64,000 nucleotides of DNA from positions 1 through 64,000 of IMG/VR virus record IMGVR_UViG_3300032753_001573, one strand, 5' to 3'. A model generated the notes under the pieces. It worked only from the letters and a program-made list of their open reading frames with translations, was not told where the DNA came from and ran no database searches. The position numbers and the translations under genes are program-made. The first letter of the stretch is position 1. The number at the start of each line of letters is the position of its first letter. Below are positions 1-64,000 of the stretch, piece by piece. The stretch comes from a virus.

Positions 1-1
1 T

Positions 2-169
2 ACTTCAAATGGAACAGCAGGTGCCAATGCCGGTGGTTCTACTACTGCCGGAAGTGAAGCTGCTGCAACTACTTCAGATGGAACAGCAGGTGACAATGCC
101 GGTGGTTCTACTACTGCCGGAAGTGATGCTGCTGCAACTACTTCAGATGGAAGAGCAGGTGCCAATGCC
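2..169 (+). repeat. 69-bp in-frame tandem repeat, about 2.4 copies visible
   Basis: Units start at positions 2, 71 and 140, each opening with ACTTCA(A/G)ATGGAA. The period of 69 bp equals 23 codons, so copy-number change would keep the frame. The third unit diverges after about 30 bases. The array continues out of the window to the left, so the total copy number is unknown. Confidence 0.85.
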
Positions 170-289
170 GAAAATAGCGATTCTGTTACAAAATATAATG
201 CTGATTTTAACAACACATCTAGCAGTGGATCTGATCAAGATTTAGCAGAATATTATGATGAAGCACCGTCTGAAGGCACAGATGTGTGA
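2..289 (+). CDS. C-terminal part of a repeat-rich protein (partial, 5' end outside window)
   Basis: An open frame enters from the left edge and stops with TGA at 287-289. It encodes a low-complexity Gly/Ala/Thr/Ser-rich chain made of 23-residue repeats, followed by an acidic Asn/Asp/Ser-rich tail ending near EAPSEGTDV. The frame is supported by the 69-bp in-frame repeat and by a plausible C-terminus; the ATG-started frame over the same bases is only a shadow. Next to a collar-domain fibre-like gene, it may be the end of a fibre, adhesin or other virion protein, but that is inference from position and composition. No enzyme motif is visible. Confidence 0.6.
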   Translation, partial: TSNGTAGANAGGSTTAGSEAAATTSDGTAGDNAGGSTTAGSDAAATTSDGRAGANAENSDSVTKYNADFNNTSSSGSDQDLAEYYDEAPSEGTDV

Positions 290-374
290 TCATTTTATTG
301 TATATACATTGTATGATATCTTTCCTTTATACTAGACAGGTAAATATTAGGCGCTTTAATTAAAAGGTTTCATT

Positions 375-1655
375 GTGCCATATAATATTACAAAATCAAA
401 CGGGACCCCTCTTGTTACAGTGCAAGACAATACTGTTAACACATCTGCATCCAGTTTAGCTTTAATAGGTAGAAATGCATTAAATTTTGGTCAGGGATTG
501 AATGATAATTTTGTTTCATTGATGCAAAATTTTTCAAGTGTTAGATCACCTAATAATCCTTTGCAAGGACAGCTATGGTATAATCCAGCTCAACAGACAC
601 TAAGCGTGTATGACGGAATAAGTTGGAAAACATGGACACCGGCGTTTAATGGTATAACAGGTGTAGCATCTGTAAATTTAAATGCTATTGCAACAATATT
701 ATTTGCAACAGTTTATCAAAATCAAATTATTACGGTTACAAGCCATAAAGCAATACCAAGCAATTTATTACCTCATTATGTTGTTATCAACGGGTTTCAG
801 TACAATTTTGCAACATTATTTCCAAACGGAATATTACCGGGAGTAAACATACCATTCCAATATTCAAATAATTTTACATATGGAACATCTACAACTGATA
901 ATGCTACTGTATTTGATAATGATATAGGTATAAACGGTACAGCCCTAGCAGCAAACACATTTGTAAATTCCCCAACAATAACTTTAACTGGGTCATTATA
1001 TGGTAATGCTATTATAACTGGTAGCAGCAATGTTAACATACCTGCAAACATGTCAAATGTTTATATAAATGATTCAAATAAAACAGTTGGCGGAGTTTGG
1101 TCTAACGTTACAGTTAGTGATACTGGTATTGTAACTGGTGTTAGCAATGTTTCAATTAATGATATATTTTTAGCTCTAGGATATCCTACTATTGATACAG
1201 ATTTAATGTCAGTTACTAATATACCAAATACAATGGTTGCTAGAGATGTAAATGCTAATTTTGAAGCAAACATAATGTTTGGTACTGCAACATCTGCATT
1301 TTCTTTTTCAAAGCCAGTTATGCTTGGTATAAATGGCGATGCAGTAGGAGCAGTTAGTTTTGATGGAACTACAGATGTTACGATACAAACTAATTTAGCA
1401 CCAGTTGAAAATTTAGAACAAGGATCTTATAACGTACTCAAAGTAAACAACACCGGTAGAGTAGTATCTGCTATGGTAGTTGACAATATGCCTATAGGCA
1501 GTTTGGTATTAATAGAAAATGAAAATTTGGTACCAACTGGTTGGGTATTATGTTATGGACAAACAATTATTTTACCAGATGGTGGCGAAATTACTGCACC
1601 CGATCTAAGTAATGTTACTGTTTTAGGTAACCAATATATCATGCGAATTTCATAA
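375..1655 (+). CDS. Tail-fibre/collar-type virion protein
   Basis: Starts at GTG 375 (426 aa). The N-terminal 90 residues, with a NFGQGLNDNFVSL stretch and a GQLWYNP segment, resemble an N-terminal module I associate with fibre-like proteins of T4-like environmental phages. The middle is Asn/Thr/Ser-rich and beta-prone. The C-terminus has the pattern PIGSLVL...PTGWVLCYGQ, which matches the phage tail collar domain (typically GxI...P.GWLLCDGQ). It therefore probably forms part of a fibre or short tail spike. The exact role is inferred. The next gene opens the capsid block after about 100 bp. Confidence 0.65.
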   Translation: MPYNITKSNGTPLVTVQDNTVNTSASSLALIGRNALNFGQGLNDNFVSLMQNFSSVRSPNNPLQGQLWYNPAQQTLSVYDGISWKTWTPAFNGITGVASVNLNAIATILFATVYQNQIITVTSHKAIPSNLLPHYVVINGFQYNFATLFPNGILPGVNIPFQYSNNFTYGTSTTDNATVFDNDIGINGTALAANTFVNSPTITLTGSLYGNAIITGSSNVNIPANMSNVYINDSNKTVGGVWSNVTVSDTGIVTGVSNVSINDIFLALGYPTIDTDLMSVTNIPNTMVARDVNANFEANIMFGTATSAFSFSKPVMLGINGDAVGAVSFDGTTDVTIQTNLAPVENLEQGSYNVLKVNNTGRVVSAMVVDNMPIGSLVLIENENLVPTGWVLCYGQTIILPDGGEITAPDLSNVTVLGNQYIMRIS

Positions 1656-1759
1656 ATATAAGAAAATATACCATTTTTTAACCTAAAATCTAAAGATTTC
1701 AAATATCAGCATTAAATAATCTTGAGTCTGTTGATATTTCACAAAAGGAGAGCTATCAC

Positions 1760-2737
1760 ATGAGTAAGAAACTTGAGCAAGTGCTAGAGTATCTGATCGC
1801 AGGCAAGCAGGACCAGGCAAAGGAACTGTTGCATCAGGTATTCATTGAGAAGGCCCGTAAGATCCATGAGGACATCATGAGTCATGATGACATGGAAGAA
1901 GATCACGACCTTGGTGGTGATGAGGGTGACGACTGGAAGCATGACATTATGGGCGACCATGATGAGCATCTAGAAGAGCTCAGCGACGAGATTGACGCTG
2001 AAGAAACTATGGCAGAAGATGAGGACGTCAGCGTTGGTGACGACGACATGATGGACATGCACGACGACATGGGCGGAGACGACATGGGCGGAGACGACAT
2101 GGCTGCAGACGATATGGGCGGCGATGATGCTGAAGGAATGGAAGGCATTGAAGACACCATTGGTGATCTAGAAGATGCACTTGCCGAACTTAAGGCTGAG
2201 TTTGAACGTCTAGAGTCAGGCGAGGAAGATGCTGGCGAAGAAGCTGGTGAAGAAGACGCAGGCGAAGAAGATGCTGGTGAAGAAGCTGGTGAAGAAGACG
2301 CAAGCGAAGAAGATGCTGGTGAAGAGTCATCCGAAGAAGATATGGATGAGAGCTGGCTTGAAGAAGATTGGGACGACCTAGCAGAGGCTATTGACCTCGA
2401 GAAGGTAAAGGTTCCTGCTTCAGGCGAAGTTGGAAGCGGTACATTTAGCTCAGCTGATGCTAATGCAAAGGCAAAGAGCCCAATCGCAACCAGCCAGACA
2501 CAGCGCATGGGTGCTAAGCCAATCAAGACTGATGACAAGCATCACAGCGGTTACAACCGTGAAACTGCTCCAAGCAGCAAGGACATGGGAATCACCAATC
2601 GTCGCAAGACAGCTGAAACAGGAATGAGCAAGGTCAGCAAGGAAGGTAATAGCTCCGCTGCTCTTAACAAGACAGTTTCAGAGTTTGGCATTGATAAGGA
2701 TTCAATGAGTCCTCTAAGCAAGAGCCCAAGGAAGTAA
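1760..2737 (+). CDS. Prohead core protein, gp67-like, expanded acidic
   Basis: 325 aa with a clear ribosome site (AAAGGAG) before ATG 1760. Residues 1-40 have the pattern LEYLIAGKQDQAKELLHQVF, resembling the start of T4 gp67 (a short helical head followed by an acidic tail). Residues about 40-210 are extremely Asp/Glu-rich, with DDMGG repeats and 14-residue EEDAGEEAGE-type repeats. The rest is Ser/Lys-rich. T4 gp67 is only about 80 aa, so this is a much enlarged relative. Its place directly before the protease, scaffold and capsid genes supports a role in the internal prohead core. A long Ser-rich open frame on the other strand is an artefact of the repeats. Confidence 0.65.
   Translation: MSKKLEQVLEYLIAGKQDQAKELLHQVFIEKARKIHEDIMSHDDMEEDHDLGGDEGDDWKHDIMGDHDEHLEELSDEIDAEETMAEDEDVSVGDDDMMDMHDDMGGDDMGGDDMAADDMGGDDAEGMEGIEDTIGDLEDALAELKAEFERLESGEEDAGEEAGEEDAGEEDAGEEAGEEDASEEDAGEESSEEDMDESWLEEDWDDLAEAIDLEKVKVPASGEVGSGTFSSADANAKAKSPIATSQTQRMGAKPIKTDDKHHSGYNRETAPSSKDMGITNRRKTAETGMSKVSKEGNSSAALNKTVSEFGIDKDSMSPLSKSPRK
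2225..2335 (+). repeat. 42-bp coding tandem repeat in the acidic core protein
   Basis: Units opening with GAAGATGCTGG start at 2225, 2267 and 2309 (period 42 bp, 14 codons, Glu/Ala/Gly/Asp-rich). A shorter GACGACATGGGCGGA repeat lies just upstream at about 2059-2105. In-frame slippage would change acidic tail length without loss of function. Confidence 0.8.
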
Positions 2738-2754
2738 TACTCCTTAAATTAGCT

Positions 2755-2790
2755 AAATCACCGCAGTAATCAACACTGCGGTGATTTTTT
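2755..2790 (+). terminator. Rho-independent terminator
   Basis: A 13-bp perfect stem (AAATCACCGCAGT paired with ACTGCGGTGATTT) with a 7-base loop, followed by a T run. It ends the message of the acidic core protein gene and separates it from the protease gene. Confidence 0.9.
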
Positions 2791-2870
2791 GCAAAAAAAC
2801 ACGACATTTGTAGTGTAATTTCAATGATATTACTAAATATTTTTTGGCACTCGAAGGGTACCTAGAAAAA

Positions 2871-3500
2871 ATGAGCATATTAGTAGAACACCTAACTTAT
2901 GATACGGCAAAGGCCGAGGTGATCACCGAGTCAACTGACAATGGTAGCAAGAACTTCTATATGAAGGGGATTTTTGTACAAGGTGGCATCAGAAACCATA
3001 ATGGCCGAGTCTATCCTGTAAATGAGATACGCAAGGCAGTTGAAGCTATCAATGAGAGCATCAAGAGAGAAGCCGGTGTGCTAGGCGAATGTGATCATCC
3101 TCAAGAGCTACAGATACATCTAGATAGAGTGAGCCACAAGATCACTGAGATGTGGATGGACGGTGCTAATGGGTATGGTAAGCTACAGATATTACCCACA
3201 CCTTGTGGGAACATAGTCAGAACATTATTAGAATGCGGTGTGAAGCTAGGTGTTAGCTCACGCGGTTCTGGAAATGTTAACGATAACGGTGAAGTCAGCG
3301 ATTTCGATATGCTGACTGTAGATATAGTTGCTAAGCCAAGTGCGCCTAGTGCATACCCCGTACCAATGTACGAGGCTATCATGAATCGCAGGCATGGCCA
3401 CAAAGTACACGAGCTAGCTGAGGCTGTGAAATTTGATGTTTCCGCACAGAAACATCTAAAGACCATACTCACTGGTTGGATTAATGAATTGAAGTTTTAA
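2871..3500 (+). CDS. 21: Prohead core serine protease (T4 gp21 family)
   Basis: Cleaves scaffold and capsid proteins during head maturation. 209 aa from ATG 2871, close to T4 gp21 (212 aa). Motifs expected for the family are present: GECDHP with the catalytic His and GVSSRG with the nucleophilic Ser, preceded by a YMKGIFVQGG/NGRVYP segment like the N-terminal strand region of T4 gp21. An in-frame TTG at 2844 would add nine residues; I prefer ATG 2871 because homologous sequence starts soon after it. It is followed 15 bases later by the scaffold gene, as in T4. Confidence 0.9.
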   Translation: MSILVEHLTYDTAKAEVITESTDNGSKNFYMKGIFVQGGIRNHNGRVYPVNEIRKAVEAINESIKREAGVLGECDHPQELQIHLDRVSHKITEMWMDGANGYGKLQILPTPCGNIVRTLLECGVKLGVSSRGSGNVNDNGEVSDFDMLTVDIVAKPSAPSAYPVPMYEAIMNRRHGHKVHELAEAVKFDVSAQKHLKTILTGWINELKF

Positions 3501-3515
3501 CAGGAGTTGAGTCTT

Positions 3516-4736
3516 ATGGAAAATCAACTAAAGGAGCTTCTAGAAAACGAGGTGCTTGGCCCAGAAGTCAAGCAGGCGTTGCAGGAAGCATTCAACAACA
3601 AGATAAAAGAAACTGAAACCAAGCTGCAGGAAGCTTATGCTTCTCGCTATGAGCATGACAAATCAGTGCTTGTTGAAGCCATGGACAATATGCTTACCGA
3701 TGCAATCAAGGCAGAACTTTCTGAATTCTCAGAAGATCGTACTGCTCTAATTGCACAGAAGGCCAAGCTAACAAAGGCAACGCTAGCCGCTAAGCGCGTC
3801 TACGAAGCCAAGCTGGCTGAGCATACCAAACTGCTAAACGCTTTCCTAAGCAAGCAGCTTAAGGAAGAAGTAGCAGAGTTTACGGCAGATCGCAAGCGTC
3901 TAGTTACTCAGCGCAAGCAGATGGCAAAAGAAGTACAGTCCATAAAGGAAAGCAGCAAGAAGCAGCTTGCCTCTAGGATTAACAAGTTGGAAGAGTTTGT
4001 GCTCAAGAACCTCTCTGAGGAGATCACAGAATTCCAACAGGACAAAAAGGCTCTAGTTGAACAGCGTGTCAAGCTGGCAGCAGAGAGCAAGAAGAGACTA
4101 CAGGAAACACAGACCAAGTTTGTTGGCAAGGCCGTTAAGCTGATCGATAAGACACTTAACGAAACTATCCGTAACGAACTTGTACAGTGGAGAGACGATA
4201 TCAAGGTTGCTCGTGAGAATAACTTTGGTCGCAGAATCTTTGAAGCTGTAGCAGCAGAATATATGGGCAGTTATCTAAGCGAAGGCAGCGAGATCAAGAA
4301 GTTGCAAAAGCTACTGTCCGAAACCGAGCACAGGCTCATGGAAGCCCAGTCCGAAACCCAGCAGAAGGCCAAACTCATTGAGCAGGCAGAAGCAAAGGTT
4401 AAGGTAGCTAGCGATAAGGCCACCAGGCTAGAAACGCTAAGCGAACTACTGGCACCTTTGAGTCGTGACAAGAAGGCAGTGATGGAAGAAATGCTCAAGG
4501 ACATCAAAACGTCCAACCTAAGAGAAGCTTTCAATCGCTATCTTCCCGCCGTGATCAACGGCAGCGCACAGAGTAGCCCAAGCAAGACAACACTTGCAGA
4601 AACTGCTCAATCAAAGTCCGTGGGGATCACGGGTGATAGGAAGAACAAGCTGAGTGAAGCAGTGGTTGAGGAATCAAACGCAGGCAGCAGCGACATTGCT
4701 TCCATACTATATCTTGCAGGAATAAACAAGGTTTAA
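3516..4736 (+). CDS. 22: Prohead scaffold/core protein (T4 gp22-like)
   Basis: 406 aa from ATG 3516, with CAGGAG 9 bases upstream (the TTG at 3507 is a weaker start). Almost the whole chain is Lys/Glu/Ala/Gln-rich alpha-helical coiled coil, as expected for the core on which the capsid assembles and which the protease later destroys. Possible (L/I)xE cleavage sites are visible near the C-terminus (LAE, LSE). T4 gp22 is 269 aa, so this one is longer. Identity rests mainly on composition and on the strict protease-scaffold-capsid order. Confidence 0.8.
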   Translation: MENQLKELLENEVLGPEVKQALQEAFNNKIKETETKLQEAYASRYEHDKSVLVEAMDNMLTDAIKAELSEFSEDRTALIAQKAKLTKATLAAKRVYEAKLAEHTKLLNAFLSKQLKEEVAEFTADRKRLVTQRKQMAKEVQSIKESSKKQLASRINKLEEFVLKNLSEEITEFQQDKKALVEQRVKLAAESKKRLQETQTKFVGKAVKLIDKTLNETIRNELVQWRDDIKVARENNFGRRIFEAVAAEYMGSYLSEGSEIKKLQKLLSETEHRLMEAQSETQQKAKLIEQAEAKVKVASDKATRLETLSELLAPLSRDKKAVMEEMLKDIKTSNLREAFNRYLPAVINGSAQSSPSKTTLAETAQSKSVGITGDRKNKLSEAVVEESNAGSSDIASILYLAGINKV

Positions 4737-4750
4737 GGAGAACTGAACAA

Positions 4751-5950
4751 ATGAGCAAGAATCTATTTGAAACTCATTGGACGGCTACCAAGACCGCTCT
4801 TTGCGAAGGCCTAAGCGGCAACCGCAAGAAGGTTATGGAGGTCATCCTCGAGAACACTAAGAAGGATTTGCAGGGCAAGTCCGGTATATTGTTTGAGAGT
4901 GCAACACCAGGTGCTACAAGCGCAGGTAACGTTGCTACCCTAAACAAGGTAATACTCCCAGTGATTCGTCGTGTAATGCCAACTGTCATTGCTAACGAAA
5001 TCATCGGTGTGCAGCCAATGACTGGTCCAGTTGGCCAGATCCATACACTGCGCGTTCGCTACGCTGATACGTTTGGTTCACCAAACCCAGTTACAGCTAG
5101 CACAGAAGCTCTAAGCCCATTCGATATCGCTAAGTTCTACAGCGGTAATGGCAACAGCAACTATCCAAAGGCTGCTCCAGTTGGAGTGCTTGAAGGTACT
5201 GCTGGTAAGCGTTTGAACATCCAGATCCTCAAGGAGACCGTTGAGGCTAAGACTCGTAAGCTTAGCGCACGTTGGACCTTTGAGTCAGCTCAGGATTCTC
5301 AGGCTCAGCAGGGCATTGACATCGAGGCTGAAATTATGGCAGCTCTCGCACAGGAAATCACCGCAGAAATCGACCAGGAGATTCTAACCTCTCTCGGCGT
5401 TCTTGCTGGTACCACACTAACATACGATCAGGGCGCAGTAAGCGGTACCGCTACCTACGTTGGCGACGAGCACGCTGCTCTTGCTATCTTGATCAATCGT
5501 GCAGCTAACTTGATTGCTGCTCGTACACGTCGTGGCGCTGGTAACTGGGTAGTTGTGAGCCCAACCGCTCTCACCATCCTCCAGTCAGCAACGACTTCTG
5601 CATTTGCACGTACTACCGAAGGCACGTTCGAGGCTCCAACCAACACCAAGTTCGTTGGTACCCTCAACAACAGCATGCGCGTTTACGTAAACCAGTATGC
5701 AGCTGATGACACCAACGTTCTCGTTGGTTACAAGGGCCCGGGCGAAATAGATGCCGCAGCGTACTATTGCCCCTACGTCCCACTAACAAGCTCAGGCGTC
5801 ATCATTGATCCAAATACCTTCGAACCAGTAGTAAGCTTTATGACTAGGTATGGTTACCTAGAGCTATCCAACACTGCAAGCAGCTTGGGTAACGCAGCTG
5901 ACTACCTCGCAGGAATTGGAGTTAATACTGCACACTTGAAGTTCCTATAA
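4751..5950 (+). CDS. 23: Major capsid protein (T4 gp23 family)
   Basis: 399 aa, ribosome site AAGGAG upstream of ATG 4751. The segment VILPVIRRVMPTVIANEIIG followed by VQPMTGPVGQI aligns by eye with the region of T4 gp23 just after its maturation site. The expected site is visible as ILFE|S at residues 49/50, where gp21 would remove a 49-residue propeptide. The C-terminal SFMTRYGYLE segment is also gp23-like. It is shorter than T4 gp23 (521 aa), as in many marine T4-like phages. Codon use is more GC-rich than in neighbouring accessory genes, consistent with high expression. Confidence 0.95.
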   Translation: MSKNLFETHWTATKTALCEGLSGNRKKVMEVILENTKKDLQGKSGILFESATPGATSAGNVATLNKVILPVIRRVMPTVIANEIIGVQPMTGPVGQIHTLRVRYADTFGSPNPVTASTEALSPFDIAKFYSGNGNSNYPKAAPVGVLEGTAGKRLNIQILKETVEAKTRKLSARWTFESAQDSQAQQGIDIEAEIMAALAQEITAEIDQEILTSLGVLAGTTLTYDQGAVSGTATYVGDEHAALAILINRAANLIAARTRRGAGNWVVVSPTALTILQSATTSAFARTTEGTFEAPTNTKFVGTLNNSMRVYVNQYAADDTNVLVGYKGPGEIDAAAYYCPYVPLTSSGVIIDPNTFEPVVSFMTRYGYLELSNTASSLGNAADYLAGIGVNTAHLKFL

Positions 5951-5982
5951 AACATAGTAACTTCAATAAGTTATATAAAAAT

Positions 5983-6009
5983 AAAACCCAGGAGAAATCC
6001 TGGGTTTTT
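5983..6009 (+). terminator. Rho-independent terminator after capsid gene
   Basis: An 11-bp stem (AAAACCCAGGA paired with TCCTGGGTTTT), GAAA tetraloop and terminal T run. It isolates the highly expressed capsid operon from the endonuclease genes downstream. Confidence 0.92.
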
Positions 6010-6042
6010 ATTAGACTTGTTTTTAATCGAATATACCAATCA

Positions 6043-6073
6043 TTGACAATTACACCTTAACCTTGCATAAATA
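6043..6073 (+). promoter_or_regulatory. Overlapping sigma70-like and late-type promoter motifs
   Basis: TTGACA at 6043-6048 is followed after 17 bases by CATAAA, and the same bases form CATAAATA (6066-6073), one base from the T4 late octamer. The octamer ends 4 bases before ATG 6078, so a late transcript would start at or after the start codon. Function is inferred. Confidence 0.4.
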
Positions 6074-6077
6074 TATC

Positions 6078-7643
6078 ATGCAAGACGCTATTTTAAACAA
6101 AGTACACGAGATCATAAAAACATCTAAACCAGATGGTATTGTTACACGACTAAGACATAATGAAGAATTGTGGCCTGTAATTTTAAAATTTACAGAAAAT
6201 TTTAGTTTTAAAAATAAGGCTGAACAAGTTTATTTTTATTCTCAACAATTAAAATCTACGCCTATTTGTAAATGCAGTAAACCTTTAACATTTGTATCTA
6301 TCACGTCAGGCTACAGAGAATTCTGTAGTAGATCCTGTAAATATGCTAAAGAAGCTGCTTTAGATAGACGTGTAGCAGCAATGAAGGCGAATGGCGGTGT
6401 GGGTTTAGCAAATCCTAAAACATATCTGAAAGCGAAAGGTAAACTACAAGAAAAACATGGTCTAGATGTAACCAATCCTGGACAGATTAAAAGTCATATA
6501 CATAACATGACTGTAAATAATCCAATGTTTATAGAAAAAAATAGAAAGAAATTAAAAACTATATTTGAAGAAAAATATGGAAAAGATAGATTTAATCCGG
6601 GATTACGCAATTGTACTGATACCCAATTAGATTTACTTTCTGACATAGATAAATTTTCAGAAATTATTAAAGGAAAGAGTGCAGTTTCAGTTGCAAAAGA
6701 AACAGGGTTAAACCATTCTACTATAATGAGAAGAGCACATAAATTTGATTTATTAAATACTATGATTTATAAGCCACAAAGTGCAATGGAACATGATTTA
6801 AAAATTTGGTTAGATAGTAACCGTATATCCTATCAACAACATAATAGATCTATTTTACAAAATAATTATGAGTTAGATTTTTATTTCCCTCAATGGAATT
6901 TTGCAATTGAGTTACATGGGTTATTTCATCATGCTGAAATAGCAAGCAATAAAGATAAAACTTATCATGTACAAAAATATAAAGGTTGTCAAATAAAAGG
7001 TGTTCAATTATTACAAATTTGGCAAGACGAATATTGGCAGTACAAAGAAGTAGTTCAAAGTAAGATATTATATCTAGCAAATTTAATTACTAATAAAATA
7101 CCTGCTAGAAAATGTAAATTGGCACCATTGACTAATACAGAACTTGAACGTGATTTTATGAATAAAAATCATATACAGGGATTTGCAGACTATAGGCAAT
7201 GGAGTTTAGGTGCATGGTATAATGATAAACTAGTTGGAGTAATGGCATTTTCTAATCAAATGAACAGATTAGAATTGGTAAGATATGCTACTACAATTGA
7301 TAGTGTTATATCAGGATTGTTTTCAAAAATGCTTAAAAAATCAATAGAAGAATTTAAATTTATAGGCACAATCATTAGTTTAAGTGATAACAGAGTCAGT
7401 AATGGTAGACTTTACCTGAATAGCGGATTTTCTTATTTAGAAGAGTTAAAGCCAGGACATTGTTATACTACTGATTATAATAGTCGTATTAATAGACAGC
7501 ACTGCATGAAAACAAAGCTAATTAAGAGACATAATTTAGACCCTGATATTGCTAATGTAATGACAGAATGGGAGTTAGCACAAGAGTTAGGGTATGACAG
7601 GTTGTGGGATGCGGGTAAAATTAAATGGAGTTATAATATATGA
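6078..7643 (+). CDS. Homing-endonuclease-like protein with Vsr-like PD-(D/E)XK domain
   Basis: 521 aa from ATG 6078; the in-frame TTG at 6063 lies in the promoter, and the paralogue's N-terminus aligns with the ATG. Visible parts: a Cys cluster (CKCSKP then CSRSC) like a zinc finger at residues about 70-95; repeats of the KYGxxxxNPG type; a helix-turn-helix-like SVAKETGLNHSTIMRRA near 215; a nuclease core with ELDFYFP then AIELHG at about 265-282, as in very-short-patch-repair-like homing nucleases; and a C-terminal domain with ARKC, IQGF and RLYLNSGF motifs shared with the next gene. It probably cuts DNA near its own insertion site beside the capsid gene. Composition is much more AT-rich than gene 23. 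Confidence 0.7.
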   Translation: MQDAILNKVHEIIKTSKPDGIVTRLRHNEELWPVILKFTENFSFKNKAEQVYFYSQQLKSTPICKCSKPLTFVSITSGYREFCSRSCKYAKEAALDRRVAAMKANGGVGLANPKTYLKAKGKLQEKHGLDVTNPGQIKSHIHNMTVNNPMFIEKNRKKLKTIFEEKYGKDRFNPGLRNCTDTQLDLLSDIDKFSEIIKGKSAVSVAKETGLNHSTIMRRAHKFDLLNTMIYKPQSAMEHDLKIWLDSNRISYQQHNRSILQNNYELDFYFPQWNFAIELHGLFHHAEIASNKDKTYHVQKYKGCQIKGVQLLQIWQDEYWQYKEVVQSKILYLANLITNKIPARKCKLAPLTNTELERDFMNKNHIQGFADYRQWSLGAWYNDKLVGVMAFSNQMNRLELVRYATTIDSVISGLFSKMLKKSIEEFKFIGTIISLSDNRVSNGRLYLNSGFSYLEELKPGHCYTTDYNSRINRQHCMKTKLIKRHNLDPDIANVMTEWELAQELGYDRLWDAGKIKWSYNI

Positions 7644-9359
7644 TTATTTTGTGTATACTTTGATAAATTTATATTGTCCGCAATCCCAGATCCTGTCCCA
7701 TCTAAGTGATTGCATTATCTGCCATTCTGTTAGTGACGGATCATTACCTTTTGCTACTAAACTTTTTTTGGTAAAATTAAACCTATGATGTCGTGTTGCA
7801 TAATCATTTGTATACCAATAACCTGGCTTAGATGGTATATGCTCTATTTTAAATCCTAACTTATCGTACATGTTACCTCGACTCCATCTTGCATCAGCAT
7901 AGCTGAATATTAGAGATGGGCTGTATTTGTTTTCAAACGCTCTTAATAACTTGCTAGCTCCCCCTTGTACGGTTTTTGAACTAGCATATCTAAGTAGTTC
8001 GTATTCTCCTGTATTGGTCTTATTATTTGTAAAAGCTCTTGCTAATCCAAAGCTCATACATGCTACTAGTTCGTTGTCAAATGATAAACCTATATGTATC
8101 TTTGACCCTGTATATCCTTGTAGGTGATTATCCTCATAGAATTTTCTTGCTGATATAGTATCAACTTCTATTATTTTGCATTTTCTAGCAGCTATGCGAT
8201 TGTTAGAAACGCCAAATATATTTTTTAGTTTGTTTTTAACAATTTCTTTTTTATGAGTCCATTCGTCGCTGAATATTGTTATCAATCGATAACCTTTTTG
8301 CTCACATAGTTTCATCTTTTTAATGTGATAATCTTGTTGTTTATTGTGACTTGATTCAGCATGCCAATATAAACCGCAATACTCTATTGCTATACGTTGA
8401 TCGTGACAAACTATATCAAGTTCATATGGATTTATCAAAGATCGATTTCTTTGTTCAGCTGATATACCTAATTGTTTAATATAATCAAAAACTTCATTTT
8501 CTTCGCCACTTTTGAAAGAATGTACGGTTGGGAAACAGGTCTTACAGATTGGAAGATGACCGCAAGAAATCCAAGTGGAGAATGTTGTTTTACATGTATT
8601 GCACTGGAAATCATAATGTATTTGACCAACTGTACCTAAGTATTCTTCGGGTTTAGTTAAAAATTCTACATTGCATAATTCCCTAAATTTGGTAGATAGC
8701 TTATTGTAATCAAATTTAGAACTCTTTCTTTTTTCCCAAGCTTTCTTGCTGTTCTCACTTAATCTAATTTTACTCTCTGGTAATTGATTTATATTATCAA
8801 CACCGTATCTTTCCCGTACAGTGCTTCTTGCTTTTTCTTTGATAGCAGTTAACTTCATAGCATTATCTACACCATAACGATCAATCATGGTGGATTTCTG
8901 TTTGTTAATCTGTTCTTGAACTGCTAGATCGTTATTATAGAATTCCTTGTGTTTGGCTATTGCTTGGCTGGTTTGACCAGCATTGGCTACACCATACTTG
9001 TTTTGATTGGTATTGGATCTCTTATCGTTAATTCGCTTCTTTTTGTCCAATGAATATTCATTCTTTGCTGTAGATACTTTCTGGCTGACAGATTCTTTAG
9101 CACACTGACACTCTGCTGCTCTGCCACAAAATCCATATCCGTGATTGAAGCTAATAAATCTCTTGTTATTACCTAACTTGCATATATTTGAATTAATACC
9201 ATTGAGCACCAAATATGCACGCTCGCTTAGTGTGATAGTGTTTTGTATATTGGCTGTAGCTTGCAATAACCAATTGGAAAGGTCTAGGTCTCTTTTCAAA
9301 GTCCCGCCAAGTTGTTTTGGATTAGTAGTTTTTATTAGTTCTTTTAACTTATCTAGCAT
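7644..9359 (-). CDS. Second homing-endonuclease-like protein, paralogue of its neighbour
   Basis: 571 aa. Shares the plan of the preceding gene: N-terminal helical start (LKELIKTTNP), Cys-containing segment (CGRAAECQCA), three RYGVDN/KYGVAN-type repeats, a CxxC...CKTCF zinc ribbon at about 255-275, nuclease core ELDIVC...AIEYCG with a following WHAES at about 310-335, and the same C-terminal ARKC / LQGY / NMYDKLGF domain. The C-terminal part looks like an acyltransferase-type fold, but I could not confirm that. The stop codon is immediately next to the neighbour's stop (no base between). The sequence is AT-rich and has its own sigma70-like promoter, typical of a mobile gene. Confidence 0.7.
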   Translation of the reverse strand: MLDKLKELIKTTNPKQLGGTLKRDLDLSNWLLQATANIQNTITLSERAYLVLNGINSNICKLGNNKRFISFNHGYGFCGRAAECQCAKESVSQKVSTAKNEYSLDKKKRINDKRSNTNQNKYGVANAGQTSQAIAKHKEFYNNDLAVQEQINKQKSTMIDRYGVDNAMKLTAIKEKARSTVRERYGVDNINQLPESKIRLSENSKKAWEKRKSSKFDYNKLSTKFRELCNVEFLTKPEEYLGTVGQIHYDFQCNTCKTTFSTWISCGHLPICKTCFPTVHSFKSGEENEVFDYIKQLGISAEQRNRSLINPYELDIVCHDQRIAIEYCGLYWHAESSHNKQQDYHIKKMKLCEQKGYRLITIFSDEWTHKKEIVKNKLKNIFGVSNNRIAARKCKIIEVDTISARKFYEDNHLQGYTGSKIHIGLSFDNELVACMSFGLARAFTNNKTNTGEYELLRYASSKTVQGGASKLLRAFENKYSPSLIFSYADARWSRGNMYDKLGFKIEHIPSKPGYWYTNDYATRHHRFNFTKKSLVAKGNDPSLTEWQIMQSLRWDRIWDCGQYKFIKVYTK

Positions 9360-9380
9360 TTTAAAATCCTATCACTATAA

Positions 9381-9409
9381 GATATACTTACATTTGAACT
9401 TGCTGTCAA
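9381..9409 (-). promoter_or_regulatory. Sigma70-like promoter for the minus-strand endonuclease gene
   Basis: On the minus strand TTGACA (9404-9409), a 17-base spacer and TATATC (9381-9386) lie just upstream of the start at 9359. The perfect -35 box and ideal spacing suggest use by host RNA polymerase early in infection. Confidence 0.6.
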
Positions 9410-9446
9410 TACTATTAATCAGATATATTTTGTATGTGTAAGATTC

Positions 9447-9455
9447 GGATAAATA
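9447..9455 (+). promoter_or_regulatory. Late-type promoter
   Basis: GGATAAATA, one base from the T4 late consensus TATAAATA, 27 bases before ATG 9483. Confidence 0.55.
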
Positions 9456-9482
9456 TAATATAGCGTATTTGGAGATTTTACC

Positions 9483-9782
9483 ATGGAGTATGATTGGGTA
9501 TTTGGACCTGCTGTGATTTCTGTAGATCCCACTTTAGGAAACATAGTTACTGGTATTAACTGGTATTGCGTTGGATATGACAGTGCAAGTGGCAACAATT
9601 TCAAAACTAGCGGATTAGTTGCTGCACCTGCTGCAGATTCTGATAATTTCGTCCCGTTTGACCAGTTAGATTCCACAACTGTTTCAAATTGGGTATTTGC
9701 ATCGGTTGATCAAAATGCTACAGAAGCTGCATTGTTAGCAGAGAGTCAAGTGGTACCTACCGTAGTGCCTTTTAACTTTTAA
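9483..9782 (+). CDS. Small protein of unknown function, late expressed
   Basis: 99 aa from ATG 9483 with GGAG upstream and a late-type promoter. Composition is Asp/Ala/Val-rich with many aromatic residues (WVFGP, INWYCVGYD, SNWVFASV), beta-prone, without signal peptide or membrane segment. It forms a two-gene unit with the 525-aa gene that starts 10 bases later. I do not recognise the family; late promoter and context suggest a minor virion protein, as inference only. Confidence 0.6.
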   Translation: MEYDWVFGPAVISVDPTLGNIVTGINWYCVGYDSASGNNFKTSGLVAAPAADSDNFVPFDQLDSTTVSNWVFASVDQNATEAALLAESQVVPTVVPFNF

Positions 9783-9792
9783 TAGGATTATT

Positions 9793-11370
9793 ATGCGATA
9801 TATAGATTTATTACCATTACATGAAAGCAGAGGATTTGCTGCAAGACGGCCGGGGGATGAGTTTGTTGATCCAAGTAATTCATCTGATATTGCAACATTT
9901 TTAGGTTTGACACTATTACCAAAAGACAACTTATCTTATGAAACTTTTGATGATTTAATGTCTGCGATAGACTCTTGGAAGAAAAAAACAAAAGGAACAT
10001 CATACGAATTAAACAAGCCTATAAAAAGCATGTTAGCTGCTATGATAGTTAATATGCAAACTGTGCGCGGTCTAGAGCATTATATTTTATACACTAAAGA
10101 TTTAAGTAATCTAATGGGTAAAATAACAAAAATTCCTGCAGGTGTGATACCCGGTCACGGTGGATATATTCTAAACAAAGACGTTAGTATAAGCGAACGT
10201 ATCGGATTAAAACCTTCTGATGTATTGACTTCAGAAAGACCAGTTGGTATAAACGCAGTAGCAAAACTACTAGGCAATGCTCGCAGTACAGCAGGCGATA
10301 AACCAGTTGATGAGATGCAAGGTTATCTAAAAGCATTAGCAGCCAACAAGGGATTGGGTTATATAATAAAAGGTGGTGCAGCCAATGCTAAATTACATCA
10401 AAAGTATTTGGGCGAATGGGCTAGTCCTATTGCGTTAATAACCGGACAATTTGAGCCAAAGTTACAATTGAAAGAAATTCAAGACAATATGACTGGCGGC
10501 GAAAGTCTAAAAAAAGGCATGATAATCTATAATACTGATATAAGCAACGCATTATTTGATAGCAGTGTAGTTGTTGGCGACTATACCATAATTATAAGTA
10601 CCAAAGCTAAAACAGGTGGTGCAGCCGCTAGCCTAAAAGGCTTGTATGATACAATATTAGAAAAAGCTGATAAATTTCCACCAAGCTATTGGCGCAAAAC
10701 TAAACCTAAAAAATTTAAAGAAATAGTATCAAACATTATGACAAAATCTGCTATAGATGGCGTTTTAGACACGGCAGAGATGGAAGGTATTATAACATCA
10801 GTTGACAAAGCTAGAATAACACAAGGATTAGCAAACGAATTTGCAAAGAATACATCGTTTAAACCCACTAGGACTTTGAATGACTATATGTCCCAATATG
10901 CAGCTAACTCTAACCATCCATCTTATAGTCTAGCAAAACATGCATTAGCAGCAGTGGTTCGTCAGTTGACCAATAAGTTAAATGACGAAGATTTTACCGA
11001 TGTAGTTAAACAAATTCTCAATCATGCTAATGTGGTACAAATGTATTTTAATGCTGTAGTAAAAGGTGAAGATTTACAGTGTAACGGATTTGATTTAGTT
11101 TGGCCTCCACAATTTGAAGGTAAAATAATGTTTTATGGCGGGAAGACATTTAGTGCTACCGAAATCAAAGGAAAACTTGGATTCAAAATTGGGAAGGTTA
11201 CACCAGCTGATGAGCCAGACGACAGCTTAGAATTTTCAGCAGCAGCTAAAAAAGCAGAAAAGAAAGCTGCAGATCTAGCTGTAGGTAGGATCACAAAGCC
11301 TGGTGAAAAAGACGTTCGCGATATAAAAGTATCTGACAAGATTGCACTGGGTAGAGCAAAGAAAAAGTAA
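9793..11370 (+). CDS. Unknown protein, candidate internal head or virion protein
   Basis: 525 aa with AGGA before ATG 9793. The N-terminus MRYIDLLPLHESR contains LHE|S, the same (L/I)xE|S form as the probable gp21 cleavage site in the capsid protein; T4 internal head proteins carry such an N-terminal targeting peptide. The middle has GQFEP, GMIIYNTDISNALFDSSVVVGDY and IISTKAK segments; the C-terminal 60 residues are Lys/Ala-rich. No catalytic motif is recognised. It shares the late promoter of the preceding gene and ends 2 bases from the convergent sugar cassette. Confidence 0.6.
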   Translation: MRYIDLLPLHESRGFAARRPGDEFVDPSNSSDIATFLGLTLLPKDNLSYETFDDLMSAIDSWKKKTKGTSYELNKPIKSMLAAMIVNMQTVRGLEHYILYTKDLSNLMGKITKIPAGVIPGHGGYILNKDVSISERIGLKPSDVLTSERPVGINAVAKLLGNARSTAGDKPVDEMQGYLKALAANKGLGYIIKGGAANAKLHQKYLGEWASPIALITGQFEPKLQLKEIQDNMTGGESLKKGMIIYNTDISNALFDSSVVVGDYTIIISTKAKTGGAAASLKGLYDTILEKADKFPPSYWRKTKPKKFKEIVSNIMTKSAIDGVLDTAEMEGIITSVDKARITQGLANEFAKNTSFKPTRTLNDYMSQYAANSNHPSYSLAKHALAAVVRQLTNKLNDEDFTDVVKQILNHANVVQMYFNAVVKGEDLQCNGFDLVWPPQFEGKIMFYGGKTFSATEIKGKLGFKIGKVTPADEPDDSLEFSAAAKKAEKKAADLAVGRITKPGEKDVRDIKVSDKIALGRAKKK

Positions 11371-11372
11371 TT

Positions 11373-12350
11373 TTATAATTTACGATTTAATGCATCTAGC
11401 ACTACTGCTTCAATGTCATCTACAGTGTTGCTTATTAAATGATTGTCTATAACGTATTGTCTAGCATTATCAAGCTTGTTCATATCGGGTGCTTGAAAGT
11501 TTCTAAGTAAATTGATTAGCTCGATGTCGTTTGTATAGGTTTGACCCCATGCGTTCAATAATGCTGCACCTGATCCGTGCCTTGCTATCCATGGTGTACG
11601 ATTTAGCATACTTTCCAGTACAACTGCGCCAAATCCTTCGACATAGCTGTGCATGAGATAGCAATCTGCTTCTAGTATAGCGCTGGTTACATCTGCTTTG
11701 TCCTCTATCATCAACGGAATGATGTTACTTGATGCTTTTGGCATGAGATTGCTGCGATTGTCGTAACCTGTAGTAACCAAAACTGCGTTATCTAAGTTAG
11801 CAGCTTTGAATACTTCTGTTAGCTCAATCATAGCCTTGTTTGGCCAATATCCTCCGCATGAAAGAAACATGCGTTTTGTTATACCATATTTTTCCTTAAA
11901 TCCGGGCTCGCCTGTGCTGCGATTTGCATCTATACCCACTCGCACATTAAATGCTTTTGATTTCACTCTGTGTTTGGCTATATAAACTTTATCTTCATGT
12001 GTACACCATCCTATATAGCTGCAATCTTGCAAAGCTTGAACACTTGTAGGACTTCCACTTGGCAATATGATCATGTATAGTATTGGATTTGGTATGTTTT
12101 TAGCATTGCTGAGCACAAAGTTTTGTACGTTAACATCTGCGCCATGTACTATGATTAAATCCCACTGCCTTAGCAGCCAATTGCCGTCGTTTGTGACATC
12201 TATCCCATCTTGATTACCTTGATGTTCTCCTGCTAATATAGCTACCTCATGACCTCGCTTTTTAGCTTCTTTAGCCATGTCATGTACAAATATTTCGCTA
12301 CCACCAGGATAGGGCCATGCTCTATGTACTACAAACAATAATCTTGCCAT
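11373..12350 (-). CDS. GT-B glycosyltransferase (family 4-like)
   Basis: 325 aa from ATG 12350, chosen because TAGGAG lies 8 bases upstream and the start falls just after the stop of the isomerase gene. The N-terminus LLFVVHRAWPYPGGSEIFVH is typical of GT4 enzymes (a nucleotide-sugar glycosyltransferase N-domain with PGG loop). The C-domain has FLSCGGYWPNKAM and SYVEGFGAVVLESM, i.e. the EGFG-x-VxLE motif that binds the nucleotide-sugar donor. It would transfer a sugar, perhaps the heptose made by the adjacent enzymes, to a surface glycan or phage component. The donor and acceptor are not evident. Confidence 0.85.
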   Translation of the reverse strand: MARLLFVVHRAWPYPGGSEIFVHDMAKEAKKRGHEVAILAGEHQGNQDGIDVTNDGNWLLRQWDLIIVHGADVNVQNFVLSNAKNIPNPILYMIILPSGSPTSVQALQDCSYIGWCTHEDKVYIAKHRVKSKAFNVRVGIDANRSTGEPGFKEKYGITKRMFLSCGGYWPNKAMIELTEVFKAANLDNAVLVTTGYDNRSNLMPKASSNIIPLMIEDKADVTSAILEADCYLMHSYVEGFGAVVLESMLNRTPWIARHGSGAALLNAWGQTYTNDIELINLLRNFQAPDMNKLDNARQYVIDNHLISNTVDDIEAVVLDALNRKL

Positions 12351-12354
12351 ACGT

Positions 12355-12960
12355 TTAACTCCTAATATCGTGTTTATCAAACATAGCTCTTTCTACCAAA
12401 GAACAAATGATATGACCAACAGTTATGTGTATTTGCTGTATAAATGGTGTACGACTATCTGGTGCTTGAATTAATATATCGCACAAGTTGCTCATATTGC
12501 TTTGATTTGAACCAGTAAATCCTATGACTTTGATATTCATCTTTTTAGCAGCTTCTATTGCTTGTAGTATGCTAGGTGATTTACCAGAAGTTGATATTGC
12601 GATCAGTACATCACCTTGGCGACCCAATGCTCGAACTTGTCGTGCAAACACTTGATCATATCCGTAATCATTACCTACGGCTGTTAGTATGCTAGTGTCT
12701 GTAGTTAGAGCTATTGCTGGTAACGGGTCTCTATCAAACAAGAACCTAGAAACAAATTCTCCTGCTAGGTGTTGTGCATCTGCAGCACTACCGCCATTTC
12801 CTGCTAGCAGTAATTTGTTACCAACTTTGAATGCATCTATTATTGCGTTGGCAGACAAGCTAATAGAATCTATCAACTCTTTGTTAGCTAATGTTCTATC
12901 AAAGCTGTCTCGAGTGTCTGATAGATCTTTGATTATTTGATCTATATCTGAGACAACCAT
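12355..12960 (-). CDS. gmhA: Sedoheptulose-7-phosphate isomerase (phosphoheptose isomerase)
   Basis: 201 aa SIS-domain protein, the usual GmhA length. Motifs: [20 protein letters not shown] near residues 50-70, [18 protein letters not shown], and [14 protein letters not shown], which bind the sugar phosphate. It converts sedoheptulose 7-phosphate to D-glycero-D-manno-heptose 7-phosphate, the first step of ADP- or GDP-heptose synthesis. Its start overlaps the end of the kinase gene by 19 bp, so the two are co-translated and act consecutively. Confidence 0.93.
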
Positions 12961-13964
12961 GCTTCTGCTCCTTGATGCGATATAGTTATGTTATCTGGTT
13001 CGCCGCCTGCTGCTCGTAGCGCAGACCACAACCTAACCCTATCATTTGGTTTCACTAGGAATATGATATATCCGCCGCCACCTGCACCAGAAATCTTGCC
13101 TGCAATAGCACCGTTATCAAACCCAGTTTGCAGCAGAGAATCTATAAGTTCATTGCTGACATTTTTACTGGTTGATTTCTTAGCTTGCCAACTTTTGTTT
13201 AAAATATCTGCAGCTTGTGATATGTTGCCTCTTAGCAATGACATCTTCATAGAAAATGCGTCAAGTTTTAGCTGATGCATATTGGATATGTTTGACTTCA
13301 TATTTTTCAATTGATCGTTGATCACTGTGTCGCTAGCCCTAGATCTACCACTGTAACATATCATAATTGAGCTTTCAATATCTTTTTGTGTGCTATCAGA
13401 TAAGTTTAATGGGTTCACTATAACTTTGTCATTTGCATAGAATTCAATAAAATTAGCTCCGCCAAATGCTGCTGCATAATGATCTTGTTTACCACCTGCT
13501 AGTTTGAGGTCTATTCTCTCTATTTCGTATGCAGTGTGTGCTACATCATATCTGCCCAACGGTAGATCAAGTGCATATCTAAACAATTCAACTAATGCAA
13601 CAGTTAATGCAGAAGATGCACCTAATCCTGATCCAGGCTTAGCATCTATGTATGTGTTTATTTTGGCACCAAAAGGTTGACCCTCGCGCCACTGCTGTAT
13701 TATGTGATTGTAAACACCGCAATGTAATTTTAGGTCCCCATCTGTTGGTAGCAAGTCTAATGGATACCTGTCAAATATACCCAAGTCGTCCGCTTGTATT
13801 TCAACAAATGGCTCGTCAATTAATTTCATAGATGCATGTGCAAATCTATTGACAGCAATATTAACTATTGCGCCACCATGGATATCACAATAGCTAGATA
13901 AATCAGTGCCACCACCAGCTAATCCCAACCTCAACGGTGCCCTTGACCTAAATGTGCTTTCCAT
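12942..13964 (-). CDS. hddA: D-glycero-D-manno-heptose 7-phosphate kinase (GHMP kinase)
   Basis: 340 aa from ATG 13964, which overlaps the preceding stop as TGATG. GHMP-kinase motifs are clear: [17 protein letters not shown] at the N-terminus, [16 protein letters not shown] (phosphate-binding loop) near 115, and [14 protein letters not shown] near the C-terminus. This pattern fits HddA, which phosphorylates heptose 7-phosphate on O1 in the GDP-D-alpha-D-heptose route; sugar 1-kinases of the same family are the alternative. Together with gmhA it gives two of the four steps; the phosphatase and nucleotidyltransferase are not in this window and may come from the host. Confidence 0.88.
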
Positions 13965-14929
13965 CAAAGAATCTTTCTTAGCTCTGCTATATGATCATGA
14001 TAAAATGATTCGTTAGTTATGTCGCTGTAAAAGTTATTGTTATCTAACTTCATCTTCTGCATGTTGCGATGATTGAATAGTTCAGCACCTTCTCTATCTC
14101 GCTGTACCATAACTGTGCCGCCTCCCCATTTATGATATTGGTTGGGCAATCCTTTGCTGAATGGTCCAAACGGCATAAATCCATACGGTACATTTGGATC
14201 AGAGTGATAATTTACTCTGTAGAACGGCATACCTTTAGTATGTGCAATCCTTTGCCATGCGAATTTAAATGTTTCTTTATCTCCGCCAAAATGGTAATAG
14301 ATTTCGCAATTGTCTGCGTAATATTTCAGTAAGCCAAATTCAACAGGACATTGATTCTTGTTGATTACCAATTGGCCCGCTTCTATAGCTTCAGCATCAT
14401 TTATTGGTATATTGAATATAGGCCACATGGGACTATTATCTGCATATTGGTTAGCAGAATCGGTGCTTATCATTTCTCGCCATAACAATATACCTTTGTT
14501 TAAATATTCGTCATCGTTAAACAAGAATGATGGATCTCGCAGTGGGTAATTATCACTATCTATCCATAGGTTCTCAGCATAAGTGCTTTCTAACAATGCA
14601 TATATCTTGCAAGCCCAACCGTGCTTGTGCCCATAACGACTGATAAAATCTTTTGGATTTCCTTTAATTTCTTTGACATATATTTGATTTGTTATTACTG
14701 ATGCTAATAGATCTATTTGAGATTGATTTAATTCGCCAGTGCGATAAAATATTTCTATAGGTAGACTGCAGTTAAATCTCTTTAATTCTTTCAGCAATAC
14801 CCACACTGTTGGTAATGCAGAACTATAACATGTAGTAACTATACTACAACCTTCATTGTATTGTTTAGGCGTGTGTCTACTTAGGAAATCGTGTTCCTTG
14901 TTGTATAAATCATTTAAGTTGATCTGCAT
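13964..14929 (-). CDS. Putative mannosyltransferase-like glycosyltransferase (GT-A)
   Basis: 321 aa. CSIVTTCYSSALPTVWVLLKELKRF begins a Rossmann-type GT-A fold; YAENLWIDSDNYPLRDPSFLF contains the metal-binding DxD (DSDN), in the arrangement of the MNN1-type mannosyltransferase family. Later GGGTVMVQRDREG and a His-rich C-terminus. Stop and start codons overlap with both neighbours (TGATG), so it is part of a translationally coupled cassette with the heptose genes. Specificity cannot be read. Confidence 0.75.
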   Translation of the reverse strand: MQINLNDLYNKEHDFLSRHTPKQYNEGCSIVTTCYSSALPTVWVLLKELKRFNCSLPIEIFYRTGELNQSQIDLLASVITNQIYVKEIKGNPKDFISRYGHKHGWACKIYALLESTYAENLWIDSDNYPLRDPSFLFNDDEYLNKGILLWREMISTDSANQYADNSPMWPIFNIPINDAEAIEAGQLVINKNQCPVEFGLLKYYADNCEIYYHFGGDKETFKFAWQRIAHTKGMPFYRVNYHSDPNVPYGFMPFGPFSKGLPNQYHKWGGGTVMVQRDREGAELFNHRNMQKMKLDNNNFYSDITNESFYHDHIAELRKIL

Positions 14930-16068
14930 CAGTCAACCATCCTGTTAAATTTGTCTAGCAAGTGCTGATTTACAACTAGATCTTCAACCTTGCCTTTGAA
15001 ATGATCTCTACTCCAACTCCAGTTGGTGTTCATTGACATATAGTGTGCATAAAACATTTGATCGCTTTCAATCATTGGTCCATTGATGTGATGCACCAAC
15101 CATTGCTGATTGATATTGTTTTGACTAGGCATGAGCAACCATTTGTAACCTATACCTATCTTGTTATTGTCGTCTGTGCAATAATAATCTTTGAATCGTC
15201 GATGTTCAAATGGTACAGTATTTGCTGATTCCTTGTTGACAATGTCATATGGTTCAATCCATATGCCGCGATATCGTATACATTGGCAACTGTTGTTATT
15301 CCTGAGAAATTCTGCTATATCTCTGAGATTAATGCCTTTGGTAACAACTAGCTCGTCAACATCATTATTAAGTACCAAAGACGAACCACTAAGATATCTC
15401 CACTTAGCGTGCTCTAACATAACATACTGACCGTAGTCACTATCCCAGGGTGCAAAATCGCTACCTTGTGGACCGTATGGATAAGGCCAAGATACAACTC
15501 TAACTTTGGCTTTTGTCTTCGATAATGCAGCTTCTAGCTCATTTAGAGAATATTTGGTGCTACCGTTGTCATATATCAAGAATCCGCCTACACCCATAAC
15601 TTCACTGTGATACCTAATCCATTGTGTTATCCAACTTATTGGATTGTCCTTCTGCAGTGTAACCATAACCGGTATACCGTTAAATTGCCCATCGTTGTGA
15701 TTGATTTTGATTTCAGTACGCTCAGTGTTGGTAACTAAGTAGATCTTTTCTAATTCTTCTGATACTGTTACTATGGTATAGCAAACTCTATCTAATTCAG
15801 CAAACCTAAACGACAATTTTGTTCCATTGTTGGTTTCAAATGTAGCGTTATTTTGCAACCAATCTTTAGTACCATATAGCGGTGCACCTATTAGTAGCAC
15901 AGTACTTGGATTAAGTTGTGTAGCATCATACCAAAGATTGTCCCAGTCAAAATTATCATCAAATTTCATACCACCGCAATAGTCTATTCTAAGGTGAGGA
16001 GGTCTAGCAGGTTCTCTCTTGAATCCCCATGCTAATGGATACTTAATTGTAGACGGAATATCTAGCAT
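14929..16068 (-). CDS. Glycosyltransferase, GT92/GT2-like
   Basis: 379 aa from ATG 16068, which has AAAGG 9 bases upstream; the longer TTG start at 16104 would overlap the next gene. The sequence KDNPISWITQWIRYHSEVMG then GGFLIYDNGS is characteristic of GT92-like and related GT-A enzymes, and SSLVLNNDVDELVV holds the DxD. A C-terminal VHHI...AHYMSM segment resembles the family's C-terminal His motifs. The N-terminal 140 residues, including DYCGGMKFDDNFDW, are not assigned. It is likely to act with the other transferases on one glycan. Confidence 0.75.
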   Translation of the reverse strand: MLDIPSTIKYPLAWGFKREPARPPHLRIDYCGGMKFDDNFDWDNLWYDATQLNPSTVLLIGAPLYGTKDWLQNNATFETNNGTKLSFRFAELDRVCYTIVTVSEELEKIYLVTNTERTEIKINHNDGQFNGIPVMVTLQKDNPISWITQWIRYHSEVMGVGGFLIYDNGSTKYSLNELEAALSKTKAKVRVVSWPYPYGPQGSDFAPWDSDYGQYVMLEHAKWRYLSGSSLVLNNDVDELVVTKGINLRDIAEFLRNNNSCQCIRYRGIWIEPYDIVNKESANTVPFEHRRFKDYYCTDDNNKIGIGYKWLLMPSQNNINQQWLVHHINGPMIESDQMFYAHYMSMNTNWSWSRDHFKGKVEDLVVNQHLLDKFNRMVD

Positions 16069-16084
16069 ATTATATGGCCTTTGT

Positions 16085-16930
16085 TTAACTGTATCTTGTT
16101 TCAATTACTGTTTTCCATTCGGGTATTCTATCATACTGATGCAGTACCGCATGTCTTACACCTTTTGAAGTACATGCATACCCGTCTACCCACGTTGGTT
16201 GAGGTTCCAAAAGGTTTGGTGCAAAATTAGCAATCTTGAGAGGATCAACCGTTGTTCCAGCTTGACAAGCCCAACCGTCTTCGCTCATAGTAAACTTTGT
16301 TATGCTCTTATAGGGTTCGTGATTTAATAGAACATTATATGCAGCTTGATCTGGATTTAGAACTTGATTACCAGTACACATATTGTAAATCACTAGCCAT
16401 AAATCTCGCATTATTTCTGGAACACCTGCTTGTACTCCGCAGTTCCATATGGGTTGATCTTTTAGTTTATCATATACCATGGGAAAGCTATTAGCTATAT
16501 TTTCGTTACCCCAAGGTTCGTCGCAGTATTTTAAACTTTCGCAACTGGCTAATATTTTAGCATCTCCCATGTTGGCAGTAAGCCAATCGCTTGGGTTAGT
16601 TTGAAACACTACATCTTTAACGTCTGTATGAATAAGATATCTATATTTGTCTAGATCCATAGTGGAAAAGAATCTATATAAGTCTGCAAATCTCTGTACA
16701 ACTATTACAAACCTATTTGGATAAAATAGCGTGCCGGTGTTAGGATCTTGATTGAACGCAAACAGTTGGAATTTTTTCTCAGCTAACTTCTTAACAGTTT
16801 CGATATCACTGTTATAGATAACCATAACCTTGTCGCCAGTAAATCCGCAATGATCTATGCTATTAACCCAATAGCGTATCTTGTCCCAATCATAATTACT
16901 GTAGCAACCTACTATCAGATCTTTTTTCAT
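16085..16930 (-). CDS. Glycosyltransferase-like protein (GT-A)
   Basis: 281 aa. The N-terminus DLIVGCYSNYDWDKIRYWV and KYRYLIHTDVKDVVFQTNP (a DxxD metal site) resemble galactosyl- or other GT-A transferases; NCGVQAG and AAYNVLLNH fit the acceptor part. It is first in the minus-strand glycan cassette after the CCA-type gene. The family was not named with certainty; confidence is in the fold, not the reaction. Confidence 0.65.
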   Translation of the reverse strand: MKKDLIVGCYSNYDWDKIRYWVNSIDHCGFTGDKVMVIYNSDIETVKKLAEKKFQLFAFNQDPNTGTLFYPNRFVIVVQRFADLYRFFSTMDLDKYRYLIHTDVKDVVFQTNPSDWLTANMGDAKILASCESLKYCDEPWGNENIANSFPMVYDKLKDQPIWNCGVQAGVPEIMRDLWLVIYNMCTGNQVLNPDQAAYNVLLNHEPYKSITKFTMSEDGWACQAGTTVDPLKIANFAPNLLEPQPTWVDGYACTSKGVRHAVLHQYDRIPEWKTVIETRYS

Positions 16931-16972
16931 GCAAGGTATCCAGAGTATATTTCTGATTGTACCTTATCACGG

Positions 16973-17725
16973 TTAAATGTTGCAATCTAAATCTAAATAA
17001 TAGCTAGCTCTTAATGAGCACATGAGTTTTAATACATTGTGTGCATTTTTACTTTGCATTATAGCAGTTATCTCTTTAGCCGTCTTGCTATCGTCTTTTA
17101 TTGTTTGTAGACTTTGTATGTGTTCTCTAATAGCTTGCCAATCTTTACGAGGCCATTTGGGATTAGAAAAATAACCCAATGCTTTGAACCAGCGCATGAT
17201 CAAATGTGGGTCGTTTGGTATATTTTCAGCAGTTGACGGATTAAACCTTATGATTTGGTTAGCTAAATCTTCTAGTCCTCCGACATAATCATATATTCTA
17301 CCGTTAAGATCCATGCTGAGACTGTTGATAGTTAAGTCTCTATGCAGTGCATCTTGCTCCCAGCTATTCCTGCGGGTTATCTTTATTTGATCGTCTACTA
17401 TTGATAGTTTGTAAGAGATGCTGGTTATGTCTATTTTATCGTCGCCAAATTTAGCTTTGATAGTACCGTGACTGATACCTTTTGAATCAAATTCAATACC
17501 TTCAAGTTGCAACATGTATATTAGTTCGCTGGGATCGGCATTGGTTGCAAAATCTACATCTCTAGGAGGATGTTGGAGCAAGAAATCTCTAACTGCTCCA
17601 CCAACTACCCTAATGTCAAATCCGTATCGTCTTATGATATTAATGATACGTTTGATATCAGGAGTGAAAACTTTTTCAAACTCTACACGATCGATATCTT
17701 TGATATGTTCTTCTTCTCTTAACAT
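16973..17725 (-). CDS. CCA-adding enzyme / poly(A) polymerase-type tRNA nucleotidyltransferase
   Basis: 250 aa. Hallmarks of class II nucleotidyltransferases: RVVGGAVRDFLL, then PRDVDFATNADP with the catalytic DxD, a SHGTIKA segment, RRNSWEQDALHRDLTINSL (motif B/C region) and VGGLEDL...RFNPSTAENIPNDP...RWFKALGYF. It lacks the long C-terminal body of cellular CCA enzymes (about 400 aa), so it is a compact version with the neck only. It could repair 3' CCA ends of host or phage tRNAs during infection. A late-type octamer lies 5 bases before the start. Confidence 0.85.
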   Translation of the reverse strand: MLREEEHIKDIDRVEFEKVFTPDIKRIINIIRRYGFDIRVVGGAVRDFLLQHPPRDVDFATNADPSELIYMLQLEGIEFDSKGISHGTIKAKFGDDKIDITSISYKLSIVDDQIKITRRNSWEQDALHRDLTINSLSMDLNGRIYDYVGGLEDLANQIIRFNPSTAENIPNDPHLIMRWFKALGYFSNPKWPRKDWQAIREHIQSLQTIKDDSKTAKEITAIMQSKNAHNVLKLMCSLRASYYLDLDCNI

Positions 17726-17730
17726 CTAAA

Positions 17731-17739
17731 TATTTATTA
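17731..17739 (-). promoter_or_regulatory. Late-type promoter abutting a start codon
   Basis: On the minus strand TAATAAATA ends 5 bases before ATG 17725. A late transcript starting a few bases downstream would be leaderless or nearly so; it may also be chance in AT-rich DNA. Confidence 0.4.
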
Positions 17740-19380
17740 GAGACTCAAACGCCATTCGCCTTGCTTGTAACTACTATCTATGTATTCGGCCCATTCTCCA
17801 TTTAGCCAAATTAATAATTTGCTGTTGAACCCGTTTATTAGATATTGAGTAGTGCTTATGTTAGACACAGAATCAAAGCTAACATTCCATCTCTGTCCAT
17901 CAAACTCTATTATATCATTGGCGTTTGCATTAATAGAACCCCAAGCTTGAGTAGACCCTCCGATTTTATCTAAAAGCAAGTAATACTGTCCTTGCGTAGC
18001 GGTTGGTAGTCCAAAACCTGGTCCTGACTTATTTGGATTAATTATTGCATTGATATTTGGTAATGTTGAAGACGGTAAACTTTGACTGTCGATAGTCCAT
18101 GTGATTAAATTTTGGTCAGTTGGATCTAAATCTATCCAACCAACTATGTCTAAATCTGGATTATCAATATCTATAACTATCCTAAGTTGACTAGCATTTG
18201 ATCCAAATTGCGAATATGGCTTCAATGTGCCATATAGGTCAAAAAGGTTCCTCCAACTTAATGTACCTCCAGGGTATGTTATAGGTAAAAGTCCCATATC
18301 TTCTACAGGTGTACCAACTATGTCAGAGAAAACATTATTGCCGCCTGCTTTGTTACTGAATTTAATATATTCATAATTGAATATCTCGCATTCGTTTAGC
18401 GTACTAGCTAAGGCAGACTTACATGCTGATACTACGCCTAGTAAACTTGTATCGGTAATGTTAACTACTGCTCCATTGAAACTGAAACTAGTTCCAGTAG
18501 TAAAAATTGGATTTGCTTTGGTTATGTTTTCAGTTGGTTCAACATATGGAGAAATAATACTACCAGAGTTGGTCCTTAAGCTAATACTATACGTATTGCC
18601 GTTCCATGTTAGAGCGATATGTCTATTACCTGGCGTAGTTATTTTCCTGCTATAAAATTCATATTCGCTCCAATCCCATTGCTCTGGAACTTCTTTAATA
18701 CCAGAAATGATGTTAGTTATAATCTCTTGTATGATAACTTGCTTTTTGACTTTAGCAGGAGGATTTATCCATATTGGCGTTTTGAATCTGAGAGTTGTAA
18801 CTTCGATTGGATTATCGGTGCCAATAGGTATGCTTCTACTAGACCAATTGATATCTTCCATTTCTATTAAACTTATAGTTGACCAATCTAGTGGATTCAC
18901 ACTTGTTTGTAGCTCTACGCTGGGATTAAACAGCATGAGTATCTGTTCTAATATTTGTTCTTTTATTTGTAAATTATTGCTCCATATATCTACTTGCATT
19001 GAGAGATCATATGGTACTGGCATATACCTTTCAACTAAGTATCTGTTACCAACAGTCTGTAGATATCTGTTGTTTTCCGCATCGTATTCGCGTTCGTCAA
19101 CTCTGATCTTACCCACAAATGTAGGATCTTGTCTCCTAGATGCATTCATTGCTAACCCACTTACGGTGCAAGTGATAAATGGTGCCGGTGGCACTTTGTT
19201 TTCTGAATTACCTGAAACAATAGATGCTGCCATCCTGCTTGCATCGCCATATATACACGGTACTTGACTTAGTGTTGTAGTACCCGTACTATCTGGACCT
19301 GTTTGTACAGAGAAATTTGAAAAAGCCCTTATGAATTGAAGCCTGTAGTTCCTTAATTGTCCTGTGTACCAAAATTGCAT
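17737..19380 (-). CDS. 15: Tail sheath stabiliser/completion protein (T4 gp15-like) with C-terminal extension
   Basis: 547 aa. Residues 1-30 (FWYTGQLRNYRLQFIRAFSN) match the pattern of T4 gp15 (FGYFYNSSFRRYATLMGDLFSN). The central VPYDLSMQVDIWSNN, QILEQILMLFNPS and TTLRFKTPIWINPPA segments also follow gp15. In T4, gp15 caps the tail and joins it to the neck. T4 gp15 is 272 aa; the extra 270 residues here are beta-rich with Trp, Gly and Ser and contain GQYYLLLDKIGG and WSLS-like ends, not recognised. It lies in one unit with a lysin and the gp14-like gene. Confidence 0.8.
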   Translation of the reverse strand: MQFWYTGQLRNYRLQFIRAFSNFSVQTGPDSTGTTTLSQVPCIYGDASRMAASIVSGNSENKVPPAPFITCTVSGLAMNASRRQDPTFVGKIRVDEREYDAENNRYLQTVGNRYLVERYMPVPYDLSMQVDIWSNNLQIKEQILEQILMLFNPSVELQTSVNPLDWSTISLIEMEDINWSSRSIPIGTDNPIEVTTLRFKTPIWINPPAKVKKQVIIQEIITNIISGIKEVPEQWDWSEYEFYSRKITTPGNRHIALTWNGNTYSISLRTNSGSIISPYVEPTENITKANPIFTTGTSFSFNGAVVNITDTSLLGVVSACKSALASTLNECEIFNYEYIKFSNKAGGNNVFSDIVGTPVEDMGLLPITYPGGTLSWRNLFDLYGTLKPYSQFGSNASQLRIVIDIDNPDLDIVGWIDLDPTDQNLITWTIDSQSLPSSTLPNINAIINPNKSGPGFGLPTATQGQYYLLLDKIGGSTQAWGSINANANDIIEFDGQRWNVSFDSVSNISTTQYLINGFNSKLLIWLNGEWAEYIDSSYKQGEWRLSL

Positions 19381-19397
19381 TATTATTCCTTCTGCGA

Positions 19398-20027
19398 TTA
19401 GGATGCTAGAATACTTAACGCCCTATGATATCTTTGCATCCTATCGGCAAGTCCGTTATAGCCGCCGTTGATCCTGCGAGTAACTTCTCTAATGTTTTCT
19501 GTATCGCTCCATTCGTTTAGAGCTCTAGTGGTCCAATACCAACCGGCAGAGCCCATAGCACCGTCTGTAGTTGTTAGCAGATCCGGATTATCTAAAAGTC
19601 TAGTGTCACCGTATAGTGCTTGACTACATTCAGCATAATTATCCTTACCGGTAATCTGCAGTATGCCACGACCGCGATATCTCCATCCGTCTCCCGATTC
19701 TTCGTCGCCATTTCCCATTCTACCACCGTAGACTCTATTAGCGATCTTTTCTGGCTGATTGGCGTATTCATTTACACTAACATCTCTAAAATAGCGAGGA
19801 AACACTTCTTCTAGTGTAGTAGCGCGATAGTTTAGGTTTTCTTCAAGCTCTCTGTAATCGACACTCTCATGACTGGTTTGTGCAAGGAACATTGCAACTC
19901 TTTTAACAGAAGTTACACCAAATGCAGGTAATAAGTTGCCCATGCTTGCAAACCATAAATTTGCATCTTGCAAATTTGGTATACAGGATATTAACTTGTC
20001 TTCAGTGAAATCAAAATCAAAACTCAT
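19398..20027 (-). CDS. GH19 chitinase-type endolysin
   Basis: 209 aa from ATG 20027, with AAGGAG 8 bases upstream (the ATG at 20033 is too close to the ribosome site). The sequence MFLAQTSHESVDY holds the first catalytic Glu of family 19, with further Glu residues in YRELEENLNY; GWRYRGRGILQITGKDNY is the diagnostic family 19 stretch; GSAGWYWTTRALNEW and RRINGGYNGL complete it. It should cleave peptidoglycan (or chitin-like glycan). No signal peptide is visible, so release would need a holin elsewhere, or it is a virion lysin given its position between tail genes. Confidence 0.92.
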   Translation of the reverse strand: MSFDFDFTEDKLISCIPNLQDANLWFASMGNLLPAFGVTSVKRVAMFLAQTSHESVDYRELEENLNYRATTLEEVFPRYFRDVSVNEYANQPEKIANRVYGGRMGNGDEESGDGWRYRGRGILQITGKDNYAECSQALYGDTRLLDNPDLLTTTDGAMGSAGWYWTTRALNEWSDTENIREVTRRINGGYNGLADRMQRYHRALSILAS

Positions 20028-20039
20028 AGTCATTTCTCC

Positions 20040-21176
20040 TTAGACTATATCCGGGTCTAATTTAGCTTTCAACGCTTGCCTCAGATCTTGTTGCTCGGGT
20101 ATTGTAGTCCCGTCTTGTAGCGTTGTTGTGTTTGTGTTATTTATGAAGCTGGTTAGCAGTACAGTGGCAGGTGTCCAACTGGTTCTCCAATTTACTTGAG
20201 TTCTTACCCATATTCCTGTTCCAGTTACTGGTCCTAGCTCTCGTTTAAACAACATAGCTGGCATATAATCTGTACGTAAGAAATAATCACCTACTAACGG
20301 ATCGCTTGGAAACGTAGTACCGTTGTTTACAGGTTTGCTACCGTCTGGCGGAATACCGTCTGAAACAAATATACTGACGGGTTCGTCTTGATTTCTAGGT
20401 AGTATCCAAAATTGTGCATCTTGAAATACTCTAAAAGGTACTTCTGCTGTAGCTTGATCAACTATAGCATTGTTGATAGCTATTTGGTTATTGTAAGTGC
20501 TGATTAAATCTCCAAGTGTTATGGTGTTGCCATTGCCGCTTGCCACAGGATCACCGTTGACATCTGTAGCAGGTAGATTGAGAATTTGACTGAACTCTTG
20601 CGTAGCAGGCATTGGATTACATTTGACTCTCCATAGATGATTCCACCATGTTGGGCTCCAACCTTCTGCAGGGCGTGCACCTTCTTGTACTACATAATAT
20701 TTGGCTATACTAACATCGGCGCCAAGCACTAGGTCATCTCTCCTGTGACATACTTCTATAACATCGCCACTCATCAAGGTTCTGCCAATACAATTGACCA
20801 TATCATTGAGATGGAATGTCATGAAGATAGTATCATTGCTAAGGAACAACCCAAACTGTCTTAGATCAAACTCAGTATCGCTAAGTTGATAATGCCCTTT
20901 GAGGCTATAGACATTTGGATCGTAATTGCGATCTCTATTTTCCATGTTGAGCACATCTTGTATACCTAGCTCTGGTACACTTCCGTTGCCTAGCAGCGTT
21001 CCATCTCCGCCCGGTTGTGTTGCATCACCTGTAGCAGGCGCTTGTACAGGACCTAGGTACTTGTGAATCCACATTTCGCTTGCGCTGATTCTATAGTACT
21101 CGCTTATTGTGCGATCTATGAATTTGTAGTCATTGGTCTTGACATTTTGGCCCTTCCAAAGGGTAAACGGTGCCAT
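20040..21176 (-). CDS. 14: Neck protein (T4 gp14-like)
   Basis: 378 aa. Residues 20-50 (IDRTISEYYRISASEMWIHKYL) and 105-165 (FGLFLSNDTIFMTFHLNDM, GDVIEVCHRRD, KYYVVQEGARPAEGWSP) follow the gp14 plan: an N-terminal contact region and a domain that reads as GDLIYFP...FEINWVEPYDP in T4. Gene order (gp13, gp14, gp15 clustered) supports the call. It is about 120 residues longer than in T4, with a Pro/Asn/Thr-rich C-terminal half. Confidence 0.75.
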   Translation of the reverse strand: MAPFTLWKGQNVKTNDYKFIDRTISEYYRISASEMWIHKYLGPVQAPATGDATQPGGDGTLLGNGSVPELGIQDVLNMENRDRNYDPNVYSLKGHYQLSDTEFDLRQFGLFLSNDTIFMTFHLNDMVNCIGRTLMSGDVIEVCHRRDDLVLGADVSIAKYYVVQEGARPAEGWSPTWWNHLWRVKCNPMPATQEFSQILNLPATDVNGDPVASGNGNTITLGDLISTYNNQIAINNAIVDQATAEVPFRVFQDAQFWILPRNQDEPVSIFVSDGIPPDGSKPVNNGTTFPSDPLVGDYFLRTDYMPAMLFKRELGPVTGTGIWVRTQVNWRTSWTPATVLLTSFINNTNTTTLQDGTTIPEQQDLRQALKAKLDPDIV

Positions 21177-21199
21177 ATTACATTCCTTAACTGTTTTAT

Positions 21200-21207
21200 T
21201 ATTTATC
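21200..21207 (-). promoter_or_regulatory. Late-type promoter for the gp14-lysin-gp15 unit
   Basis: GATAAATA on the minus strand, one base from consensus, 23 bases before ATG 21176, an appropriate distance for a late leader. Confidence 0.6.
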
Positions 21208-21235
21208 GGGCTCTAATTACATCTATATTATGTAG

Positions 21236-21263
21236 TTGACATCTACATTTTAGATGCTAGTAT
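21236..21263 (+). promoter_or_regulatory. Sigma70-like promoter with extended -10
   Basis: TTGACA (21236-21241), 16-base spacer ending ATGC, then TAGTAT (21258-21263). The TGn before the -10 box makes it an extended -10 promoter. It serves the 48-aa gene and is the first of three closely similar promoters in the window. Confidence 0.65.
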
Positions 21264-21296
21264 GCGATTCTTAACACAAACTGAGAGGGCATATTA

Positions 21297-21443
21297 ATGA
21301 ATCTTTATGAAGCACAGATCAAGGTAGGTTTTGGACTTGTTCGCGTCACTGTCCGTAGTGATAATACATATCACGCACGTATTATGCTTGAGCGACAGTA
21401 CGGTTCTGGTAATGTTATCAATCTGCATCAGGTAAATGGCTGA
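21297..21443 (+). CDS. 48-aa small protein of unknown function
   Basis: ATG 21297 to TGA 21443, with GAGAGG before the start and its own sigma70-like promoter. The product reads as two short beta strands and a helix (VRVTVRSDNTYHARIMLERQ, then YGSGNVINLHQV), a pattern of small modular phage proteins. Strand alternation and Arg content suggest nucleic-acid or protein binding, but this is a guess. Expected to be early because of the promoter. Confidence 0.65.
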   Translation: MNLYEAQIKVGFGLVRVTVRSDNTYHARIMLERQYGSGNVINLHQVNG

Positions 21444-21494
21444 GATCATTAGCTATTTTTTCTGATAATTTAGTGATTTTTGGTATCTTTTTGG

Positions 21495-21522
21495 TTGACT
21501 GTACGAGTCTTTATGCTATTAT
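21495..21522 (+). promoter_or_regulatory. Sigma70-like promoter with extended -10
   Basis: TTGACT (21495-21500), 16-base spacer ending ATGC, TATTAT (21517-21522), 21 bases before ATG 21544. Very close in layout to the promoters at 21236 and 56373. Confidence 0.75.
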
Positions 21523-21543
21523 AGCACATAGACGGAGGACATA

Positions 21544-22584
21544 ATGGCTAGAATTACTTGGATGCCAAACTTCACTGCTATCGGTTCCTTCTCCGAGACG
21601 CAAGCTACGGACTGGCAGGATGCTATGGATTGGGCTCGACTTGAAGTTGAGCTTGACGTCCTCAAGGCAGCGTTCCTCGAGTGGCACGATTACATGCAGC
21701 TTGAGCATGTGGATTATTTTGCCAAGCTGCCTACGTGGCAATTCCAGACGCTGGGCCGCGTGGCTCTGCTCCTTAACAAGGGCGCTACACCCACTGCTGA
21801 CACTATGAAGTGGTTCGCTGCTAGGGTGCAGGCTATGATTGCCCAGGTGCCTGCGGCTGTTAATGCTGATGAGCAGGTTGAAGATGACGCTGCTCAGACT
21901 GCTGCTCAGCGTCGTACCAAGGAGTACGTTGACCTTTACAGCTTCATTGACGCTGTTAGGGTTAAGTTTGCTGACAACGAGGACGAGCTGGAGACTCAGA
22001 TTGTTGAGCGTCTCAAGCAGCGCAATCCCAACCGTGCTCAGCTCAAGAAGCTCTACCTGCACTACAAGGAGAGCTTGGCAGATGCAATGGCTGAGAAGGC
22101 CAACCCCGAGGTTGCCAAGACCATTGATCCGCTGATTGTTGCAGTGAACGTGTTGGCTAGCTTCACCGGCAATGCCAAGGTTGCTAGCCAGTCCAAGAAG
22201 GCCACTGCCAAGAATCAAAAGGCAGTTGCTGGTGTTACTGTCAAGTCCGTTGATACAGACACCAACATCACCAGCGTCAGCCCTGCAATGATTCCTAGAT
22301 CCAGCGTTGTGGTGATGTATAACACCAAGACTCGCAAGGTTGTGATCTACAGTGCCAAGGCTGACACCAAGCTGAGCATCAAGGGGACCAAGGTTATTGG
22401 TTATGATGAGGCAACGAGCTTCAGCAAGACGCTGCGTAAGCCCAAAACGGTATTGCCGTCCCTGCGCGATGCTGCCAACAGCAAGCGTGTGAAGATGGTA
22501 CTGGACAAGTATGTCAAGGGCAAGGCGCATGTTGTGAATGGTCAAATCAACAAGGACACGGTGATTGTTAAGGTCTTCAAGTAA
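21544..22584 (+). CDS. 346-aa protein of unknown function, GC-rich codon use, probably early
   Basis: Starts at ATG 21544 with CGGAGG upstream and ends before a strong terminator, so it is a single-gene transcription unit. The N-terminal 200 residues are helical (many Ala, Glu, Leu, Trp), residues 205-245 are Lys/Ala/Val/Thr-rich and likely disordered, and the C-terminal 100 residues are beta/alpha with RSSVVVMYNTKTRKVVIYSA and basic segments. No known motif. Third codon positions are much richer in G and C than in the flanking genes, which creates a long false frame on the opposite strand. The strong early-type promoter suggests an abundant host-takeover or DNA-binding protein; that is inference. 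Confidence 0.75.
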   Translation: MARITWMPNFTAIGSFSETQATDWQDAMDWARLEVELDVLKAAFLEWHDYMQLEHVDYFAKLPTWQFQTLGRVALLLNKGATPTADTMKWFAARVQAMIAQVPAAVNADEQVEDDAAQTAAQRRTKEYVDLYSFIDAVRVKFADNEDELETQIVERLKQRNPNRAQLKKLYLHYKESLADAMAEKANPEVAKTIDPLIVAVNVLASFTGNAKVASQSKKATAKNQKAVAGVTVKSVDTDTNITSVSPAMIPRSSVVVMYNTKTRKVVIYSAKADTKLSIKGTKVIGYDEATSFSKTLRKPKTVLPSLRDAANSKRVKMVLDKYVKGKAHVVNGQINKDTVIVKVFK

Positions 22585-22606
22585 GACCAAACAATAGAAG
22601 CATTGA

Positions 22607-22639
22607 GCCCGCTGGACTAATCCAGCGGGCTTTTCTTTT
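22607..22639 (+). terminator. Rho-independent terminator
   Basis: A 10-bp perfect GC-rich stem (GCCCGCTGGA with TCCAGCGGGC), CTAA loop, then TTTTCTTTT. Confidence 0.95.
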
Positions 22640-22642
22640 GGC

Positions 22643-22650
22643 TATAAATA
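22643..22650 (+). promoter_or_regulatory. Late promoter, exact T4 octamer
   Basis: TATAAATA, identical to the T4 late consensus, 19 bases before ATG 22670 and directly after the terminator of the preceding unit. Confidence 0.8.
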
Positions 22651-22669
22651 CTGCACGAGGTAACGTGCC

Positions 22670-23425
22670 ATGGCGATTGAATATAGACAGAAGATAATAA
22701 ATCAAGTCAAATCTATGTTGGGTGGTTCAATGATTGACATTGAACTCAATCCAGACGACTATCAAACGGCATTGGATTTGGCATTTGATCGTTACAGGCA
22801 GCGTAGTGGTAATGCAGATCTAGAATCTTATATGTTTTTGAGCCTGCAATATGAGGTGACTGAATATTATCTCCCAGAGAACGTTACCAGTGTTAGGCAG
22901 ATATTCAGAAGAGGTACTGGTGAGACTACAGGTGGCACTAACCTAGATCCATTCAGCCTTAGCTACACCAACATGTACCTATTGCAAGCTGGTGCAGGTG
23001 GTGGCTATACTGCAGGCTTGCTAACATATGAATTGTTCTATCAATATCTAGATCAGGCAGGGCGTATGTTTGGTCGCGACATCAACTTTACTTTTGATAC
23101 AGTTACCAAGAAGTTAAGCCTAGTGCGTAAGCCAACTGGCGGCGAAGCATTGCTGATATGGTGTTATATGTATCGACCAGATGAGACCATTCTAGAAGAT
23201 CCTTATGCTCGCCCATGGATAAGAGATTATACTCTAGCTTGGTGCAAACAGATGCTAGGCGAAGTCTACAGTAAGTTTACAAACGGTTTAGCTGGTCCAC
23301 AAGGTGGAGTTACGTTGAAGGGTGATGCATTAAAGCAGGAAGCAGTTGCTATGATGGAGAAGCTAGAGAAGGATATTGACCTTTATGTCGACAATGCGGT
23401 ACCTCTGGGGGTCATAATTGCCTAA
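22670..23425 (+). CDS. 13: Neck protein (T4 gp13-like)
   Basis: 251 aa. The N-terminal MLGGSMIDIELNPDDYQTAL and AFDRYRQRSGN, the middle YYLPENVTSVRQIFRRG, and LLIWCYMYRPDETILEDPYA with WIRDYTLAWCKQMLGEVYSKF are the conserved stretches of T4-like gp13, which with gp14 forms the neck that closes the filled head. T4 gp13 is 309 aa. It is driven by an exact late promoter and ends 3 bases from a convergent gene. Confidence 0.88.
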   Translation: MAIEYRQKIINQVKSMLGGSMIDIELNPDDYQTALDLAFDRYRQRSGNADLESYMFLSLQYEVTEYYLPENVTSVRQIFRRGTGETTGGTNLDPFSLSYTNMYLLQAGAGGGYTAGLLTYELFYQYLDQAGRMFGRDINFTFDTVTKKLSLVRKPTGGEALLIWCYMYRPDETILEDPYARPWIRDYTLAWCKQMLGEVYSKFTNGLAGPQGGVTLKGDALKQEAVAMMEKLEKDIDLYVDNAVPLGVIIA

Positions 23426-23428
23426 TGG

Positions 23429-23995
23429 TTATTCCCAAAGGCTATCTATTGCTATCTTTGCAGCTCTGCTCAGTCGCTCGCTGCCTATAGCAGCATAAAT
23501 TCTGCTTGGTCTTGGTACATCATTTATGCGAGTCCATTTGGTACTCCACATAAACCAATTCTCGCTTTTTAAATCAAACATGTATAGCTCGCATAGCTTC
23601 ATTGGTTCTTGATCATAGAGAAATCTATCTACATATATTTGTGCAGGCCATGCAATATCACCTGCTATCTTTAACAAGCTAGCATCGCTAGTAAACACTC
23701 CAATTAAATATACCTTCTCGCACCATCTCACAATGAAACTATCTCTACGCAGCTGATCGTCTAACAGTTTGTCGCCAGTTGGCCAAGATCTGTGTATACT
23801 TTTATTAGCTCTTAGAAGATAGTTATCTGATTCCTTCATCCTCTCGCTGCTAAGATGGAATATGTTAGGTCCCACAGCAGGTGTATTTGGTGGAACCATA
23901 TATGCAACATCGTGATGATTGTTTACAGCTTCTGATGAGAATACAGAAGCTAACCCGTCTTGCAGGGTAGTAATTAGCATATTTTCAGATAGCAT
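23429..23995 (-). CDS. Unknown protein next to dNMP kinase
   Basis: 188 aa; its start overlaps the end of the kinase gene by 11 bp, so the pair is coupled. The N-terminus has LQDGLASVFSSEA, the middle FIVRWCEKVYLIGVFTSDAS, and the C-terminal half many aromatics (CELYMFDLKSENWFMWSTKW, then PRPSRIYAAIGSERL). The alternating hydrophobic stretches look like an alpha/beta fold. I do not recognise the family. Coupling with a nucleotide kinase hints at a nucleotide-related function. Confidence 0.55.
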   Translation of the reverse strand: MLSENMLITTLQDGLASVFSSEAVNNHHDVAYMVPPNTPAVGPNIFHLSSERMKESDNYLLRANKSIHRSWPTGDKLLDDQLRRDSFIVRWCEKVYLIGVFTSDASLLKIAGDIAWPAQIYVDRFLYDQEPMKLCELYMFDLKSENWFMWSTKWTRINDVPRPSRIYAAIGSERLSRAAKIAIDSLWE

Positions 23996-24596
23996 CGGTT
24001 AATAAATTCCTTATGTTGGTATGTAAATTTTCAAGTGTGCTATCGTTATATATTATGCAATTGAAATTTGATTTGGCCCACATCCATTCGCTTGGATGCA
24101 CGTCATTGGGTATTACATCTTGCTCTGCATAGTTAGTGAACCAATCGGGATCGTGCCCACGGGATACTTTCCACACTTTGCCTCCCATGCTCTTGATCAT
24201 ATCTATTTCATTGGGAAATCTAGTATCAGGTATCACAAAGTTTTTGGTAGGATGAGATTGGCTCAGCGTTAGTAGTTTGCGTTCCATGCTGGCAATCCAA
24301 ATGTCTTGATGGAATCCTCCTCGGCAAACTTCAGTACCCCAATTTTGAAGTATCCATCGAGGAGTTAGGTTAGGTTTTTCCAATCTTTTGGACCACCACG
24401 GGTCTACTTGTTCTCTCCACTCGCGACTTTCTGCAGTATCACCTTCTAACATTTCTCTAGGCCAACAGAATATAGCAGCAATTGCATCTTTCAAACTATC
24501 AGCGAAGCTCAGCTTTATAAAGCCGTGTTCTCTTTCTAAGATGTCTGCAACGGTACCTTTACCACTGCCTATCAATCCACATATTCCTATTATCAT
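23985..24596 (-). CDS. 1: Deoxynucleoside monophosphate kinase (T4 gp1-like)
   Basis: 203 aa. The P-loop GLIGSGKGTVAD is at residues 7-18, followed by KLSFADSLKDAIAAIF with the LID-region WREQVDPWW and PRWILQNWGTEVCR, all patterns of phage dNMP kinases. VIPDTRFPNEIDMIKSMGG is the conserved C-terminal Walker B-like strand. It would phosphorylate dNMPs from degraded host DNA for phage replication. In T4 gp1 is likewise encoded among structural genes. Confidence 0.92.
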   Translation of the reverse strand: MIIGICGLIGSGKGTVADILEREHGFIKLSFADSLKDAIAAIFCWPREMLEGDTAESREWREQVDPWWSKRLEKPNLTPRWILQNWGTEVCRGGFHQDIWIASMERKLLTLSQSHPTKNFVIPDTRFPNEIDMIKSMGGKVWKVSRGHDPDWFTNYAEQDVIPNDVHPSEWMWAKSNFNCIIYNDSTLENLHTNIRNLLTDAI

Positions 24597-24678
24597 TCAA
24601 CACCTTTTTATATATGATAATATCTGAGCAAGTCTATCACAAGACCCTGTTTATAGTACACTGAATTTCATAGGTGTA

Positions 24679-24686
24679 TATAAATA
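24679..24686 (+). promoter_or_regulatory. Late promoter, exact T4 octamer
   Basis: TATAAATA 38 bases before the sheath start; followed by AGGAGAGG ribosome site. Confidence 0.8.
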
Positions 24687-24724
24687 AATGAACAAAGAAA
24701 CAACTTCTAGGAGAGGTAAAACAC

Positions 24725-27700
24725 ATGGCTACATTAGTATCACCTGGAGTATCGGTATCAGTAACTGATGAGAGTTTTTATGCTCCATCTGGTCCTGGTA
24801 CAGTCCCACTCATTATATTTTCATCGGCAGCAAACAAGTTGCAATCAGGTAGCACAACTACAATTGCGCCTGGATCATTAACTAGCAATGCGGGTCAACT
24901 GTATTTGATGACCAGCCAAAGAGATGTTCTTACTACGTTTGGTGTACCAACATTCTATAACGTTGATAGCACGCCGCAGTATGATAATGAATTAAATGAG
25001 CTTGGCCTGTTTACACTTTATCAATACCTTGGTATTGCAAACACCGCTTATGCATTGAGAGCTGATATAGATCTCGGCCAACTATCCCCTTCTTCAACTG
25101 CACCGGTTGGTCCTGTTCAAAATGGATCTTACTGGTTAGACCTTACAAATTCTACATGGGGTATCTTCCAGTCAAATGGCAATATTAATGGCGCATATGC
25201 TTGGGAGGCTATTAAACCACATGTAATATCTAATTCTGAGAACTTAGAGCTTGTAGCTCAAGGTTATTGTGATCCAAAACTAACCAGTAGCAATGATGGT
25301 ATCATACCCTACGGGTTACCAAACTACAAGTTAGTAATCAACGGAATAACAGTATTCCTTGCTGCCAACGACAGCATCACTAATGTTGCAAGCAAGATTA
25401 ATAATAATCCCGGTGTTGCTAAGTTAGGTATAACAGCTACAATATTTGCTAGAACAGAGCTTTATGCACTAGGTGACACTGCATACGGAGACGTTTATAA
25501 TCTTCGTTTAGTAAGCACTGACATTAATGGATACTTTGACTTAACTGGCAGCGAACCCGCAATATTAACTGCATTAGGTTTAGTAGTTGAACCAACTGCA
25601 GTAGTTGCACCAGCTAGTTCATTTGGTATAGATGGTAACTATGCCGTTGATACAGTTAGCATTGGATATTACGACACTGCTCCTGCTAACAGAGTTTGGC
25701 AGAAGATAACGCTTACAACCAGCAGCACTACAACAGCATGGTGGTTATTTGTTGGCAGCACTGATGCTGATTTCCCAGGTTGGGGTTGGAGAGAATCTGT
25801 TCCAAAAGTAATTACTGGAACTGTTCCAAATCCAAGCTTTACTGCTGGACAAACTTGTTTAATTGGTACAGGCGACAGCGAACCTTTAACTATAACAGTT
25901 CTGGGAATTTCTCCTGCTACGGTTACATTGGCTCCTTTTGTAGACGCTATCAACAGTGTTATAACTGGTAACAATTTGAATGCAGTTGCAAGCATCTATA
26001 CAGTTGGCAGAACAAGCTACCTACAGATAACCAATTTTGATGGTACTGATACGTTCTTCAAAGATAATAGCGATGAGACAGGTGCACAACATCCATGGAA
26101 GAATGCTGGTATTTCTACCAGTCAAACATATTATGGTTCAGCAACAGGTACGGTAGCTAACCCAACATTTATTGCTCCTACTTATGATACAGCAAGTGCA
26201 GCAGTACAGAATCCAGGTACAGGTTATCTAGTAGGTGATTCACTTACGGTATCTGGAGGTACAGCAACTACTATGACTAGCCTATCAGTTAGTAGCTTAC
26301 AGGTAGTTGGTGCAGTTACATCATTAGGTGGCACTAACTATGCTCAAGGCGACACCCTTACTTTCTCTGGTTCAGGTTACACAACACCTGTTATCTTAAC
26401 TGTTACCAGTGTGTCAAGTGGTGTAATAACTGGCTTGAAGATAACACAAGCAGGTCAATTTACTGGACCAACACCTCCAACTAGTAGTGTTTCATATAGC
26501 AGCCATCAGTCATCACTTGGTTCTGGTGCTACCATTAACTTGACATGGGGTGTTGCTACAGTGAATGTTAGCGTAGCAGGCAACTATACAGTGTATCCAA
26601 CAAGTCCTGTTGTAATAACAGGCGGTAACGGAAACAATGCAACGTTTAACTTGACTTTTGGATATCTAACAAGTAACACGTTTACTATTGATCCAGGCAC
26701 AGGTCCGGTTTCAATTACTGTTACTGGAACAACACTAACTGATGTTATAAATGATATCAATGCAGCGTTCCCATCTGGACCAATAGTTGCTTCTGGAATA
26801 GTGAGCGGACCAAACAATTACCTGCAGATTACTAACAATAACAGCACTCAGTTTACTCTAACAGATGTTAGCGGATTGCCATTGAATGGTGCAGGTATAC
26901 AGGTAGGTTATACATACGGAAGGCAGTTGGTATTCCAAGGATATACTCCTTCGCTAACTGTACCATCTGGGCTTGCACAACTTGCTGCTACTAACGTTTG
27001 GATAAACACAAGCAGTTCAGACAGAGGTGTCAACTTAGTACTCAACCGTTATGTTGATGGTGCGTATATCCAGCAGAACTCAACTCCTAACCTAGGCTAT
27101 ATACCTGTATATTCTAGCGATAGCTATGCAGATGCAGGTTTTGGTTCAACCAAAACTATTGGCAGCATATATGCAAGATATAACAACTACGGAAGTTCAC
27201 CTCTAGAAGCAAGCATGATGCTTTATCAATGGAATGGTACTGTATGGGCACAGCTCACATACACACCTAGCTTAACCGCACCAGGCGGCGAGCCAATTGA
27301 TGGTACGTTGTGGTTTAATACAGCATTCCAGTATGATTTTATGGTTAGTGACGGTCAAGTTTGGAGAGGATATCGTAATGTGTTTCCGGCTACAGATCCA
27401 AACGGTCCTATACTAAGCGCATCGCAGCCAGTTTCTCAAAGCACCGGTGCTAATTTAGTAGATAGCGACATATGGGTTGATACATCACAGCAGACAGTTT
27501 TTACAGCTTATCGTTATGATGCAACAAACACAACATGGAGACTGATAGATAATACTGATCACAGTACACCAGCAGGAATAATTTTCCAAGATGCTCGTGC
27601 AACTGCTGATGGTACCCTGACCGGTAGTACTCTACCAGCTGCAATGGTATTGAGCGATATAGTTGATCCGGATGCTCCTGATGCTCATCTTTATCCTGCA

Positions 27701-28789
27701 CGTTTGTTGCTATGCAATACACGCTATAGCACCGACAATGTGAAGCAGTGGTATTCAAACTGGTTCCCAACTAAGATTGGTGATACTGCAAGATGGGTAA
27801 CTGCTAGCGGAAATGCACCAGATGGTTCGCCTTATATAGGAAGAGCTGCACAGAGAGTTATGATTGTTAGATCACTGAAATCAGTAATAGCAAGCAGCCA
27901 AGATGCTCGTGCAGAACAAAACTTCTTCAATCTCATGGCAACTCCTGGGTATGTTGAATGCTTGGAAGATATGGTTACGTTGAATACTGATAAGGGTAAC
28001 GTAGCATTCATAGTAGGTGACACACCTTCTACACTTGATCCATCTGGAACAAGCATACAACAATGGGCAACTAATGCTAATGACGTAGCAGATAATGGTC
28101 CAAACGGATTAACTACAGCTGACCCATATGCTGGTTTGTATTATCCGTGGGGACTTGGTACAGCACTAGACGGTAGTTCGGTACTAATACCTCCAAGCAC
28201 GATAGCATTGACTGTTATGGCATACAACGATCAAGTTGCATATCCATGGTTCCCACCAGCTGGATTCAATCGCGGACTTGTTACTAATGCTACAAGTGTT
28301 GGTTATGTGAAGTCAGATGGTACATATCAGCCATTGATATTGAACCAAGGTCAGCGCGACGTTCTTTACACAAACAACATTAATCCTATTGCATACATTC
28401 CAAATCGTGGATTGGTAGTGTATGGACAGAAGACTTTGAATCCAGTTGCTTCTGCACTTGACAGAGTCAATGTTGCAAGGTTGATTAATTATCTATCTTA
28501 TTACCTAGATAATTTAGCTAAGCCGTTCTTGTTTGAGCTCAATGATGCTCAGACTAGATCACAGGTTGTTACAGTGTTCAACAGCTTCATGGGTAGCTTG
28601 TTGAGTTTGAGAGCACTCTATGACTTCTCAGTAGTTTGCGACTCAAGCAACAACACACCAACAACAATCGATGCCAATGAGCTATGGATAGATGTTGCTA
28701 TACAACCTGAGAAGGCAATTGAGTTCATCTATATTCCAATAAGGATATTGAACACAGGCGCTACTCTACCATCAAGCACTGGTTATTGA
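24725..28789 (+). CDS. 18: Tail sheath protein (T4 gp18-like), greatly enlarged
   Basis: 1354 aa, about twice T4 gp18 (659 aa). The N-terminus (LVSPGVSVSVTDESFY) and first 120 residues are sheath-like, as is the C-terminal 350 residues, ending with INYLSYYLDNLAKPFLFELN, FNSFMGSLLSL and LWIDVAIQPEKAIEFIYIPI, the conserved sheath core that drives contraction. Between them are several beta-rich insertions with Gly/Ser/Thr repeats. One (residues about 490-646) is shared with the protein encoded at 62831-63928. These insertions should face outward on the tail. Exact late promoter and strong ribosome site fit a major late protein. Confidence 0.93.
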   Translation: MATLVSPGVSVSVTDESFYAPSGPGTVPLIIFSSAANKLQSGSTTTIAPGSLTSNAGQLYLMTSQRDVLTTFGVPTFYNVDSTPQYDNELNELGLFTLYQYLGIANTAYALRADIDLGQLSPSSTAPVGPVQNGSYWLDLTNSTWGIFQSNGNINGAYAWEAIKPHVISNSENLELVAQGYCDPKLTSSNDGIIPYGLPNYKLVINGITVFLAANDSITNVASKINNNPGVAKLGITATIFARTELYALGDTAYGDVYNLRLVSTDINGYFDLTGSEPAILTALGLVVEPTAVVAPASSFGIDGNYAVDTVSIGYYDTAPANRVWQKITLTTSSTTTAWWLFVGSTDADFPGWGWRESVPKVITGTVPNPSFTAGQTCLIGTGDSEPLTITVLGISPATVTLAPFVDAINSVITGNNLNAVASIYTVGRTSYLQITNFDGTDTFFKDNSDETGAQHPWKNAGISTSQTYYGSATGTVANPTFIAPTYDTASAAVQNPGTGYLVGDSLTVSGGTATTMTSLSVSSLQVVGAVTSLGGTNYAQGDTLTFSGSGYTTPVILTVTSVSSGVITGLKITQAGQFTGPTPPTSSVSYSSHQSSLGSGATINLTWGVATVNVSVAGNYTVYPTSPVVITGGNGNNATFNLTFGYLTSNTFTIDPGTGPVSITVTGTTLTDVINDINAAFPSGPIVASGIVSGPNNYLQITNNNSTQFTLTDVSGLPLNGAGIQVGYTYGRQLVFQGYTPSLTVPSGLAQLAATNVWINTSSSDRGVNLVLNRYVDGAYIQQNSTPNLGYIPVYSSDSYADAGFGSTKTIGSIYARYNNYGSSPLEASMMLYQWNGTVWAQLTYTPSLTAPGGEPIDGTLWFNTAFQYDFMVSDGQVWRGYRNVFPATDPNGPILSASQPVSQSTGANLVDSDIWVDTSQQTVFTAYRYDATNTTWRLIDNTDHSTPAGIIFQDARATADGTLTGSTLPAAMVLSDIVDPDAPDAHLYPARLLLCNTRYSTDNVKQWYSNWFPTKIGDTARWVTASGNAPDGSPYIGRAAQRVMIVRSLKSVIASSQDARAEQNFFNLMATPGYVECLEDMVTLNTDKGNVAFIVGDTPSTLDPSGTSIQQWATNANDVADNGPNGLTTADPYAGLYYPWGLGTALDGSSVLIPPSTIALTVMAYNDQVAYPWFPPAGFNRGLVTNATSVGYVKSDGTYQPLILNQGQRDVLYTNNINPIAYIPNRGLVVYGQKTLNPVASALDRVNVARLINYLSYYLDNLAKPFLFELNDAQTRSQVVTVFNSFMGSLLSLRALYDFSVVCDSSNNTPTTIDANELWIDVAIQPEKAIEFIYIPIRILNTGATLPSSTGY
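26191..26664 (+). repeat. Beta-rich module in sheath, homologous to one at about 63130-63610
   Basis: The encoded module runs from GTGYLVGDSLTVSGGT through NYAQGDTLTFSGSGY and GVITGLKITQAGQF to GNNATFNLTFG. The minus-strand protein near the right edge has the same order: ANYVPGETLHVVGGT, GYAQDNVLNFAGAGY, GAITSISILNSGVF, GAQANLNWNV. This is seen at protein level; the DNA has diverged. Confidence 0.75.
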
Positions 28790-28795
28790 TGAATC

Positions 28796-28830
28796 AAATA
28801 GCGGGAGGTTTAAAATCTCCCGCTATTTTC
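28796..28830 (+). terminator. Rho-independent terminator after sheath gene
   Basis: A 12-bp stem (AAATAGCGGGAG with CTCCCGCTATTT), 9-base loop and T-rich end. It marks the boundary between the sheath gene and the metabolic island. Confidence 0.92.
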
Positions 28831-28887
28831 TTGACTTGTAATCTTCATAAAATAGCAAGTTTGTACACTTATATCGTATAATGAATT

Positions 28888-30198
28888 ATGTCTAATACAT
28901 TCTGCCCAATTCCTTGGATATTTCATGCCGCTAGATCAAATGGAGATATGCGAGTATGCTGTCAAGCTAATATAACAGCTAACAAAGGTATCATACGTAA
29001 ACTAGATGGTACTGCATATAATGTTGGTATCGATACAGTAGATTCTTCTAGAAATGCTAAACTTATGAGAGCAATGCGCGTTAATATGTTGAACGGCGTA
29101 TGGAGTGATGAGTGCGGCAGATGTAAACAAGAAGAAAATAATGGCTTAATAAGTCGCCGTAGTTATGAGAATCAAACGTGGAATTATACTATAGAAGATG
29201 CTAAGAAAGATACTGCATTAGATGGTAGTATTGATATATTAACTGTTCCAATTACCTATTACGATCTCAGATTTGGTAATTTCTGTAACTTTAAATGCAG
29301 AATGTGCGGACCAGCTGATAGTGATTCTTGGTATGATGATCACATAAAGCTTACTGGTAAAGATACATTTGAAGATACATCTGGAGACGTTCAGATAATA
29401 GAAGTTGATGGCAAATTTGAGGCAAACGGTTTCGACTGGTACAAGAATGAAAAATTCTGGGAACATTTAGAATCAAATGTACACAGTATTAGACAGGTTT
29501 ATCTTGCCGGTGGTGAACCTATGCTGATACAGCGCCACTATAAATTTTTAGAATTATGTGTGAGCAAAGACGTAGCCAAAGACATAGTTATAGAATATAA
29601 CACCAATATGAGTACATTACCTTCTAGGGTTATTGAATTATGGAAAAATTTCAAACAGGTCAAGATAGGTGCAAGCGTTGATGGATTTGGTCCTATACAG
29701 GAATATCAAAGACACGGTGCAAAGTGGGATAAGACATTACGCAACTTGCAGATAGTTGATGATCTTCCGGTTAATATATCTGCGTGGTTGACATATACTG
29801 TAACAGCATACAACATATGGCATATGCCTGATTTTATGAAATGGAAATTAGAATTGAGCAGTTTTAAGAAGATCAATAGCTCAATTCATAGACCAATAGT
29901 AACACATCATGTAGCACATAATCCAAAAAATTTAAACATAAGAGTTTTACCTGATAGGTTTAAATTGGATATAGTTGAGAAATTTAATTCATTTGTGTCT
30001 TGGGTTAGAGATTCTAATTATGACTCGCATATTATAGAACAGGCTAAAACCATATCAAATGGCATATGCTCTTATATGAATAGTGAAAGCTATTATCAAT
30101 CACACTGGGATGATTTTTTAGATTATACATCAAAGTTAGATGCTATAAGATCAGAATCACTTGTAGCAGTTGAACCTAAATTTAAAGAGTATCTTTAA
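28888..30198 (+). CDS. Radical SAM enzyme 1 (twitch-type)
   Basis: 436 aa. The FeS/SAM motif CNFKCRMC has its cysteines at residues 133, 137 and 140, followed by YLAGGEPMLI (the GGE SAM-binding motif). An N-terminal Cys region (FCPIPW near 6, VCC near 24, CGRC near 76) resembles the auxiliary segment of twitch-domain radical SAM proteins. It would use SAM to generate a radical on an unknown substrate. There is no clear ribosome site, but TATAAT lies 10 bases before the ATG. It opens the island, followed tail to tail by a PLP-type gene. Confidence 0.88.
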   Translation: MSNTFCPIPWIFHAARSNGDMRVCCQANITANKGIIRKLDGTAYNVGIDTVDSSRNAKLMRAMRVNMLNGVWSDECGRCKQEENNGLISRRSYENQTWNYTIEDAKKDTALDGSIDILTVPITYYDLRFGNFCNFKCRMCGPADSDSWYDDHIKLTGKDTFEDTSGDVQIIEVDGKFEANGFDWYKNEKFWEHLESNVHSIRQVYLAGGEPMLIQRHYKFLELCVSKDVAKDIVIEYNTNMSTLPSRVIELWKNFKQVKIGASVDGFGPIQEYQRHGAKWDKTLRNLQIVDDLPVNISAWLTYTVTAYNIWHMPDFMKWKLELSSFKKINSSIHRPIVTHHVAHNPKNLNIRVLPDRFKLDIVEKFNSFVSWVRDSNYDSHIIEQAKTISNGICSYMNSESYYQSHWDDFLDYTSKLDAIRSESLVAVEPKFKEYL

Positions 30199-31049
30199 GA
30201 CCCGCTTAGATACCTCAACAAAGGCCTAATACCTACTGGTTGCCCGCCCTGTGTACGAGCTAGATGTATAGCTTTAGTTGGTAGGAGATCAAAGTCTCTA
30301 CAAATCTTATCATAATGTTCACCATACTGTTTCCAAAAATATTCTGGACCAAAGTGCTTCATAAATTTGATTCCCATGCTAACCAATGCTTGGGAATTCA
30401 TAGCAAAATCGTTCATGATCGTTACGGCGCCGTTGGGAACTTCTCTGGCAAATCGTAAACCTATTCGGTTACCTCCCATTCCACCTTTACTTAGACTAAT
30501 ACAAAATGTAGAAACAGCAGGATGGTCAAAATTGAATTCAATACCATTTGAACAACTCAACCAAGCTCCGTCAATGTGAACTGGTATTTTTAATTCATAA
30601 CATCTGTCTAGTATATTATCCATCAATGGGTGTATATCACCACAAAATGGGAACGGCATAGATATTAACAGTTCTTTGTTTGGCCACAGGTTGTTAAGAG
30701 TTGTATATTTGATGTTTGGATTCAACCTCCAATGATACTTGTAATCGTTTTCGAACGTCATAATACCATCGCGTCCGCAACGTTGATATAAATCATCTAT
30801 AAACTGTGTACATCCGTGTGTTATATCTAACCGAGGAAATGCACGATATCCGCTGAGCGTGTTCAATGTATGCTGATCTAACCATTCTAAAAATGTTTGT
30901 TTAAATTGATCCTCTAAGTCTTTGGTATGTATTGGATTTTCTTTGTAAAATGAATCATAAAACCTATTAATAGTATTGTCGTACATTGGTTGAGGTCGAT
31001 CTTGTTGCAACCATTCTTTGGTATATTGTCTATTTGGATTATCTCGCAT
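30195..31049 (-). CDS. PLP-dependent aminotransferase-fold enzyme
   Basis: 284 aa from ATG 31049 (a TTG at 31082 is possible). PVHIDGAWLSCSNG contains the Asp (residue 160) expected to contact the pyridine nitrogen, and CISLSKGGMGGNRIG the Lys (188) that should form the Schiff base with PLP; HGCTQFIDDL near 79-86 is like the phosphate-binding region of fold-type I. It is shorter than most aminotransferases (about 400 aa), lacking much of the small domain. It is the only minus-strand gene among the first six of the island; its stop overlaps that of radical SAM 1 by 4 bases. Substrate unknown. Confidence 0.7.
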   Translation of the reverse strand: MRDNPNRQYTKEWLQQDRPQPMYDNTINRFYDSFYKENPIHTKDLEDQFKQTFLEWLDQHTLNTLSGYRAFPRLDITHGCTQFIDDLYQRCGRDGIMTFENDYKYHWRLNPNIKYTTLNNLWPNKELLISMPFPFCGDIHPLMDNILDRCYELKIPVHIDGAWLSCSNGIEFNFDHPAVSTFCISLSKGGMGGNRIGLRFAREVPNGAVTIMNDFAMNSQALVSMGIKFMKHFGPEYFWKQYGEHYDKICRDFDLLPTKAIHLARTQGGQPVGIRPLLRYLSGS

Positions 31050-31098
31050 GATGCATTTTAATATGTTAAATTGAAATTTCAAACATTAAACTTATATT

Positions 31099-32283
31099 AT
31101 GGAACCTTGTATATTACCTTGGATCAATTTTGGTACAAATACATTTGGCAGGCCTAGAACTTGCGGATACAGCGAGATGAAATCATCTCGCAAATTAAAA
31201 GACGGAACTCTTTTGGATCATTGGAATGACGAGTATTTCAAAGAAGTACGTAGAGAGTTTATTAAAGGTCAATGGCCTAAAAATTGCAGACGTTGCGAAT
31301 ATGTTGAAAGTTTAAACGGTACCAGTAAGAGAATGGGAGAGAATACTTGGTACTTAAATGATAATAAACATCTTATAGCTCAAACAGCAATTGACGGATC
31401 AGTTCCTTATCCACCTTCTCACTTAGATATAAGAGTTGGTACTATATGCAATCTGAAATGCATACACTGTGGTACTGGTGCTAGCAGCAAATGGCATGAA
31501 GATAAAACCATGTTAGGGAAATATCCAAATACAGAAGATTACAAGATAGATAACAAATGGATAGAGCAAGATAGCACCATATGGGATAACATAAAGGATA
31601 GTATTGGGTTTGTCAAAAGACTTAATTTCTTAGGTGGAGAACCGTTTGCTAATAAACAGCATAATAAATTCATAAAAGATATATGTTCAACAGAACATGC
31701 GCAAAATATAACATTATCTTATGTAACAAATGGTCTATTGATTGATCAAGAAATATTAGACTGTCTGTCTAAATTTAAAACTGTTATTATTAGAGTAAGT
31801 GTTGATGCACCAAGTAAAGCTGGAGAATATTTTAGATTTCCATTGAAATGGAATAAGTTTATGGATCAATTGAATTTGTTAGACACTCATGCAAGTAAGA
31901 ACAATAATATTGATCTTGGACTTCAATGGACATGTAGTAACATAAGTATGTTCTATCTAACTAACACTTATACTCTTATGAAAAATTCTTTCCCTGATAT
32001 CAAGTTTATATTTTGCAATCACGTTGAATGGCCATTGCATATGAGTGCTCAAGTATTACCCAACGATGTTAAAAACGCTATTGCGTTAGAGATAGACAAA
32101 TACAACTGGGGAATAGATCGCGATGTAGTAATGTTTTACCTTAATCATATGTTTGAAAGAAATCTGTGGGAAGAATACGGTCATACTTTTCTCAATTATC
32201 TAGATGATTTAGACACATCTAGGAAGATCGATTGGAAGTATAGCCTTTCTGAAATGAATCTCAGTGCATATGATACAAGATAA
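31099..32283 (+). CDS. Radical SAM enzyme 2 (twitch-type)
   Basis: 394 aa. CNLKCIHC has cysteines at residues 117, 121 and 124; RLNFLGGEPFANKQH gives the GGE motif. The N-terminal CILPW and CRRCEYVE segments match the plan of radical SAM enzyme 1, so the two are paralogues and may act on similar or sequential substrates. The gene starts 50 bases after the divergently read PLP gene and is followed after 18 bases by the ATP pyrophosphatase, probably in one operon. Confidence 0.88.
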   Translation: MEPCILPWINFGTNTFGRPRTCGYSEMKSSRKLKDGTLLDHWNDEYFKEVRREFIKGQWPKNCRRCEYVESLNGTSKRMGENTWYLNDNKHLIAQTAIDGSVPYPPSHLDIRVGTICNLKCIHCGTGASSKWHEDKTMLGKYPNTEDYKIDNKWIEQDSTIWDNIKDSIGFVKRLNFLGGEPFANKQHNKFIKDICSTEHAQNITLSYVTNGLLIDQEILDCLSKFKTVIIRVSVDAPSKAGEYFRFPLKWNKFMDQLNLLDTHASKNNNIDLGLQWTCSNISMFYLTNTYTLMKNSFPDIKFIFCNHVEWPLHMSAQVLPNDVKNAIALEIDKYNWGIDRDVVMFYLNHMFERNLWEEYGHTFLNYLDDLDTSRKIDWKYSLSEMNLSAYDTR

Positions 32284-32301
32284 TATAGAAGGGACTGTAA
32301 T

Positions 32302-33060
32302 ATGGGCGAGCTTTTTAAAACTGACATAGATATACCAACTGATGCATTTGGTATAGGATTCAAATTATCAGGTGGTGCCGATAGTAGCATAGTATACTAT
32401 GCAGTATGCAAGGAATTGGCAAGAAGAGATCTAAAAATTCCTGTATACGTAACTACTCTAGACACTGATATAAAACTATGGTACAGTCACTACGCTAAGA
32501 AAGTTATTAATTTCACTGCAAACGAAACAGGTGTAAGTCCGGTTAATCATATTACTAATTATATATCAGGCCCATATGACGACGACAGGTATACGGATGG
32601 GCAAGACATTATGGTATATAATCTTGTTGATGATAGAAAGATAAATGTTTTGTATAGCGGACTTACACAAAATGCAAAAGTACAAGATCTATATGATGCA
32701 GCTATCGGACATCCTGATATCAAATTAAGTTCGGCGCCATTGATGGAATGGTGTATCAATGGTACTGATCCGACTAGGAATGATCATTCTAAACAAGGAT
32801 ATCGCGGTATTGACCGCAAGCATGCATCATTACCGTTTTGGGCAATATATCCGTTTTTGCATCATGATAAAAAATATGTAGCAGAACAGTATAAAGATTA
32901 TGACGTTATGGAAAAGTTGTTTCCATTAACATATAGTTGCGAGCATGAAAATTCTGAGATAAAGACCAAATTAGATATAGTTGATGGATTCCAAGAACAC
33001 GCACACTGCGGACAGTGTTGGTTTTGTATAGAACGAGTTTACGGTTTTGGAAAGCTGTAA
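32302..33060 (+). CDS. ATP pyrophosphatase, QueC-like
   Basis: 252 aa. IGFKLSGGADSSIVYYAV carries the PP-loop SGGxDS (residues 23-28) that binds ATP and adenylates a carboxylate or similar group. Near the C-terminus TYSCEHE and HCGQCWFCIERV (Cys 236, 239 and 242) resemble the zinc site of QueC, the PreQ0 synthase. The middle is diverged, so it may be a QueC-fold ligase with another substrate. Ribosome site GAAGGG. It sits between two radical SAM genes and an SDR. Confidence 0.78.
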   Translation: MGELFKTDIDIPTDAFGIGFKLSGGADSSIVYYAVCKELARRDLKIPVYVTTLDTDIKLWYSHYAKKVINFTANETGVSPVNHITNYISGPYDDDRYTDGQDIMVYNLVDDRKINVLYSGLTQNAKVQDLYDAAIGHPDIKLSSAPLMEWCINGTDPTRNDHSKQGYRGIDRKHASLPFWAIYPFLHHDKKYVAEQYKDYDVMEKLFPLTYSCEHENSEIKTKLDIVDGFQEHAHCGQCWFCIERVYGFGKL

Positions 33061-33061
33061 C

Positions 33062-33622
33062 ATGAAGATATGTATAACAGGCAACAACAATAGTGGCTTA
33101 GCAGGCGCATTAGCTACAATATATCCATCGGCTACATTTATTAGCAGACATACTGGATATGATCTAACAACTATTGCCGATCAAAATAGATGTGCAAGTA
33201 TAGCACTTGAACACGATGTGTTTGTTAATTGCGCTGCACTTTGGAAATTTAATCAGACTATTCTGTTAGATACAGTATATAAACTTTGTCTAGACAATAA
33301 ACATCCAATACATATTATATGTATAGGTAGTACCACTGATAGAGTTAAAAATGGCAAAGCATGGTTATACAATGCTGAGAAGAAAGCATTAAGGGATTAC
33401 TGTAATACATTAGCATTGGGAGGTGTTTGGGGTTCATCGCCTAAGATAAGCTATCTAAGCTTAGGTACGTTATCTAATAATCAGGAAAAACATCCGGATC
33501 GAAAATGTATTGATATGTCTTTAGCTGCTAACTATGTAAAATGGTTGATAGATCAGCCAAGAAATATAAACATAAATGAAATTAGTATAGATCCAATGCA
33601 GGATGGTAGATGGTATGAATGA
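33062..33622 (+). CDS. Short-chain dehydrogenase/reductase-like protein
   Basis: 186 aa from ATG 33062, 1 base after the stop of the previous gene. The N-terminal ICITGNNNSGLAGAL gives a Rossmann nucleotide loop, VNCAA replaces the NAAG motif, and Ser90, Tyr103 and Lys107 (CIGSTT...YNAEKK) form the SDR catalytic set. It is shorter than the usual 250 aa. It probably oxidises or reduces the product of the adjacent enzymes. Its stop codon overlaps the start of the broken radical SAM stub. Confidence 0.75.
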   Translation: MKICITGNNNSGLAGALATIYPSATFISRHTGYDLTTIADQNRCASIALEHDVFVNCAALWKFNQTILLDTVYKLCLDNKHPIHIICIGSTTDRVKNGKAWLYNAEKKALRDYCNTLALGGVWGSSPKISYLSLGTLSNNQEKHPDRKCIDMSLAANYVKWLIDQPRNININEISIDPMQDGRWYE

Positions 33623-33689
33623 TCAACTTAAATGGAGTCAATACGATTTCACTAAGATACCGTTTGATGATATTGTTAAATTTGGCTGA
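33615..33689 (+). pseudogene. Orphan 5' stub of radical SAM gene 3, cut off by a homing endonuclease insertion
   Basis: ATG 33615 to TGA 33689 encodes 24 residues, LKWSQYDFTKIPFDDIVKFG near its end, which match the first 24 residues of the intact radical SAM protein starting at 34504 (20 of 24 identical; 59 of 72 bases identical by hand count). The stub has the original coupling to the SDR gene (ATG overlaps the SDR stop). After codon 24 the homology stops at a TGA. The GIY-YIG gene follows 30 bases later. Confidence 0.88.
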
Positions 33690-33706
33690 TTTTGTAATAA
33701 TATTTG

Positions 33707-33714
33707 TATAAATA
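33707..33714 (+). promoter_or_regulatory. Late promoter, exact T4 octamer, abutting the endonuclease start
   Basis: TATAAATA ends 4 bases before ATG 33719. It was probably carried in with the mobile gene and could also supply late transcription to radical SAM gene 3. Confidence 0.6.
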
Positions 33715-33718
33715 AGGT

Positions 33719-34507
33719 ATGACATACTACATTGTTTACAAAACGACAAATTTAATTAATGGCAAACGATATATAGGTTATCATAAAACAGATAATTTAG
33801 ATGATGGATATTTAGGATCTGGATTGGTTTTATTAAATGCTATTAAAAAATACGGTAAAGAAAATTTTATTAGAGAAACACTAGGAATGTTTAGTGATAG
33901 TAAATCTGCATTAGATTACGAACGAATGTTAATTACAGAATATGTAATATATAGCGATGATTTTTACAATTTAATGCCAGGTGGTATTGGCGGAGATGCA
34001 AAAGGCGAATCATCTCGTAATTATGGTATAAAAAAATCTACAAGTCACAAAGAAAAATTGAGTTCTTTACGAAAAGGTAGATTTACTGGAGAAAATAATC
34101 CATTTTATGGAAAAAAACACACAGATGAATTAAAGAAATGGTTCAGTGAAAGACAGATAGGCGATAAAAGTCCTGTATATGACAATACATTGTATAAATT
34201 TATAAATCATAAAACGGGCGAATGTTTCGAAGGTACACAATATCAGTTTGTACACAAATTTAACCTTGATTCAGGTAATGTTAATAAATTGGTAAGAAAA
34301 GTTGTTACGTCTTATAATATGTGGACGTTAGATGGTAATAAACCTTTGAAAAAAGGTCCAAAGATTGATGAAACTATCTATACAATATATAAGGATGATG
34401 AGATATTTGCAGGAACACGACAAGAAATAGAACACATGTTAAAAACATGTATATCTAGATTTTTGTCAGGTAAAATCAAAACATGTAAAAAATGGAAACT
34501 TAAATGA
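33719..34507 (+). CDS. GIY-YIG homing endonuclease with NUMOD-type DNA-binding repeats
   Basis: 262 aa. The N-terminal YYIVYKTTNLINGKRYIGYH is the GIY-YIG nuclease signature, with the distal catalytic Glu likely in ALDYERMLI. Residues about 105-145 (HKEKLSSLRKGRFTGENNPF, then YGKKHTDE) are NUMOD3-type modules, followed by two YKF/GTQYQF and GTRQEIEHML repeats like NUMOD1-type helix-turn-helix segments. It is highly AT-rich. It sits between a 24-codon stub and the full radical SAM gene, whose ATG overlaps the endonuclease stop (ATGA), which keeps translational coupling. Confidence 0.93.
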   Translation: MTYYIVYKTTNLINGKRYIGYHKTDNLDDGYLGSGLVLLNAIKKYGKENFIRETLGMFSDSKSALDYERMLITEYVIYSDDFYNLMPGGIGGDAKGESSRNYGIKKSTSHKEKLSSLRKGRFTGENNPFYGKKHTDELKKWFSERQIGDKSPVYDNTLYKFINHKTGECFEGTQYQFVHKFNLDSGNVNKLVRKVVTSYNMWTLDGNKPLKKGPKIDETIYTIYKDDEIFAGTRQEIEHMLKTCISRFLSGKIKTCKKWKLK

Positions 34508-35643
34508 ATAGTAATCTTAAATGGTCTGAATATGATTTTACTAAAATACCGTTTAATGACATTGTTAAATTTGGACAAAGAAGTTTATTATATAAGGATA
34601 TTTTTTGTGTAAGTTGGATCGTCGGAAGGTATTGCAACTACAATTGCAGTTATTGTTGGCCTTATGCTAGGAGTAATACTAAAGATTATAGACCGTTTGA
34701 ACTCAATCGTATGACTATGGATGAGATTAAGCGACAGAGCAGAGAACGAGGATATAACAGTTTCCATTTCAGCTTTAGCGGCGGAGAACCAACGGTATAT
34801 CCTGATTATCTTAAACTGCTAGCACACTATTCTAACGATACTGAAAATTGCAACTACCAAAGTGTGCATATGACTAGTAACATATCACAAGGAATTCGAT
34901 GGTTTGAAAAATATGTTGATACGACAAAAGATCTTCACAGAGTATCTGTTACTGCTAGTTGGCATCGCGAACAGGGTATCAAGCAAGGTGATTTAAAAGG
35001 ACATACAGAAAAATTTGCAGACAAGTTGGTATTTCTGCAAGAGAACGATGTGCAAGTAACTATAAACACAGTAATGGTACCTGAGTGGTTTGATACTCTT
35101 TATGCAGAAGCAGAATACTTTCTCAGCAGAGGCATTAATGTTACTCTCAAACCTCAAAGCGATCCCACAGCTAGCAGAGTAGTTGAGGGATATACTGCGC
35201 AGCAACTGGCTACATTACACAACGGCATGCCGCAACGAGATTTCACTGCAGTAAAGAGCAAAGTTGTTCGTCCAAAACCTCCGGTTAGCATGCATGCTAT
35301 GAGCATTAACAATGGTGATGATGCAGCAGTGCCGCAGATTATGCAGGTAGAGTTTGAAGACGATACTGGTAAGAAATGGTACATGGATCAGGCCGAGAGA
35401 TTCAATGCGTTTGATTTCAATAATTTCAAAGGTTGGGACTGCGAAAGCGGGTATCGCAGTATTATTATCAGAGAACCAGATGGTGCTATCAAACGTAGCT
35501 ATAGCTGTCAAGATAAACCTCTTGGTTACATTGAGACTGGATTCAAATTGTTTGATAAACCGATGACATGCATAAGCGATGCATGCGTTAGTAGTGCTGA
35601 TAGTAAGATACCAAAACAGCGATCTATTTCAAGAATTTTCTAG
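34504..35643 (+). CDS. Radical SAM enzyme 3
   Basis: 379 aa. RYCNYNCSYCWPYAR has the FeS cysteines at residues 44, 48 and 51, and HFSFSGGEPTVYPDYLKL the GGE motif. C-terminal Cys (WDCESGYR, YSCQDKPLG, TCISDACVSS) may bind an auxiliary cluster. The first 24 codons are a diverged duplicate of the stub upstream and probably arrived with the endonuclease. The gene ends in a 15-bp tail-to-tail overlap with the sulfotransferase-like gene. Confidence 0.88.
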   Translation: MNSNLKWSEYDFTKIPFNDIVKFGQRSLLYKDIFCVSWIVGRYCNYNCSYCWPYARSNTKDYRPFELNRMTMDEIKRQSRERGYNSFHFSFSGGEPTVYPDYLKLLAHYSNDTENCNYQSVHMTSNISQGIRWFEKYVDTTKDLHRVSVTASWHREQGIKQGDLKGHTEKFADKLVFLQENDVQVTINTVMVPEWFDTLYAEAEYFLSRGINVTLKPQSDPTASRVVEGYTAQQLATLHNGMPQRDFTAVKSKVVRPKPPVSMHAMSINNGDDAAVPQIMQVEFEDDTGKKWYMDQAERFNAFDFNNFKGWDCESGYRSIIIREPDGAIKRSYSCQDKPLGYIETGFKLFDKPMTCISDACVSSADSKIPKQRSISRIF

Positions 35644-36375
35644 GAGTTGTTCAACTTCTTGCCAATTGCGAATTATTTGTTTCTTTTCATCAAGAGTTAA
35701 CATTTTTCTAGTTAGTAGCTCATTTTGCTCTAGTTCATCTACATTAAGCGCAGTGTACGATGTATCATCTAGTCCATAGGTCTTTAACACACTGGGAATC
35801 AAGTTTACACAATCAGCAACCATTGATTCGTAGTTGATAATGCCGATGCAATCGCATTCATTTATCAATCTGTATCTATATTCGTTGTAAACATTTGTGT
35901 AACCTATTTCGGTTTTCAATTCGTCTAACGATACATCAAATGGACGTAACTCTTGTTTAAGTTTGTCTACAACATCCTGTTTGGTGGTAACCCAAACATT
36001 AGTATGTCGTGCTATATACCAACTGAGATATCGTTCTAATTGGTTGCGCTTTACTTCTATCCATTTTGCACTATGGTCAGACATCCATCGATCTAAATAT
36101 GGTATTGCAGAGGGATGAAAGGAATGTTTAATCAACCTATGTCGATGAGAAAAACTATCGTACATCTGTAAACGTTGGTCAAATTTGTTGCGGTCTGTGG
36201 TAACGATACCAGTAACCTCAAACCCAACATCGTGTTGCACTAAATTTATTGCATTGTTAGATGGTTCCCACATATCGGTGAACTCTAATCCTGCTTGTCT
36301 CAGCAATCTAGTAAAGTAATAGAATGAAAAACTTGTGCCTGTTCTAGGTAATCCTACTAAATGTAGATCGGTCAT
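35629..36375 (-). CDS. Sulfotransferase-like P-loop protein
   Basis: 248 aa. The N-terminus LHLVGLPRTGTSFSFYYFTRLL matches the 5'-phosphosulfate-binding loop of sulfotransferases (PRxGTS/T). SAKWIEVKRNQLERYLSWYIA fits the 3'-phosphate region (RNxxxRxxS-like), and the C-terminal DEKKQIIRNWQEV is typical. It would move sulfate from PAPS to an acceptor. It could instead be a related NTPase. Its start overlaps the end of the fragment upstream. Confidence 0.65.
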   Translation of the reverse strand: MTDLHLVGLPRTGTSFSFYYFTRLLRQAGLEFTDMWEPSNNAINLVQHDVGFEVTGIVTTDRNKFDQRLQMYDSFSHRHRLIKHSFHPSAIPYLDRWMSDHSAKWIEVKRNQLERYLSWYIARHTNVWVTTKQDVVDKLKQELRPFDVSLDELKTEIGYTNVYNEYRYRLINECDCIGIINYESMVADCVNLIPSVLKTYGLDDTSYTALNVDELEQNELLTRKMLTLDEKKQIIRNWQEVEQLLENS

Positions 36376-36683
36376 GGCTGTTCTATAATGTTAGCAAATG
36401 GTATGAAATCATCAATAGGTTCGGCATATTGGACTTGAAACACATACCTATCGTGCTCGTTGTTGTACATGGCGTGCACCTTTGTGGTATTCAGTATTAC
36501 AGGCTGCACCGTATAATGGTAAGTTTCACTCACTGATGAGTTATCATCTAAGCTGTCATAATACGTGACTGGTGCAAATTTATTCAATGAAGGTAACAGT
36601 GCAATACTGAGACAACTGGTACGATTTGACGAATCGTCTATGTGACGAGCAATGTGTGTACCTGCTCTAAACAGCGTGAAGAT
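36372..36683 (-). pseudogene. Fragment of a 2OG/Fe(II) oxygenase-like protein after an in-frame TAG
   Basis: The frame reads from directly after a TAG (36684-36686) to a stop at 36372-36374. It encodes LFRAGTHIARHIDDSSNR, with an HxD pair, and later TKVHAMYNNEHDRYVFQVQY, with a distal His and Arg, the usual set of metal and cosubstrate ligands of jelly-roll oxygenases. The N-terminal strands expected in such a domain are absent and there is no good start codon (only TTG 36587, inside the domain). It may be a decayed gene or be joined to the upstream 63-aa frame by TAG readthrough. Confidence 0.6.
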
Positions 36684-36875
36684 CTAGCCAGTTGATTTGA
36701 ATGGTATGTAACTGGTCATTTCAGATGCATCGATATCACCTGCATCTGCCCATTCTAAACCGACGCGAGTACCCTTCAAGCTAACATAGGCATTGTAATT
36801 ACCTACCAATGCCTTTGATACTAGTATTTCTCTAAAGGTAGATGATATGGTTTTTTTGAATTCTAGAACATTCAT
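36684..36875 (-). CDS. 63-aa protein, in frame with the oxygenase fragment across TAG
   Basis: ATG 36875 with AAAGGATG upstream, TAG at 36684-36686. The product has LEFKKTISSTFREILVSK, then NAYVSLKGTRVGLEWADAG and an acidic end. No family recognised. It continues in the same frame into the oxygenase-like segment, so it could be the N-terminal part of a gene interrupted by an amber codon, or an independent small gene. Confidence 0.55.
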   Translation of the reverse strand: MNVLEFKKTISSTFREILVSKALVGNYNAYVSLKGTRVGLEWADAGDIDASEMTSYIPFKSTG

Positions 36876-37010
36876 GTTTTTTCATCCTTTATATAGGATT
36901 TATGCAATGTAGCCGCCTATATTTGAAAGATACCGCCGCATGGCATTTCCTGCAATATTTTGCCTAACAAACATCTGATAAATTATAGTATAGTCGAGGG
37001 GAAACCATAC

Positions 37011-37577
37011 ATGAGATACGTAGAAAAGTTAGATCTAACCTTTGATATAAACGATCTGCTTCGTGGTTTAGAAACCGTGCTTGCTATATGTGACTGGCAT
37101 CCTCATCACAATCAAATTGGTCTTACACAGTCAATTGGCTCGGATGCAATCGAATCATGGTACAATGCAGCCGGAAGCTTGATTTATAAATGGAGCAACG
37201 ATCCGTTTGACAAAGACGGTGTATTAAAGAAGATTGATATAGTTAGAGCCGAATCTGATTTTTGTTATTTTGTGCGCGAGTTTTCGGATACTGTTTTTAA
37301 AGATGTTTTTGATAAGTTATCTGCGAGGTATAAGCTTGGTAGAGTTAGATTGATGAAGAGCCGACCTAAGACCTGCTTAAGCTGGCACACTGACAGTGAA
37401 AAAAGATTACATATTCCAATAATTACCAATCTCGGTGCAAGACTGGTGATAGAAGATACTGCTAATCATCTCATTGCCGACGGTAGCGTTTACATAGCAG
37501 ATACTACCAAATATCACACTGCATTTAATTCTGGCATGGAAGACAGGATACATCTAGTAGCCTGTTTATTAGATTAA
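37011..37577 (+). CDS. 2OG/Fe(II) oxygenase-like protein A
   Basis: 188 aa from ATG 37011, chosen because GAGGGG lies 9 bases upstream (TTG 36960 is possible). Ligand pattern: CLSWHTDSEKRLHIPII has the HxD, and KYHTAFNSGMEDRIHLV has the distal His and Arg. ARLVIEDTANHLIADGSVYI is the connecting sheet, as in aspartyl-hydroxylase-like jelly-roll enzymes. It is the only plus-strand member of the oxygenase series and overlaps the convergent radical SAM gene by 9 bp. Substrate unknown; amino acid or lipid hydroxylation are options. Confidence 0.7.
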   Translation: MRYVEKLDLTFDINDLLRGLETVLAICDWHPHHNQIGLTQSIGSDAIESWYNAAGSLIYKWSNDPFDKDGVLKKIDIVRAESDFCYFVREFSDTVFKDVFDKLSARYKLGRVRLMKSRPKTCLSWHTDSEKRLHIPIITNLGARLVIEDTANHLIADGSVYIADTTKYHTAFNSGMEDRIHLVACLLD

Positions 37578-38624
37578 TCTTTTTGGTTTACTGCACCATT
37601 TGATGCATGCCTTGTTAGCAGTAGTGCATTTTTGTATGGATGTTTCTAATCCATCTTTGAACCATGGGGTAGATAAGATGGTTCCTAGCGGATGTTTGAA
37701 TACATTTATATCGCCCGACGATCTAAGATTTTGTATGCGTCTTACATTTTCGTCTAGGTCTGGATTGCCGTGATCGGCTTCAGTTTGAATCCAACAGCAC
37801 GGCCAAACATTGCCCTTGTAATCCATCTGTAGTCTTGCCTGATCGGCTGCTGCGCAGGATATTTGATGCGTGTCGTCTGAATAGATCAGATCTTCAAGTT
37901 TGAAATTTCGAATCTTTCGAGTTTCTGGTAGATATGATCTCAGCTGCAAATCGGTCTGGTGTAATTCGTGTTTGATACCTTTGCGATCTGTGTACCTGTA
38001 CACATCATTGCGTTCTTGAAAGAATCTCGCAGATTCTATAACATCCCAATGATCGGCACCGTGAGCTTTTGTGAGCTCCTTGATCTCATCTAAATACGGT
38101 TGATTATGTTCAAAAACAACAGTTAGTACTCCAACGGTATTAGCACATGCGTCTGATAGAGCTTTCATGTTAGCAAGTATCTTCTTGAGACTGGTGTTCC
38201 TCCGATACCTAGCATGCATTTCTTGGTTAATACCGTCTACGTCAAATTGAGTGTGCGTGTTTTTCCCGCCTATCAATCCAAGCTGTCTCCACCATTCTGT
38301 GGTCCGTGTAGATCCGTTGGTTGTTATCTTTATGATTGTTGACGGAGAACTTTCTCTGACATATCTAACTATTTCTAACAGATCTTTGCAGGTCGTTGGT
38401 TCACCATATAATCCTGAGAATATTATCTGATTCATGTGCTGCAAGTCTTCGGGTGAGAATGCTTGCTTGAAATCATTCAGCGACCACTTCTTGCGCTCTA
38501 GAAAATCGTAGGTATCTAATGTGCCTGGCTTAAATCTGTCGCATTGTGGGCAAGCAGCATTGCACACAGAGCTAAGCTCTACTAAGACTTTCAGTTTGTT
38601 AGAATTGTATAAGTCTAACCACAT
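37569..38624 (-). CDS. Radical SAM enzyme 4 (SPASM-type)
   Basis: 351 aa. SSVCNAACPQCDRF holds cysteines 21, 25 and 28; FSGLYGEPT replaces the GGE motif. The C-terminal part has DYKGNVWPCCW and CTTANKACIKWCSK, the cysteine arrangement of a SPASM domain that binds extra FeS clusters, common in peptide-modifying enzymes. It differs from the other three radical SAM proteins in plan. Start overlaps the preceding gene's stop, so it belongs to the long minus-strand oxygenase operon. Confidence 0.88.
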   Translation of the reverse strand: MWLDLYNSNKLKVLVELSSVCNAACPQCDRFKPGTLDTYDFLERKKWSLNDFKQAFSPEDLQHMNQIIFSGLYGEPTTCKDLLEIVRYVRESSPSTIIKITTNGSTRTTEWWRQLGLIGGKNTHTQFDVDGINQEMHARYRRNTSLKKILANMKALSDACANTVGVLTVVFEHNQPYLDEIKELTKAHGADHWDVIESARFFQERNDVYRYTDRKGIKHELHQTDLQLRSYLPETRKIRNFKLEDLIYSDDTHQISCAAADQARLQMDYKGNVWPCCWIQTEADHGNPDLDENVRRIQNLRSSGDINVFKHPLGTILSTPWFKDGLETSIQKCTTANKACIKWCSKPKRLI

Positions 38625-39622
38625 TATAACACTATGGTTCCTTTGAGTATATCAACATCTCTGGCCATTTGAGCCAATAGATTAGCCCTATGAGATAAAC
38701 CCTCCGGTATGATGCCCTTGTGTAATAAGCTATTGTTTACAAAATAGTATTTGCCCGGCGTAAGAACGTATCTACCTTTTTCAAAATCCATTACCACTGG
38801 GTCGATGGGAACCATGAGTCTGAATCCGTGCATTACTGGTGTTGCATGATCCTTGTGCCAGATTGTTTCCCACCCGTTCCGGCTAATCACATAGTTGTGC
38901 CTGAATACTTTAGATTCAAGCTGTCCATATACAAACTTTGCATATTCTGGGACGCTTGGGTCAATATCTGCAGTTCCTTGTATGTTAAGCGGATGGCTGG
39001 CATATTTCTCAGTAGTAAACCCTACATGCTTTAGATAGTTGATGACTTCTGCTGCGGGTACCAAAAATTTCTGAAACCTGTCAGACACATAGTGAGGTCG
39101 CTCGCTGCCTACCCAATCGTCTAGTTCTTTCCTTAAACGTTCTGGATCTATTGGATCTATAGCTAGCTCTACTACGCAACCATACATTTCTGGAGTTTCG
39201 CCGTAATGATGTTCTACTGGTAGTGTTTCGTAGGTATCCATGGGTAGTATGTTGTGTGTCATTGCTATCTGATCAATTTCTTGATAGCGTTTGGCTATGT
39301 CGTACATATACATGCCATTTGATAATTCAATTAGATGCTGTTTGTAAACAACATCGTCATTGGATAGTGGCATGCTCATAACAACTTTGCTGATCTTTAG
39401 ATCAATAGCTTTGCCTATCATCCGATACAGTGCACCAAATTCTGCATAGAAATCATTGTTTGTGAAATCATGCACGATGTAATCTGCGATATACGTGTCG
39501 CCGTTGGCTTTGCCAGCAACTAAATGTTTGCCTGTGGTATCTACAACAACCGCATCAGATGACGACAGATCAATATCAATTGATATCGTTGGATCGGTTG
39601 GCAGTGTTAGCATGGTTTTCAT
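38624..39622 (-). CDS. 2OG/Fe(II) oxygenase-like protein B
   Basis: 332 aa from ATG 39622, which overlaps the DUF2061 stop as ATGA; the in-frame ATG at 39655 would give a 37-bp overlap. The C-terminal domain has TIWHKDHATPVMHGFRL (HxD) and SLLHKGIIPEGLSHRANLLA (distal His, Arg). The N-terminal 140 residues (SIDIDLSSSDAVVVDTTGKH and following) are a separate alpha/beta part not recognised. Possibly a hydroxylase; substrate unknown. Confidence 0.65.
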   Translation of the reverse strand: MKTMLTLPTDPTISIDIDLSSSDAVVVDTTGKHLVAGKANGDTYIADYIVHDFTNNDFYAEFGALYRMIGKAIDLKISKVVMSMPLSNDDVVYKQHLIELSNGMYMYDIAKRYQEIDQIAMTHNILPMDTYETLPVEHHYGETPEMYGCVVELAIDPIDPERLRKELDDWVGSERPHYVSDRFQKFLVPAAEVINYLKHVGFTTEKYASHPLNIQGTADIDPSVPEYAKFVYGQLESKVFRHNYVISRNGWETIWHKDHATPVMHGFRLMVPIDPVVMDFEKGRYVLTPGKYYFVNNSLLHKGIIPEGLSHRANLLAQMARDVDILKGTIVL

Positions 39623-39828
39623 TGTTTTGTGATTCCCCATTTGATTCTTAACCATATGCGTTCGTGTATGTAATAATCAAGGCTTAGAAACACATGCAGC
39701 AGTGTTGCAAATCCGGTAGCACTGCCGATGTCCCCTGTGAAAAGGTAAGTCAACGGCAGCGTTAATAACCACGCAGTTAGCCTGTAACTTATCATTCTCG
39801 TTATAGTGCGAGTATGTGTTTCTTTCAT
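39619..39828 (-). CDS. DUF2061 family membrane protein
   Basis: 69 aa with two hydrophobic segments (ISYRLTAWLLTLPLTYLFTG and ATGFATLLHVFLSLDYYI) followed by HERIWLRIKWG, the typical C-terminal pattern of DUF2061 proteins. Inner-membrane location is likely. ATGA overlaps join it to genes on both sides. Function of the family is unknown. Confidence 0.82.
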   Translation of the reverse strand: MKETHTRTITRMISYRLTAWLLTLPLTYLFTGDIGSATGFATLLHVFLSLDYYIHERIWLRIKWGITKQ

Positions 39829-40445
39829 AGGATTAACTGCGATGGTTCGAATTTGGTAGCAGAAAATGGATAATAGAAGAAATCTTGCGGTACATCATTG
39901 AATTGATGTTGTCCCATATGCTGTAAATCGTCCCAGTGTTTAAGCTTTGATCTAACATGGCTTATTCTTCGAGTAGTATGATTTAATACCATTGCCTTGA
40001 GTTTAGACGAGTGAGCATATATTGTAAAGAATAAACCTTTGCATCTCGTAGCTTTGGCAAACATGATATGTCGGTCAAAGAATCCTTGGTCGACGTATAC
40101 TATTCCGTTATATTTGCTGCGATATGCTTTGAGTATGTAATAGAACATATTTACTCTGAGAAACTTATTTCCTGCAGTGTCGTCGTACACCTTTGCCCCG
40201 CCCATGCTTACTACTTTACCATCCTCGAGCGCAACTTCTATGGCATCAAATCCTACATCAAACCATTTACGGTTTGAATACTTGTATGCATCCTCACTGT
40301 AATTGGTTATCCACCAATTGTGATTTTCTGTAACTGACAGTAATTCTGTGTCAATGCTTAGATCATCTCTGTAGATAGATTTTCTAAATTCAGCAAGGCG
40401 CTGGTCTGTTGGATCGTATATGGTGGTTAGCTCAAAATCTTGCAT
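39825..40445 (-). CDS. Unknown protein, possible acyltransferase-like fold
   Basis: 206 aa. EDGKVVSMGGAKVYD followed by FLRVNMFYYILKAYRSK resembles the central strand and pyrophosphate-helix region of GNAT acyltransferases, but the classical RxxGxG/A loop is not seen, so the call is weak. The C-terminal half is basic and aromatic (LKHWDDLQHMGQHQF, FYYPFSATKFEP). Start and stop overlap both neighbours, so it is translated with the oxygenase genes. Confidence 0.45.
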   Translation of the reverse strand: MQDFELTTIYDPTDQRLAEFRKSIYRDDLSIDTELLSVTENHNWWITNYSEDAYKYSNRKWFDVGFDAIEVALEDGKVVSMGGAKVYDDTAGNKFLRVNMFYYILKAYRSKYNGIVYVDQGFFDRHIMFAKATRCKGLFFTIYAHSSKLKAMVLNHTTRRISHVRSKLKHWDDLQHMGQHQFNDVPQDFFYYPFSATKFEPSQLIL

Positions 40446-41068
40446 TATGATAATGATGCTACCATATCATCAAATCTCAGCATCGAATCCCAGGATACCG
40501 ACACTCGACGATAATTGTCTGGATGGCCAATTTCAGCTTCCCAGGCATTGTGCAGTGATGAAACTCTAAATATTATTGGACGATTGCCGCTAATTATTTC
40601 TGCTGGTGTGGTATCTAACGGACAGCTGTAACGTTTCTTATCTACCGGGTCGCCTAGAGCAACTCCTAGCTTTAGAGGTTTGATCTCTATTATCTGGTCG
40701 GGTGTTGGTTCAAAGAATGCGGTACCGGCATAGTCGCTATAATAGATCGGGAAGAACAGATTGCTGTCTACGCTTTCGTGATCGTGTGGCAGATTTAGGT
40801 ATGTGTGCCTGCCCTTGTATTCGAGAAATGTCATGCGCTTGTCTAGATTATATTTCGCTCTGAATTCTTCCATCTCTGGAAACAACGCACTGACCTCGTC
40901 AAACGTGCTGTCTCTTAAGAACAGTGCTTCTTTGACAGGCCTATATTTTGGTATCAATTTGATATGATCATAAACATTGCGCAGATAGTCTGACATCATT
41001 ACGATGTCTGGCACATGCTCTGTTGAATAGAAATATTTGCCGCTCTTGCCAGTTTTGTCCATGATCAT
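40445..41068 (-). CDS. 2OG/Fe(II) oxygenase-like or cupin-like protein C
   Basis: 207 aa. YLNLPHDHESVDSNLFFPIY supplies candidate metal ligands (HxH), IIFRVSSLHNAWEAEIGH the distal His, and YRRVSVSWDSM the Arg expected for 2-oxoglutarate. A second start lies at 41062. It probably shares the jelly-roll fold of its neighbours, but the HDH rather than HxD pattern leaves doubt. Confidence 0.55.
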   Translation of the reverse strand: MIMDKTGKSGKYFYSTEHVPDIVMMSDYLRNVYDHIKLIPKYRPVKEALFLRDSTFDEVSALFPEMEEFRAKYNLDKRMTFLEYKGRHTYLNLPHDHESVDSNLFFPIYYSDYAGTAFFEPTPDQIIEIKPLKLGVALGDPVDKKRYSCPLDTTPAEIISGNRPIIFRVSSLHNAWEAEIGHPDNYRRVSVSWDSMLRFDDMVASLS

Positions 41069-41078
41069 TATATTCCTG

Positions 41079-41672
41079 TCAATCTACGTCTATGTAACCC
41101 ATATTATGTAAGATAACACAGGATTCTTCCCAGCTGGCCTCAGACATCTCCCACTTGATGATGGTACGAGTCTCACCTTTGGGCATGTTATTGAACCCCT
41201 TATGTATGATATCACTGCGGAACAAGCAAGGCATACCAGTGCTGGTGAGCATGGCTTCGGTATGGATCGGCTCTAGATCCTCGACGTTTTCTACTAGATA
41301 GCTGTCCTTGTAGAGATCATTCTTGAATCTAACTTCTGTCTTGCAAGTATACCAGGTGCTAGGACTGTGTGCTTCGCAGTTGAGGATGGGCCAGTTGATG
41401 CTGGCTGCTCCACCGCTACCAGGTGTACCTTGTATATGCGGGGGAAATTCTCTGGCAAGGCGGTTGGTATTGAGGACAAAGAAGTGTTCACGCAATGACG
41501 GTATCTGCTTGCGCAGTTCTACGGCAAAATCATAATGCGATACTTGGCATCTATAGTTAAGACCAAACTTGTAGGTATCGTCTCTGCGTCTTGCTTCTTT
41601 TTGTATATCATCCCACTGCTGGAAGCTTAGCAACGGCTTCTTAAAGTTTATGATGTATTTGTTTTCGAACAT
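41079..41672 (-). CDS. 2OG oxygenase-like or cupin-like protein D
   Basis: 197 aa. The C-terminal MPCLFRSDIIHKGFNN and GETRTIIKWEMS look like the distal His and Arg strands of jelly-roll oxygenases. The proximal site is less clear (FPPHIQGTPGSGG, giving HxQ). It may be a diverged or inactive paralogue that binds a ligand. Separated from the next upstream gene by 55 bases and from the downstream gene by 10. Confidence 0.5.
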   Translation of the reverse strand: MFENKYIINFKKPLLSFQQWDDIQKEARRRDDTYKFGLNYRCQVSHYDFAVELRKQIPSLREHFFVLNTNRLAREFPPHIQGTPGSGGAASINWPILNCEAHSPSTWYTCKTEVRFKNDLYKDSYLVENVEDLEPIHTEAMLTSTGMPCLFRSDIIHKGFNNMPKGETRTIIKWEMSEASWEESCVILHNMGYIDVD

Positions 41673-41727
41673 TGCGATAGAACTTTCTGCTATGAATGTT
41701 ATATGATAACGGTTCGTCCAAAAACTA

Positions 41728-42450
41728 TCAATAAAGATGTTCTATGGGCGCTTGGCTATCTATGCTTATGATGAGATGATTTCGTGGAGTGCTGCCACCG
41801 TTTATCGCATAGTGTTTGACACCCGGATTTACAAACCACACTGACCCATCGGCGGGAATGTGATGCTTGACTTCATTACCATCCTTGTCCCAGCCACCGT
41901 TGAAGCATTCTTCGTTGGTATCAAAGGCGATATGAAGCCTAACTCCGTAAAGAGTGTCATAATCGATGTGTGGTTTGACTTCCGAATGAGGAGCAAGGTT
42001 AGCAAATCTAGCACGATGAGATCCAGGAAATGCTGCTAAAACCTCTCTTAGATATGGCGGAACATCTTGTTTAACTTTGCGAAACCAACGTTCGTCTGCT
42101 TCCGTTTTGCCTTTGGCTATCCTGTTGTCCCAGGCACTGCCCGATTTTTCAGTTCTTTTATCTAGGCTGAACGAGTTGTCGTACTCTGTTAGACTTAGCT
42201 GTTGATAACTGGTATGTTCCCAGTCGAGCTCGCAAACATGATTGATACCAGCAAGCTCCTCATCCTTGAAGAACATTGCAGGCAACTTGGTATGAGCTTC
42301 GCACATATCGGCATAATCGGAACCTAATCCGTCCCAGACTTTCCCTCTTTCAAACTGTGATAATTCTTCTCTAAGTCTATCGATGTTAAATCTGATATTA
42401 AGTGGAGCAATGACGGGTAACTCGTATCGTCTTTTCCATGTTGTAGACAT
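41728..42450 (-). CDS. Aspartyl/asparaginyl beta-hydroxylase-like oxygenase
   Basis: 240 aa, strong ribosome site TGGAGG. VKPHIDYDTLYGVRLHIAF holds the HxD; DGSVWFVNPGVKHYAINGG and PRNHLIISID hold the distal His and Arg. This is the clearest member of the local series and matches the Asp/Asn beta-hydroxylase pattern. In phages such proteins may hydroxylate peptides or modify sugars or lipids; here the target is unknown. Confidence 0.78.
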   Translation of the reverse strand: MSTTWKRRYELPVIAPLNIRFNIDRLREELSQFERGKVWDGLGSDYADMCEAHTKLPAMFFKDEELAGINHVCELDWEHTSYQQLSLTEYDNSFSLDKRTEKSGSAWDNRIAKGKTEADERWFRKVKQDVPPYLREVLAAFPGSHRARFANLAPHSEVKPHIDYDTLYGVRLHIAFDTNEECFNGGWDKDGNEVKHHIPADGSVWFVNPGVKHYAINGGSTPRNHLIISIDSQAPIEHLY

Positions 42451-42543
42451 TTTAACCTCCAGTAAACTTCTTGTACACTATTTAAAGATCTGCTCCATAG
42501 ATGAGGTTTCAAATAAGATTTTTCCATAAGCTCAAATATGATA

Positions 42544-43293
42544 TTACTTGCTTAATATTCTAATAAAAAAATAAGAAATGTCAAATTGCCACCAGCGATC
42601 TCCACCAAAATTTGGACTTAGAGGTTTGTGATGGTGATTGTCGTGCCATCCTTCTCCCCACACCAAATATGCTAATGGTGCATTATTGCGGGCATCATAC
42701 TCGTGGCCATTGTCATTATTGCCATACATATGTGCAAATGTAACTATACTAGATCCTGCATTCCATAAAACGGCAGCCGGTACTAACCATGCATATATAA
42801 CTGCCATTGGATCTATCATATATAGAATTGCAGCATATACAAAGTTAATTAAGAAATAGTATTTATGCTGCCATTTCATAAATGGATCTCGTAGAAGATC
42901 TCCAACGTAACGTATGTTAACTTTTGAAAACATACTCAAATAGTGGGCATAAAACCAACCCTTATGCTTAGGACTATGTGGGTCTCTATCAGAATCTACG
43001 TATCTGTGATGTTCTCGATGAATAGCAACCCAAGGTATAGCTGCTCCCGTTAATCCTATGGTAGCACAAAGCGTACCTATGTATCTAAACCATTTTGGTG
43101 CTGGCCATGAATCATGACTAAGAAGTTTATGATATGTCATAGTCATTCCAATACATCCATTTAGGAAATATACAAATAATACTATGCACCATTGCCACCA
43201 ATGACCTACAACTATCAATACTAACACGCTGATATGTGCAATGATTTGTAGTGCTAATAGCAACCATTTGTCTGGTATATACTTAGAAAACAT
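42544..43293 (-). CDS. Acyl-lipid/acyl-CoA fatty acid desaturase
   Basis: 249 aa integral membrane protein. Three His boxes bind the di-iron centre: HKLLSH (55-60), HREHH (92-96) and HDNHH (217-221). Hydrophobic segments at about 10-32 and 35-52, then 70-90 and 150-185, match the usual four-helix layout. It would introduce a double bond (delta-9 type by resemblance) into membrane acyl chains. It is the first gene of the minus-strand part of the island and lies next to the tail tube promoter. Confidence 0.9.
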   Translation of the reverse strand: MFSKYIPDKWLLLALQIIAHISVLVLIVVGHWWQWCIVLFVYFLNGCIGMTMTYHKLLSHDSWPAPKWFRYIGTLCATIGLTGAAIPWVAIHREHHRYVDSDRDPHSPKHKGWFYAHYLSMFSKVNIRYVGDLLRDPFMKWQHKYYFLINFVYAAILYMIDPMAVIYAWLVPAAVLWNAGSSIVTFAHMYGNNDNGHEYDARNNAPLAYLVWGEGWHDNHHHKPLSPNFGGDRWWQFDISYFFIRILSK

Positions 43294-43372
43294 AATCTTA
43301 TCCTCGATATTAAATTATACAAAATGTTTTATCCAGATTCAACCTACCTAAGGTTTTAAAATTACCGGTTGT

Positions 43373-43380
43373 CATAAATA
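43373..43380 (+). promoter_or_regulatory. Late-type promoter
   Basis: CATAAATA, one base from consensus, 29 bases before the tail tube ATG, with AAAGGAG between. Confidence 0.65.
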
Positions 43381-43409
43381 TATTTGCACGTACAAAAGGA
43401 GATTTTACC

Positions 43410-44090
43410 ATGGCAACAAATTTACCAACCAATGGTTCAAGCAGCGCTGGTACACTAAGTAAATTTGGTGTTCCAATAACGTCTGGCGCTTCTCAAGGTT
43501 CTGGCATATTGATGCCAAAGTTGAAGTATCGTTATGCTGTTTACCTACAGAATTTTGGAGATGGGCAGGGTGTTACGCAACAGAACATAACACAACAGGT
43601 TGTGAGCTGCGGACGTCCTCAAGTCCAGTATAACAGGACTGAACTACACAGCTATAATAACGTGATGTTTATCCCACAGAAACCAGTATGGCAGACGCTT
43701 GAATTGGTTGTGCGCGATGATATTACTAGCGTTTCAACTCAGTCAGTTGGTGAGCAACTACAGAAGCAGATGAATTATTTCAATATGACTACTGGTATGG
43801 CTGGTATCAATTACAAGTTTACCATGCAGATACTCATGCTAGATGGTAATTATGGTGCAACTGATTCAACTAATGCAGCATTAGAAACATGGCATATAGA
43901 GGGTTGCTATCTAGAAACTGTAGCTTATGATAATAATGATTATAGTTCAAGCGACCCTGTACAGATAACACTAACTATAAGCTTTGATAACGCTACACAG
44001 GTTATTAATCCACCTTCTCAGAGCAGTACTGGTACTGACGATCCAGGTAATCTTGCTGGTGTGCTTGCTGGTGGTGATGGTTCTTATTAA
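43410..44090 (+). CDS. 19: Tail tube protein (T4 gp19-like)
   Basis: 226 aa. LKYRYAVYLQNFG, CGRPQVQYNRTELHSYNNVM, KPVWQTLELVVRDD and WHIEGCYLETVAYDNNDYSS with DPVQITLTISFDNA are the conserved beta strands and insertion of T4-like tube proteins. T4 gp19 is 163 aa; the extra residues are flexible termini. Late promoter upstream and terminator downstream. In T4 it directly follows gene 18; here 14.6 kb separate the two. Confidence 0.9.
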   Translation: MATNLPTNGSSSAGTLSKFGVPITSGASQGSGILMPKLKYRYAVYLQNFGDGQGVTQQNITQQVVSCGRPQVQYNRTELHSYNNVMFIPQKPVWQTLELVVRDDITSVSTQSVGEQLQKQMNYFNMTTGMAGINYKFTMQILMLDGNYGATDSTNAALETWHIEGCYLETVAYDNNDYSSSDPVQITLTISFDNATQVINPPSQSSTGTDDPGNLAGVLAGGDGSY

Positions 44091-44138
44091 AATACCCAAG
44101 TTGGTAAGGCTCAATAATTTAATACCTAATGCATTGAC

Positions 44139-44170
44139 AAAAAGGCTGTTGGAAACAACAGCCTTTTTTT
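44139..44170 (+). terminator. Rho-independent terminator after tube gene
   Basis: Stem AAAAAGGCTGTT with AACAGCCTTTTT, loop GGAAAC, T run at the end. Confidence 0.93.
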
Positions 44171-44173
44171 ATG

Positions 44174-44181
44174 GATAAATA
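44174..44181 (+). promoter_or_regulatory. Late-type promoter
   Basis: GATAAATA immediately after the terminator and 5 bases before ATG 44187. Confidence 0.55.
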
Positions 44182-44186
44182 TTATC

Positions 44187-45197
44187 ATGGCAACTACTAT
44201 TTTACGTAATGATCAATTAGCTAGTATATTCTACGGAGCCAATAATCCCGGCCAGCCAATGACTATGGTACCTAAGATTAGGTACATGTTCTATGTCAAC
44301 TTTGTATTAAATTCTGCAGCACCTAGCATGGATAGTGGTTTTCTTAGTAAATTGGGCAAAGCAGGTACAGTTGGTAACATAAGCTTTAAAGTTAAGACCA
44401 TAGATAAACCAAAAGTTGATCCTACTGTTGTTGAACTAAATCAGTATAATCGTAAACGTTTAGTATATTCAAAGGTTGAATATATGCCATTTACTGTCAA
44501 ATTGCATGAAACTGTTGATAGTGCTGTAGTTAAGCTTTGGAAAGATTACTTTACATATTATTTTGGAGATTCTAGACCTAAAACAGCAAATGACCTTAGT
44601 TCTATTGGATCTAGTCCAGCTGGATCATCTTTTAATGACTCGTCGGGGTGGGGACTTAGACCAATAGCAGAAGATACAAATTTCTTTACTAGGATAGAAT
44701 TGTATTCGCTGTTTGGTACTCAATATCAGAAAACTGCATATTTAAATCCTCGTATTACTAATATTGATTTTGAACAATATGATTCAAGTTCATCTGATCC
44801 AGAAGAAGTAAGCATTACATTTAAATACGAGGCTATAGAATATAATGCTGTAGCTCAAGTATCTAATTCGTCAGCAGATGGAGTAGACTTTGGATTTGAC
44901 CAAGACGGTAACACATTAAATGTTCCTGCTACTCTTGCAGGTGCACAAACCGCACAGAGTCCAGGCGATCCTCCTGCTTTATATCCTTCTCCATTAGTTG
45001 GATTAAGTACAGGTTCAACTAGCCAATCTGCAGTTATAGCTCCTAGTACTAAATCATTAGTTGTGAATGCACCGCCCGGTTATGCATTGGGATTTACAAG
45101 TTCAGGTGTAGTCAACAGTACTATGTCTAATCCTACAAACAATAATTCAACTTCAGTAACGACTGCCGCAGGACTTTTAAATTTTGGAACTCAATGA
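44187..45197 (+). CDS. Tube-like baseplate/tail protein (gp54- or gp19-paralogue)
   Basis: 336 aa. VPKIRYMFYVNFVLN, FKVKTIDKPKVDPTVVELNQ, KLHETVDSAVVKLWKDYFTYY and DFEQYDSSSSDPEEVSITFKYEAIEY follow the tail tube fold, like T4 gp54 (which starts tube growth on the baseplate) or a second tube protein. The C-terminal 100 residues are Ser/Thr/Pro-rich and probably flexible. Position beside gp19 supports the tail role; the exact gp number is uncertain. Confidence 0.7.
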   Translation: MATTILRNDQLASIFYGANNPGQPMTMVPKIRYMFYVNFVLNSAAPSMDSGFLSKLGKAGTVGNISFKVKTIDKPKVDPTVVELNQYNRKRLVYSKVEYMPFTVKLHETVDSAVVKLWKDYFTYYFGDSRPKTANDLSSIGSSPAGSSFNDSSGWGLRPIAEDTNFFTRIELYSLFGTQYQKTAYLNPRITNIDFEQYDSSSSDPEEVSITFKYEAIEYNAVAQVSNSSADGVDFGFDQDGNTLNVPATLAGAQTAQSPGDPPALYPSPLVGLSTGSTSQSAVIAPSTKSLVVNAPPGYALGFTSSGVVNSTMSNPTNNNSTSVTTAAGLLNFGTQ

Positions 45198-45206
45198 GAT
45201 ATAGCA

Positions 45207-45833
45207 ATGGCAACTGATTTAACATTACTAAACATTCAACAACAGATTGCATTAAACAACGGCTCTATTAGCATTGTGAATTCTGGTGGCAGTTATCAGT
45301 TTGTTGACACTGCTACTGGCAAATCCTTAACAAACGCACCTTCAGTAGGTAATTACCTTTTAAGTAATCCAACTGCGGTTTATCAAACCGGATTGCGTGC
45401 AGACGTTTATAATTATGCGTTGGGTGTGTTTGGTGGTAAAACTGTACCAAATGAAGTTGTTGATACTCTTGCAGCTATGGCATCTTATTATAATGCACAG
45501 ACAGGTCAGTCAGTTACATCTTTGTTTAATAATGGTATATTGCTTGACCAGTTTCTTGCTACGATAAACAACATAAGAGGTAATACTAGCCAAATTGGAT
45601 ATGCAGGATTAAATCTATCGCCAAAATGGACAAATAATCCGGTTCTTAGGGCTAGTATAGCTAAAGCTATAGAACCCTGGGATGCAACAGGAACTTATGC
45701 TCAGCGCAGTCAATACAATACAGAATCTTCTGGATTTACCTACTATGCTAGCGACACTGATGTTGTGTATGTGATGACAGAAACTGGTACGTGGGAAGTT
45801 TATCCAATAACAGAACCTATATGGCCTGCATAA
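45207..45833 (+). CDS. Unknown, probable virion protein
   Basis: 208 aa, 9 bases after the tube-like gene. Asn/Thr/Tyr-rich with NSGGSYQFVDTATGKSL, a helical ADVYNYALGVFGGKTVPNEV and a C-terminal YYASDTDVVYVMTETGTWEV beta part. No recognised family. The late operon context suggests a structural protein. A nine-codon frame after it (45845-) is not considered a gene. Confidence 0.6.
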   Translation: MATDLTLLNIQQQIALNNGSISIVNSGGSYQFVDTATGKSLTNAPSVGNYLLSNPTAVYQTGLRADVYNYALGVFGGKTVPNEVVDTLAAMASYYNAQTGQSVTSLFNNGILLDQFLATINNIRGNTSQIGYAGLNLSPKWTNNPVLRASIAKAIEPWDATGTYAQRSQYNTESSGFTYYASDTDVVYVMTETGTWEVYPITEPIWPA

Positions 45834-45889
45834 GGCGATCGATATGACTGGACCATTTCCGCCACCTGTTTAAAATATGAGATTGATAT

Positions 45890-46330
45890 ATGCCAAAATA
45901 TAGTCAGGAATACTTTGTACCAAAGAATCCGCATAAGCTGATAGGTAATGCTAAACCTTTTTATCGCAGTGGGTGGGAACTTGCATTTATGACATTCTTA
46001 GACAATCATCCCAGCGTAATACAATGGGCCAGTGAAAGTATCAAGATACCTTATACAAATCCTCTCACAGGCAAGCGTAGTCAATATGTGCCAGACTTCC
46101 TTGTGTTATATCAAGACAAGAACGGCAGACAGAAAGCAGAATTAGTTGAAGTTAAACCAAAAAAAGAAGCTATGATTGAGAATGCTAAGAGCAAGCGAGA
46201 CAAAGCTGCCTTGATACTCAACACGGCTAAATGGGCGGCTGCAATGGAATTTTGCAAGAAGAACGGATTAGAGTTTAGAATTATCAATGAGGATCATTTG
46301 TTTCAACAATCAGGTAAGAAGAAAAGATGA
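45890..46330 (+). CDS. 4: Head completion nuclease (T4 gp4-like)
   Basis: 146 aa (T4 gp4: 150). KPFYRSGWELAFMTFLDNHP, IPYTNPLTGKRSQYVPDFLV and AELVEVKPKKEA form the core of a PD-(D/E)XK or TnsA-type nuclease (Glu in WE, PD, and ExK). T4 gp4 is needed to trim DNA and complete heads before tail joining. ATGA overlap with the next gene. Confidence 0.88.
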   Translation: MPKYSQEYFVPKNPHKLIGNAKPFYRSGWELAFMTFLDNHPSVIQWASESIKIPYTNPLTGKRSQYVPDFLVLYQDKNGRQKAELVEVKPKKEAMIENAKSKRDKAALILNTAKWAAAMEFCKKNGLEFRIINEDHLFQQSGKKKR

Positions 46331-46818
46331 GTAATAGCAAAAGATTTAAGAACCTAGAAGAAACCTTTGACTTACCTAGCATAGACGAAGACGATGACGA
46401 TTCTATGTCAGAAGAAGTACCTAGCATAGAAGACGTTGGTACAGCTCTAGAGCAAGCTAAGAATCTAGAAAAACAATTCCGCAAGATGGATCACTATGAT
46501 ACTCATGATAAGGAAATGGATGAGTTAGCTACGCTTGCCATACAGGCACATAAAGATCTGCAGGATCTTGGTATGAATGTTGAAATAAGGCATGCCGGTG
46601 AAATTTTTAGTAGCAGTAGCCAAATGTTGAAGATAGCTGTAGATGCAAAGAACAACAAAGTAGAAAAGAAATTAAAACTTCTCAAGTTGCAGCTAGATAA
46701 GATGAAAATAGATCTAGCACACAAGAAGGAAGATGACAGCGTAGATGGTACTGCTGTTAAATTAGACCGCAATGAATTGTTAAAACAGCTGAAACAAATC
46801 AATGAAGATGATAAATAA
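46327..46818 (+). CDS. 16: Terminase small subunit (T4 gp16-like)
   Basis: 163 aa (T4 gp16: 164). An acidic N-terminus (LPSIDEDDDD), then a long helical part with DEMDELATLAIQAHKDLQDL-like and KNNKVEKKLKLLKLQLDKMK segments, as in the central coiled coil of gp16 that forms the DNA-recognition ring. Similarity is more structural than sequence-based. Gene order (gp4, gp16, then gp17 2.1 kb later) supports it. Confidence 0.65.
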   Translation: MSNSKRFKNLEETFDLPSIDEDDDDSMSEEVPSIEDVGTALEQAKNLEKQFRKMDHYDTHDKEMDELATLAIQAHKDLQDLGMNVEIRHAGEIFSSSSQMLKIAVDAKNNKVEKKLKLLKLQLDKMKIDLAHKKEDDSVDGTAVKLDRNELLKQLKQINEDDK

Positions 46819-46844
46819 CTCTGCATTGGAGTTGAAATCATACC

Positions 46845-47642
46845 ATGAAATCACTTAAAAACTACATAGCTGAATCAACCAAGGTACATGTCTATCACAT
46901 CAAGTTAGCCATAGAACCAAGTAGTGCGCAGGTCAATGCGGTAGAGTCGTTGCTGCGTGCATACCAACTGGTTGATTTTGGCAAATCAACACGCATACAA
47001 GATGACAAATTTGACTTCTTTGATATAACCAGCAAAGACGTTCATTGCATTAGAATAGTAACTGGTACTCCTCTTAGTAGCTATATGATACAGCAACAGT
47101 TGAGAGATGTTCTCAATATACCTGAGAAGTATATCGTTGTTCGTGCGGTAAACGAGCCAATCGAGTTGGAAGCAGAGGAACAGCGGTTCAAACAGCTAGC
47201 AGCAGATGAAGCTAAGGAAAAAGGCTTCACATTTGCTAGTATGTTGGATACTGATAGAATACATCAGCCAGATGAGAATCCAACACTTACTAATGTATTT
47301 GGCAACGAGTATAACAAGAATCTATTAGCAAACTTAGCCAATATAAAGGCTGATCGCAAGAGCATGGAAGTTGAACCTCACATGTCGCTATTCAGTTGGA
47401 TAGACATGAAGAAAGTTAAGCCTCATGAGCCTATACAGGATGCGTCAGATTTTAACGCACATATAGATACACCTAAGCCAACTTCCGGCAAGAATAATAC
47501 CGCTGCTGCTATAGATAATCAGTTCCTTGGAACAGAAGGAAACTTTGATGATGGTGCAGCAAAGAATATTGTAAGATACAATGACAAAGGCACAAGAAGG
47601 ACAACAATAGCTCCGCGTGCAAACAAAAAATTAAAGGGGTAA
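46845..47642 (+). CDS. Unknown, candidate internal head protein
   Basis: 265 aa. The N-terminus KSLKNYIAES closely resembles the capsid targeting peptide of T4 internal proteins (KTYQEFIAEA) and contains IAE|S, a likely gp21 site. Residues 15-105 form an alpha/beta domain (VHVYHIKLAIEPSSAQV, then KYIVVRAVNEP); the remainder is hydrophilic with charged and Asn-rich linkers. It lies 26 bases after the gp16-like gene. It may be packed in the head; no enzyme motif is recognised. Confidence 0.6.
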   Translation: MKSLKNYIAESTKVHVYHIKLAIEPSSAQVNAVESLLRAYQLVDFGKSTRIQDDKFDFFDITSKDVHCIRIVTGTPLSSYMIQQQLRDVLNIPEKYIVVRAVNEPIELEAEEQRFKQLAADEAKEKGFTFASMLDTDRIHQPDENPTLTNVFGNEYNKNLLANLANIKADRKSMEVEPHMSLFSWIDMKKVKPHEPIQDASDFNAHIDTPKPTSGKNNTAAAIDNQFLGTEGNFDDGAAKNIVRYNDKGTRRTTIAPRANKKLKG

Positions 47643-47646
47643 GATT

Positions 47647-48675
47647 ATGGACATCGAAGAAATCCTAAAGAAGTTTCGCGCGCTAGCTGAATCAGAAGAT
47701 GAGTGCAATATGACAGCTGAAGGCACATATTGCCCTGTTCATGGTATGGAAGAGTGCTCTATGATGCGCGAAGCTGATGGTGATGAAGGCGACACTGATG
47801 CGGTAGATGCAACATCGACTGCTGATGATGATAGCGAAACGCCTGCTTCCGAACCATTTGATAGCGGCGACGACGCAAGATTTGATAAGACTGATCAGGC
47901 TGAAAATGAAGACGAAGCCGACATTAAAGCTAAGGATGATGAATATTACGATGCTATCAAAGCTGGTAATGTTCCTGAGGACGTAGTAGAACCAGATCGT
48001 TTTATGCGTTATTATGAGAAGAAGTATGGCGTTAGAGAAACCGTAGAAGTAAGTGAAGATGTACACATTACATTAAATGGTCCAGAAGCAGACGCATTTA
48101 TTCATAGATTGAGTGTTCTAGCTGGACAAGCTGAAGATAACGGCCAATGGTCTCAGGCTACAGAAGTATGCCCAGACTGCGGAATGCCAGAAGACCAGTG
48201 TGCATGTGATCACGACGATCACGGCGAATCCTGCCCACATTGCGGAACTCCAATGGATCAGTGCAATTGTGACGGTTCACACGAGGCAACTTTTGGACCA
48301 GATGGCGTTACTATGGAAAATGCCGATCATGATTTTGGAAGTCAAGAACACTCTGACAGTGGAGAGCCAGTTGATCTCGACACTTACATGTATAAGGCAC
48401 CTGATGGTCCGCAGCGTTTAGTCAAGAGTGTTATGGGCGATAATCCGCTAATCAAAGAAGATTCAGAAAAACTCTTTGCCAAGTTAAAGGGCGATTATAG
48501 GACTTATGTAGCAGAAGCTGAGTTAGCTGCTAGCAATGCTCCTGGTGCCAATAGTCCTTTGACTGCTACAGACAGGGACGACTTTGAGAAAGACCCATTT
48601 GCAGACGAAGAGCCAGTTACGGACGGAAGCCGTAGTCCGCTCAGCATTATAAAGAGGCAGAGCGTAGCAAAATAA
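47647..48675 (+). CDS. Acidic protein with duplicated zinc-ribbon motif
   Basis: 342 aa, Asp/Glu-rich. An N-terminal Cys/His cluster (Cys20, Cys29, His32, Cys37: CPVHGMEEC) and two tandem copies of CPxCGxPxDQCxC (CPDCGMPEDQCAC at 175-187; CPHCGTPMDQCNC at 196-208). The N-terminus has ALAES, again of (L/I)xE|S form. VHITLNGPEADAFIHRL at about 138 is a small ordered segment. It probably binds zinc and may be an internal or packaging-related protein; function unknown. Confidence 0.6.
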   Translation: MDIEEILKKFRALAESEDECNMTAEGTYCPVHGMEECSMMREADGDEGDTDAVDATSTADDDSETPASEPFDSGDDARFDKTDQAENEDEADIKAKDDEYYDAIKAGNVPEDVVEPDRFMRYYEKKYGVRETVEVSEDVHITLNGPEADAFIHRLSVLAGQAEDNGQWSQATEVCPDCGMPEDQCACDHDDHGESCPHCGTPMDQCNCDGSHEATFGPDGVTMENADHDFGSQEHSDSGEPVDLDTYMYKAPDGPQRLVKSVMGDNPLIKEDSEKLFAKLKGDYRTYVAEAELAASNAPGANSPLTATDRDDFEKDPFADEEPVTDGSRSPLSIIKRQSVAK

Positions 48676-48683
48676 ACGATGGA

Positions 48684-48938
48684 GTGAAAACTTTGTTGCT
48701 GAACAAATTGCAGTTAGTTACGATTGATATATTTTATTATCGACCCGATTACACAAACATTGTTCAAGAATTTCTCTGGCAAGTAGAAGACACAATACCA
48801 GAGTTTAGACGCACTCATAAATTTCTGAATCACTGGCATAAGAATATTGATGCAGTGATTCAGGAAGTGCAGATATGTGTAAATGAACGCAAATACGGCA
48901 CATATCGATCAGTTGATCAGTTTTTGCAGATAAATTAA
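48684..48938 (+). CDS. Small protein of unknown function before terminase
   Basis: 84 aa from GTG 48684; TTG at 48693 is possible because GGAG lies 8 bases before it. Aromatic and charged, with TIDIFYYRPDYTNIVQEFLW and HKNIDAVIQEVQICVNE helices. It ends 3 bases before the terminase ATG, so it is coupled. No family recognised. Confidence 0.6.
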   Translation: MKTLLLNKLQLVTIDIFYYRPDYTNIVQEFLWQVEDTIPEFRRTHKFLNHWHKNIDAVIQEVQICVNERKYGTYRSVDQFLQIN

Positions 48939-49860
<922 letters not shown>

Positions 49861-49906
49861 ATTCAAAATAAATAGGTATTGATAAATTTAATAGAGAGTA
49901 TGTTGT

Positions 49907-50920
49907 ATGCGCGCAGTTCGATATATCACATCAAAAATTGATAATATCAATTATTGTTTAACAAATGGACAATTTGCACGGCATTTGCGCGCATACAACT
50001 ACACATATCAGCAATATTATGAACAATATATCACCGGTATTGTTGAAACCTGTAAGTATTGTGGTAACTCAAAAAAGTTTTATCAAACATCTCATACTTA
50101 CGCTGCTACTTGCGGAAAACCTGAATGTCGAGGGTATGTGATAAAGGACACAAAAAATAGCTGGACAGATGAGCAGCGAGCAGCTGATTCTGCTAGCAAG
50201 AATCGTGTTAATGCTCTTCGCACAGCAGAACAAAAACAAAAGATCTTAGAAAAAGTTAAAGCAACCAATCTAGAAAAATTTGGTACTGAGTTTTCTTTTC
50301 AATCTGATGAAATAAAGGCTAAAGCCGTTCAAACTAAATTGCAACGTTACGGAAATGAAAATTACAACAACAGTAGGAAAGCTAGTGAAAGTAGAATTAA
50401 CCGATCAAGCGACGACAAACGTGAATCGGCATCAAAACGCCGATTAACAAATTTAACACGGTATGGTGTAGAAAATTCTCTATTACTTAACAACGGTGCA
50501 TCTAAATCAAATAAAAGTAACTCATTAGTAAAAACTTATACATTGCCATCGGGAAAACAGATAGGTATACGAGGGTATGAACCGTTTGTTTTGGATAAAT
50601 TATTAAAAATTTATAATGAAGATGATATAATAGTTCATGATAATTTTTCCAAAACAGTTGTTGAAACAATAGATTATATTGCTGTTAATAGACATCATCT
50701 AAAATATTATCCTGATATCTATATTAAACCAATAAACACAATTATTGAGGTAAAAAGTGAATGGTGGTGGAATGGCAACGGTGATAGCAAATATAACTCA
50801 CGTTTTGAGAACAACTTAAGAAAACGATCAGCAGCATTAGCTAAAGGCTACATATATGAAGTATGGCTATTTAAAAATAAATATGATTATAGGATAATTC
50901 GTAATGACTCGGATATTTAA
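49907..50920 (+). CDS. Free-standing PD-(D/E)XK homing endonuclease between split intein halves
   Basis: 337 aa. The Cys pairs CKYCGN and CGKPEC form a zinc finger at about 45-75; repeats of KFGTEFSFQ, RYGNENYNN and RYGVENSLL follow the pattern seen in the two endonucleases at 6-9 kb; the C-terminal nuclease core YYPDIYI...IIEVKSEW gives Asp270, Glu281 and Lys283. Its position inside the split terminase intein matches the known association of Vsr-like endonucleases with fractured genes. It is AT-rich and overlaps the next gene by 17 bp. Confidence 0.85.
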   Translation: MRAVRYITSKIDNINYCLTNGQFARHLRAYNYTYQQYYEQYITGIVETCKYCGNSKKFYQTSHTYAATCGKPECRGYVIKDTKNSWTDEQRAADSASKNRVNALRTAEQKQKILEKVKATNLEKFGTEFSFQSDEIKAKAVQTKLQRYGNENYNNSRKASESRINRSSDDKRESASKRRLTNLTRYGVENSLLLNNGASKSNKSNSLVKTYTLPSGKQIGIRGYEPFVLDKLLKIYNEDDIIVHDNFSKTVVETIDYIAVNRHHLKYYPDIYIKPINTIIEVKSEWWWNGNGDSKYNSRFENNLRKRSAALAKGYIYEVWLFKNKYDYRIIRNDSDI

Positions 50921-51245
50921 ACCAAATACCATAGGGTTAAAAGTACAAACTCCGTTGGGATTTAAATCGTTTGCCGGCGTTGCGTACATGGGTGACAAAG
51001 AAACTATATTAATAACATTGAGCAATGGTATGTCAGTTAGTTGCTCACCCATGCATAAAATCTTTGTTTCAGATAATGATTATGTACTTGCTAATAATCT
51101 TTCAATTGGTCAATATATAATGACCATTAACGGGTTATGTGATATTAGCTCGATAGCACCTACTGGTAAAACCGAACCAGTGTATGATTTAATAGATGTT
51201 GGTGGTGGTCATAGATATTATACAGATGGTATACTATCATCAAAT
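50904..51245 (+). other. Split intein, C-fragment (114 aa)
   Basis: From Met (TRIFKPNTIG start) to the terminal Asn; contains the conserved C-terminal splicing blocks F and G (YYTDGILSSN). Pairs with the 29-residue N-fragment at 49767-49853 to give a 143-residue mini-intein without an inserted nuclease domain. Confidence 0.9.
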
Positions 51246-52010
51246 TGTCAGTTTTTAACCGCAGATGAGACTTTGATAAATGCTGTTACTTTGTTAAAGT
51301 TGCAGGGAATTGATCCAATGTATAAAACTAATGAAATACGTTGGTATGATAAAATACAACCCAACAAGACTTACCTAGTTGCATTAGATCCCAGCGCAGG
51401 AGTAGGTAAAGATGCCGCTGCTATCGAAGTGTTCAGCTTACCAGATATGAAGCAGGTAGCAGAGTGGACATATAACAGGACCAGCATACCCAATCAAGTT
51501 AGAATCATGCAGAATATTGTTAATTTTATACACAGTGAGATGCGTAAGTTTCCTGATCAAAGAGGCGAACCAGATATCTATTTTACTCTAGAAAACAATA
51601 GCTGGGGAGAAGCAGCGCTGCTGACAATAGATGAAATTGGAGAAGATCGGTTCAACGGTATTATGATGCATGAGCCTAAAGCACGCGGTGTTGCTAGATA
51701 TCGTAAAGGTCTCAATACCAATGGTAGATCCAAAGCATTAGCCTGCACTAAATTTAAGAGTCTATTAGAAGCAGACAAGCTCAAAATATTCAGCAAATCT
51801 CTAGTGAGACAGATAAAATTCTTTGTCAGCAAAGGTGATAGTTTTGCAGGCAAATCTGGTGAGAATGACGATTGTGTTATGGCAACATTGCTGTGCGTGC
51901 GAATGATGCAGATGGTTACTAGGTGGGATGAGAGCGTTGGTAATCTCATGCGTGAAGATTTTATAGATGAAACCCACGAAGATCCAATGCCAATCTCTAT
52001 AGGCTTCTGA
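50904..52010 (+). CDS. 17: Split-intein C-fragment fused to terminase nuclease domain
   Basis: 368 aa. Residues 1-114 are the intein C-fragment, with VQTPLGFKSF, a block B-like SCSPMHKIF, and the C-terminal blocks TEPVYDLIDVGGGHRYYTDG and GILSSN. After Asn114 comes Cys115 as the +1 residue, then QFLTADETLINAV, the continuation of the terminase. The nuclease domain shows YLVALDPSAGVGKDAAAIEV, an RNase H-like acidic motif, and FTLENNSWGEAAL. The penultimate intein residue is Ser, where most inteins have His. Confidence 0.92.
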   Translation: MTRIFKPNTIGLKVQTPLGFKSFAGVAYMGDKETILITLSNGMSVSCSPMHKIFVSDNDYVLANNLSIGQYIMTINGLCDISSIAPTGKTEPVYDLIDVGGGHRYYTDGILSSNCQFLTADETLINAVTLLKLQGIDPMYKTNEIRWYDKIQPNKTYLVALDPSAGVGKDAAAIEVFSLPDMKQVAEWTYNRTSIPNQVRIMQNIVNFIHSEMRKFPDQRGEPDIYFTLENNSWGEAALLTIDEIGEDRFNGIMMHEPKARGVARYRKGLNTNGRSKALACTKFKSLLEADKLKIFSKSLVRQIKFFVSKGDSFAGKSGENDDCVMATLLCVRMMQMVTRWDESVGNLMREDFIDETHEDPMPISIGF

Positions 52011-52016
52011 TAAATA
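52009..52016 (+). promoter_or_regulatory. Late-type promoter
   Basis: GATAAATA overlapping the terminase stop, 25 bases before ATG 52042. Confidence 0.6.
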
Positions 52017-52041
52017 TATCAACATATAGTAGGATCTTATT

Positions 52042-53223
52042 ATGAGTTTTAACTGGGAAACGATTGGCGATAAAGTATATGGTATACTTGCCGCAGCAGG
52101 ATATGGCATACAGATGCGAGACGATAAGGGTCAAGCAACTATGGATCCTCACAAAGCCATAAGATTCCTTGCTACTGTAAAGAGTCAAGATCCAAAGCTT
52201 GACACGTATAATGTTTTAATTGGTTTGCATGACGAGGACGCATACAGCCATTTAGATTTTAGAACACCTAAAACAGTTTCAGATGCAGACTTTGATACTA
52301 TCACTAATCTCAAGAACAGCATACAGAAGAATCTTGGTGATATTGAAGGATTGAAGATCAATTGGACACCATTTGGTAGCAGTATTACATTGAAGGATGA
52401 TCCTGTAAAGAAAATCTCAGAGAGCAAAGACATCAGCAAAGTCTACGGCACAATGAAAAGTAGTTATCAGAAGGTTGGTGAGAGCAAGCTGATCATAAGA
52501 CATAGCGATCCAATAGATGAAAGCAAGCAAGGTAGTCGTTGGCGCAAGATACGTGCTGTGTTTATAGAGACTAAAGAAGGTGAACGCTTCAAATATCAGC
52601 ATCCTCATGTATCAGGTGCAAGAGCACTTGCTAGGCATATTAGCGAGGGCGGTAATACCCACGATTTTATAGGTCAAGGTATTGCCAATATGAGCGACGA
52701 TTATATGAATCTAAAGCGTGCAAACATGCTATTAAGGCATGCAGGCAAACATGATGATTCTGTGCATGTAAGAAATGCCATGAAGGATATAAATCACAAT
52801 CTTCGCAGGATGAGCGGACCTAGAGGATACAGATCTGCACAGGATTTGATGAAATCTCAAAGCAATCGTTATGACACAGGTGCAGCAGGCAATTTGTCTA
52901 AGCAACTGTTAGTTGATTGTGGATGTAGCGATGATACAGATAAAGCTGCACTCGATACTGCAGCCAAATACATAGTTAAAATTGGTTCAAATGTTCATAC
53001 TACAGAAGTCCCCGGCTGGCTAAAAACAATGTTGCAAAATCTAGCAACCAAGCTTAGCGACAGAGAACACCTTGACCAAATAATGGGTATGACACAGGAC
53101 GTTGAAGCTGGCAAGATACCGGATGCTACTCAGATAAGATGGGCAGCTGGCCTAGCCAAAGACATCAATGCTCCTGCACAAGATCCCGAAGTTGATCGCA
53201 TACGTCAACTGAGCGGCATTTAA
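52042..53223 (+). CDS. Unknown late protein
   Basis: 393 aa. N-terminal 115 residues (WETIGDKVYGILAAAGYGI, then AIRFLATVKSQDP) form one alpha/beta region; residues 130-270 are basic with WRKIRAVFIETKEGERFKYQ and HPHVSGARALARHIS; the C-terminal 120 residues have CGCSDDTDKAALDTAAKYI and LKTMLQNLATKLSDREHLDQ helices. An ISES motif near residue 130 is another possible head-protease site. No family recognised; late promoter and position after terminase suggest a head or DNA-associated protein. Confidence 0.6.
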   Translation: MSFNWETIGDKVYGILAAAGYGIQMRDDKGQATMDPHKAIRFLATVKSQDPKLDTYNVLIGLHDEDAYSHLDFRTPKTVSDADFDTITNLKNSIQKNLGDIEGLKINWTPFGSSITLKDDPVKKISESKDISKVYGTMKSSYQKVGESKLIIRHSDPIDESKQGSRWRKIRAVFIETKEGERFKYQHPHVSGARALARHISEGGNTHDFIGQGIANMSDDYMNLKRANMLLRHAGKHDDSVHVRNAMKDINHNLRRMSGPRGYRSAQDLMKSQSNRYDTGAAGNLSKQLLVDCGCSDDTDKAALDTAAKYIVKIGSNVHTTEVPGWLKTMLQNLATKLSDREHLDQIMGMTQDVEAGKIPDATQIRWAAGLAKDINAPAQDPEVDRIRQLSGI

Positions 53224-53237
53224 TTTTTCTTATACAA

Positions 53238-53269
53238 TTGACAGATAAGGTACTCCTGCAGCATAAATA
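53238..53269 (+). promoter_or_regulatory. Sigma70-like -35 and late-type octamer upstream of gene 32
   Basis: TTGACA at 53238-53243 and CATAAATA at 53262-53269, 79 bases before ATG 53348. The combination would allow both early/middle and late transcription of the single-strand binding protein. Confidence 0.45.
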
Positions 53270-53347
53270 TAGTTGTTAATAGTAATGCGCGATGTAGCGT
53301 TACTGTTATCTTAACACATTATGAGGCACAATAGGAGGCACTTAATT

Positions 53348-54382
53348 ATGGCACTTAGTTTAAAAGAAATCCAGGCAAAACTTCAGGCACAGCAAGACCG
53401 CAAGGACCGTACAAAGAACGGATCATTCTCAGGTGAGAGCGGCATTTACCCATTTTGGAACAATCCTGAGGGCAGCACAGCAACAATGCGATTTTTACCA
53501 GATGGAGATGATTCCAATGACTTCTTCTGGGTAGAACGCCTAATCATCAAGCTACCGTTCCCAGGTATTAAGGGACAGAACGATGCTAAGCCAGTTGAAG
53601 TGCAGGTTCCCTGCATGGATATGTGGAAGCCAAATAGCTGTCCAATTGCAGCAGAGACTCGTCCTTGGTGGAAGGATCCGAGCCTAGAAGACCTAGCTCG
53701 CAAGTATTGGAGGAAGAAGAGTTATTTGTTCCAGGGATTTGTGACACAGAATCCAAATCCGCAGGATGTATCTCCTGAAAATCCAATTCGTCGATTTGTG
53801 ATTAACCCCAGCGTGTTCGATGTTATCAAGAACATTCTTATGCGTCAGGATCTAGAATATAGTCCAACTGATTATGATCATGGTCGAGACTTTTATCTCA
53901 GCAAGACCAGCAAGGGTGGTTATGCCAACTATGCAAGCTCAAGCTGGGCAATAAAGGAGCGTTCACTTAGCGATGCAGAACGAGAGGCTATAGACAAGCA
54001 TGGGCTGTATAAACTCAGCCAGTTCTTGCCCAAGAAGCCAGACGATGCGGGTGTACAGGCTATCATTGAGATGTTCCATGCTAGCGTGAACGAGGAACTA
54101 TATGATACCGATCGTTGGGGTCAGTATTTCCGTCCAAACGGTATGCGTTTTGATAATGCAGGCAGCGAGTCCAACAGCGCACCTTCTGCACATTCTGAAC
54201 CATCTGCTAGCAGTGCAACAGCGGCTAGCATCATGAACAGGGTTGCTAAGGCACCAGTTGAAGATACTCCTCCCTGGGATGATGCTCCAGAAGAGAAGGT
54301 TGCATCAGCTGAAAGCAAGCCAAAGATGCAGACTCCGGATGATATCCTAGCTGCTATCAGACGCCGCACTCAGAGCAAGTAA
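53348..54382 (+). CDS. 32: Single-stranded DNA-binding protein (T4 gp32-like)
   Basis: 344 aa from ATG 53348, preceded by AGGAGG (the upstream ATG at 53321 lacks a site). After a basic N-terminus (LQAQQDRKDRTKNG) come SGIYPFWNNPEGSTATMRFLPD, VPCMDMWKPNSCPI and YLFQGFVTQNPNPQD, the gp32 core that binds single strands by an OB fold. The C-terminus is Ser/Ala/Pro-rich then acidic (PPWDDAPEEK), as needed for recruiting replication and recombination proteins. Terminator directly downstream. Confidence 0.9.
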   Translation: MALSLKEIQAKLQAQQDRKDRTKNGSFSGESGIYPFWNNPEGSTATMRFLPDGDDSNDFFWVERLIIKLPFPGIKGQNDAKPVEVQVPCMDMWKPNSCPIAAETRPWWKDPSLEDLARKYWRKKSYLFQGFVTQNPNPQDVSPENPIRRFVINPSVFDVIKNILMRQDLEYSPTDYDHGRDFYLSKTSKGGYANYASSSWAIKERSLSDAEREAIDKHGLYKLSQFLPKKPDDAGVQAIIEMFHASVNEELYDTDRWGQYFRPNGMRFDNAGSESNSAPSAHSEPSASSATAASIMNRVAKAPVEDTPPWDDAPEEKVASAESKPKMQTPDDILAAIRRRTQSK

Positions 54383-54400
54383 TCTATAAAACAACACAAT

Positions 54401-54428
54401 GAGGTGGGAGAAATCCCGCCTCTTTTAT
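54401..54428 (+). terminator. Rho-independent terminator after gene 32
   Basis: Stem GAGGTGGGA with TCCCGCCTC (one G-T pair), GAAA loop, TTTTATAT end. Confidence 0.9.
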
Positions 54429-54458
54429 ATAATTGATTAGCTTATACAAGGAGAGCAC

Positions 54459-55532
54459 ATGCGCCCGTTTGACATTTCAAAATTTAGAAAAGACCTAACC
54501 AAGAGTATACCTGGGGTCAGCGTAGGTTTCCATGATCCAAAGACTTGGATACATAGTGGTAACTTTGCCCTAAACTATGCTATCAGTGGTGATTTTACCA
54601 AGGGTATTCCGCTAGGCAAGGTTACAATGTTTGCAGGACAGAGTGGTTCGGGAAAGAGCTTCATCTGTTCAGGCAACGTAGTTCGAAATGCACAGAAGGC
54701 TGGGATATTCCCAATTGTAATTGACACTGAAAACGCTCTAGATGAAAAGTGGCTAGGTCCGTTGGGTGTTGATACTAGCGATGACAAGTTGCTGAAAGTT
54801 AATATGGCTATGATTGATGACGTAGCCAAACTGATCAGCGATTTTATGAAAGACTATAAGTCTAGATTTGATAAGGTAGATCCCGAGGAACGACCAAAGA
54901 TTCTATTTGTGTTGGATAGCTTGGGCATGCTACTTACTCCAACTGATGTTAACCAGTTTGAGGCAGGTGAGATGAAGGGCGATATGGGTCGCAAACCCAA
55001 GGCGTTGGCATCTCTAGTTCGCAATTGTGTTAATATGTTTGGAGAGTATGATGTTGGGCTAGTTGTAACCAATCACAGCTATGCGTCGCAGGACATGTTT
55101 GATCCAGATGACAAGATATCCGGCGGACAGGGATTCATCTACGCAAGCTCTATTGTGGTTGCCATGCGCAAGCTCAAGCTCAAAGAAGACGACGAAGGCA
55201 AGAAGACTACTGACGTTCGCGGCATCAGGGCTGCTTGCAAGATCATGAAGACTCGTTATAACAAGCCATTTGAATCTGTTGAGATCAAGATACCTTGGGA
55301 TAAGGGTATGGACGAATATAGCGGTCTTATTGATCTATTTGAGAAGAAGGGCATTCTTGTCAAAGACGGCAATAAACTAAAATATACAGACAAGACCGGA
55401 AATGAACATAAGTACTTCCGTTCAGGTATCACAAATGAGTTATTAGATTTGATCATGCAGGAATGGGATGAGAACAAACTACCTGCTGCTCCATCTGATA
55501 ATGTCGATGATGCTAATCAAATTGAGGAGTAA
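54459..55532 (+). CDS. uvsX: RecA-like recombinase (T4 UvsX)
   Basis: 357 aa, AAGGAGAG ribosome site. Walker A GQSGSGKS (60-67), Walker B KILFVLDSLGML, and VTNHSYASQDMFDPD with SGGQGFIYASSIVVAM, the DNA-binding loop and subunit interface regions of UvsX. It forms filaments on single-stranded DNA and drives strand exchange for recombination-dependent replication, assisted by gp32. The downstream acidic gene begins 6 bases later. Confidence 0.93.
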   Translation: MRPFDISKFRKDLTKSIPGVSVGFHDPKTWIHSGNFALNYAISGDFTKGIPLGKVTMFAGQSGSGKSFICSGNVVRNAQKAGIFPIVIDTENALDEKWLGPLGVDTSDDKLLKVNMAMIDDVAKLISDFMKDYKSRFDKVDPEERPKILFVLDSLGMLLTPTDVNQFEAGEMKGDMGRKPKALASLVRNCVNMFGEYDVGLVVTNHSYASQDMFDPDDKISGGQGFIYASSIVVAMRKLKLKEDDEGKKTTDVRGIRAACKIMKTRYNKPFESVEIKIPWDKGMDEYSGLIDLFEKKGILVKDGNKLKYTDKTGNEHKYFRSGITNELLDLIMQEWDENKLPAAPSDNVDDANQIEE

Positions 55533-55537
55533 AATTT

Positions 55538-55786
55538 ATGGAATTGACCGCCGGACTTATGCTTGATGTATGGGAGTTGGTTAGTGAATACTTGCCCACC
55601 AACCGCAAGGAAGATGTAGCTAACAAGATGATCAAGATATTTGCAGACAAAGGGGTGGATCAAGACGACTTTGAAAGCATTAGGGGAGAAGATGGTCATC
55701 TAGATACTGCTATAGATAACTTTAGTGAATCAGATCGAGATGAGGACGAGTATGATTACGAGTCTGATGATTACGATAACGATTGA
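55538..55786 (+). CDS. Small acidic protein after uvsX
   Basis: 82 aa. An N-terminal helical part (LDVWELVSEYLP, NKMIKIFADKGVD) and a highly acidic tail (DRDEDEYDYESDDYDND). It is co-transcribed with uvsX and ends before a strong terminator. It may bind a basic partner in the recombination complex; function unknown. Confidence 0.65.
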   Translation: MELTAGLMLDVWELVSEYLPTNRKEDVANKMIKIFADKGVDQDDFESIRGEDGHLDTAIDNFSESDRDEDEYDYESDDYDND

Positions 55787-55808
55787 CACTAGGCATATAT
55801 GAGTGTGT

Positions 55809-55842
55809 AATGATAGCGGCCTCAGCCGCTATCATTTTATTA
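55809..55842 (+). terminator. Rho-independent terminator
   Basis: A 12-bp perfect stem (AATGATAGCGGC with GCCGCTATCATT), CTCA loop, TTATTA end. It lies inside a longer false frame, which supports starting the next gene at ATG 55858. Confidence 0.92.
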
Positions 55843-55857
55843 AAAGGCGTTTTCTAT

Positions 55858-56328
55858 ATGTGGTATAGCAAGATAGTCGATAATTTAGCTGAAGTAGTAT
55901 CGGCTGTTGAATTCTACAACAAAGAACTGTCTGATGCACAAGATGAATCGCGGATAAAGGGCAGCATTGAAAAAAATGCACAAGAACTTAGTGGAATTAT
56001 GAGCCACAGGTATAACCAATTACAGGAAATTGAAGCGATTTTAAAATACTTAAATATTAAGTATGATAAAATGCGTAGCGACCATTATCGCAAATATAAC
56101 GAGCGTTATAACAGAGAATTAAGCGACCGCAGCATAGAAAAATACATTGACGGCGAGGACGACATAGTAACTATGTCAATGTTGATAAATGAGGTAAGCT
56201 TAATACGCAATAAGTATCTGGGATTAATAAAAGGCTTAGATGTTAAGCAATTCCAAATATCTAACATAATTAAACTGCGAGTAGTGGGCCTAGAGAACGC
56301 AACTGTAGAGAATAACACTAGATTATAG
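55858..56328 (+). CDS. Coiled-coil protein of unknown function
   Basis: 156 aa from ATG 55858, placed after the terminator (the TTG start at 55783 would read through the hairpin). Mostly charged helix (YNKELSDAQDESRIKGSIEK, QEIEAILKYLNIKYDKMRSD, RYNRELSDRSIEKYI). No catalytic motif. No strong promoter was found between the terminator and the gene, so it may depend on readthrough. Confidence 0.6.
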   Translation: MWYSKIVDNLAEVVSAVEFYNKELSDAQDESRIKGSIEKNAQELSGIMSHRYNQLQEIEAILKYLNIKYDKMRSDHYRKYNERYNRELSDRSIEKYIDGEDDIVTMSMLINEVSLIRNKYLGLIKGLDVKQFQISNIIKLRVVGLENATVENNTRL

Positions 56329-56372
56329 TGAATTAAATTCTAAAAAAAGATGCCAAAAAAGTGAAATTTTGG

Positions 56373-56400
56373 TTGACGGATCCGCTGTAGATGCTATTGT
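56373..56400 (+). promoter_or_regulatory. Sigma70-like promoter with extended -10
   Basis: TTGACG (56373-56378), 16-base spacer ending ATGC, TATTGT (56395-56400), 30 bases before ATG 56431. Third member of the local promoter family (see 21236 and 21495). Confidence 0.7.
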
Positions 56401-56430
56401 ACCTACATAGCAACAACGGAGCGATACTAA

Positions 56431-57462
56431 ATGTCCAATACGCTTGTGCATGTTACTGCTGGTCGTACCCGCGGTGGGGTTGTCGTTACTAATGCTACTG
56501 TCAAGCTCATCGAGGGCGAGAAGAAGGACAAGGACGGGCTGTATATTACCGTTGAGGGCGGCAACGTTCCGGGCCTGCGCAACGGTCGCAACCGCATTTA
56601 CATGGAGAACGTTAGCTGCTACCATGCAGTGAGCGAAGACGGCGCTGCCGTTGTTAACAAGACCAATTTGGTTGTGGAGCGCACGGACGAGGAGATTTCC
56701 AAGGACCTTACCGAGACGTTCAACATCCTGAGCGAGATGACCGACGCTGTTGCGAGCGGTATTGTGCGCGGGCTGGTTGTCAGCGGTCCCGCTGGCATTG
56801 GTAAGAGCCATACGGTGACCAGCTCGCTGGTGCGTAGCTTGGACCTGCTGGGCAAGCTGAACGGTATGGGCAGCATGTACCAGATCGTCAGCGGCACTGT
56901 TAGCGCTGCTAGCCTCTATGAGATGCTGTGGAATTATAAGGAAGAGGGCATGGTGTTGGTGTTTGACGACTGCGACGCTGTTCTCTACGATGAAGATTCG
57001 TTGAATATCCTCAAGGCTGCGCTTGACAGCAAGAAGACCCGGCGCATTCACTGGAACACTCGCAGCCAGTACCTCGAGAAGAACGACATTCCCAATAGCT
57101 TTGAGTACCAGGGTGGGATCATCTTTATCACCAACGTGAAGTTTGATCAGGTGCGTAGCCACCGAATCTCCAATCACCTCGAGGCCATTGTTAGCCGCTG
57201 CCATTACATGGACATTGGCATTGACAGCAAGCGTGAGAAGCTCATCCACATCCGTAACACTGTTGAGCGCAATGACATGATGCGCGAGTATGGGTTTACT
57301 GCTACGGAGAAGAAGGAAGTGGTTGATTACATTGTCACTAACCATAACAAGCTCAGAGAACTTTCACTTCGTATGGTTCTTAAGATCTGCGATTGCCGCA
57401 AGGCGATGCCGACCAATTGGACCCGGTACGTTGAAAAGACCTGCCACCTCAAGGCTGCGTAA
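56431..57462 (+). CDS. AAA+ ATPase
   Basis: 343 aa. Walker A GPAGIGKS (119-126), Walker B GMVLVFDDCDAV with a DD pair, and sensor-like GGIIFITN. The N-terminal 60 residues (beta-rich, VTAGRTRGGVVVTNATVKL) and C-terminal helical lid (EYGFTATEKKEVVDYIVTNH) frame a single AAA+ module. Such ATPases occur in T4-like phages, but their role is not established. Codon use is GC-rich, as in the gene at 21544, and a long false frame appears on the opposite strand for this reason. Confidence 0.85.
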   Translation: MSNTLVHVTAGRTRGGVVVTNATVKLIEGEKKDKDGLYITVEGGNVPGLRNGRNRIYMENVSCYHAVSEDGAAVVNKTNLVVERTDEEISKDLTETFNILSEMTDAVASGIVRGLVVSGPAGIGKSHTVTSSLVRSLDLLGKLNGMGSMYQIVSGTVSAASLYEMLWNYKEEGMVLVFDDCDAVLYDEDSLNILKAALDSKKTRRIHWNTRSQYLEKNDIPNSFEYQGGIIFITNVKFDQVRSHRISNHLEAIVSRCHYMDIGIDSKREKLIHIRNTVERNDMMREYGFTATEKKEVVDYIVTNHNKLRELSLRMVLKICDCRKAMPTNWTRYVEKTCHLKAA

Positions 57463-57481
57463 CACAACCGGTTAAACAATC

Positions 57482-57510
57482 TTTCAAGATCTCAATATGA
57501 GATCTTGAAA
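57482..57510. promoter_or_regulatory. 13-bp perfect inverted repeat overlapping the groES -35 box
   Basis: TTTCAAGATCTCA / TGAGATCTTGAAA with a 3-base spacer. The right arm includes the TTGAAA -35 box. It could end the AAA+ message (only a weak T run follows) or act as an operator for the chaperonin promoter. Confidence 0.6.
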
Positions 57511-57533
57511 TTTACATTGTAATTGATTATATT
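57505..57533 (+). promoter_or_regulatory. Sigma70-like promoter of the groES-groEL operon
   Basis: TTGAAA (57505-57510), 17-base spacer, TATATT (57528-57533), each one base from consensus. Transcription would begin near 57540, at the foot of the leader hairpin. Confidence 0.7.
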
Positions 57534-57535
57534 AT

Positions 57536-57581
57536 GGGTTGACTAGCTAGTGGCTCTAAGAGCACTATGTTTAGTCAACCC
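57536..57581 (+). promoter_or_regulatory. Structured 5' leader hairpin before groES
   Basis: Outer 10-bp perfect stem GGGTTGACTA / TAGTCAACCC and inner stem TAGTGGCTC / GAGCACTA with one bulged G and a TAA loop. It ends 22 bases before the groES start, with the ribosome site AAGGAG outside it. No T run follows, so a terminator is unlikely; an RNA stabiliser, thermosensor-like or protein-binding leader is possible. Confidence 0.65.
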
Positions 57582-57603
57582 ATTTTCACATAAGGAGAAC
57601 ACG

Positions 57604-57894
57604 ATGGAACTAAAACCGCTTAATGATAGGGTTGTAGTAAGACGAGTGGACGCAGAAACAGTCACTAAGTCTGGTATCGTAATACCCGATACTGCTACAG
57701 AGAAGTCAGACCAGGGTCTTGTATTGGCTGTTGGTCGAGGCCGCCGAGACGAATCCGGCAACCGCATACCGCTTGAAGTTAAGATCAACGATCGAGTGAT
57801 CTTCAGCAAGTACAGTGGTAGCGTTATCAAGCACAAGGGCGATGAACTCTTGGTGCTCAAGGAAGAAGATATCTTTGCAGTTCTAAACGATTAA
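57604..57894 (+). CDS. groES: Co-chaperonin GroES
   Basis: 96 aa from ATG 57604 with AAGGAG upstream. [20 protein letters not shown], the mobile-loop region [31 protein letters not shown] and [14 protein letters not shown] are the standard GroES strands, so it is a bacterial-type GroES rather than the diverged T4 gp31. It should cap the GroEL encoded 14 bases downstream. Confidence 0.96.
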
Positions 57895-57905
57895 TGGGAG
57901 AATAA

Positions 57906-59531
<1,626 letters not shown>

Positions 59532-59553
59532 TACTACACTCATATACTCAATG

Positions 59554-59584
59554 AGGAAAGGGACACTGTGTCCCTTTCCTTTTA
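59554..59584 (+). terminator. Rho-independent terminator after groEL
   Basis: A stem of at least 12 bp (AGGAAAGGGACA with TGTCCCTTTCCT), tight loop, TTTT end. Confidence 0.93.
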
Positions 59585-59634
59585 ATTTTACACAACCGCT
59601 TGGCAAAGTAGCATTTATTGCGCATAATGCATAT

Positions 59635-62199
59635 ATGAAAACCTGCACAGTAATACTTGAAGACGAATGCAACATTAAACTTGAAGGTCTCGACCTAAAC
59701 ACTAGGCGCGATTGCGTAAAGACGGTTAAGTACTTCTTGCCCCACGCAAGATATAGTGCAGCTTACAAACTTGGTAGATGGGACGGGACAACTAGCTTTT
59801 GTACAATTGGCGGTAGAACCTACCTCAATCTTCTTGACAAGATGCTACCTGTATTGGCAGAAAATGGATATACGGTAGAGCTAGATGACAAGCGACACAC
59901 GTATGATTTTAAATTTGATAAGATAGATGAGAATTACCTAAGCAACATAACTTGGCCTACAGGACACAGAGCAGAAGGTCAACCCATAATACTTCGAGAC
60001 TATCAAGTTCAGGCTATCAACGAGTGCATTGATAATTTGCAGGGACTCAGTATTGCTCCTACTAGTGCGGGCAAATGTCAACCTCTAAGCAGCAAGGTTA
60101 AAGTACCGGGCGGCTGGATAGAAATGGGAGATATATCGGTAGGTGATGTGATAACTATACCAGACGGTAGTACAGCTAGCGTGATTGGAGTGTATGATCC
60201 CGGTATCAAAGATGTATACGAGATAACCTTTGAAGACGGACGTAAGGTCAGATCATGCAGCGATCATATATGGAAGGTTCATAATCATAACCGGACTAAC
60301 AAGTGGAAGCTTTTAAGCTTATCAGAGATAATAGCATATCAAAAAACTAATAATAGACACATATCTGTGCCATTAGCATCGCTAGTTAACGATACTTGTG
60401 TTGCAGATCTACCGATGCATCCGTACCTACTTGGTGTACTACTTGGCGATGGATCATTCGGGCATTGTTTTGGTATCACATCGGCAGATGAATTCATACT
60501 TAATAAAGTATCTTCTCTTCTTGATTCTGATTATAAACTGTCACATATATCAAGATATGATTATAGTATAAAATTTGTATCTGAAGATGTTCACATGAAA
60601 AAGCGATCAGAATGGATGAAACATTACCCGCGTCGTGCAAATGGTACTACACTGCCAAATACAACTTATCAAACCTATCATATGTATAAATCGATAATTA
60701 AAGATCTTGGATTGTCAGGAACTCGCAGCCATACAAAGTTCATACCTCAGATATATCTCAATGCAGGATATGAACAAAGGTTGCAGATGATACAAGGCTT
60801 GTTGGACACAGACGGGTATGTTGATCGTCGAGGTTGTATAAGTTTTACGACTACAAGCCAAAAGTTAGCTGACGATTTTGCATATCTTATCAGAAGCGTT
60901 GGAGGTATTGCTAAACATACTAGAGGCACGAATAGGAAATATCGATATAATAGTGAAATAGTGCCTTGCAAAGATTGTTTCAATGTATCTGTATATCATC
61001 CTACTCCTGCAATATTAGTTACCTTGCCGCGTAAGCTAGAAAGAATAAATTCTCGTAATGTTAAACGACAGCCAGTGTTACATATTGTTGACATACAGAA
61101 AGTATCAACGGAACCGGTGCGTTGCATAATGATTGACCATCCCGACCATCTGTATTTGACAGACAATTTTGTAGTAACACATAACACACTTATTACTGCC
61201 AGCCTTAGCAAGATAGCAGAGAAGTATGGCCGTACTATTGTCATAGTCCCAAATAAAAACCTAGTACAACAGACAGAAGAAGATTATCGAAACATAGGAT
61301 TAGAAGTTGGAGTGCTGTTTGGCGACCGTAAAGAGTATGATAAAAAACATACTATTTGTACATGGCAGAGTCTAAACGTACTAGACAAGAAGAACAAAGA
61401 TGCGCTTGACGATGATCAATTATCAGTGTTCCTTGACGGGCTCATTGCAGTTATTTGCGATGAAGTCCATATGGTAAAGAATGCTAATGTGTTACATACC
61501 TTATTAACTACGACATTTTCTAGCATTCCAATACGTTGGGGATTAACTGGTACCATACCAGAAGAAGAATACAATCAAGTTAGTTTATATAGTGCTATAG
61601 GACCTCTTATTGGTTCTCTCACTGCCAAAGAATTACAAGAAGCTGGGCACCTAGCACAGTGCAATATTAACATACTACAAACTCAAGAAACCGCCGTATA
61701 TAACGATTATCAATCAGAGCTAAAATATCTAGTGACAAACAAAGATCGATTACAGTGGCTAGCCAATAAGGTTACTGAAATATCCAAGACAGGTAATACA
61801 CTGGTTCTGATAGATCGTATCGAAACTGGTGAGATACTAAATGAGATGTTACCCGATGCTACATTTATCAGTGGTAAGATGAAGGCTACTAAACGCAAAG
61901 AACATTACAAGGAAATTAATCTAGAGAACAATTCAGTAATGATTGCTACATATGGTACAACTAGTACCGGTATTAGTATCAATCGAATCTTCAATCTAGT
62001 GTTAGTTGAACCTGGTAAGAGCTTCGTGCGTGTTATACAGAGCATTGGTCGTGGCTTACGCAAAGCGGATGATAAGGATGCAGTTGAAGTTTACGACATA
62101 GCTAGCAAGTGTAAGTTTAGCAATAGACATCTGCTCAAGCGTAAGAAGTTTTATAAAGAAGTATCATATCCGTTTGATCAAGAAAAGATTATGTACTAA
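59635..62199 (+). CDS. uvsW: DNA/RNA helicase UvsW with a full intein in Walker A
   Basis: 854 aa from ATG 59635 (the ATG at 59551 lies in the terminator). The host protein without intein is 484 aa, near T4 UvsW (503). It has an N-terminal domain (RYSAAYKLGRWDGTTSF), helicase motif I APTSAGK interrupted by the intein then TLITASL, motif II CDEVHM, GLTGTI, and motif VI QSIGRGLRK, all superfamily 2. It unwinds branched recombination intermediates. The intein must splice out to restore GK-T at the ATP site. Confidence 0.93.
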   Translation: MKTCTVILEDECNIKLEGLDLNTRRDCVKTVKYFLPHARYSAAYKLGRWDGTTSFCTIGGRTYLNLLDKMLPVLAENGYTVELDDKRHTYDFKFDKIDENYLSNITWPTGHRAEGQPIILRDYQVQAINECIDNLQGLSIAPTSAGKCQPLSSKVKVPGGWIEMGDISVGDVITIPDGSTASVIGVYDPGIKDVYEITFEDGRKVRSCSDHIWKVHNHNRTNKWKLLSLSEIIAYQKTNNRHISVPLASLVNDTCVADLPMHPYLLGVLLGDGSFGHCFGITSADEFILNKVSSLLDSDYKLSHISRYDYSIKFVSEDVHMKKRSEWMKHYPRRANGTTLPNTTYQTYHMYKSIIKDLGLSGTRSHTKFIPQIYLNAGYEQRLQMIQGLLDTDGYVDRRGCISFTTTSQKLADDFAYLIRSVGGIAKHTRGTNRKYRYNSEIVPCKDCFNVSVYHPTPAILVTLPRKLERINSRNVKRQPVLHIVDIQKVSTEPVRCIMIDHPDHLYLTDNFVVTHNTLITASLSKIAEKYGRTIVIVPNKNLVQQTEEDYRNIGLEVGVLFGDRKEYDKKHTICTWQSLNVLDKKNKDALDDDQLSVFLDGLIAVICDEVHMVKNANVLHTLLTTTFSSIPIRWGLTGTIPEEEYNQVSLYSAIGPLIGSLTAKELQEAGHLAQCNINILQTQETAVYNDYQSELKYLVTNKDRLQWLANKVTEISKTGNTLVLIDRIETGEILNEMLPDATFISGKMKATKRKEHYKEINLENNSVMIATYGTTSTGISINRIFNLVLVEPGKSFVRVIQSIGRGLRKADDKDAVEVYDIASKCKFSNRHLLKRKKFYKEVSYPFDQEKIMY
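60076..61185 (+). other. Intein with LAGLIDADG homing endonuclease in uvsW
   Basis: 370 aa from Cys (CQPLSSKVKV) to the terminal HisAsn (VVTHN), followed by Thr as +1. Block B-like RSCSDHIWKVH. The two endonuclease motifs are LLGVLLGDGSFG and IQGLLDTDGYVD; their Asp residues look intact, so the homing activity may be live. Insertion is exactly between the Walker A Lys and Thr codons. Confidence 0.95.
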
Positions 62200-62253
62200 A
62201 CCATTGATTATTTGTTAGATATGGCATTGTTGACGGTTAAATAACTGTCAACA

Positions 62254-62754
62254 ATGAAAATACTCACCAACGAAAATCAAGCTTACTCTATCAATCAAAT
62301 ACCAGATGTAATCCAAGACATTAGATATTGTGTTTTGGATTACAGTGATCAATCCAACGTAGATTATTATTTCATGCCTCTTATATTCTTAGAGAGTTTT
62401 AATAGTCCATGTGTTGATCTAAAGATAGGACCATATAACATACAGATGCCTCTTGATTGGAGTGTTGTGATAGGTGACATTAATCTAGGCGATCTAGAAA
62501 TAATGCAACTGATTTACCTCAATGACAAAGACTTTGATGTTTTTGCATTTAATCCTATAAGCGGATATATGCCTAAGTATTTGAAACTTGAAGTTCTCAA
62601 TATATGGCCAGATGTAAAATGGTACTTTCCAAAATTAAAAAATGGGCATTTGCTAGCAGTACCGTTACAAGATGGTGATTCTCCATTATGTGCTCTTTTT
62701 ATTAAAGACATTGGTAAGATTACGGAGAGTTTAGATATAAGAAAGATGTTTTGA
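62254..62754 (+). CDS. Unknown protein downstream of uvsW
   Basis: 166 aa. Mixed alpha/beta, with YCVLDYSDQSNVDYYFMPL, IQMPLDWSVVIGDINLGDL, DVFAFNPISGYMPKYLKL and KNGHLLAVPLQDGD segments. No signal peptide or motif is recognised. The gene ends just before a shared hairpin that separates it from the convergent structural gene. Confidence 0.6.
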   Translation: MKILTNENQAYSINQIPDVIQDIRYCVLDYSDQSNVDYYFMPLIFLESFNSPCVDLKIGPYNIQMPLDWSVVIGDINLGDLEIMQLIYLNDKDFDVFAFNPISGYMPKYLKLEVLNIWPDVKWYFPKLKNGHLLAVPLQDGDSPLCALFIKDIGKITESLDIRKMF

Positions 62755-62758
62755 TAAA

Positions 62759-62796
62759 CGAATCCCCTGGATTACTATGGTTCTCCAGGGGATTCG
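62759..62796. terminator. Hairpin between convergent genes, probable bidirectional terminator
   Basis: A 13-bp perfect stem (CGAATCCCCTGGA with TCCAGGGGATTCG) and 12-base loop. On the plus strand it lacks a T run; on the minus strand TTTATC follows, so termination is more likely for the minus-strand gene. Confidence 0.7.
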
Positions 62797-62830
62797 CTCG
62801 AGTCTGCTTGATTTCACATCAAGCTAGCTT

Positions 62831-63928
62831 TTACTGGCTACTTATATGAGCCCAGCCATATCCTGGTAGTGTTGTACCAGTGAATGCCCATTCATACTGA
62901 TTTCCGCTCCATGTGTAAACGATTCTATCAGTTATCTTTTGAGCATATGCAGATTGTAGTGCTTCTGCAATTTTAACAGTTGGTACAGATGTATATGATC
63001 CGCCCGAATCTACCACAACACTTCTAACACTATTGCCTGACAATACAGTGTGTGCTGTAGCGCCTGCAGGTGTAAATGTTACCGCTGGAGCTACTTCATA
63101 ACCGCTACCGCCAGCTGTTAGGGTAACATTGCTTACATTCCAATTTAGGTTAGCCTGTGCACCTGTTCCTAGTGCGCTGCCAGTGAAAGATACTGGATTA
63201 GTAGGTAGGGCAGTATAATCGCCGCTGTTAACTACAGTGTTCATGCTGTATACACCAAAGCGCACATCGAACGTTGCTCCTACACCGCTGTTAGTGTTTG
63301 AAGAAGTTGGTGCAAATGGACCAGCTGGCAATGAGTTATTGGTAAACACACCGCTGTTAAGTATGCTGATGCTGGTAATAGCACCGCTTACATTGACGCT
63401 GTTGACTTTTATGGACACATTGGTAGCATATCCTGCACCAGCAAAGTTCAACACGTTGTCTTGTGCATAACCAGAACCCAAGTTGTGTGCAGCGGCATCT
63501 GACCAAGTAACAGCGGTAACGCTAACATTTGCCTGCTTCTTACTGACATATGTGCCGCCTACTACGTGTAGAGTTTCGCCTGGAACATAATTGGCACCAA
63601 GAGCACCTGTTCCGTTAGCAGTAACACCGGCTGATGTTACACTGAGGTTTGCAGTAGCAGTAGCACCTGTTCCTTGTGCACCATATGGAGTAACAGTGAT
63701 GTTACCCTGTCCTGGACCTGTTACTGGTCCATTTACTAGCTGTACTAATCCGCCGCCGGGAACACCAGTACCGTTTACACTAGCCATCTTGTAAAGGTGT
63801 GTGCCTTTCTGAGACACTATATAGCTCTGACGTGCCTGACTATCGCCTGCAGTCCATGCATATCCAACAAGCTGCTGCCCAGCTACGGCAGAATTGCCTA
63901 TGAATAATTTATTAATTGGTCGTCCCAT
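62831..63928 (-). CDS. Beta-rich virion protein sharing a module with the tail sheath
   Basis: 365 aa from ATG 63928 with AAGGAG upstream. N-terminal RPINKLFIGNSAVAGQQLVG; then Gly/Thr/Val-rich repeats (GANYVPGETL, GSGYAQDNVL, GSGYEVAPAVTF) and a C-terminus with RIVYTWSGNQYEWAFTG. Residues about 105-265 parallel a sheath insertion in order and pattern. It probably assembles on the virion surface or fibres. The upstream gene in the same operon ends 12 bases before its start. Confidence 0.7.
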   Translation of the reverse strand: MGRPINKLFIGNSAVAGQQLVGYAWTAGDSQARQSYIVSQKGTHLYKMASVNGTGVPGGGLVQLVNGPVTGPGQGNITVTPYGAQGTGATATANLSVTSAGVTANGTGALGANYVPGETLHVVGGTYVSKKQANVSVTAVTWSDAAAHNLGSGYAQDNVLNFAGAGYATNVSIKVNSVNVSGAITSISILNSGVFTNNSLPAGPFAPTSSNTNSGVGATFDVRFGVYSMNTVVNSGDYTALPTNPVSFTGSALGTGAQANLNWNVSNVTLTAGGSGYEVAPAVTFTPAGATAHTVLSGNSVRSVVVDSGGSYTSVPTVKIAEALQSAYAQKITDRIVYTWSGNQYEWAFTGTTLPGYGWAHISSQ

Positions 63929-63940
63929 TTGTTTTTCTCC

Positions 63941-64000
63941 TTATGGTTGCCGTTCTAGGGCTACGAGGTTGGGATCCCCATAACTAATGAACTGCTCTAT
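63941..64000 (-). CDS. C-terminal end of a minus-strand gene (partial)
   Basis: A stop-free minus-strand frame runs from the right edge to TAA at 63941-63943, encoding SYGDPNLVALERQP at its end. It stops 12 bases before the ATG of the beta-rich protein, with that gene's ribosome site in the gap, as expected for adjacent genes of one operon. Too short to assign. Confidence 0.45.
   Translation of the reverse strand: MEQFISYGDPNLVALERQP

Follow-up and report, generated by a model that had tools for sequence, protein, structure and literature searches.

The Campylobacter phages CP220 and CPt10 carry 11–12 radical SAM genes, five of them in a block-swapped module (Timms et al. 2010, PMC2853527). 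In pelagimyophages, radical SAM cassettes are situated in a hypervariable island, the host recognition cluster (PMC7029224). A literature search for phage radical SAM/glycan clusters yielded nothing. An earlier note on the DNA considered here knew of no described phage pathway with its set of genes; this holds for the exact set, while multi-radical-SAM modules (PMC2853527) and radical SAM cassettes (PMC7029224) have been reported.

The window, that is, the whole stretch of 64,000 nucleotides analysed, covers positions 1–64,000 of the IMG/VR record IMGVR_UViG_3300032753_001573, itself a 155.7-kb fragment of a large, uncultured bacterial virus. The earlier note described a non-structural block between the tail sheath and tail tube genes, and this is confirmed: positions 28888–43293 hold 19 intact ORFs (g1–g19), mostly enzyme genes, of which g1–g7 are denoted module A and g8–g19 module B.

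24725–28789, plus: tail sheath gene, 1354 aa, left island border (PF17482, E 9e-12; PF04984 weak)
28888–30198, plus: g1, twitch-domain radical SAM, core gene (NF033640, E 5e-109)
30195–31049, minus: g2, similar to PLP enzymes of fold type I, convergent with g1; a TTG start extends the ORF to 31082 (NF006967, E 3e-6)
31099–32283, plus: g3, second twitch-domain radical SAM (NF033640, E 9e-85)
32302–33060, plus: g4, QueC/QatC-like N-type ATP pyrophosphatase (PF06508, E 1e-3; phrog_1550, E 1e-6; SGGADS motif)
33062–33622, plus: g5, core gene, SDR-like oxidoreductase of small size; from 33047 with a TTG start (alignment A2, invariant YNAEKK)
33615–33689, plus: remnant of the g7 5' end upstream of g6, 24 codons then TGA (83% identity to g7 residues 1–24)
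33719–34507, plus: g6, mobile GIY-YIG homing endonuclease gene inserted in g7 at codon 24 (phrog_314, E 2e-43; NUMOD3 and GIY-YIG)
34504–35643, plus: g7, intact core gene, radical SAM with a Cys motif at the C terminus (78% mean column identity, 17 phage sequences)
35629–36375, minus: g8, sulfotransferase-like by P-loop motif only (LVGLPRTGTSF)
36372–36587, minus: g9, small ORF, no family match
36684–36875, minus: g10, small ORF, no family match
36960–37577, plus: g11, Asp/Asn beta-hydroxylase-like oxygenase (PF05118, E 5e-8)
37569–38624, minus: g12, radical SAM (PF04055, E 8e-11; 27–43% in 31 viral loci)
38624–39655, minus: g13, 2OG-oxygenase-like C-terminal half, cassette (HxD...H...R motif; 100% in sister phage L199)
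39619–39828, minus: g14, DUF2061 membrane protein, cassette (PF09834, E 9e-8; 100% in L199)
39825–40445, minus: g15, putative acyltransferase per the earlier note, cassette (no family match; 99% in L199)
40445–41068, minus: g16, possible oxygenase, cassette (no family match; 97% in L199)
41079–41672, minus: g17, possible oxygenase, cassette (no family match; 95% in L199)
41728–42450, minus: g18, Asp/Asn beta-hydroxylase-like oxygenase, cassette (PF05118, E 1e-8; 89% in L199)
42544–43293, minus: g19, membrane protein resembling acyl-CoA desaturases, with three His boxes (PDB 4zyo, E 2e-12; 51% in a Bdellovibrionota genome)
43410–44090, plus: tail tube gene, right island border (phrog_4542, E 6e-46)

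The overlaps and coupling of genes reported earlier are real, and the catalytic motifs are intact. The well-supported set comprises four radical SAM enzymes, the PLP enzyme, the QueC-like ATP pyrophosphatase, the SDR, the desaturase, DUF2061 and three oxygenases. All four radical SAM proteins exceed the Pfam cut-off and have CX3CX2C; these and the PLP-fold, QueC-like, SDR, DUF2061 and desaturase proteins had been named earlier, and are borne out by family matches and/or motifs. Out of about five oxygenases proposed, two have a Pfam match (PF05118) and g13 is retained by its motif, while neither g16 nor g17 matches a family. The sulfotransferase-like assignment of g8 keeps its P-loop motif, but has no Pfam, PHROG or PDB match, and the viral scan yielded no relatives of this gene; the acyltransferase suggested for g15 found no family match. 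The earlier gene list otherwise stands, but it missed the homing endonuclease g6.

Relatives of g1 occur in 61 viral loci at 33–73% identity, mostly 46–66%; a PDB profile search with g1 gave no match. The g2 protein has weak PLP-family matches and the Lys motif SLSKGG, and is 51% identical to its counterpart in one viral record (G002). Genes of the g2 type are tied to g1-type radical SAM genes by adjacency and, in one locus (L042), by gene fusion. No close relative of g3 was found in the scanned viral contigs. The g4 protein has the P-loop SGGADS and a C-terminal Cys motif; it has no close relatives and no match among deposited phages. In g5 the YxxxK motif is present, and the PDB matches to SDR proteins are weak.

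Module A is on the plus strand except g2, and module B is mostly on the minus strand. Since the genes lie on both strands, a single operon is impossible. The segments also differ in G+C, which changes in steps along the block, and in history. Promoter and terminator scans gave chance-level results. The late promoter motif TATAAATA is observed 4 times in the window against 8 expected, hence there is no late-expression signal for the island. Searches for tRNA genes and Rfam families gave no match.

The best matches of the tube protein are from PA5oct, Atu_ph07 and Phosso, and the TerL and UvsX proteins are 55% and 62% identical to those of PA5oct. Judging by tube, sheath, TerL, UvsX and the local gene order, the phage belongs to the PA5oct-like jumbo lineage. 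The T4-like affiliation implied by the earlier note was rejected, as the structural proteins are nearer to the PA5oct/Atu_ph07 jumbo phages than to T4. The sheath–tube gap holds a Hef endonuclease gene in PA5oct and a Ro-like gene in Atu_ph07 and Phosso; in CBB it is empty. Hence PA5oct, Atu_ph07 and Phosso have foreign genes inside the same structural pair, as here, but there the gap contains one to six non-structural genes, whereas here it contains a biosynthetic block of 19. In a further relative, G001, the sheath gene adjoins the tube gene, and the radical SAM array is elsewhere, more than 100 kb away. The sheath–tube gap is thus predicted to be a recurrent cargo insertion spot.

Positions 38968–42471 are 92.8% identical to the sister phage L199, while the flanking structural genes are 64–68% identical. 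Hence g13–g18 is a recently exchanged cassette, which moved as one unit. The relative of g13 in another viral locus (L034) is part of a fused ORF; an AlphaFold model of g13 built without an alignment was uninformative (pLDDT 33.5). The g6 gene, for a predicted GIY-YIG homing endonuclease, is an insertion in a conserved gene: it has invaded g7, the target being kept intact. We considered whether the 24-codon remnant makes g7 a pseudogene and rejected this, as g7 is full length and its invariant residues are present.

Of 50,697 deposited phages, none has g7. In many viral contigs g1, g5 and g7 occur together: among 17 non-redundant viral g1 loci with full flanks, 12 have g7, 12 have g5, and 16 have one or both. 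Most of the larger related uncultured-phage records have 7–20 radical SAM genes per contig. In bacteria, g7 is chromosomal in 17 of 291 Bdellovibrionota and in 0 of 397 Pseudomonadota, plus one phage-like MAG contig. Under a strict definition, g1 is present in nine Bdellovibrionota genomes, all of them g7-positive (p 7e-13), and g5 in ten, nine of them g7-positive (p 7e-12); both p values are optimistic because the genomes are related. Identity of g1 is 46–49% in five Bdellovibrionota genomes, the others being more distant. For g2, the PLP proteins of Bdellovibrionota are 31–37% identical (at best 37% over 275 aa), and some adjoin a g1-type radical SAM gene. The Bdellovibrionota loci contain clustered homologues of g1, g2, g5 and g7 along with further radical SAM and QueC-like genes. 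In the maximum-likelihood tree the window g7 groups with Bdellovibrionota, unlike g1, which nests inside the phage clade. The tree thereby favours a separate acquisition of the window g7 from Bdellovibrionota, although the AU test does not reject phage monophyly of g7 (p 0.245). By this pattern of occurrence, g1, g5 and g7 are core genes of a multi-radical-SAM biosynthetic system common to uncultured phages and Bdellovibrionota chromosomes, and this shared core appears to be new. A TerL search of the Bdellovibrionota bins gave one 38% match in 291, which predicts no host. Instead of being hosts, these bacteria may have donated the genes or received them.

We propose that the island is very probably composite cargo, that its radical SAM core probably works as one pathway, and that the product is possibly a tailored glycan, a glycolipid or an envelope product. 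Taken as a whole, this statement is tentative, its chances falling a little short of even. The product is suggested by gene neighbours in other genomes: the bacterial loci have glycosyltransferase, carbamoyltransferase, QueC-like and Asp-hydroxylase genes, which makes a glycan or glycolipid the likeliest candidate. The 85 non-radical-SAM genes of these loci include seven QueC, four glycosyltransferase family 2, three Asp_Arg_Hydrox, two carbamoyltransferase and one SIS genes, the recognised families accounting for few of the 85. The array gene c5 has a glycosyltransferase-like GT-A fold by a weak match (TM about 0.3, best E 8e-4) and gave no match in a PDB profile search. In the window island, family searches recognised no glycosyltransferase or sugar-nucleotide enzyme, such genes being present only in the homologous bacterial loci; the island itself is thus not classed as a glycan or surface-polysaccharide cluster. 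The twitch radical SAM enzymes, the PLP enzyme, the QueC-like ligase and the SDR would make or remodel a building block, and the oxygenase-type and other modifying enzymes of module B would tailor it further. The glycan or glycolipid would probably be placed on the surface of the infected cell, in superinfection exclusion or host-surface change. It is unlikely that, in a broader version, phages and the largely predatory Bdellovibrionota share an undescribed multi-radical-SAM system for a new class of tailored (glyco)metabolites, the phages infecting Bdellovibrionota and the product remodelling the host surface.

An alternative, also unlikely, is post-translational modification: a peptide, or virion proteins (tube, sheath, fibres), would be the substrate of the radical SAM enzymes and oxygenases, similarly to RiPP maturases, and the position among tail genes would be meaningful. 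Family matches of g3, g7 and g12 are to peptide-modifying radical SAM/SPASM enzymes, the substrates of Asp/Asn hydroxylases are proteins or amino acids, and the arrays of relatives are near tail-fibre-like genes and include a conserved 74-aa protein, c6. However, the peptide-type matches are at the superfamily level and far under the cut-offs, and none of the RiPP-maturase models reaches its cut-off in the island. The c6 protein lacks a conserved cysteine and is absent from the window; g9 and g10, checked by sequence motif as RiPP precursors, have no Cys-rich core. The island is accordingly not classed as a RiPP biosynthetic cluster, although it may have a cryptic precursor. Moreover, the G001 array is distant from sheath and tube, and the bacterial loci have no tail genes nearby and are rich in sugar-type genes.

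Still less probable is that the genes are unlinked morons, each useful or neutral by itself, gathered at a permissive site with no common product. The recurrent insertion spot, mosaic composition, exchange and homing endonuclease would fit this, but gene pairs and trios are conserved across phages and bacteria, and gene fusions are observed.

The single 18-gene pathway to one compound, as the earlier note had it, agrees with the tight packing and overlaps, and radical SAM, Asp_Arg_Hydrox, desaturase and PLP genes do occur together again in the phage Mosig and in Bdellovibrionota. It is nevertheless improbable, given the opposite strands, the G+C steps, the differing histories of g1 and g7, the exchange of g13–g18 alone, and the homing endonuclease inside. 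In other phages, g1, g5 and g7 occur without most of the module B genes. The earlier note held that genes scattered singly across relatives, with no co-occurrence, would argue against a pathway; this is answered for subsets, as g1, g5 and g7, g2 with a g1-type radical SAM gene, and g13–g18 do co-occur.

Equally improbable is nucleoside chemistry, a deazaguanine-like or hypermodified DNA or tRNA base made by the QueC-like protein and radical SAM enzymes: the QueC-like g4 and a PTPS/QueD-family gene at 115106 of the same record speak for it, but GTP cyclohydrolase I (FolE) was not found in the 155.7-kb fragment, no radical SAM is assigned as QueE, the QueC-type match of g4 is weak and its similarity to QueC is mainly in the loop and the C-terminal motifs, and QueC-like genes are multiplied in the arrays, unlike in the queuosine pathway.

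Catalysis by radical SAM enzymes is costly and sensitive to oxygen; uncultured phages nonetheless bear arrays of up to 20 such genes. The conserved core of g1, g5 and g7, shared by phages and Bdellovibrionota chromosomes, is absent from the sampled Pseudomonadota and, in the case of g7, from all deposited phages; it is a small defined gene set for tracking down the product and a testable host lead for a phage lineage without isolates. The island also shows that cargo lands repeatedly within a contractile-tail gene pair.

As in CP220 and CPt10, several radical SAM genes are present in one phage, and a radical SAM protein of CP220 has 24% identity to g12; the lineage is different, and the partner there is a glycine amidinotransferase. 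The radical SAM arrays of Bdellovibrionota are chromosomal, and carry c5, a second twitch radical SAM gene and methyltransferase-like genes absent from the window island. With its four radical SAM genes, the island is predicted to be a multi-radical-SAM exchangeable module, block exchange being seen for g13–g18 only; the different locus of the array in G001 was counted toward this assignment. Like the island of pelagimyophages such as Mosig EXVC030M, it is a variable island in a structural region with radical SAM, aminotransferase, Asp_Arg_Hydrox and desaturase genes. However, the pelagimyophage island lies between VrlC and gp14, sheath and tube being adjacent, and the proteins are only 24–30% identical. 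Identity with the host recognition cluster was rejected, given the position between sheath and tube and the fact that family searches recognised no tail-fibre gene within the island. At that, the non-structural genes are variable, lie within a structural module and differ between relatives, hence the island may be classed with the marine hypervariable metabolic islands.

The island fills the interval between the tail sheath and tail tube genes, where 14.6 kb hold 19 ORFs (g1–g19).

24725–28789, sheath gene, left border of the island
43410–44090, tube gene, right border of the island

Genes g1, g3, g4, g5, g6, g7 and g11 lie on the plus strand, and g2, g8–g10 and g12–g19 on the minus strand; many neighbouring ORFs overlap by 1–37 bases or abut. 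The four radical SAM (rSAM) genes reported in the earlier note are certain, and its gene list is mostly correct, although it overlooked the homing endonuclease g6; no confirmation was obtained for its sulfotransferase, acyltransferase and two oxygenase calls. The sheath protein itself is unusually long (1354 aa), a large repeat-like region preceding the conserved C-terminal part.

The source is an IMG/VR record of an uncultured virus, 155.7 kb long and perhaps incomplete. Its tube protein is 40–47% identical to those of the jumbo phages PA5oct, Atu_ph07 and Phosso, and the identity to PA5oct is 55% for TerL and 62% for UvsX. The sheath–tube gap is empty in CBB, contains a Hef endonuclease in PA5oct, and a Ro-like RNA-binding gene with small ORFs in Atu_ph07 and Phosso, thus this site accepts cargo repeatedly. 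In G001, a 232-kb relative (TerL 54%, UvsX 67%), sheath adjoins tube and the rSAM array lies about 100 kb away.

The TerL gene of the window is split (48942–52010). The first ORF, with Terminase_6N, has an intein-like N piece at its end and is followed by a free-standing DUF7487 ORF (49907–50920); the third opens with an intein C piece, whose last residues are SSN-C, and continues into the TerL nuclease half. The arrangement resembles a split intein of atypical form, with an ORF lying between its two pieces. Similar split inteins of TerL are known.

The twitch rSAM gene g1 has matches in 61 viral contigs (33–73% identity, the majority 46–66%), flanked by rSAM arrays, with 7–20 rSAM genes in most of the 25 records searched. 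Clustering of 1238 ORFs yields a recurrent set of g1, Twi2 (a second twitch rSAM), g7, g5, and QueC-like, methyltransferase-like and glycosyltransferase-like genes. The mean column identity across phages is 78% for g7 and 70% for g5. In 50,697 deposited phage genomes, tblastn gave no match to g7, nor does g4 match deposited phage genomes. The arrays also contain c6, a conserved 74-aa family (L014:2546–2776 and 28 other loci, 73% mean column identity) with no family match and no conserved cysteine. Elsewhere in the source record, a fifth rSAM gene (123520–124489, L073), between peptidyl-prolyl-isomerase-like and DnaK-like genes, is split into two overlapping ORFs of 209 and 119 aa, perhaps by a frameshift. 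A stand-alone PTPS/QueD-family gene is found at 115058–115525 (L072), and FolE was not found in the record fragment.

The bacterial counterpart is in the Bdellovibrionota. When 84,980 species genomes were scanned for g5, three loci emerged, in two Bdellovibrionales MAGs and on one gammaproteobacterial MAG contig that looks viral; the scan matched exact peptide patterns, and more distant copies that turned up later had escaped it. In profile searches, g7 is present in 17 of 291 Bdellovibrionota, on contigs of up to 1.6 Mb, versus 0 of 397 Pseudomonadota plus the one gammaproteobacterial MAG. Strict g1 matches (E at most 1e-140) occur in nine Bdellovibrionota genomes, all g7-positive, and g5 matches in ten, nine of them g7-positive; the Fisher p values for these co-occurrences are optimistic, since the genomes share ancestry. 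On one Bdellovibrionales MAG contig, an isolated g5 homologue (63%; L127:9959–10558) lies between polysaccharide-deacetylase-like and methyltransferase-like genes, with heme genes nearby, and is a possible phage-to-bacterium transfer. Contig C3 of Gammaproteobacteria MAG MED685 (L134–L136), with a long rSAM array and g7 of the phage clade, is probably of viral origin, placed in a bacterial bin.

The neighbours of bacterial g7 are Twi2 (mostly 56–64%), another rSAM (45–49%), c5, a methyltransferase-like gene, g1, g5 and PLP genes. Among the 85 mostly non-rSAM neighbours scanned, Pfam assigned seven to QueC, four to glycosyltransferase family 2, three to Asp_Arg_Hydrox, two to carbamoyltransferase and one to the SIS domain, besides others. 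The predicted structure of c5 is well modelled (pLDDT 86), and its best PDB matches, with weak scores, are mostly GT-A glycosyltransferases or nucleotidyltransferases. These sugar-type neighbours and the c5 matches suggest a glycan product, a reading drawn from other genomes rather than from the window.

In trees, the window g1 is nested in the phage clade beside L011 (support 99/98), and g5 also groups with phages (100/99). The window g7 falls among the Bdellovibrionota, outside the clade of other phages (100/100); phage monophyly is not rejected. Upstream of g6 stands a 24-codon duplicate of the beginning of g7, closed by TGA; full-length g7 comes after g6, its ATG overlapping the g6 stop codon. 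In the array locus L014, an 8-base overlap joins g5 to g7 just as g5 is joined to the g7 remnant in the window, hence the g6 insertion interrupted a coupled pair. The local match of g6 to the PA5oct sheath–tube endonuclease is short and weak (39% over 33 aa).

Over 275 aa, the PLP enzyme g2 shares 37% identity with a PLP protein of a Bdellovibrionota array, and it is 31% identical to one encoded directly next to a g1-type rSAM gene. In L042, a 715-aa phage protein fuses PLP and rSAM domains, the PLP part being 47% identical to a bacterial one, and the g1 and g2 genes of the window converge, overlapping by 4 bases. Adjacency, fusion and overlap each point independently to joint action of the PLP enzyme and the twitch rSAM.

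Two contigs of one metagenome match opposite borders: L061 has sheath (66%) then g1 (73%), and L199 has, in the window order, tube, desaturase (45%), g18, g17, g16, g15, g14 and g13. They may be two ends of one island in a single sister phage. Window positions 38968–42471 are 92.8% identical to L199, versus 64–68% in the flanks, and protein identity climbs from 89% (g18) to 100% (g13, g14). Judged by these identities, g13–g18 is a cassette recently exchanged between diverged phages. Third-position G+C is highest in this segment (0.37–0.53, versus 0.18–0.33 in g1–g7). One ORF of L034 has matches to g15 and then to g13, which suggests that these two work together. A further rSAM gene beside a TnsA-like gene near the tube genes of L199 (2234–3250, minus strand) represents a second insertion close to the tail cluster.

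Intact enzymes, conserved gene sets and exchange are seen directly. In the pathway we infer, the rSAM and PLP enzymes would assemble or rearrange a unit derived from a sugar or an amino acid, the QueC-like protein would activate a carboxylate or form an amide- or nitrile-like group, and the SDR would carry out a reduction; the oxygenases, desaturase and putative sulfo- and acyltransferases would decorate the product. Its likely site is the host envelope, by analogy with the LPS-type genes of pelagimyophage islands, proposed to act there (PMC7029224).

The kind of system is known, as exchangeable phage modules with several rSAM genes have been described (PMC2853527), and so have hypervariable islands that carry rSAM cassettes (PMC7029224). 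As far as the mainly open-access literature was searched, what appears to be new is the conserved rSAM core common to phages and Bdellovibrionota, the sheath–tube site in a PA5oct-like phage, and a homing endonuclease within a core rSAM gene.
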